Origin: a virus
Strand: one strand, 5' to 3'
DNA: 22,589 bases
IMG/VR virus record: IMGVR_UViG_3300033153_003954
Span: 1-22,589 of that record
Positions 1 to 22,589 of this stretch are shown in pieces. A program made the translations under genes and the position numbers. Under the pieces are notes generated by a model. It was not told the origin of the DNA. It saw nothing but the letters and a program-made list of their open reading frames with translations, and searched no databases. Position 1 is the stretch's first letter. Each line of letters begins with the position of its first letter.

Positions 1-104
1 GTGTCACCAAAACCGAACTTACACCGAGCTACATACAATCCATGAGGGATGAACTCCTCACCAATCTGCGGGATAGCAACAGCGGTTCCGCCTAAATTTG
101 CCAT
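1..104 (-). CDS. Start of an unidentified protein downstream of the capsid gene (partial)
   Basis: Only the first 34 codons are present; the reading frame runs off the left end of the window. It starts with ATG at 104 behind a strong ribosome binding site (GGAGGAATAGAAA, then ATG). The visible peptide begins MANLGGTAVAIPQIGEEF and has no motif I recognise. It is the first gene after the major capsid gene and is separated from it by 82 bases that hold a palindrome and a hairpin. A head-completion, decoration or connector protein would be usual in this position, but nothing in the 34 residues shows which. Confidence refers to the gene being real. Confidence 0.8.
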   Translation of the reverse strand, partial: MANLGGTAVAIPQIGEEFIPHGLYVARCKFGFGD

Positions 105-130
105 TTTCTATTCCTCCAAAACCTTACATG

Positions 131-145
131 AAGTAAGGCTTACTT
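131..145. repeat. 15-base interrupted palindrome, copy 1
   Basis: The plus strand reads AAGTAAG-G-CTTACTT, a perfect 7+1+7 palindrome (8+1+8 if the flanking G and C at 130 and 146 are counted). The one-base centre is too tight for a hairpin loop, so a dimeric protein binding site is the likelier reading. It lies between the capsid gene and the next gene, immediately beside the 146-177 hairpin. The same palindrome recurs at 17818-17832, and the identity extends to 18 bases (AAGTAAGCCTTACTTCAT). The operator role is inferred. Confidence 0.55.
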
Positions 146-177
146 CCAATAGGTTGGATTACTTTCCAACCTATTGG
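146..177. other. Perfect 13-bp stem-loop between the capsid gene and the next gene
   Basis: The arms CCAATAGGTTGGA (146-158) and TCCAACCTATTGG (165-177) are exact reverse complements with a six-base loop (TTACTT on the plus strand). The structure begins nine bases after the capsid stop codon. In the transcribed minus strand no run of T follows it, so it is not a canonical intrinsic terminator for the head operon. On the plus strand it is followed by ATTTGTTTGTTAT, which is more terminator-like, although no plus-strand gene is present. Possible roles are an mRNA-stabilising or processing hairpin at the capsid 3' end, partial attenuation, or a block to antisense transcription. The structure is certain; the function is not. 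Confidence 0.7.
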
Positions 178-186
178 ATTTGTTTG

Positions 187-1185
187 TTATGAGAAATCGT
201 TGCAATGTTCTAAGCTGATAATCCAGTTAGAATTGAGAACGATTTGGTCGTGGGTTGCGCGCCAGCCAATTGTACCACGCATGTTCAGTGGGTCAAAGCC
301 GCTTTCGCCTAAACCTTTGACGATGATTTCCGCTACGGACACCGGCTTACCGGTCAGCTCGCCCCAAATCATACCCGGCCCGCCATCGGCGGTCCAGTTC
401 GGTGCCATACCGGACATGCCGGCAAGACCGTAGGACTCAAGCCCGACGAAGAGAGCAGAATAAATATCTTCGGTGCTGTTCTGACCTGCATCAGCCCACT
501 CCTTAACGTTTGAAGACAGGAAGATTTTACAGTTCAAAATCGTTCCAATCAAACCAGAGCGAATGCTGTCCCCACCCTCACGAGTGAAGAGCGCAACGAA
601 TGTAGCATCCTGCATCAAGGTTGCCCATGAATGCGGGTGAAGTAGAACGGGATAGAACCCACCATCGGCGGGTCGGGCCCCTTCAGCTTCAAGGGTAGCA
701 ACATCGTATACAATGTCAGCGTAGGAAATTTTGTCGTTTGTTACATCGAGCTCGTTCCGAGCGGTGGCTCCACCGGCATAGTCGATTGAAGCATTCGCAA
801 CAAGTTCGTCACGGATGATTGTATCAAAAGTCTTACCAGCATGCTCCGCTAGGATGGACGTAGTTTCTGAGATTACAGGGTCGAAACTCTGAATCTTCAT
901 CTTGTCCGTATACTCAACCCACGTACCGTACCACTCAGGGGTGAGTGTGTAGGTCGAGATTTTTGGTCGTTGATGCTCAGTGGGTGTAACGCCTTCTATG
1001 AGAGGGGTATCGGCAACATCACTGAACTGTTCCCATCTACGAATCTCCCAATCTTTCGCCCCGTCAAACGTGGCGGGTCGTCCCCATCGTCCATGAAGCA
1101 AACGAGGCAGAGCTCGTAACATCAAGCGTCTGTCGTATGCCGATTTAATGGTGGCCGACATTGAACCAGTATTAATAGTAGCCAT
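187..1185 (-). CDS. Major capsid protein, N4 gp56-like family
   Basis: This 332-residue protein should form the icosahedral head shell. Several stretches fit the N4 gp56 family of HK97-fold capsid proteins: an N-terminal helix with LPRLLHGRWG (residues 26-35), the segment WEIRRWEQFSDVADTPL then IEGVTP (46-68), the beta strand TLTPEWYGTWVEYTDKM (80-96), and AEHAGKTFDTIIRDEL (113-128). Its length is normal for that family. The frame opens at a GTG at 1209, but the ATG at 1185 sits correctly after GGAGGAAATCTA, so I use that start. It follows the coiled-coil scaffold gene by 50 bases, the usual scaffold-capsid order. The 3' side carries a perfect hairpin. Identity is by recalled family pattern, not by search. 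Confidence 0.92.
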   Translation of the reverse strand: MATINTGSMSATIKSAYDRRLMLRALPRLLHGRWGRPATFDGAKDWEIRRWEQFSDVADTPLIEGVTPTEHQRPKISTYTLTPEWYGTWVEYTDKMKIQSFDPVISETTSILAEHAGKTFDTIIRDELVANASIDYAGGATARNELDVTNDKISYADIVYDVATLEAEGARPADGGFYPVLLHPHSWATLMQDATFVALFTREGGDSIRSGLIGTILNCKIFLSSNVKEWADAGQNSTEDIYSALFVGLESYGLAGMSGMAPNWTADGGPGMIWGELTGKPVSVAEIIVKGLGESGFDPLNMRGTIGWRATHDQIVLNSNWIISLEHCNDFS

Positions 1186-1235
1186 TAGATTTCCTCCGTC
1201 CGACTGCACCGAGGAAACTTACTTAGGGGGTTGTT

Positions 1236-2081
1236 TTAGAACATACCAGCCTTAGTAAAGTCGATGCCTTCGAGTATGTCAGGCGATAATTGTCGCCTTT
1301 CAATCCACGTAAAGATTTTATCTTCCGTGAATTTCTGGCCCGGAAATTGAGCCTCGACTGCACGAATTACATCGCCCATCGACTTTGTTCCAGAGGGCTG
1401 TGCCCCATGTTGGGAAACCACTGGGGGAGCTGTTGGAACAACGGGCGTTTGGGGTGACATCTGGGGTAGTACTTGTATCGGAGTTGCAGTCTCAGTAGTC
1501 TCTTGCTTTCCAGCTTTGTACTGCTCGATTGTAGCAAGGGCCTCTGTTAGCTTGGCATCTCTATCAACATTGCGAGTCTGCAAGGCAGACCATCCAGAAG
1601 CGTACATGGATTCCAAGGTATTGAAATCCAAGTCCTCAAACTTTACACCTTGGGCCATAAACCCTTTGGCGTATCCCATCATACCACGACTCGCCTCAGC
1701 TTCTCCGCGGGCCTGTTGCATCTGGTCCTGAAGTCGTTGATTGCGTTCTCGTGCCACGTCGAGCTGATAGGTTGTCTTCTCTGCATCTTCCATGTTGGCC
1801 ATTGCCGCTGAGTGCATTCGCATCTCAGCTTCTTCAACACGAGAAGCGTAACCTTGCTCTTTCTGGGCATAGGTTGAATCAAGGGTGGAACGTAGACGAT
1901 TCATGTCAGCGTCGTGGCGTTCTTTTGCGTCTGCCGCAGACACTTTCATTTCATCTAATTGTTCCTGTAACTTTCCCGCATCAACCGCTTCTTTTCCGGC
2001 CACCCCTTGCGGAGCTCCTTCGGGCTGGGCCACCACTGGCGTAGCTCCCAACTTTTCGTCGGCGGTAACTGGTAGAGTCAT
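1236..2081 (-). CDS. Probable capsid scaffolding protein
   Basis: This 281-residue protein lies directly upstream of the capsid gene. It has a low-complexity Ala/Gly/Pro/Val start (residues 1-30), a long charged, heptad-like region rich in Glu, Gln, Arg and Met (about 31-134), a Gly/Ala/Met hinge, a Thr/Pro/Gln-rich linker (about 195-232), and a compact C-terminal segment ending DILEGIDFTKAGMF. A helical rod, a disordered linker and a short C-terminal domain next to the capsid gene is the usual form of a phage scaffold, which guides shell assembly and then leaves the prohead. The ATG follows AAGGAGGCACA. A weak promoter-like site lies just upstream. No protease domain is visible, so this looks like scaffold alone rather than a scaffold-protease fusion. 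The role rests on architecture and position. Confidence 0.78.
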   Translation of the reverse strand: MTLPVTADEKLGATPVVAQPEGAPQGVAGKEAVDAGKLQEQLDEMKVSAADAKERHDADMNRLRSTLDSTYAQKEQGYASRVEEAEMRMHSAAMANMEDAEKTTYQLDVARERNQRLQDQMQQARGEAEASRGMMGYAKGFMAQGVKFEDLDFNTLESMYASGWSALQTRNVDRDAKLTEALATIEQYKAGKQETTETATPIQVLPQMSPQTPVVPTAPPVVSQHGAQPSGTKSMGDVIRAVEAQFPGQKFTEDKIFTWIERRQLSPDILEGIDFTKAGMF

Positions 2082-2125
2082 TGTGCCTCCTTAAATTAGT
2101 GAAGTTAACATAACTCCACAACTAT

Positions 2126-2134
2126 AGTATATCA
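2126..2134 (-). promoter_or_regulatory. Candidate extended -10 promoter before the scaffold and capsid genes
   Basis: The minus strand reads TGATATACT: a -10-like TATACT with an upstream TG-A extension, about 45 bases before the scaffold start. The TG-A extension matches that of the strong promoter at 17508-17537. No good -35 is visible at 16-18 bases (ATCGGG or TCGGGC), so it would depend on the extended -10. It would add transcription of scaffold and capsid, which are needed in large amounts, after the 9.8 kb giant gene. It lies in the 78-base gap 2082-2159. It could be chance. Confidence 0.35.
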
Positions 2135-2159
2135 CAAATTGGTTATTGCCCGATTATGG

Positions 2160-5100
2160 CTAACACATTCCATGGCGTTTTTCCCGATGGGCGAATAGGT
2201 CCATTCTTTCTATCTCCTCTATGAACTCTGTACTCTCCGGCATCTTCTTTTTAAGATTTTCTAGAAGGGCCTTATCAGCATCACTCAGGGGGACATTATC
2301 ATTCTTCAAATCATTCACATCTTCTACTAGGGATTCGCCTGCGGCCTCAGCCAATTTTGGGGGCCATACAAGCTTGCCGGTTGTTCCTGCCCTACCAAGC
2401 TGTCCGGGTTTAAGTAGGTATGAAGCATCCATAGTACTGCGCTTACCGAAGCGGATATCTCTAAGGGCGGGACGTTGGGCGGTTGTAGTTCTAGAACTGG
2501 AAGGTGTGTATCCACCACCTCTGGAGGTTGCATAACCACCAGAAGAGGTAGCATCCCCAGTATTCACAGAGTAGTACTCTGCCCAGATGGGATGTGTCAA
2601 AGCAAATTCTTTCTTGAGGTTAGGTACCAACTTGAGCATCTCAGCAAACTGTTCGTTATTCTCTCTGTATGCTTTCTGCCATGCATAGGAGCGGTCCTGA
2701 TAAGTCGAATACTCTTCCCAGAAGCCGGTATATGTACTGGATTCTACAAAGGAGTGATAGTCTTCATTGTCCTGTCGTACCTGCATGCGCTCCTCTAACT
2801 TCTCCGTAGGGAGGTCATCTCTAGTAGTCAATCCAAGAGCGGCCTGAGCCTCTCTCATAGCGGGCATGTTCTTTTCAAGAGCTTCAGCATCCACGAACTC
2901 TACATCCTTATTGGTGAGGGCATCCAAGAATCTCTCATCCCCACCCGCATCTTTGAACTCATTTCTGAACTCATCATGGGAGCCCGGAGGAATAGAGCCG
3001 TATACATCCCACGCCTCTTCCTCTGCTCTGGCGAAAGCGTCCCCTACCTTATTGGCTCTCTGAGCGAACAGCCTGTCCTCTACATCATAAATTTCAGGAT
3101 TGATGGCCTTGAGGATTTCCTTGTCTGTCCACTTGTCTCCATATACGTCATGCATCCATCCTAGGAAGTCTGCCTCACTTGGCCCCATTCCATCTGTCTT
3201 ATTGATTGGATTCTCTCTCCACTCATTGTAGAAATCCCTTTGAGCCATGTCGAAGTCTTCATGGGTCTTACCATCTACAGCCTCAAAATAGGGAGTAAGA
3301 TAGTAGTCATCGAATACTTTGAAGAGGGCCATGTCGAGGGTGTCATTCTCTAAGTCCCACTTCTCGTGGCCTTCTGGGTTTGCTATCTCCAACAGACGTG
3401 CTCCTATTGCATCAACTCCATTGATTGATGGGTCTATGTATTGCAAACTATTCAGCTTCTCCCATAGGGGCTTTGACCCTTCTACTACAAGAGGAAGTTC
3501 CATAGCAATGAACGCTTCCTTACGAGCCTTATAATCCAGATACTCTTCCTTGGTATCATCGTAGGGCTCTAGCGCACTCATGGCTGTATAGAAGAAGATG
3601 TTTTCTATGTCCTTCATAAGAACACGAGCCGGAGTATGCCCAGCGTACCAAGGGCGATTAGCTACATTGTATTGCTCAATTGTATCTATCTCAGCAAATT
3701 GAGTGTAGTAAGTATCATAGATTTCAGACCGCCTGAACCCCGGAGAACCTTCGGGTAGGGCGGCTAGGGCTGTATCTCGCTCTTCTTGGAACACTCCAAC
3801 CTGTTCCCAATACTCACGAGTAACTACTTCTTCTGTTATGAGCTGTGCTACAATCTCATCTCGTTCTGGACCATAGGCCGGGTCGCCGGCTTCAGTCCGA
3901 ACATAGGAGATGGTGTTATGTAAAGTATGGAGATACCCTTCTGGGGTCTCATACCTCTTAGTTCTGTAGTCTGCTACCCGTTGCTCTGCCTCAATGTCCA
4001 TGCCCATTATTTCTGAGCCGAGCAGGTTATTGACAGACCAAGCGGTAGCATTCATATTCATACGACTAAGGATGGCCTCTGCCTGAGCATCAGTAAATTG
4101 CTTGGTATAGAACCCAGTCATGTATCCACCAAGGCTCCTCCATAGCTCTCCATTCTCAAACTCTGCACGAGTATCCAGCCAAAGTTCTTTGGACTGAACT
4201 GTTCCATCGACTTTTTCTTTTACAGCCATTTCAGCGGCTTCAACAATCTTCATTTGCTCATCAAAGTCCGAAACCTGTTGTATCTCCTGCCATGCATTCT
4301 GTCGAACCAAATCCTCTATTAGGTAGGTCTTCCATGATACGTCCGGTGTCCACTTCTCTGGTGCATTTGGATAGACAGTCGCTCTTAGAGCAGACATGAC
4401 ACCACGTTGCCAGTTGGGGGGAACCATAGCTGTCTGGGGAATGATACTCCACTTAGGTCGAATGTTCTCATCTAAAACTCCCCAGTTATAAGCGGCGATA
4501 GTAATGATTGGGGAAGGAGTCAACCCGAATAGAGTGAGTGAGTTGATAGTACGATGCGATAGCTTCTGCATTGGAGTTAGGTGATGGAATGCATCATAGT
4601 ATTCGTCATAGTCAGGGATGGCGTATCTAAAGGAAAGGGGGCTCAGGACATTTACTGCAAGTCCATCAGTGCCGGGGATTCTAATAAAGCCTTTAGACGA
4701 TGGGAGCTGTCTACCATCAGAGGTAATGAACCCTGCCCTGTACATAGTACGTTCTGATAAGTCCATGTACCTGAAATAGAATGTAGCAATCTCAGGGTGC
4801 ATAGCCATAGCTTCAAGCCACATCGGGAGGGAGCGGCTTGGGAACATCCAGAAGGGGAAGATATTGTTCTTCATGAACTGGTCGGCTGGAGTGAACTCAT
4901 TGTAATTGAGCATGGCGTGGTTGGTCTGAGCTACTGCCCCCTCGGTTGAATACCCATGCCAGTTATTGCCCGGAAGATGGCCTGTGCCATAATTGACTGC
5001 CTCTATCCCCTCCACCTGCATATTGGACATCTCATCTCTGAGCCTTATCAAGAGCTCTTCAGTGGCAGAATCAATTTCATGTTCCTGCATAAAGACACTA

Positions 5101-8100
5101 TCCAACCCTCGTTGAGTTTTCTTGGTGCCTATAAGGAACTCTTCCATTTCATCGTAGGCATTCATCACTGCACCTTGTCGGTCCATAGTTGCAGTGCCTT
5201 CAGCGAGATACTGCCTCAAGCCCTTCGGTAACATGCCTTCATCTGGAAGCAAATACTTTGGAGTATTTAAGCCATAGATGGCATTCATTACTTCCAATTC
5301 CTGCTGTACCTGAGCACTTCTCCACTCCAACAGCCTTACCTTTTCATGATTGCCGGCCTTTCTAGCAATCCTTATCTCATCATTCAGGAACTTGAAGTAG
5401 TTGTCTGGAGTATCAAGTACAGGCTTTTTCCTTCTACTGTGCATAGAGTTCAGGGATAGGTCTTGCTTTTGATTGGCATTTGTACGACGCTTGGTTTTGA
5501 TTGTGTCCCAAGATGCATCTAATATTTCATCGTCTACGACAGGATGACCAAACTCATCTACATGCGTAATGCCCCGCTCCACTAGGCGAGGGTCGTCAGT
5601 TATAACAATATTCTCCGGGAACTTTACTTCGGCTCGAAGGGTGGCCCTTGGAATCCTTGGAATGCCATTATTTGTATAGAGGTCATCTATGTAAGTTCCT
5701 GTACGTCGAATGGGAGCCTGTATTTCTGTCTTACCTATAGCCCCAAGTTGAAGTTGTATATCTGATAGCATACTAGGTCTGACATCCCATTTAAGAGCAT
5801 TGTTTCTCTTGAAGTTCTGACCAAAGACATTACCAACTCCAGTTAGAGTTTCATCCTCAAACCTGAGCCGGAAGCCGCCAGCTACAAGAACATCCTCATA
5901 GGAGGCCAAATTTCCATCAGCAAATTTCTTGGCAAGGGCATCGAACTTGCCCGCTCTTACTAAGTCATAGGCTTCATCATACAGATTGGACTTCCAGATA
6001 CCTATGTGCTCACGAATCAGATAATACATTTCAAATCTGCCATGTCTTATCTCGGCATTCATTCCCTCAGCAAGGCCCAAATACTTCTTAGTTAGAAAAT
6101 CAAACATACCTTGGCCGGTTGTTATTCCTTGAATGTCATCCAGATATTCAAGGTACGCCAAGGAACTTACCATATCGTCTAGAGTATATCCACCAGCCTC
6201 TATGGCAAAGGCTATGGCGGGTTCCTCTCTACGAGCTATCATATCTATCAAGAAGCTTTTAGTGTCCCCAAACTTACGGGTTGAATGGGCGAACTGCCTA
6301 CCCATAGCTTTATGCTTCTCAAGTATCTTCTCAATTCGTTCCTGCCATGCAGGAAGCCCCTCTGGCTGAATCCCAAGTCTCTTCTTTACTGCATCTATTC
6401 GACTTACGCCGTATAGCTCTTCTATCTCTGCTTCAAGCTTCTTCTCAAGGGCAAAGCCTTCGGGCTCGATGGCATCATCAAAGAGAGTTTCAGGCATAAG
6501 GGAAGCGTCTTCTTTGAACATTCGCTCCATATCATCTATCTTAGCTTCTATCCCCTTTACGGCATCCCCATCAACTTCAGGAGCATCAAGCAGTTGTTGT
6601 TTCTCTTCTTGTAGTTTCTCATAAGCGTCTTGAAGCTTCTCCCTTTCAGGGTCAACTTCAACCGGCTTTGCATCCTCCGGGAGATACTCAGTTGGAACAT
6701 CAACCTCTTCAAAGGCATCTTCTACTTTCTTTAGTATTCTTTCTTCCCGCGCCTGCATGCGAGAGAGTTCACTACCAGTACCTTCAAGGAACTCATCCAA
6801 GGACTGCCCATAACCACGAGCCCTCAAGAGAGCCTCTACCTCTTCGTCTGTCCCGCCCATCAACCATTTGGTGTAGGGGGAGCCCTCTGACATTCTATCT
6901 GTGAGCAACTGGGATAGATTGAAACGTTCTGGCTTCTTGGGGTCTCCATAAATGAAACGCTCAAGGGTCTTCCTTGTAATCTTTTTATTCCCAACAGTAA
7001 ACCCTTCTGGTAGGGGTCGCCCTTCTTCTATTATATTCAGGATTTCTTTTAGTACTATGTCTCCTTCTTCTCTGGTCAACTTACCGGACAGAGTTTTTGG
7101 CCCCTGAGTAAGTTCCCTGTGCCAATCCGGCCTTACGTCACGAACTGCATATTCTGGAAGTTCTCCCCTAAGAACTCGTGCCGAGTCCACAATCTCATCC
7201 GTAAGGGTGGGGTCGATAACTCTACGCTCAGGATGCAGTACCATAGACCGTACAGCTTCCTCCGGAAGAACCACTCCGGTTCTATCAATTATATGCTGGG
7301 CTCTAATCGCTCCCGCAAGCTCTACATCTCCAACACCCATTTTAACCCCAAGGTGTTCGTCTGGTATCCAAGCTCTAGTACCATCGGTAAAGAGAACATG
7401 GTGCTCCAACATACCATCAACGGTTCTCTTATCTATTCGCTTTGCAATAATCTTTCCGGTGTGGTCGGTATGCGATACAGAGAACTTCTCTCTGATAAAG
7501 AGCTGACCTTCATTCGCCCCAAGGTCTGGATGTGCAGGAGAGACAGGATGCTTGGTGCTCATCTCAAACGCTTCATCTAAATCAAGCTGTGCAGGAGAGA
7601 CACCAAATTCATTTATTTGTGCTTTGGATAGAAAGCCCATAGCTTCCAGAGCTTCAGGTGACACCTCTTCCAAGTTACCAATAGGAACTAGATTTGGTCG
7701 TAAGTCAGAGGCTTCATCCCCGAACTTTACAAGAGCATACTTTTTACCGCCCTCTTCATGGAAACCCATTACTGTACCTGCTCCCCACTCAGAGCCTGCA
7801 CCTGCATGAACCCTGACCACCATATCTTGCTTGATGCCCTTACCGCGCATCTTAGATTTTACAAGAACGCCCTCTTCTATTTCAATAAATTCCCGGCCCT
7901 TCATGACATCCATCAAATCGTCTTGTCTAGTAAGCATATATTTTCTAGAATAGACATCATCAGCGGCAAAGGCTTCAGTCTCTATCTTCGCTAATGGGTC
8001 AGAATACATGTAGTCAATGCTCTCATTGTATTCTGCAATGACTTCCCCAAAGGTCATTTCTTCCATGACAGCTTCCCCAATTTCGAGCTCTTCACCACCT

Positions 8101-11100
8101 AGCTGTCTGGAGGGGACTTCGACTATATTCTCAAGATACTTTGAATCACCAGTGAAAGTAACGGCACCAGCGGGGGGCCTACCCTCAGCCATGAGTGCGG
8201 CTACAAGTTCATCTTCCGTAATTTCAAGGGCCGCAGTCATCTCATCTAGAGCTTGTCGTATCTCAGCATCAACCCCCAAGCCCTTATAGGAGCCTACCAT
8301 ATCCCCTCCGGCCTCTCTCCAACGCTCTAGATTTGACCTGAAGTGTGTCGCACCACTATCAGGCATAGCAGTTTCGCCTGCCTCTTTGAGTTCCTCTACA
8401 ATCTCCTCAACTCTATTAGCTAGACCGTCTTCGTGGTAGGTAAGACCAGAATCAATTTCTTCCCCAGCCGCCGAAACCCTTGTGGCCTCTATGTTTGTTT
8501 CCTGCATCTTGGAGATTTCATCCAGAGGACGTTGTGGTTGTGCTGTCTCTAAGTCATCTGCAAGGGAGCCGACAGGTTTTTGAAGAGTATCAAATCCGTC
8601 ATCAACGCCAATAAACTCGGACTGCCTCTTGAATGTGGCTCTTTCCGCTCCAAGTACTTCTTCTCTAGCTTCTCTCAGAATGCGCTTTACTGCATCATCA
8701 GAAATAACTCCAAACTCTGCAAGCTCATCCATCATTGACTGGGCTACAGAATTAAGAGAAACCGAAGCCCTAGGTCCACCTATTTGTTCGGCTAAGGCTT
8801 TATATGTATCTCTATCATAGAAAGCGGCAATGCCCGGACGTGCTTGGTCTATCTGCCCTGATAGCATGGTATTGATGTATTCGACTGTACGCTCAGGATG
8901 GTAGGGGGCAGTTCCAAGCAGTTCTTCAAATACTTCTTTGACTAGACCATCCGAGAGAAGCCCCAAGTCATCCATACGTGTAGCTATGAGATTCAATACT
9001 TTGGGCCACTCCTCCGCAAAGAGGGGAGCATATACTCTCATTCTCAAGCCAGTCTCGATGTAGGAGTTCATGCCCTTCATTCCAGCCAAGAACTTACCAA
9101 CTGGCCCATTCCCCTTGCTTGCTGTAAGAGCGAATACTTCTGGCAAACTGGTAGGGGCTTTGCCTGATATAAGTAGATGCCCAATGTCAGTCAGCTCTCC
9201 AATCATGGCTCTCATGAAACCGCCGGGGATTTCCTCTGGGAAGTATGGAACCATCTTACTCAAATCAGATATGGTATCAAAGATGTTACCACCATGAACG
9301 ATTGCCCTAAATGAGGAGTCTAGGAAGTTGATGACCGTAAAGCCGGGACGGGCAGTAAGAATACAACTTGCCCATGCTCCCCTGACCTTCCCAACAAAAC
9401 TCAAGTAGTTCCTTATTAATGACCTTGTTGCTTCTTTGCCCTCTAACACTCCCGCCTTCTTAGAGATATAACCCAAGAGCGAATCCTTCAATGGACCGCC
9501 TTTAAATAGCTGGCCTTGGTCCTGCATATACTTCTGAAAAATATCATCTGTGAGAGTAGGGAGAACGTTCTCGGTACGAGTAGCGTACCTGATTGCCTCA
9601 TCTTGTAGCTCAAGGAGCTCCTGCGGTGTTCGGCGGTACCCAACAGGAAGATTCTGGGCGGCGAACAGCTCTTGTAGTCTCTTCGCTTGAACATCATCGG
9701 CGGCTAGAGCTATAAGTCTTATAAGCTCATCCGGTTCACCCAATTCTAGGGCCTTTACTATCCCCTTCTGTCCGAGGATGTGGTCCACCTGTCTAGCACT
9801 CAATCTGAACTTAGAATAATCTGAGGGTTCAAATCCTCCAGATAGAAGTCTACCGAAGTCATCCATGAAGGTGCCAACATCCTGAGAGGTTCTGGCAAAG
9901 TTATACATGAACTCAGTTGTTCTTGCAACTAATTGATGACCCCTAGAAGCTATTGCACTAGCCCTGAAAGCACTGGTTGTATTTCTTGCTCCAGCCGCAA
10001 CCCACGCCCTAGCTCCAGCCGTTCTTCCAAACATCTTAGCTGGGTCATCTACATGGGATAGAACATCAAGTACCAATCCGGGAGCCTTGAATGCCCCCTT
10101 TAGAGGTTCGATAAATATAGCACTTGCCAATTTAGCTGGCATGAGATTGAAGTAATCAAATGTTATTTCCCCAACAAATTCTGTAATTGGGTCAGAATAG
10201 ATTTCAGTAATGCGCTCAATTTCTTGGGGCTCTAGCGGCCTGCCCATCTGAAGGGTTGCATCTGCCAAAGCCACAACCACCAAATCTTGGTAGGTCGAGA
10301 AATTCTCTGGGCCGAACCCTTCCGTATAACGCCATGTGTAATCATTGAAGCGGGAGTCCCTACGAGCAAGGTCCATCTTCTCTCGATATAACTCCTGCAA
10401 TTTTTGGCGGGCCTGTTCTGTGCCCCTAGCAAGCCACCCCTCATCTACCTCGAAGTCCGTTCTAAATCTCTCTTGACGAGCAAGCTGTCCGTCTATTTCT
10501 TGCTGTATCTCTTCGGGCAGAGCTACCCACCTATTCTCTCTTGTTTCTAATTCAGCCTGTATTTCTTCCCAACCAAGACCGCCGGGGCTTATCCTACGTG
10601 CAATAAGCTCCATCCCCTGAACTTGCATGTCACTTGGTCCTTCATCCTTCAATTGTTTCTTGAGCTTGGCCATGGCCCTATTATATGGAATAACATGCTT
10701 TTCAAGGGCATCGTCTTCTTCCAGCCATTCAATTGCTATGAATTGGGGCCAAGTAGAAGCATTGTATCTAAGCTCATCGTAATAATCCAGCTCTTCCCCA
10801 TCCTCCATCTTACGTTCAATCTCTTGCTCTATATATGGAGGTATAGCAGATTCTCCCCCAAGGGCCTGTATTTGTGCGGCGGCTGGAGGAACCCATCCCA
10901 TCCCGGCTGGCTTTCTATCAGTGTATTTCTCCATAGCAATAGAACCGGATATCGGAGAGAAAATCTTTCCTATATCAGAAGCCATTTGTTGGAGGCCCAT
11001 TCTGAGTCCGCGGAATAAGACTTCCCATCCCGGAGAATTAGAAAACTGGTTCATATTAAAAGCTCTCATTTGCCGGAACCAAGATGCAAATGGGTTGTTA

Positions 11101-11954
11101 CCTTCTAGAGGGTTATTGCCTTCAGTGATATTCCTAGGCATGACAGTACCATCATCCTGCACCAAGAATACTGGCAGGTCTGGAACTATCTCTTCCACAC
11201 CCTTCTCTATGTCCTCAAATCTTTTAATTGTCTCTTCGGCTGTTCTTTGCTTTTCAGACAAAGCAAACATTGTATCTATATATTCATCGCTTTCAAATGT
11301 AAGGTCGCCGGGAGGGCCTTCGGCAATAGCCACATGGTCTGCAATCTCCTTACGTATATCTTCGAGATTGACTTCGGCTTCTGCTCTGGCCCGTAGAACT
11401 TCTGGCCCCATCATGGCATCTTGCATAGCTTCAATGCCCTCTGGAGTCATCCTAGCAGGACCGCCCTCAGAGGTACCACCAGAAAGAACATGAAGCTCCG
11501 TCTGGGATAGAGTCTTTAGCGGGTCTTCTATTCCAGCGGCCTTGTACGTTTCTGGGTCAAATCCCCTGCCTCTCCTTGGGTCTTTCTTAGCTATCTCTTG
11601 CCCAAGAATAGCAAGGTCAAAGTCTCTGGCTACATGCGGCATGACAGACTGTACGGCAGGGATGCTTGTCCGTTCAGTCGTCAATCCTCTAGTTTCTGCT
11701 CTATAGAATAGGGGGAAGCTTGTCTGCTCTTCGACTATCTCTTGGGTCTCTGGTTCATAGTACCAACGAGTAAAGTAATCAGGACCAGCAGAAGGAGCCT
11801 CTTGTTGAGGAGGCTGTTGCTGAAGTGTATCTATGTATTCATCAAACCCCGGCTGTTGCCACCAATCTTTGAGCTCTTCTTGAATTGGGGCTGAAGGAGC
11901 CGGGGGTGTATTGAATTTATCCCCGTATTGTCCTTGCTTGAAGCGACGGTCCAT
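2160..11954 (-). CDS. Giant 3264-residue virion-associated protein (possible ejected internal protein)
   Basis: One uninterrupted frame of 9795 bases, about 43% of the window, starts with ATG at 11954 behind GGAGGAG. It lies between the portal-side genes and the scaffold. Visible regions: a Pro/Gln-rich N-terminus (residues 15-60); helical charged stretches; a hydrophobic segment containing ILTARPGFTVINFLDSSFRA (about 864-883), of a kind I recall from other very large phage proteins; two beta-rich modules that look like SH3/Tudor folds (VVRVHAGAGSEWGAGTVMGF, near 1375, and a second near 1490-1530); coiled coil (about 1770-1830); an aromatic segment with FPFWMFPSRSLPMWLEAM (about 2362-2379); and a Gly/Ser/Thr-rich tail near the C-terminus. 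I see no HExxH, lysozyme, nuclease or polymerase motif. Size and position suggest a virion or ejected protein. In phage N4 a protein of similar size is the virion RNA polymerase, but I do not find its signatures here. Function is inferred. Confidence 0.85.
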   Translation of the reverse strand: MDRRFKQGQYGDKFNTPPAPSAPIQEELKDWWQQPGFDEYIDTLQQQPPQQEAPSAGPDYFTRWYYEPETQEIVEEQTSFPLFYRAETRGLTTERTSIPAVQSVMPHVARDFDLAILGQEIAKKDPRRGRGFDPETYKAAGIEDPLKTLSQTELHVLSGGTSEGGPARMTPEGIEAMQDAMMGPEVLRARAEAEVNLEDIRKEIADHVAIAEGPPGDLTFESDEYIDTMFALSEKQRTAEETIKRFEDIEKGVEEIVPDLPVFLVQDDGTVMPRNITEGNNPLEGNNPFASWFRQMRAFNMNQFSNSPGWEVLFRGLRMGLQQMASDIGKIFSPISGSIAMEKYTDRKPAGMGWVPPAAAQIQALGGESAIPPYIEQEIERKMEDGEELDYYDELRYNASTWPQFIAIEWLEEDDALEKHVIPYNRAMAKLKKQLKDEGPSDMQVQGMELIARRISPGGLGWEEIQAELETRENRWVALPEEIQQEIDGQLARQERFRTDFEVDEGWLARGTEQARQKLQELYREKMDLARRDSRFNDYTWRYTEGFGPENFSTYQDLVVVALADATLQMGRPLEPQEIERITEIYSDPITEFVGEITFDYFNLMPAKLASAIFIEPLKGAFKAPGLVLDVLSHVDDPAKMFGRTAGARAWVAAGARNTTSAFRASAIASRGHQLVARTTEFMYNFARTSQDVGTFMDDFGRLLSGGFEPSDYSKFRLSARQVDHILGQKGIVKALELGEPDELIRLIALAADDVQAKRLQELFAAQNLPVGYRRTPQELLELQDEAIRYATRTENVLPTLTDDIFQKYMQDQGQLFKGGPLKDSLLGYISKKAGVLEGKEATRSLIRNYLSFVGKVRGAWASCILTARPGFTVINFLDSSFRAIVHGGNIFDTISDLSKMVPYFPEEIPGGFMRAMIGELTDIGHLLISGKAPTSLPEVFALTASKGNGPVGKFLAGMKGMNSYIETGLRMRVYAPLFAEEWPKVLNLIATRMDDLGLLSDGLVKEVFEELLGTAPYHPERTVEYINTMLSGQIDQARPGIAAFYDRDTYKALAEQIGGPRASVSLNSVAQSMMDELAEFGVISDDAVKRILREAREEVLGAERATFKRQSEFIGVDDGFDTLQKPVGSLADDLETAQPQRPLDEISKMQETNIEATRVSAAGEEIDSGLTYHEDGLANRVEEIVEELKEAGETAMPDSGATHFRSNLERWREAGGDMVGSYKGLGVDAEIRQALDEMTAALEITEDELVAALMAEGRPPAGAVTFTGDSKYLENIVEVPSRQLGGEELEIGEAVMEEMTFGEVIAEYNESIDYMYSDPLAKIETEAFAADDVYSRKYMLTRQDDLMDVMKGREFIEIEEGVLVKSKMRGKGIKQDMVVRVHAGAGSEWGAGTVMGFHEEGGKKYALVKFGDEASDLRPNLVPIGNLEEVSPEALEAMGFLSKAQINEFGVSPAQLDLDEAFEMSTKHPVSPAHPDLGANEGQLFIREKFSVSHTDHTGKIIAKRIDKRTVDGMLEHHVLFTDGTRAWIPDEHLGVKMGVGDVELAGAIRAQHIIDRTGVVLPEEAVRSMVLHPERRVIDPTLTDEIVDSARVLRGELPEYAVRDVRPDWHRELTQGPKTLSGKLTREEGDIVLKEILNIIEEGRPLPEGFTVGNKKITRKTLERFIYGDPKKPERFNLSQLLTDRMSEGSPYTKWLMGGTDEEVEALLRARGYGQSLDEFLEGTGSELSRMQAREERILKKVEDAFEEVDVPTEYLPEDAKPVEVDPEREKLQDAYEKLQEEKQQLLDAPEVDGDAVKGIEAKIDDMERMFKEDASLMPETLFDDAIEPEGFALEKKLEAEIEELYGVSRIDAVKKRLGIQPEGLPAWQERIEKILEKHKAMGRQFAHSTRKFGDTKSFLIDMIARREEPAIAFAIEAGGYTLDDMVSSLAYLEYLDDIQGITTGQGMFDFLTKKYLGLAEGMNAEIRHGRFEMYYLIREHIGIWKSNLYDEAYDLVRAGKFDALAKKFADGNLASYEDVLVAGGFRLRFEDETLTGVGNVFGQNFKRNNALKWDVRPSMLSDIQLQLGAIGKTEIQAPIRRTGTYIDDLYTNNGIPRIPRATLRAEVKFPENIVITDDPRLVERGITHVDEFGHPVVDDEILDASWDTIKTKRRTNANQKQDLSLNSMHSRRKKPVLDTPDNYFKFLNDEIRIARKAGNHEKVRLLEWRSAQVQQELEVMNAIYGLNTPKYLLPDEGMLPKGLRQYLAEGTATMDRQGAVMNAYDEMEEFLIGTKKTQRGLDSVFMQEHEIDSATEELLIRLRDEMSNMQVEGIEAVNYGTGHLPGNNWHGYSTEGAVAQTNHAMLNYNEFTPADQFMKNNIFPFWMFPSRSLPMWLEAMAMHPEIATFYFRYMDLSERTMYRAGFITSDGRQLPSSKGFIRIPGTDGLAVNVLSPLSFRYAIPDYDEYYDAFHHLTPMQKLSHRTINSLTLFGLTPSPIITIAAYNWGVLDENIRPKWSIIPQTAMVPPNWQRGVMSALRATVYPNAPEKWTPDVSWKTYLIEDLVRQNAWQEIQQVSDFDEQMKIVEAAEMAVKEKVDGTVQSKELWLDTRAEFENGELWRSLGGYMTGFYTKQFTDAQAEAILSRMNMNATAWSVNNLLGSEIMGMDIEAEQRVADYRTKRYETPEGYLHTLHNTISYVRTEAGDPAYGPERDEIVAQLITEEVVTREYWEQVGVFQEERDTALAALPEGSPGFRRSEIYDTYYTQFAEIDTIEQYNVANRPWYAGHTPARVLMKDIENIFFYTAMSALEPYDDTKEEYLDYKARKEAFIAMELPLVVEGSKPLWEKLNSLQYIDPSINGVDAIGARLLEIANPEGHEKWDLENDTLDMALFKVFDDYYLTPYFEAVDGKTHEDFDMAQRDFYNEWRENPINKTDGMGPSEADFLGWMHDVYGDKWTDKEILKAINPEIYDVEDRLFAQRANKVGDAFARAEEEAWDVYGSIPPGSHDEFRNEFKDAGGDERFLDALTNKDVEFVDAEALEKNMPAMREAQAALGLTTRDDLPTEKLEERMQVRQDNEDYHSFVESSTYTGFWEEYSTYQDRSYAWQKAYRENNEQFAEMLKLVPNLKKEFALTHPIWAEYYSVNTGDATSSGGYATSRGGGYTPSSSRTTTAQRPALRDIRFGKRSTMDASYLLKPGQLGRAGTTGKLVWPPKLAEAAGESLVEDVNDLKNDNVPLSDADKALLENLKKKMPESTEFIEEIERMDLFAHREKRHGMC

Positions 11955-11957
11955 CTA

Positions 11958-12257
11958 TTACTCCTCCGCTTTTAGGTTTACTATTGCCTCTTCCTCTTCC
12001 TTTGTGGTAGGGGTAGCGTTCTTAATATTCTGCTGGTCTTTCTTTGCTGACTGCTTCTTGGATGTATTATCTTCTTTCTTTTTCGCTGGGGCCGATTTAG
12101 TTTCAATCTCCTTCATAAGCAATACAACCAAATCATTGCTTTGCTGTACGGCCTGAATCGCCTTGAAGCCTTTACTTCCAAGGGAATCTAAATTACCGAG
12201 TGGTCTGCCTGAAGCACGAAGGGGTACACGTTCCATCTTATATTCGTAACGAACCAT
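11958..12257 (-). CDS. Small DUF4177-like protein with basic disordered tail
   Basis: The protein has 99 residues from the ATG at 12257, which follows AAGGAGAGACAA; a longer frame from a GTG at 12332 overlaps the previous gene and has no such site. The first 50 residues (start MVRYEYKMERVPL, then LDSLGSKGFKAIQAV, then DLVVLLMKE) fit the pattern of DUF4177: a short beta strand, a helix with L..LG..G, and a closing strand ending in a charged residue. DUF4177 proteins are small with no known activity. The second half is Lys/Ala/Thr/Glu-rich and probably unfolded. It ends three bases before the giant gene's ATG (TAATAGATG), so the two are likely made together. The family call is moderate and made from memory. 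Confidence 0.75.
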   Translation of the reverse strand: MVRYEYKMERVPLRASGRPLGNLDSLGSKGFKAIQAVQQSNDLVVLLMKEIETKSAPAKKKEDNTSKKQSAKKDQQNIKNATPTTKEEEEAIVNLKAEE

Positions 12258-12267
12258 TTGTCTCTCC

Positions 12268-13365
12268 TTAAAAGAATAAGTTTTTGTTTTGTCTTCCGAA
12301 CTGATAATCGCCAGCCTGTGTACGTGACGCACTAGGCGGTAGATTTGTATGGAATGGATTTGCTAGAGCTTGAGCCATCTGGCTGAAAGCTCCGAGCTCT
12401 CCGCCCTGACTCATCGCCAACATTGGGTCGAGAGCCCCCAATATCTGCTCCCGCTCCGCACGAGATGCCGGACCTGAACCAGCCTCTCCAAGGGTACCTG
12501 CGATTTCTTGTAAGTATTGATACCCCGGACCAAACTCATGGACATTACCACCAACCGTAGCTTCTCTCATCATACTAAGGGCATTGAGGGCTTGGTCTGA
12601 CCTCTCCCTTGAGAACCTATCCATATCTATAGTTCCGGGGCCGGTCTGCCCAAGAGCCGCCTGCTGTTCGCTAATCATCGGGTCAAAGGAGCCCTGCATA
12701 GTCGGACCACCAAGCATGTCTTCCCGTTCCCCAAATTTAGTTGAGTATAAATCCCAAGGGTTGGCATTTTGTTCGTGACTGCCCCATGTGGAATATAATT
12801 GCTTAGCCATAGTACGAGCATCTTCCTCGCTTAGAGACCCACTTCCTATGAGTGCGTTCATCATGAGGGTAGCGGCCACATCTGGCCTACCAAAATTTTC
12901 TGAGTTTTTTACTGTGAATGGTCTCCACCAATCAGGGCCCTCGCCTCCAACTTGATAATCTCCAACTATCCATTCACGGGGGGTTTGTGAAGCACCGCCG
13001 CCCACTCCGCCGGAATCCCAAACTCCAACCCCGCCGTCTTCCTGTTGGGCAGAAAGGCTGGGAAAGTTCATAAAATTCGTTCCTATACCAAAATCAGTAT
13101 TACGGCCATCTTCCCCGTAGCCTAAAACATCTTGAGCCGATACAGTAAATGTAGAATCCCAAATGCCTGCCCCCGGCGTACCCTCCGGGTAGACCTGATT
13201 GAATGTATAAGAATCAGCATTGCCGGGAATATATGCATTAGTGTTACTTGGATTATTTACTGAAGTAGGAAAATATGTTACTTCTTCAATATAATCAGCT
13301 GGGTTATAGGTACTGCCATCTAAGATTGAAGCTAAATTAAATTCGTCCTCGAATGGTCCGGCCAT
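12268..13365 (-). CDS. Unidentified Gly/Ser-rich head-module protein
   Basis: A 365-residue protein I do not recognise. The N-terminal half is rich in Asn, Gly, Ser, Thr and aromatic residues (SVNNPSNTNAYIPGNADSY; GGVGVWDSGGVGGGASQTP near 112-130) and looks beta-rich or loosely folded. The C-terminal half is more helical (VAATLMMNALIGSGSLSEED; then SDQALNALSMMREATVGG; then GELGAFSQMAQALANPF) and ends with NLFF. It has no signal peptide, transmembrane segment or enzyme motif. Its ATG overlaps the stop of the 69-residue gene as TAATG. Its place between portal and giant protein makes a virion role likely, for example a connector, tail-tube or internal protein, but the sequence does not say which. 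Confidence 0.85.
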   Translation of the reverse strand: MAGPFEDEFNLASILDGSTYNPADYIEEVTYFPTSVNNPSNTNAYIPGNADSYTFNQVYPEGTPGAGIWDSTFTVSAQDVLGYGEDGRNTDFGIGTNFMNFPSLSAQQEDGGVGVWDSGGVGGGASQTPREWIVGDYQVGGEGPDWWRPFTVKNSENFGRPDVAATLMMNALIGSGSLSEEDARTMAKQLYSTWGSHEQNANPWDLYSTKFGEREDMLGGPTMQGSFDPMISEQQAALGQTGPGTIDMDRFSRERSDQALNALSMMREATVGGNVHEFGPGYQYLQEIAGTLGEAGSGPASRAEREQILGALDPMLAMSQGGELGAFSQMAQALANPFHTNLPPSASRTQAGDYQFGRQNKNLFF

Positions 13366-13574
13366 TACTCTACTCCCAATCGCTTGGCTTCCATAGCCTT
13401 CACATAGTCTGTTATTTTAGCGATTCCATATTTGTGGGTCATCTTCTCGAATGTCTCTTTATTCAACGAGTCATACCTTCGGAGGTCTTTATCAACTTCA
13501 CCGCCGAAAGTTCCATCAACATAGTCCATTCCCTCATCTACTGCTGTGCCTACACTATCAAATGCATTATTCAT
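13365..13574 (-). CDS. Small unidentified protein after the portal gene
   Basis: A 69-residue protein, acidic in its first half (start MNNAFDSVGTAVDEGMDYVD) and basic and helical in its second (ETFEKMTHKYGIAKITDYVK, ending AKRLGVE). No family is recognised. It starts one base after the portal stop codon (TAATATG), the same junction used between terminase and portal, and its stop overlaps the next start as TAATG. This tight coupling on both sides is the main evidence that it is real. It may be a small head or connector accessory protein; this is a guess from position. Confidence 0.78.
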   Translation of the reverse strand: MNNAFDSVGTAVDEGMDYVDGTFGGEVDKDLRRYDSLNKETFEKMTHKYGIAKITDYVKAMEAKRLGVE

Positions 13575-13575
13575 A

Positions 13576-15444
13576 TTAGGCCATCAACTGGGGGGTTGCC
13601 CCTGTCATCTGATTCATAGCAGAATTGATATCCTGCCCCGGAGGCTCTCTACCCTCAGCTTGAGGAGTTGCCTCTCCAGTGGCAGATTGAGTTCCTGTTT
13701 TCTGTTCGGGTTTGGGAGGTCCGGGAGCTTGATTTGGATTTCCTCCCTTACTCTGTTCCATAGCCATGAGGGTCATAACCGCCGCCTCATCCCCCATCTT
13801 CGCCCTCTCCATCAGGTTCTTTCTAATCTGGTATTCTATCACAGAGGGATGACGCTCTGCCATCTGCCGCAGTATTCTCTTATTCTCATCATCCGGTTGG
13901 TCAATATCCCAGAACCGTTCCATAATGGTCCAGTCTGAAAGCGTACCTTTGGCCTGTGTGCCCATTGCCGCATTGCGAACATCGTCGCCCGGATACTTGG
14001 GCTTCAGCTTCGCCCGTACCAGATACTTACTGAAATCGTCAGTCACAATCTGGTCTGCGAAGTCCTCCCCTTTGAGGCTACCATACACACGCACAAGGGA
14101 GCCTGCGCCGAACTTTTCTGTTAGGCGGAGCATCTTTCTAGCCCAACTGGACCACAACAAGTTTAGTGCTCGTACCGGCTGTTCAAGCTTGATTTTGTTG
14201 GCATCCCCTATCTGAGATAGGGCATAGCCAGAAGCCGCTCCGCCAGTGAGGTCTTGCTCTGAGAAGCCGGCTTGCTGTAGTCTGGTTCGGAAGTACTGTA
14301 TCTGTTGGTCTACGTCTGGGGGGTTCCCCGGCCATTTCGGGAAAGATATGTCCTCGTCTGGTAGAAGAGGAATATGACCACCAAGGGCGGGGTCAATTTC
14401 AATAACCCTTCCAGCCATCGCTCTTGTAACAAGCGGGAGGCTAGATAATAGAGTAATTTGGCGTTGTCGCCTGTTGATAGCATTTTCCATCATCTCCAGT
14501 GTGGATTCAATCGGGCGGATAATGCTGTGTGTCCAACCTTCTGGTTTGTCTTTATCTACTGACTTGTAGAACCCTATACTATAAGGAAGGTCATCATAGG
14601 GAGTGTCCTGTAATTCCCATATGAATTGTCGTTCAAATACTAGAGCTCTCTGGACCACCCACTTTGTTTCCATCTCTTGTGGCTTCCCAAGCATCTTCGC
14701 CATCATATCCTGTTCTTTGGGCTGTTCTGTCTGTGCCCACTTCCAGCAGTCTATGAGTTCCCCTTTTAATTTGCGCTTTGCTCTTTCATCCTGATGGTCA
14801 TATTGCTTGATGCGCACCTGATACTGAGCTTCCACATCATATACGGTCATCTCTTCTATTCGATAGACTTGCCCCCACCTGCGGGGCCCGCCCATCACCC
14901 AGAAAGTTTTAAGTGGGTCAATGACCTGAGTTCGTATGGGGGATTCCATAAATCCCTGAATTGGTTTGGCTCCCTGCTCCTTGTCTGGAACCTGAGCCTC
15001 AAATGCCAACTCTTGGGCTAATATATCATCCCAAGGGGAATAGAGCACAGATGAGCCATCTCGTACAAGATTAAAGACAGCCTCATAAGGGATGTCTAGT
15101 TCTTCTCGTTCACTATTGATTTCAATAACACCAGCGATGTATTTCTCAATTTTACCTGTAGTTTCTCCCTCCATCACGTCTGGAGTGAAGCCCATCGCTT
15201 TCCACTCTAAATCATTGGCAAGAATGATACCAACGGCGGTATCTACTAAGTTTGTTGGAGTTGGGTCTTCGTACCGTTCCTCGCCGGGCAGGGCCTCTCC
15301 CCTTTCGGCATAATGGTCAAAATCATACCACTTCCTCCACTTCTCAATATTCTTATGCCATCCCTCGCAGGATTTCTTAGCTTCGCTATAATCCTCTAAG
15401 ATTTCAAGCAGGGCCATATCAGTCGTGATATCTCTAAGTGCCAT
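13576..15444 (-). CDS. Portal protein
   Basis: This 622-residue protein is expected to form the dodecameric ring at one head vertex through which DNA is packaged and released. It follows the terminase gene by one base (TAATATG), the usual terminase-portal order. Portal-like regions: PTPTNLVDTAVGIILANDL (61-79) in the N-terminal domain; IDPLKTFWVMGG in the wing region; an Arg-rich helix with ENAINRRQRQITLLSSLPLV (about 321-340), placed like the stem or long helix; and FSEQDLTGGAASGYALSQ (about 391-408) ahead of helical crown-side sequence. The last 60 residues are Pro/Gln/Gly-rich and probably disordered. The length suits portals of podovirus-like phages. Assignment is by overall pattern and position; I cannot tell the subfamily. 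Confidence 0.88.
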   Translation of the reverse strand: MALRDITTDMALLEILEDYSEAKKSCEGWHKNIEKWRKWYDFDHYAERGEALPGEERYEDPTPTNLVDTAVGIILANDLEWKAMGFTPDVMEGETTGKIEKYIAGVIEINSEREELDIPYEAVFNLVRDGSSVLYSPWDDILAQELAFEAQVPDKEQGAKPIQGFMESPIRTQVIDPLKTFWVMGGPRRWGQVYRIEEMTVYDVEAQYQVRIKQYDHQDERAKRKLKGELIDCWKWAQTEQPKEQDMMAKMLGKPQEMETKWVVQRALVFERQFIWELQDTPYDDLPYSIGFYKSVDKDKPEGWTHSIIRPIESTLEMMENAINRRQRQITLLSSLPLVTRAMAGRVIEIDPALGGHIPLLPDEDISFPKWPGNPPDVDQQIQYFRTRLQQAGFSEQDLTGGAASGYALSQIGDANKIKLEQPVRALNLLWSSWARKMLRLTEKFGAGSLVRVYGSLKGEDFADQIVTDDFSKYLVRAKLKPKYPGDDVRNAAMGTQAKGTLSDWTIMERFWDIDQPDDENKRILRQMAERHPSVIEYQIRKNLMERAKMGDEAAVMTLMAMEQSKGGNPNQAPGPPKPEQKTGTQSATGEATPQAEGREPPGQDINSAMNQMTGATPQLMA

Positions 15445-15445
15445 A

Positions 15446-16903
15446 TTAGTTCCTCAAGGCGGCTGGTAGGTCTTCTTCTCGATAGACCTTCTTCTTCACC
15501 GCAGTCATGTCTCCAAAGGGGGATGTAATCTTTATGGTCTCAGATGTGTCCACCCCACCTCTCTTTACTGCATCATATGCGGCCATCGCAAGAGCCGTCG
15601 CCGCATCAATCTTATGCTTGCTACGTTTGGTGGTCTTGGTGAGCTTCATCCCCCGGCCTTTTATCTCGGCCTTAGCAAACTGGATGTGAGCCCTTAAATC
15701 ATCATCCTTGTAGGTCTCGAACATCCCACCCTTCATAATATCGTACAGATGGTGAGTTGCCCCTGTCATGTTGGTTGCTGTCTGTGGGAACTCCACTACT
15801 CGGAATCCCTGCTTCTCTAGGTTGGTCATAGCCTGATGTAGCTGGGTAGGGTCGTAAACTATTGCATTTACCTGACACAGCTTCGACACGTCTTTTATGT
15901 AGTCTTCTACTACAGTCAGGTCGAATCTTTCTGTCTTACTTGGAACCCATATCCTATGGAAGGCTATGCCGACTTTTACTCGCTCTGGGTCGTAATAGCA
16001 TCCCACAATAGCGGTACAGTCGCTCTTAGTTCCTGCATCCACTCCAATAGAGATTGGATACTGCCTGTACTTGCTATCCGGCTGATAAATAACCGGACCA
16101 TCTAATATTGCCGCCTCATCCCAATACTTGATAGGAATGAACTCTTCTTCCGATGTTACCCACTGATTACGATGCAACCGAAGGAAATCCATCGGGCGCA
16201 GGGTAGTCATTTGTTCTTGGTAATATTCGTCCGTTTGCCACGGCATACGCGGTTCAGTATCCCAATAAACAAAAGTACGGCCAGATGAACGACACACAGG
16301 CTCACCGTCTGCATCCACCAAATGGGCCAGTTCTGGTACAGGAGTTCCATTTACAAACCCCAATTCGTACAAATCCCATAATAGCTCCGATTCACCCTCA
16401 TATCCAGCGTATGTTACAATAACTCGTAAGGGGCTCTTGACTGTAGGCGGAGGTGTCATCTCTGCCCATAGCCGTCTGCTACCTTCTGAGGTGTATCCCC
16501 ATAACTCATCCCAGATAGTGAGAAACTGCCGTCCACCCGCTACCGTCTTGGCTTCACTTGCAATGGCCCTAGTAAATGCACCACTGGGCCATATTACTTG
16601 TGCTCTCTGCGTTGCTATCCCACGATGACGGGCGTGATACGCTATATCCGTATAGGCGCGGGCAATTGAATGTTCAAAGGCATTTGCGAGGGAGTAAGCT
16701 TCATTTCCTTGCGGCCCTTGCTCTCCTGCATAGGCTCCTATCGCCGCGGCGATGGTTGTCTTGCCGGACTTCTTAGGACAAGAATATATGATTGTAGTAT
16801 AAGGAAAGATGTCATTCTCGTCCGGGGTAAGGCAATGCCTGAAGATGTCCTCTTGATGTTGTTCTAAGGTAAGGGTTCCTTCGTACACCCATCCCTTCTC
16901 CAC
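15446..16903 (-). CDS. terL: Terminase large subunit (packaging ATPase and nuclease)
   Basis: It packages DNA into the prohead by ATP hydrolysis at the portal and cuts the concatemer. Numbered from the GTG at 16903 (485 residues): Walker A CPKKSGKTT (42-50), Walker B with the catalytic acid FLTIWDE (127-133), the coupling motif VIVTYAG (161-167), then an RNase H-like nuclease with acidic residues in GVDAGTKSD (287-295), IVYDPTQ (348-354) and KIDAATALAMAAYDA (431-445). Both domains appear complete. The GTG has no good ribosome binding site, and the frame stays open upstream with plausible sequence (FCDWLEEDKFYIKDDWD). The true start is probably the ATT at 16966, giving 506 residues (see the separate entry). 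I keep GTG as the conservative boundary. A small subunit is not recognisable nearby. Confidence 0.96.
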   Translation of the reverse strand: MEKGWVYEGTLTLEQHQEDIFRHCLTPDENDIFPYTTIIYSCPKKSGKTTIAAAIGAYAGEQGPQGNEAYSLANAFEHSIARAYTDIAYHARHRGIATQRAQVIWPSGAFTRAIASEAKTVAGGRQFLTIWDELWGYTSEGSRRLWAEMTPPPTVKSPLRVIVTYAGYEGESELLWDLYELGFVNGTPVPELAHLVDADGEPVCRSSGRTFVYWDTEPRMPWQTDEYYQEQMTTLRPMDFLRLHRNQWVTSEEEFIPIKYWDEAAILDGPVIYQPDSKYRQYPISIGVDAGTKSDCTAIVGCYYDPERVKVGIAFHRIWVPSKTERFDLTVVEDYIKDVSKLCQVNAIVYDPTQLHQAMTNLEKQGFRVVEFPQTATNMTGATHHLYDIMKGGMFETYKDDDLRAHIQFAKAEIKGRGMKLTKTTKRSKHKIDAATALAMAAYDAVKRGGVDTSETIKITSPFGDMTAVKKKVYREEDLPAALRN

Positions 16904-16966
16904 ATCCCAGTCATCTTTGATATAAAATTTATCTTCTTCTAGCCAATCACAAAAGGACTTGATAAT
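16904..16966 (-). other. Probable 21-residue N-terminal extension of the terminase from an ATT start
   Basis: These 63 bases are in frame with the terminase and have no stop. At 16966 the minus strand reads GAAGGATTCTAATTATC: AAGGA, five bases, then ATT, which shares one base with the TAA of the preceding gene. Elsewhere in this window genes join by TAATG (19917, 13365), so ATT stands where ATG would be expected. The extension reads as folded protein (KSFCDWLEEDKFYIKDDWD). No ATG, GTG or TTG exists in this frame between the GTG at 16903 and an in-frame stop near 17044. Either an ATT start or a base change is possible. Confidence 0.55.
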
Positions 16967-17469
16967 TAGAATCCTTCGGGTAAATTTCGCATGGGAGGCC
17001 GTTGGGGCCTCGTTTGATTCAAAAACCTGCTGAGTTCTGGTATTCTAAGCTCTGGGCTCTGTGACCTAGTAGGATTCACAAATCCACCAACTTGGGGAAT
17101 ATTCCCGCGTTGAGGGAAAGCCTGACTTAATTCTGGGTTTGGGTTGCTAGTTGGAGGTTGGGGGACACCAGACAAAAATCCACCGCCGGGCGGGGTGGCA
17201 GTGGGAATCTGATTTCTATATCCAGAGGGGCCATACTTCTCCGTAGTTTTTTGCTCAAAGGGAGGGAATGGACTAGCTGTGGGATTAGAGAGCGGGGTAG
17301 TTTCATTACCAGCAAACTGAGAGTTCTGCCTATTTCTAATTCCTTCCGGAGTAATGGGGGCTCCCATTATAGATTTGTTTGGGTCTTGGAGATACTCTAT
17401 CATATCCGTCAACCATTGAGGTATTGAAGGATTTTCTTCTTTACGGGGAATAGGACTATTAGGAAACAT
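16966..17469 (-). CDS. Pro/Asn/Gln-rich disordered protein, first gene of the head operon
   Basis: A 167-residue protein I do not recognise. After a short possible helix (PSIPQWLTDMIEYLQDP, residues 14-30) almost everything is low complexity: Pro, Asn, Gln, Ser, Thr and Gly, with loosely repeated units such as GGGFLSGVPQPPTSNPNPEL and QVGGFVNPTRSQSPELRIPE. It is expected to be unfolded on its own. It starts with ATG behind AGGAGGTTTTGC and is the first gene after the strong promoter at 17508-17537. A small terminase subunit often precedes the large one, but there is no helix-turn-helix here and the composition argues against it. It may be a packaging or assembly accessory protein; this is unproven. 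Confidence 0.82.
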   Translation of the reverse strand: MFPNSPIPRKEENPSIPQWLTDMIEYLQDPNKSIMGAPITPEGIRNRQNSQFAGNETTPLSNPTASPFPPFEQKTTEKYGPSGYRNQIPTATPPGGGFLSGVPQPPTSNPNPELSQAFPQRGNIPQVGGFVNPTRSQSPELRIPELSRFLNQTRPQRPPMRNLPEGF

Positions 17470-17507
17470 GCAAAACCTCCTGTAGACGTATTTCTAGCTA
17501 CAGTTAC

Positions 17508-17537
17508 ATTATATCATACTTTACATAACTATGTCAA
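17508..17537 (-). promoter_or_regulatory. Strong sigma-70-type promoter for the head operon
   Basis: On the minus strand a perfect TTGACA (17537-17532), an 18-base spacer and a perfect TATAAT (17513-17508) are preceded by TG-A, an extended -10. It lies in the only sizeable gap in the window (17470-17572), with the ribosome binding site AGGAGG and ATG of the 167-residue gene just downstream. It should drive the head genes leftward. A perfect consensus suggests recognition by the unmodified host polymerase. No phage-specific promoter is evident here. Confidence 0.88.
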
Positions 17538-17549
17538 GGGGTTTTGGGT

Positions 17550-17576
17550 ATAATCGCCCGAAAATCCGGGTATTAT
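17550..17576. other. Weak stem-loop just upstream of the head-operon promoter
   Basis: The paired segments are ATAAT (17550-17554) with ATTAT (17572-17576), and CCCG (17557-17560) with CGGG (17567-17570), around a six-base loop, with a small asymmetric bulge. It overlaps the stop codon of the coiled-coil gene. No T run follows on the minus strand, so it is a poor intrinsic terminator. It could reduce read-through from the upstream module or act at the promoter. Evidence is only the pairing. Confidence 0.3.
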
Positions 17577-17839
17577 GGAATCATGCCCAAGGGAGGCCAG
17601 AATGCGCTTTCATGCTTATCCCGCATATCCAAATCAGCATCGGAAGCTAACTTTTGCTTTTTAAACTTGTTATATCCCTCAATCCACACCTTATTCATCT
17701 GATGTCTGCTAGTCAGCTTCTCAAGGGCGCGGTTCTGCATCACTACAATCTTACGTAGCCGCTCCTTCTCGGCTTGAGTATCTATAAGGAGTTTACATAA
17801 CGACATAAACGATTTCAAAGTAAGCCTTACTTCATTCAT
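17573..17839 (-). CDS. Small coiled-coil protein at the end of the upstream module
   Basis: An 88-residue basic, mostly helical protein (start MNEVRLTLKSFMSLCKLL; then KERLRKIVVMQNRALEKL; then MNKVWIEGYNKFKKQKL), ending FWPPLGMIP. No family is recognised. The heptad-like Leu/Ile pattern in residues 20-45 suggests a coiled coil or helical hairpin. Its ATG overlaps the end of the zinc-ribbon gene by eight bases. Codons 4-8 contain the 15-base palindrome also found near 131-145, so a regulator bound there would sit on the start of this gene. It is small, basic and close to the terminase, so a small-terminase role is conceivable, but nothing in the sequence shows it. Confidence 0.75.
   Translation of the reverse strand: MNEVRLTLKSFMSLCKLLIDTQAEKERLRKIVVMQNRALEKLTSRHQMNKVWIEGYNKFKKQKLASDADLDMRDKHESAFWPPLGMIP
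17818..17832. repeat. 15-base interrupted palindrome, copy 2
   Basis: The plus strand reads AAGTAAG-C-CTTACTT, the same 7+1+7 palindrome as at 131-145; 18 bases (17818-17835) match the other copy in inverted orientation. Here it lies inside the first codons of the coiled-coil gene, about 280 bases upstream of the head promoter. It may be an operator for a dimeric phage regulator or a chance overlap with codons; the second copy in a non-coding gap favours a functional site. Confidence 0.5.
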
Positions 17840-18176
17840 CTGATTTCAACCTCGCTTTGATTGTGCCTGTCCACTCTGCATTGCAATGAGGACAAGTCCA
17901 CGTACCGGTCTCTTGTTCTTTACCAACATAAATTCCAAATTGCTCTCCACATTTATTGCAGTATACATCTACATCAATACCATAGATGTCAGCCTGCATA
18001 TCCTTATGTTCATTGACCTTTCTATATCTACGGGTGTACAATTTACGACACTCTCGACAGTAGCCGTCCTTGCCCTTGAACTGGATGAGTTCGGCAAAGT
18101 GCTTCCGGTAATTGCACCATTTCATCCCCGGAGGGGCAAGCTTGGTGGTAGCGGGGGGCCTCCCTCGCTTAGCCAC
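17832..18176 (-). CDS. Double zinc-ribbon protein, possibly DNA- or RNA-binding
   Basis: The protein has 114 residues from a GTG at 18176. It begins with an AT-hook-like MAKRGRPP, then has two metal-site candidates: C21 with H26 and C40-x2-C43 followed by the basic stretch RKLYTRRYRK, and C73-x2-C76 with C95-x2-C98 (YCNKCGEQF and WTCPHCNAEW). The first half resembles the short treble-clef pattern seen in HNH/endonuclease VII-like phage proteins, but one Cys pair is degenerate and no HNH catalytic core is visible. The second half is a plain zinc ribbon. Nucleic-acid binding, perhaps transcriptional control, is a reasonable inference. It overlaps the genes on both sides by eight bases. Confidence 0.8.
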   Translation of the reverse strand: MAKRGRPPATTKLAPPGMKWCNYRKHFAELIQFKGKDGYCRECRKLYTRRYRKVNEHKDMQADIYGIDVDVYCNKCGEQFGIYVGKEQETGTWTCPHCNAEWTGTIKARLKSDE

Positions 18177-18306
18177 TGAATATCCCCAAAATCATCAATG
18201 CAACCACAAGGGTGAGCATACTACCAATCCAGAATAGCATAAGCTCCAAGGCCACGTCCTTATCATCCCCGAAGCTCTCTCTGAGCTTCTTCGTGTACTT
18301 ACTCAT
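18169..18306 (-). CDS. 45-residue single-pass membrane protein
   Basis: A short gene between two overlapping neighbours. ATG at 18306 follows GGAGGTAGGAG, and the stop overlaps the GTG start of the zinc-ribbon gene. The first 20 residues are charged (MSKYTKKLRESFGDDKDVAL), followed by one hydrophobic helix (about 20-43: LELMLFWIGSMLTLVVALMI), ending GIFSG. It should be a small inner-membrane protein with its charged N-terminus probably in the cytoplasm. Such peptides can be holin-like, superinfection-exclusion or membrane-anchoring proteins. No lysis gene is next to it, so I assign no role. The ribosome binding site and the overlaps on both sides support a real gene. Confidence 0.72.
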   Translation of the reverse strand: MSKYTKKLRESFGDDKDVALELMLFWIGSMLTLVVALMILGIFSG

Positions 18307-19036
18307 CTCCTACCTCCGCCAATACCTGCAACTCTACCTTATTGTGTTCATCATCTGGCCCATGCACCGCCTGACCGACCTCTATCACTCTAAACCCTGC
18401 ATTCTCTACAATATCATGCAAGGTGTGGGTAGTAAACCCAAACAAGTGGTGAGGACTTAGAACTCCCTTGGAGGTGCTAAAGCTTGGAACCTCCATAAAC
18501 AATGTTCCGGAGCATACCTTCCTGATAGCCTTTAGATATCCAACAGGGTCGGTAACATGCTCAAGGGTGTGAATGCAAGTTACAAGGTCATATGTCTCCT
18601 CTATCTCATCCAAGCTCTTATGGACTTTATATCCATCGGCAAAGTCTCTTATGTCGCATCCTTCAGAGACACACCCGTACTTCTCAGAAACTGCATCTAG
18701 CAATCCCCCATAGCAACATCCTATATCCAAATGCCTAAGAACTTCAGGGAATAGCAAGTTTTTTGTTATAAGCCTAGCCGCCCGCTCGGCTTCCCTCTTC
18801 TTCAGTCCGTCTACTCCCCAATGGCCTTCCGTAAGGGGGGTATAGAATTCGTTGTAATATTTGTCTACTTCTTCTTCATCTACAGGATGGCGGTCTGCAT
18901 AGACTATCCCACACCTACAAATCCAAAAATTAATAAACATTTCTCCTAGCTGTGACTGAAGGAAAAAATGCTTTTTATTGTCCCCGCACACAGGACAGAG
19001 TTCTATTGCCTTCCATTTGATTAATAGTTCACTCAT
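18299..19036 (-). CDS. Class I SAM-dependent methyltransferase with N-terminal zinc site
   Basis: A 245-residue protein. Four cysteines near the start (C14-x2-C17 in LCPVCG and C40-x-C42 in ICRCG) make a zinc-binding knuckle like that preceding sugar C-methyltransferases and related enzymes. Then follow motif I for SAM, HLDIGCCYGG (102-111), an acidic motif-II region CDIRD (127-131), the post-II segment DLVTCIHTLEHVTDP (150-164) and HLFGFTTHTLHDIVENAGF (197-215), all typical of the Methyltransf_23 type. The acceptor is likely a sugar or nucleotide sugar because the gene follows a glycosyltransferase, with a four-base ATGA overlap. Substrate and product are inferred from the neighbourhood, not from residues. 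Confidence 0.85.
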   Translation of the reverse strand: MSELLIKWKAIELCPVCGDNKKHFFLQSQLGEMFINFWICRCGIVYADRHPVDEEEVDKYYNEFYTPLTEGHWGVDGLKKREAERAARLITKNLLFPEVLRHLDIGCCYGGLLDAVSEKYGCVSEGCDIRDFADGYKVHKSLDEIEETYDLVTCIHTLEHVTDPVGYLKAIRKVCSGTLFMEVPSFSTSKGVLSPHHLFGFTTHTLHDIVENAGFRVIEVGQAVHGPDDEHNKVELQVLAEVGDE

Positions 19037-19917
19037 AGTACAAGCTCCATTTCGATTGAATCATTCACTATCTGCTGGTCCATTACATTGCCCATATGTC
19101 GGCAGGTTCTATCAAAGGTACAGAGTTGGAGGATACCGGCATCATCCATAGCCACATCCCATTCTCTCATCATACCCATGAGCTTATTGGTAGGTTCTGG
19201 AAGATGTTTCAACGCTTCCTTCCTATTTGCAAGAAACTGCATGTGATGGCCCACTGCCCACGCCCATGTTCCATCAAAATTCACTATGATAGGCTTTACT
19301 TCTTCCTTCTCTACTATCTTCAAATACTGCTTAGGAGAGATGCCTCTACACATCCCATCATCCTCTAACCACCTCATAGGGTACTCTTTCCCTATCTTGC
19401 CAATACTAACATCAAAGGATGGGCTGGCTTTCATAGCTTCCTGTCCTATCGGATAGAATTTGAATTTTGTGAGAACGGGAGAACCTGTTACAAGTTCGCA
19501 GGCCGGAATTTCTAGTACTTCCATTTGATGGACTAACCAATCAGGATAGAACAGTACATCATCATCTGTGACCCCTATAAACTCACTTTGGACAGAATTA
19601 AACAAAAACCTCAGTCCTTCCAGTTTGCCCATGTTATAGCCCATAAAATGTACGTTAGTTATCCATCCGGAATCTAGCCATGAACCTAGCTTCTGTTTCC
19701 ATTCATTGCAAGAGCTCTGGTCCAACACTACTACATCAAAAATCCTATCCTCTCCTGCATTGGTTATCATGCTGTTCAAGCTGAGCTCTGTGATATTCAT
19801 GCGGTCTTTATAGTATCCAGCCAAATGAGGGATATGCGTTATCATACAGAGGGTTATGCGCCTTGGTGGGCGTGTATTCAATAATTCTCTCTGGGGGGAC
19901 TTTCCAAGCCTTGCCAT
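19033..19917 (-). CDS. Glycosyltransferase, GT-A fold, family 2-like
   Basis: A 294-residue protein. After a basic N-terminus comes the first strand of a GT-A fold (RITLCMITHIPHLAGYY, 20-36), a helix with LSLNSMITN, a second strand DVVVLDQSS (61-69), the region NMGKLEGLRFLF (95-106), and the metal/nucleotide-sugar motif FIGVTDDDVLFYPDWL (113-128), where D118-D120 is the DxD-type triplet. This order matches family 2 transferases, which add a sugar from a UDP- or other nucleotide donor. It is soluble, with no membrane helix. Its ATG overlaps the stop of the acyltransferase as TAATG, and its own stop overlaps the next methyltransferase. Donor and acceptor are unknown; the neighbours point to building or decorating a glycan. 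Confidence 0.83.
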   Translation of the reverse strand: MARLGKSPQRELLNTRPPRRITLCMITHIPHLAGYYKDRMNITELSLNSMITNAGEDRIFDVVVLDQSSCNEWKQKLGSWLDSGWITNVHFMGYNMGKLEGLRFLFNSVQSEFIGVTDDDVLFYPDWLVHQMEVLEIPACELVTGSPVLTKFKFYPIGQEAMKASPSFDVSIGKIGKEYPMRWLEDDGMCRGISPKQYLKIVEKEEVKPIIVNFDGTWAWAVGHHMQFLANRKEALKHLPEPTNKLMGMMREWDVAMDDAGILQLCTFDRTCRHMGNVMDQQIVNDSIEMELVL

Positions 19918-20369
19918 TAGAATTTCTCCATTTCTTCTGTATATCCATTCAGGAACTTTACATAACGACTGCTCCCTGCGTCAAATCGACCAATTATAAC
20001 AGCGGGGCTTCCTTCTACGATAGACCATGCCGGAACTACCACATTCTTCACAACCGAACCCGCTCCCACTATTGCATGCTCCTGTACCCAACAGTTATAA
20101 AGCAAGGCTCTGGTTCCTACCCAAGCGTGTTCGTCTATTTGTACCTTCCGCAAGAACCTACGGCCCATCCCTTCCTTATCATAGAGATGAGAGGCTGTAA
20201 TGATTGCTACTTCATATCCAACCCTTACTGTCTTGTGAATACTGAGGTCTCCCCTACAATCGAGCAGGGTTCCCCATCCTATGTACTTCTCAACAGGCCA
20301 CCCATGCTTTTCTTGGTCAAAATGCTCTGTACCGAGAATACGTGCCCCGTCCTTCACTATATTAGCCAC
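19917..20369 (-). CDS. Hexapeptide-repeat (left-handed beta-helix) acyltransferase
   Basis: A 150-residue protein with the imperfect hexapeptide pattern of LacA/WcaF/NeuD-type acetyltransferases: strands around IGWGTLLDCRGDLSIHKTVR (30-49), the likely catalytic His61 in IITASHLYD, then classical repeats HAWVGTRALLYNCWVQEH (81-98), AIVGAGSVVKNVVVPAW (99-115) and SIVEGSPAVIIGRF (116-129). It would transfer an acetyl group from acetyl-CoA to a sugar hydroxyl or amine, as a trimer. It starts with GTG at 20369 after GGAGACCCCTCC and overlaps the previous gene by 13 bases. The position between a DUF115-like protein and a glycosyltransferase supports a sugar substrate. The exact acceptor is unknown. 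Confidence 0.88.
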   Translation of the reverse strand: MANIVKDGARILGTEHFDQEKHGWPVEKYIGWGTLLDCRGDLSIHKTVRVGYEVAIITASHLYDKEGMGRRFLRKVQIDEHAWVGTRALLYNCWVQEHAIVGAGSVVKNVVVPAWSIVEGSPAVIIGRFDAGSSRYVKFLNGYTEEMEKF

Positions 20370-21049
20370 GGAGGGGTCTCCTTCTTAAATACTTCACATT
20401 TACTCTCTGGTGTCCAATTCACTATTTCACGCCCATCTTGCTCATATATCTGCCTAGTGAAGTCAAATATCAAGTCAGCTTGTCTCAACCACTCTACAGT
20501 GGAGAATCCATACTGCTCCCCCGGCTCTACTAACTGGCGCACATCTTCCGGGTAGCAGTGTTGTTTCTTCATAGAGTAGTCATGGTCAAGCCCCACAAGG
20601 CACATTTTCTGAAATCCCATGAAATAGGCTATCTGTAGGATAACATACACTATGGACACCCTCACCCCTACCGTTATGAGTGGGGAGAAGGAAAAGCCGA
20701 ATATCTCTTCAAAGTCGGCCCCATACGCTCCGGGGCTTATAATCGAGTATGCCTTGGTATGTGGTATCTCATGTATCCCAAGACGGTTGATGAACCCCGC
20801 CAGCACTTTGGGGTTGTCGAGCATATCTACTATCTCATCGTTCAGAGATTGCTCATTAAAGTGGGTTGCCCCTATATTGGCATAGTAATTGGGCACAAAG
20901 ACCTTATAAATGAGATTTGGCCCAAAAGTGGTATAATCCTCTAATGCCTCTAATGGTACGTTATTCAGGCTTGGACCGGCTACTACTATCACTCCGGTCT
21001 CGCCTTTGTGTTTATCCTTGAATGTTGAATGGTGGGGCAATTTAGGCAT
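20357..21049 (-). CDS. DUF115 / MptE-like protein
   Basis: The protein has 230 residues from the ATG at 21049, which overlaps the end of the preceding methyltransferase and follows AGGAAACCAG; the open frame extends further upstream but there runs inside that gene. Features fitting DUF115: the nucleotide-binding-like turn VIVVAGPSLNN (20-30), VSIVYVILQIAYFMGFQKMC (131-150) followed by LVGLDHDYS (151-159), and the closing REIVNWTPESKCEVF (207-221). DUF115 folds occur in motility-associated Maf sugar transferases, which attach nonulosonic acids to flagellin, and in an archaeal pterin diphosphokinase. Next to an acyltransferase and a glycosyltransferase, a sugar-transfer role is the better guess; activity is not proven. 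Confidence 0.8.
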   Translation of the reverse strand: MPKLPHHSTFKDKHKGETGVIVVAGPSLNNVPLEALEDYTTFGPNLIYKVFVPNYYANIGATHFNEQSLNDEIVDMLDNPKVLAGFINRLGIHEIPHTKAYSIISPGAYGADFEEIFGFSFSPLITVGVRVSIVYVILQIAYFMGFQKMCLVGLDHDYSMKKQHCYPEDVRQLVEPGEQYGFSTVEWLRQADLIFDFTRQIYEQDGREIVNWTPESKCEVFKKETPPWLI

Positions 21050-21581
21050 CTGGTTTCCTCGCAAATACTGTAATGGGGTGGATATCTTTAGGCGCAAGCA
21101 CTTTGTAGCCCATTCTATAGTACTGTCTCGGCAAGCCCTCGAATGTCTCTTTTTCCCAATCTTTTGTGTCAATTGAGAAATCAGCATAGTAAGGGCGGTC
21201 TGCATCATCAAGGCAGACCCATCCTCCCGGCTTTACACTTCTTTTGTGGTCCTTCCACATTCTCATGCGCCCACGTCCGTCTATGAACAATAGGTCATAT
21301 ACTGCACCACGAGGGGCATTCTTTGGTAATAGGGCTCCCCTCTCTGCTATATCAGTAGCATGGATTAGAACAGTGTGGTCCAATAGATTCTCTTTGTAAA
21401 GAATAGAACCTATCTTTGTATACCATTTGGGGTCGGATTCATAACTTACGAGATAATCGACCCTCTTAGCCAGCCAGATGGTAGAATAGCCTGAACCATG
21501 TTCTATGACCCAAGAAGCCGGGGTCAAGAGGCTATCCATAAATTCAATCCCTTCTTTTGACAATAGCGGTTTATACGTCAT
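21042..21581 (-). CDS. Class I SAM-dependent methyltransferase (Methyltransf_24-like)
   Basis: A 179-residue protein with the Rossmann-type SAM site: motif I VIEHGSGYSTIWLAKR (25-40), acidic Glu48 in VSYESDPKW, an Asp in YDLLFIDGRGRMRM (95-108) and VKPGGWVCLDDAD (116-128), the usual post-motif region. It is short for the class and lacks extra domains, so it may act on a small molecule or sugar. ATG at 21581 follows GGAGGAAGT, and the gene overlaps the 44-residue gene by four bases (ATGA). It opens the glycan-modification cassette. A DNA methyltransferase is unlikely because no DPPY/NPPY-type motif is present. Confidence 0.83.
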   Translation of the reverse strand: MTYKPLLSKEGIEFMDSLLTPASWVIEHGSGYSTIWLAKRVDYLVSYESDPKWYTKIGSILYKENLLDHTVLIHATDIAERGALLPKNAPRGAVYDLLFIDGRGRMRMWKDHKRSVKPGGWVCLDDADRPYYADFSIDTKDWEKETFEGLPRQYYRMGYKVLAPKDIHPITVFARKPDA

Positions 21582-21712
21582 ACTTCCTCCTTCTGCTCTG
21601 CAATATACTCAAGAGCCTCTTTCATGCTCTCGAACCCGTCCCTCGGCTTACGCTTCCCCGTCTTGATGTTCACAACGTAGAACCTCTTATTGAACTCTTT
21701 TACTACTAGCAT
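21578..21712 (-). CDS. 44-residue basic protein
   Basis: A small gene from ATG at 21712, behind GGAGGGCC, overlapping the preceding gene by seven bases and the following methyltransferase by four (ATGA). The peptide starts MLVVKEFNKRFYVVNIKTGK, continues RKPRDGFESMKEALEYIAEQ, and ends KEEV: a beta-hairpin-like start followed by one amphipathic helix. This compact beta-beta-helix layout is common among tiny phage proteins, but I cannot name a family. The chained overlaps and good ribosome binding site make it likely to be real. Confidence 0.72.
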   Translation of the reverse strand: MLVVKEFNKRFYVVNIKTGKRKPRDGFESMKEALEYIAEQKEEV

Positions 21713-21957
21713 CCTCTAGGCCCTCCACAACATATACAATTCCCCGGATAGAACTCAGAACCATGAAACATAGAGTCACACCACTCGCACTCTCTCTTGA
21801 TAGGCTTTGGTATATAGTTATCAGATGGAGTCCAGTTGGTGGAAGTCATTACCATTGGAACCCCTGAAGATAGCTCCATATTAAACATTGGTCTACAACC
21901 ATCGCTGGCACTCATATATAACGCATCACTAAGCCTTGCTGTATTAACTATTGCCAT
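21706..21957 (-). CDS. Cys-rich zinc-ribbon-like small protein
   Basis: The protein has 83 residues from the ATG at 21957, which follows GGAGAAATTCCAAG; a TTG eight codons upstream is open too but has no comparable site. The N-terminal half (start MAIVNTARLSDALYMSASDG) looks beta-rich. The C-terminus carries C57-x2-C60 (ECEWC) and C74-x-C76-C77 (NCICCGGP), with a final Cys83, a probable zinc ribbon. I recall similar CICCG endings in other phage small proteins of unknown role. Its start overlaps the end of the preceding gene by 14 bases. Metal binding is inferred from the cysteine spacing. Confidence 0.78.
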   Translation of the reverse strand: MAIVNTARLSDALYMSASDGCRPMFNMELSSGVPMVMTSTNWTPSDNYIPKPIKRECEWCDSMFHGSEFYPGNCICCGGPRGC

Positions 21958-22156
21958 CTTGGAATTTCTCCAATAATTCAATTATCTTATCCAACTTCTC
22001 CAATACGTCCGAGTCAGTTATATAAGTAGTGATGTATTGTGGATAAGTAGGCTCCCATGTCGGATAGGTAGGGTTAGGAATATAGCTAGGGCTCGGCTCC
22101 CACCCCGGATACATTCCTCCAGTATAATCTTGATTAGTCCAATCATAATCAGTCAT
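21944..22156 (-). CDS. Tyr/Pro/Trp-rich repeat protein with coiled-coil tail
   Basis: A 70-residue protein in two parts. Residues 1-47 are low complexity with a repeated Tyr-Pro-x-Trp-Glu-Pro unit (MYPGWEPSP and TYPTWEPTYP), reminiscent of Tyr/Pro repeat tails that bind a partner or self-associate. Residues 48-70 form a short amphipathic helix (DSDVLEKLDKIIELLEKFQD), a likely coiled coil. No family is recognised. ATG at 22156 overlaps the stop of the previous gene. The role is unknown; an adaptor or oligomeric peptide is a fair guess. Confidence 0.75.
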   Translation of the reverse strand: MTDYDWTNQDYTGGMYPGWEPSPSYIPNPTYPTWEPTYPQYITTYITDSDVLEKLDKIIELLEKFQDGNS

Positions 22157-22313
22157 CTCTCACCTCTATGTAGTGTTCCTTCAAATAGGACCGTACAATA
22201 TTCAAGCAGAGAGTAGCCACATTATATTCCTTCTTCAGATGCTGAGATGCCGCCTGCGTTATATGCCACAGCTTCTTCGCCTCCTCCCTGCTGAGTTTCA
22301 TCTGTACTATCAT
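22149..22313 (-). CDS. 54-residue helical protein
   Basis: This short gene starts MIVQMKLSREEAKKLWHITQ and continues AASQHLKKEYNVATLCLNIV, ending REHYIEVRDD-like (exactly LKEHYIEVRDD). ATG at 22313 overlaps the stop of the 74-residue gene as ATGA, and its TGA overlaps the next start, so it fills what would otherwise be a gap. It looks all-helical, basic and soluble, with the pattern of a small two- or three-helix protein. No family is recognised. Support is the chained overlaps rather than similarity. Confidence 0.68.
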   Translation of the reverse strand: MIVQMKLSREEAKKLWHITQAASQHLKKEYNVATLCLNIVRSYLKEHYIEVRDD

Positions 22314-22534
22314 TCTTCATCTTCCTCAAACACCCATGTTGGTATTTCTTTCAGGGCTTCTTCGAGGGCTAACACAACTATCAATCTATCATATTGTTCC
22401 TTATCCCGCTCTACCACCACCTGAGCCATCCTCGCCACCCGCTCTAGGTCTTCTACAAACTTATTAGTATAGATGTCACTGCATATGTAGCAATACATTG
22501 CATCATTCATGTGTGCCTTACAATAGTGTCCCAT
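22310..22534 (-). CDS. Small zinc-finger protein with helical tail
   Basis: A 74-residue protein. The N-terminus has a Cys/His metal site, C5-x2-H8-x6-C15-x2-C18 (HYCKAHMNDAMYCYICSD), followed by a long acidic helix (VEDLERVARMAQVVVERDKE) and an acidic end (VFEEDEE). ATG at 22534 follows AAGGGAGGGTAA. It is the first gene after the promoter-like site at the right edge. A small DNA- or protein-binding finger is plausible. The exact family is not recognised. Confidence 0.75.
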   Translation of the reverse strand: MGHYCKAHMNDAMYCYICSDIYTNKFVEDLERVARMAQVVVERDKEQYDRLIVVLALEEALKEIPTWVFEEDEE

Positions 22535-22574
22535 TTACCCTCCCTTACGTCGATTCAACTTTATCCTACCTTCT

Positions 22575-22583
22575 ATTATACCA
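22575..22583 (-). promoter_or_regulatory. Extended -10 element at the right edge
   Basis: The minus strand reads TGGTATAAT, a perfect -10 with the TG extension, about 40 bases before the zinc-finger gene. The -35 would fall outside the window, so the promoter cannot be confirmed. It would start transcription of the small-protein and glycan-modification module. Its -10 is the same hexamer, with a TGn extension, as in the strong promoter at 17508-17537. Confidence 0.6.
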
Positions 22584-22589
22584 TAAAAT

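Follow-up and report, generated by a model that had tools for sequence, protein, structure and literature searches.

In portal-terminase phages, single polyvalent proteins bring together ART, MPTase, GGDEF and SWI2/SNF2 domains, and Iyer et al. (2017) have argued that the phage polyvalent proteins are likely packaged (PMC5512222). In phage N4, the giant ejected protein has been described as consisting of domains loosely joined in a chain (PMC12633501). MuF-type head proteins fused to effectors, such as SPP1 gp7 and Mu gp30, adjoin the portal and have a variable effector part that is proposed to be injected. In the present study, we analysed a 22.6-kb IMG/VR virus record, a linear fragment (hereafter the window), and found a gene for a 3264-aa protein, P0001, which is a member of a new head-operon family, in which a conserved frame, probably packaged and ejected, encloses a variable middle carrying putative effector domains.

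The giant gene and its head-operon neighbours

The giant protein is encoded on the minus strand by a single open frame (2160..11954, with the ATG at 11954-11952 and the stop at 2162-2160). The base composition predicts about 185 stops over its codons (log10 P of the open frame about -83), and the other five frames across the region contain 92-298 stops each. The codon usage of the giant correlates with that of neighbouring phage genes (r 0.89; two shifted frames, 0.16 and -0.08), and a GGAGGAG Shine-Dalgarno sequence is located immediately 5' of the ATG. These data bear out the preliminary description of the DNA, which had reported, with no strand given, an intact frame occupying 43% of the window in the head operon. 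That the frame is not due to chance is further indicated by profile and portal searches, in which more than 12 uncultivated phage contigs were found to carry a giant in the same slot.

In reading order, the window contains the genes for the terminase large subunit (TerL) and the portal, two genes of 365 and 124 aa, the giant gene, a scaffold-like gene of 281 aa and the gene for a major capsid protein (MCP), which is N4 gp56-like (Table 1). The N4-type capsid protein claimed earlier was thus recovered in profile matches, and the position claimed for the giant, between portal and scaffold genes, also held, except that two genes intervene on the portal side and that the scaffold is assigned by position and composition only. 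The portal orthologue in L003 matched P22_portal (PF16510) with an E value of 4e-5, under its curated cut-off, and phrog_156 with an E value of 8e-10. Upstream of the packaging genes (18299-21581, minus strand), the window also encodes two methyltransferases, the first being of class I (PF13489), together with a family 2 glycosyltransferase (PF00535), a hexapeptide-like transferase and an MptE-like protein, a gene set that is possibly a glycan-modifying cassette.

Bacillus phage Page (Pagevirus) has TerL, the portal, a scaffold-position gene and an N4-like MCP in the same order, and its MCP is homologous to that of the window (E 8e-35), but it has neither a giant nor the 365- and 124-aa genes, and its scaffold-position gene directly follows the portal. 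Since Page lacks a giant, such heads can be built without one, although the portal of Page shows only marginal similarity.

Table 1. Coordinates of the giant's segments and of the neighbouring genes in the window, in reading order
Feature	Residues	Position	Strand	Remarks
TerL		15446..16903	-	phrog_9 E 7e-46; PF20441
Portal protein		13576..15444	-	phrog_64 E 1.4e-4 (weak)
365-aa gene between portal and giant		12268..13365	-	C-terminal part conserved; relatives 25-36% identity
124-aa gene directly upstream of giant		11958..12332	-	Relatives in L047 and L059
N-terminal extension	1-480	10515..11954	-	Hardly any family match before residue ~477; no Pfam match
N-module, conserved frame	481-1115	8610..10514	-	Predicted all-helical (low confidence)
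Core motif 1, RPGFTVINFLDSSFR	869-883	9306..9350	-	R, P, N, D and R columns invariant
Variable 'cargo' (815 residues)	1116-1930	6165..8609	-	No relatives found
Possible chromo/SH3-like barrel within cargo	1502-1536	7347..7451	-	E 0.2 to a chromobox chain, not significant
M-module	1940-2040	5835..6137	-	Leave-one-out profile (window excluded) E 8e-5, domain 1962-2035
C-module, best conserved part of frame	2180-3135	2550..5417	-	Predicted all-helical (moderate confidence)
Core motif 2, FPFWMFPSRSLPMWL	2366-2380	4815..4859	-	Also in G004; weakly in MW202803
Ser/Gly-rich linker	3136-3165	2460..2549	-	Between C-module and tail
C-terminal tail	3166-3264	2163..2459	-	RS..D...L....G..G motif
Scaffold-like 281-aa gene		1236..2081	-	Kept between giant and MCP; function from position and helical composition only
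MCP, N4 gp56-like		187..1209	-	PF25209 E 1.5e-9; phrog_1357 E 2.7e-39

A conserved frame with a variable middle

Searches with the whole giant against Pfam, PHROGs and PDB sequences, by tblastn against 50,697 phage records and by peptide patterns against viral contigs gave no match. Because the giant alone was an orphan, the search went through its neighbour genes, and the family was reached through TerL, portal and C-module searches rather than by the whole protein. The TerL search led to L003 (contig G001), where TerL is followed by the portal, a 493-aa gene, a 3773-aa giant (P0002) and a scaffold-like gene. The C-terminal 1000 residues of the window giant align with P0002 (27% identity, E 5e-76), as do small N-terminal islands, but the middle does not. 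Every contig that covers the region has TerL, the portal, a gene of 200-490 aa, the giant, a scaffold-like gene of about 250 aa and the N4 gp56-like MCP in this order. Complete giants are 2515-4380 aa long, and some of the contig pairs bearing them are near-identical (e.g. G007/G008, 99%). A full family member was absent from the 50,697 phage records, and no relative of the giant was found in the GTDB genomes searched, so that no prophage or host was obtained for the family.

The relatives share 43-51% identity with the window in MCP, 38-46% in TerL (one short fragment apart) and 33-44% in the portal, compared with 24-30% in the C-module of the giant, 16-24% in its N-module and none in the middle, the giant evolving faster than TerL, portal and MCP. 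In full-length relatives, C-module homology was found with E values of 1e-125 to 2e-60 and the N-module was matched separately, whereas the window giant from about residue 1135 to 1953 is unrelated to every other member.

Several contigs showed further peculiarities. In L059 (5165-13290), a stop divides the giant into parts of 2072 and 632 aa, a new frame beginning 9 bases on, and this split may be natural or a sequence error. TerL of L003 (4288-7533, G001) is 1081 aa long, compared with the usual ~485, owing to two in-frame insertions, which look like inteins and fall in the Walker A region (KSGK) and the Walker B region (WDELWGY). L065 (13404-21461; MT835607.1, a human gut phage scaffold) has a 2685-aa open frame downstream of an N4-like MCP match, and this frame did not match the C- or N-module profiles. 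DUF559 (PF04480, E 2e-5) was recognised in a 1117-aa protein that is encoded downstream of MCP in L027 (7152-10505, minus strand; G010).

The frame, consisting of the N-, M- and C-modules, matches no model in Pfam, and its profiles gave chance matches only against the PDB. Structure prediction followed by Foldseek, the check proposed at the outset, was carried out for the N- and C-modules, and these models, which are weak (mean pLDDT 50 and 63, respectively), gave no significant match, including none to known ejection proteins. Internal-virion and tape-measure names from BFVD were dropped, the best E value (0.037) not being significant, and a diguanylate cyclase at residues 1027-1084 was dismissed as a weak PDB-sequence match (E 0.64).

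Two core motifs mark the frame, RPGFTVINFLDSSFR in the N-module and FPFWMFPSRSLP in the C-module of the window giant. The two motifs are 1497 residues apart in the window and 812-2452 residues apart in the relatives in which both were located. Both (RPGF..RN, the first being a variant, and PFW.F) also occur in two distant proteins, the 1733-aa protein of G004 and UOF82138 of MW202803.1 ('chromosome segregation', 1312 aa), a distant homologue of the core that is encoded in the circular genome of podovirus ct52p938; in these proteins, however, they are only about 150 residues apart and the large middle is missing. G004 further differs from the giants in having a short match only and another gene order. 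The MW202803 homologue lies downstream of a 'stabilization protein', and podoviruses keep ejection genes in the region downstream of this protein (PMC10386132). The wide spacing in the giants, compared with ~150 residues in the distant proteins, suggests that the giant's middle may have been accommodated inside an older core.

The slot between the conserved modules differs in content in nearly every phage. ART-PolyVal (PF18760) was detected in six of the 14 giants scanned (best E 1.4e-22) and exceeded its curated cut-off in four of 16 records; L054 has two ART regions. A GGDEF domain with an intact GGDEF motif is present near residue 2360 of one giant only (L051:1886-13063; E 1.6e-11), and HExxH segments, which are motifs and not proven peptidases, were found in G001, G008, L048, L051 and L054. 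The G010 giant contains ResIII (E 1e-13), AAA_34/Helicase_C_4 (a Strawberry-notch-type helicase), a weak ParB-like match and an ART-like region. Thus, single chains in relatives contain at least two domains of unrelated function: ParB-like, helicase and ART-like in G010; ART, GGDEF and HExxH in L051; and ART and HExxH in G001. Residues 1642-2975 of a 4117-aa head-operon protein (L040:1972-14325) comprise an ART-like region together with an SF2 helicase of the Strawberry-notch type and a ParB-like stretch.

In the window's middle, neither ART nor HExxH was found, comparison with Pfam and PDB revealed nothing significant, the cargo alone had no match in viral contigs and plasmids, and no two-domain combination was detectable in the window's giant. 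In line with the preliminary description, Pfam, PHROGs, PDB sequences and motif patterns revealed no polymerase, protease, lysozyme or nuclease in the window's copy. The suggestion made there, that the family may lack a described function, is apt for the window's member, and the family is undescribed in everything searched, but the relatives carry described enzyme domains in the middle.

Probable packaging and ejection, and possible cargo delivery

The giants resemble polyvalent proteins in being very long chains of portal-terminase phages and in that relatives of the window giant hold ART-PolyVal, HExxH, GGDEF, SF2 helicase and ParB-like segments in one chain; the window giant itself is encoded by a portal-terminase phage in a packaging/late-gene context. 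It differs, however, in having no recognised catalytic domain, a frame without a Pfam model and a cargo situated inside the frame, between the N- and C-modules. The likeness to MuF-type proteins lies in the place beside the portal and the variable effector part, but the MuF domain (PF04233) was found in none of the 16 records, including the window, with controls working.

From the gene position, the type of cargo and the divergence, we infer that the giant is probably packaged and ejected and that its middle has an effector role inside the host. The earlier view of an internal or ejected virion protein is supported by context: its position is conserved, relatives carry cargo of the delivery type, and the giant diverges rapidly. 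The helical frame (N-, M- and C-modules) would be packed within the capsid close to the portal and would pass into the host together with the DNA or before it, bringing into the cell the middle, whose effector domains may act early in infection. The putative effectors in relatives would be ADP-ribosyltransferases, HExxH segments, diguanylate-cyclase-type GGDEF, and the ParB-like, Strawberry-notch-type helicase and ART combination, and in the window phage the slot would be filled by the unrecognised 815-residue segment.

The giant could instead be a purely structural internal or ejection protein, a component of the core or the DNA ejectosome such as T7 gp15/gp16 or P22 gp16/gp20, with the middle as a fast-evolving spacer, as would agree with the all-helical prediction for the frame, the failure to recognise an enzyme in the window's copy and the existence of nearly cargo-free members (L042, 2515 aa). 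We regard this as unlikely, since several relatives hold enzyme or enzyme-like domains in the slot and members differ in what the variable part is as well as in how long it is. The T7 and P22 proteins named above showed no significant sequence or Foldseek match to the giant, although confidence in the models is low. It is still less probable that the giant is a large late protein that stays unpackaged, e.g. an assembly factor or a late-made intracellular effector; head operons do include scaffold and assembly genes, but the position beside the portal is conserved, MuF-type polyvalent proteins are known there, and the cargo domains are of the kinds that injected proteins carry (PMC5512222). A highly diverged N4-type virion RNA polymerase, to which the preliminary description had drawn a parallel in size, is barely credible: the size is similar (3264 vs 3500 aa) and an N4 gp56-like MCP occurs in the same phage, but similarity to N4 gp50 was undetectable (0.1-0.3% probability in hhalign of both frame alignments; nothing by BLASTP; the Pfam RNA_pol search is insensitive, N4 gp50 itself reaching only E 0.0075), the window giant lacks the motif B and motif C patterns of T7-type polymerases, and in N4 the gene is located downstream of MCP, beside gp51/gp52, whereas the window giant lies upstream, between portal and MCP, so that only the size survives of that parallel. 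The ejected giant of N4 is a precedent for delivering a chain of such size and not evidence for the window's giant.

The cargo kinds are already known, whereas the frame, the fixed slot and the window's middle matched nothing searched. Tentatively, the window's 815-residue middle may be an ejected effector of a kind not yet described, on a general-purpose delivery frame that an uncultivated lineage reloads with different enzymes. In one phage lineage, the exchangeable middle of a conserved frame, always at one place in the head operon, defines a cargo site, and this constancy makes effector discovery systematic, by excising the middle of each member. In addition, the giants offer a testable model for the packaging and delivery of a chain of ~300-480 kDa.
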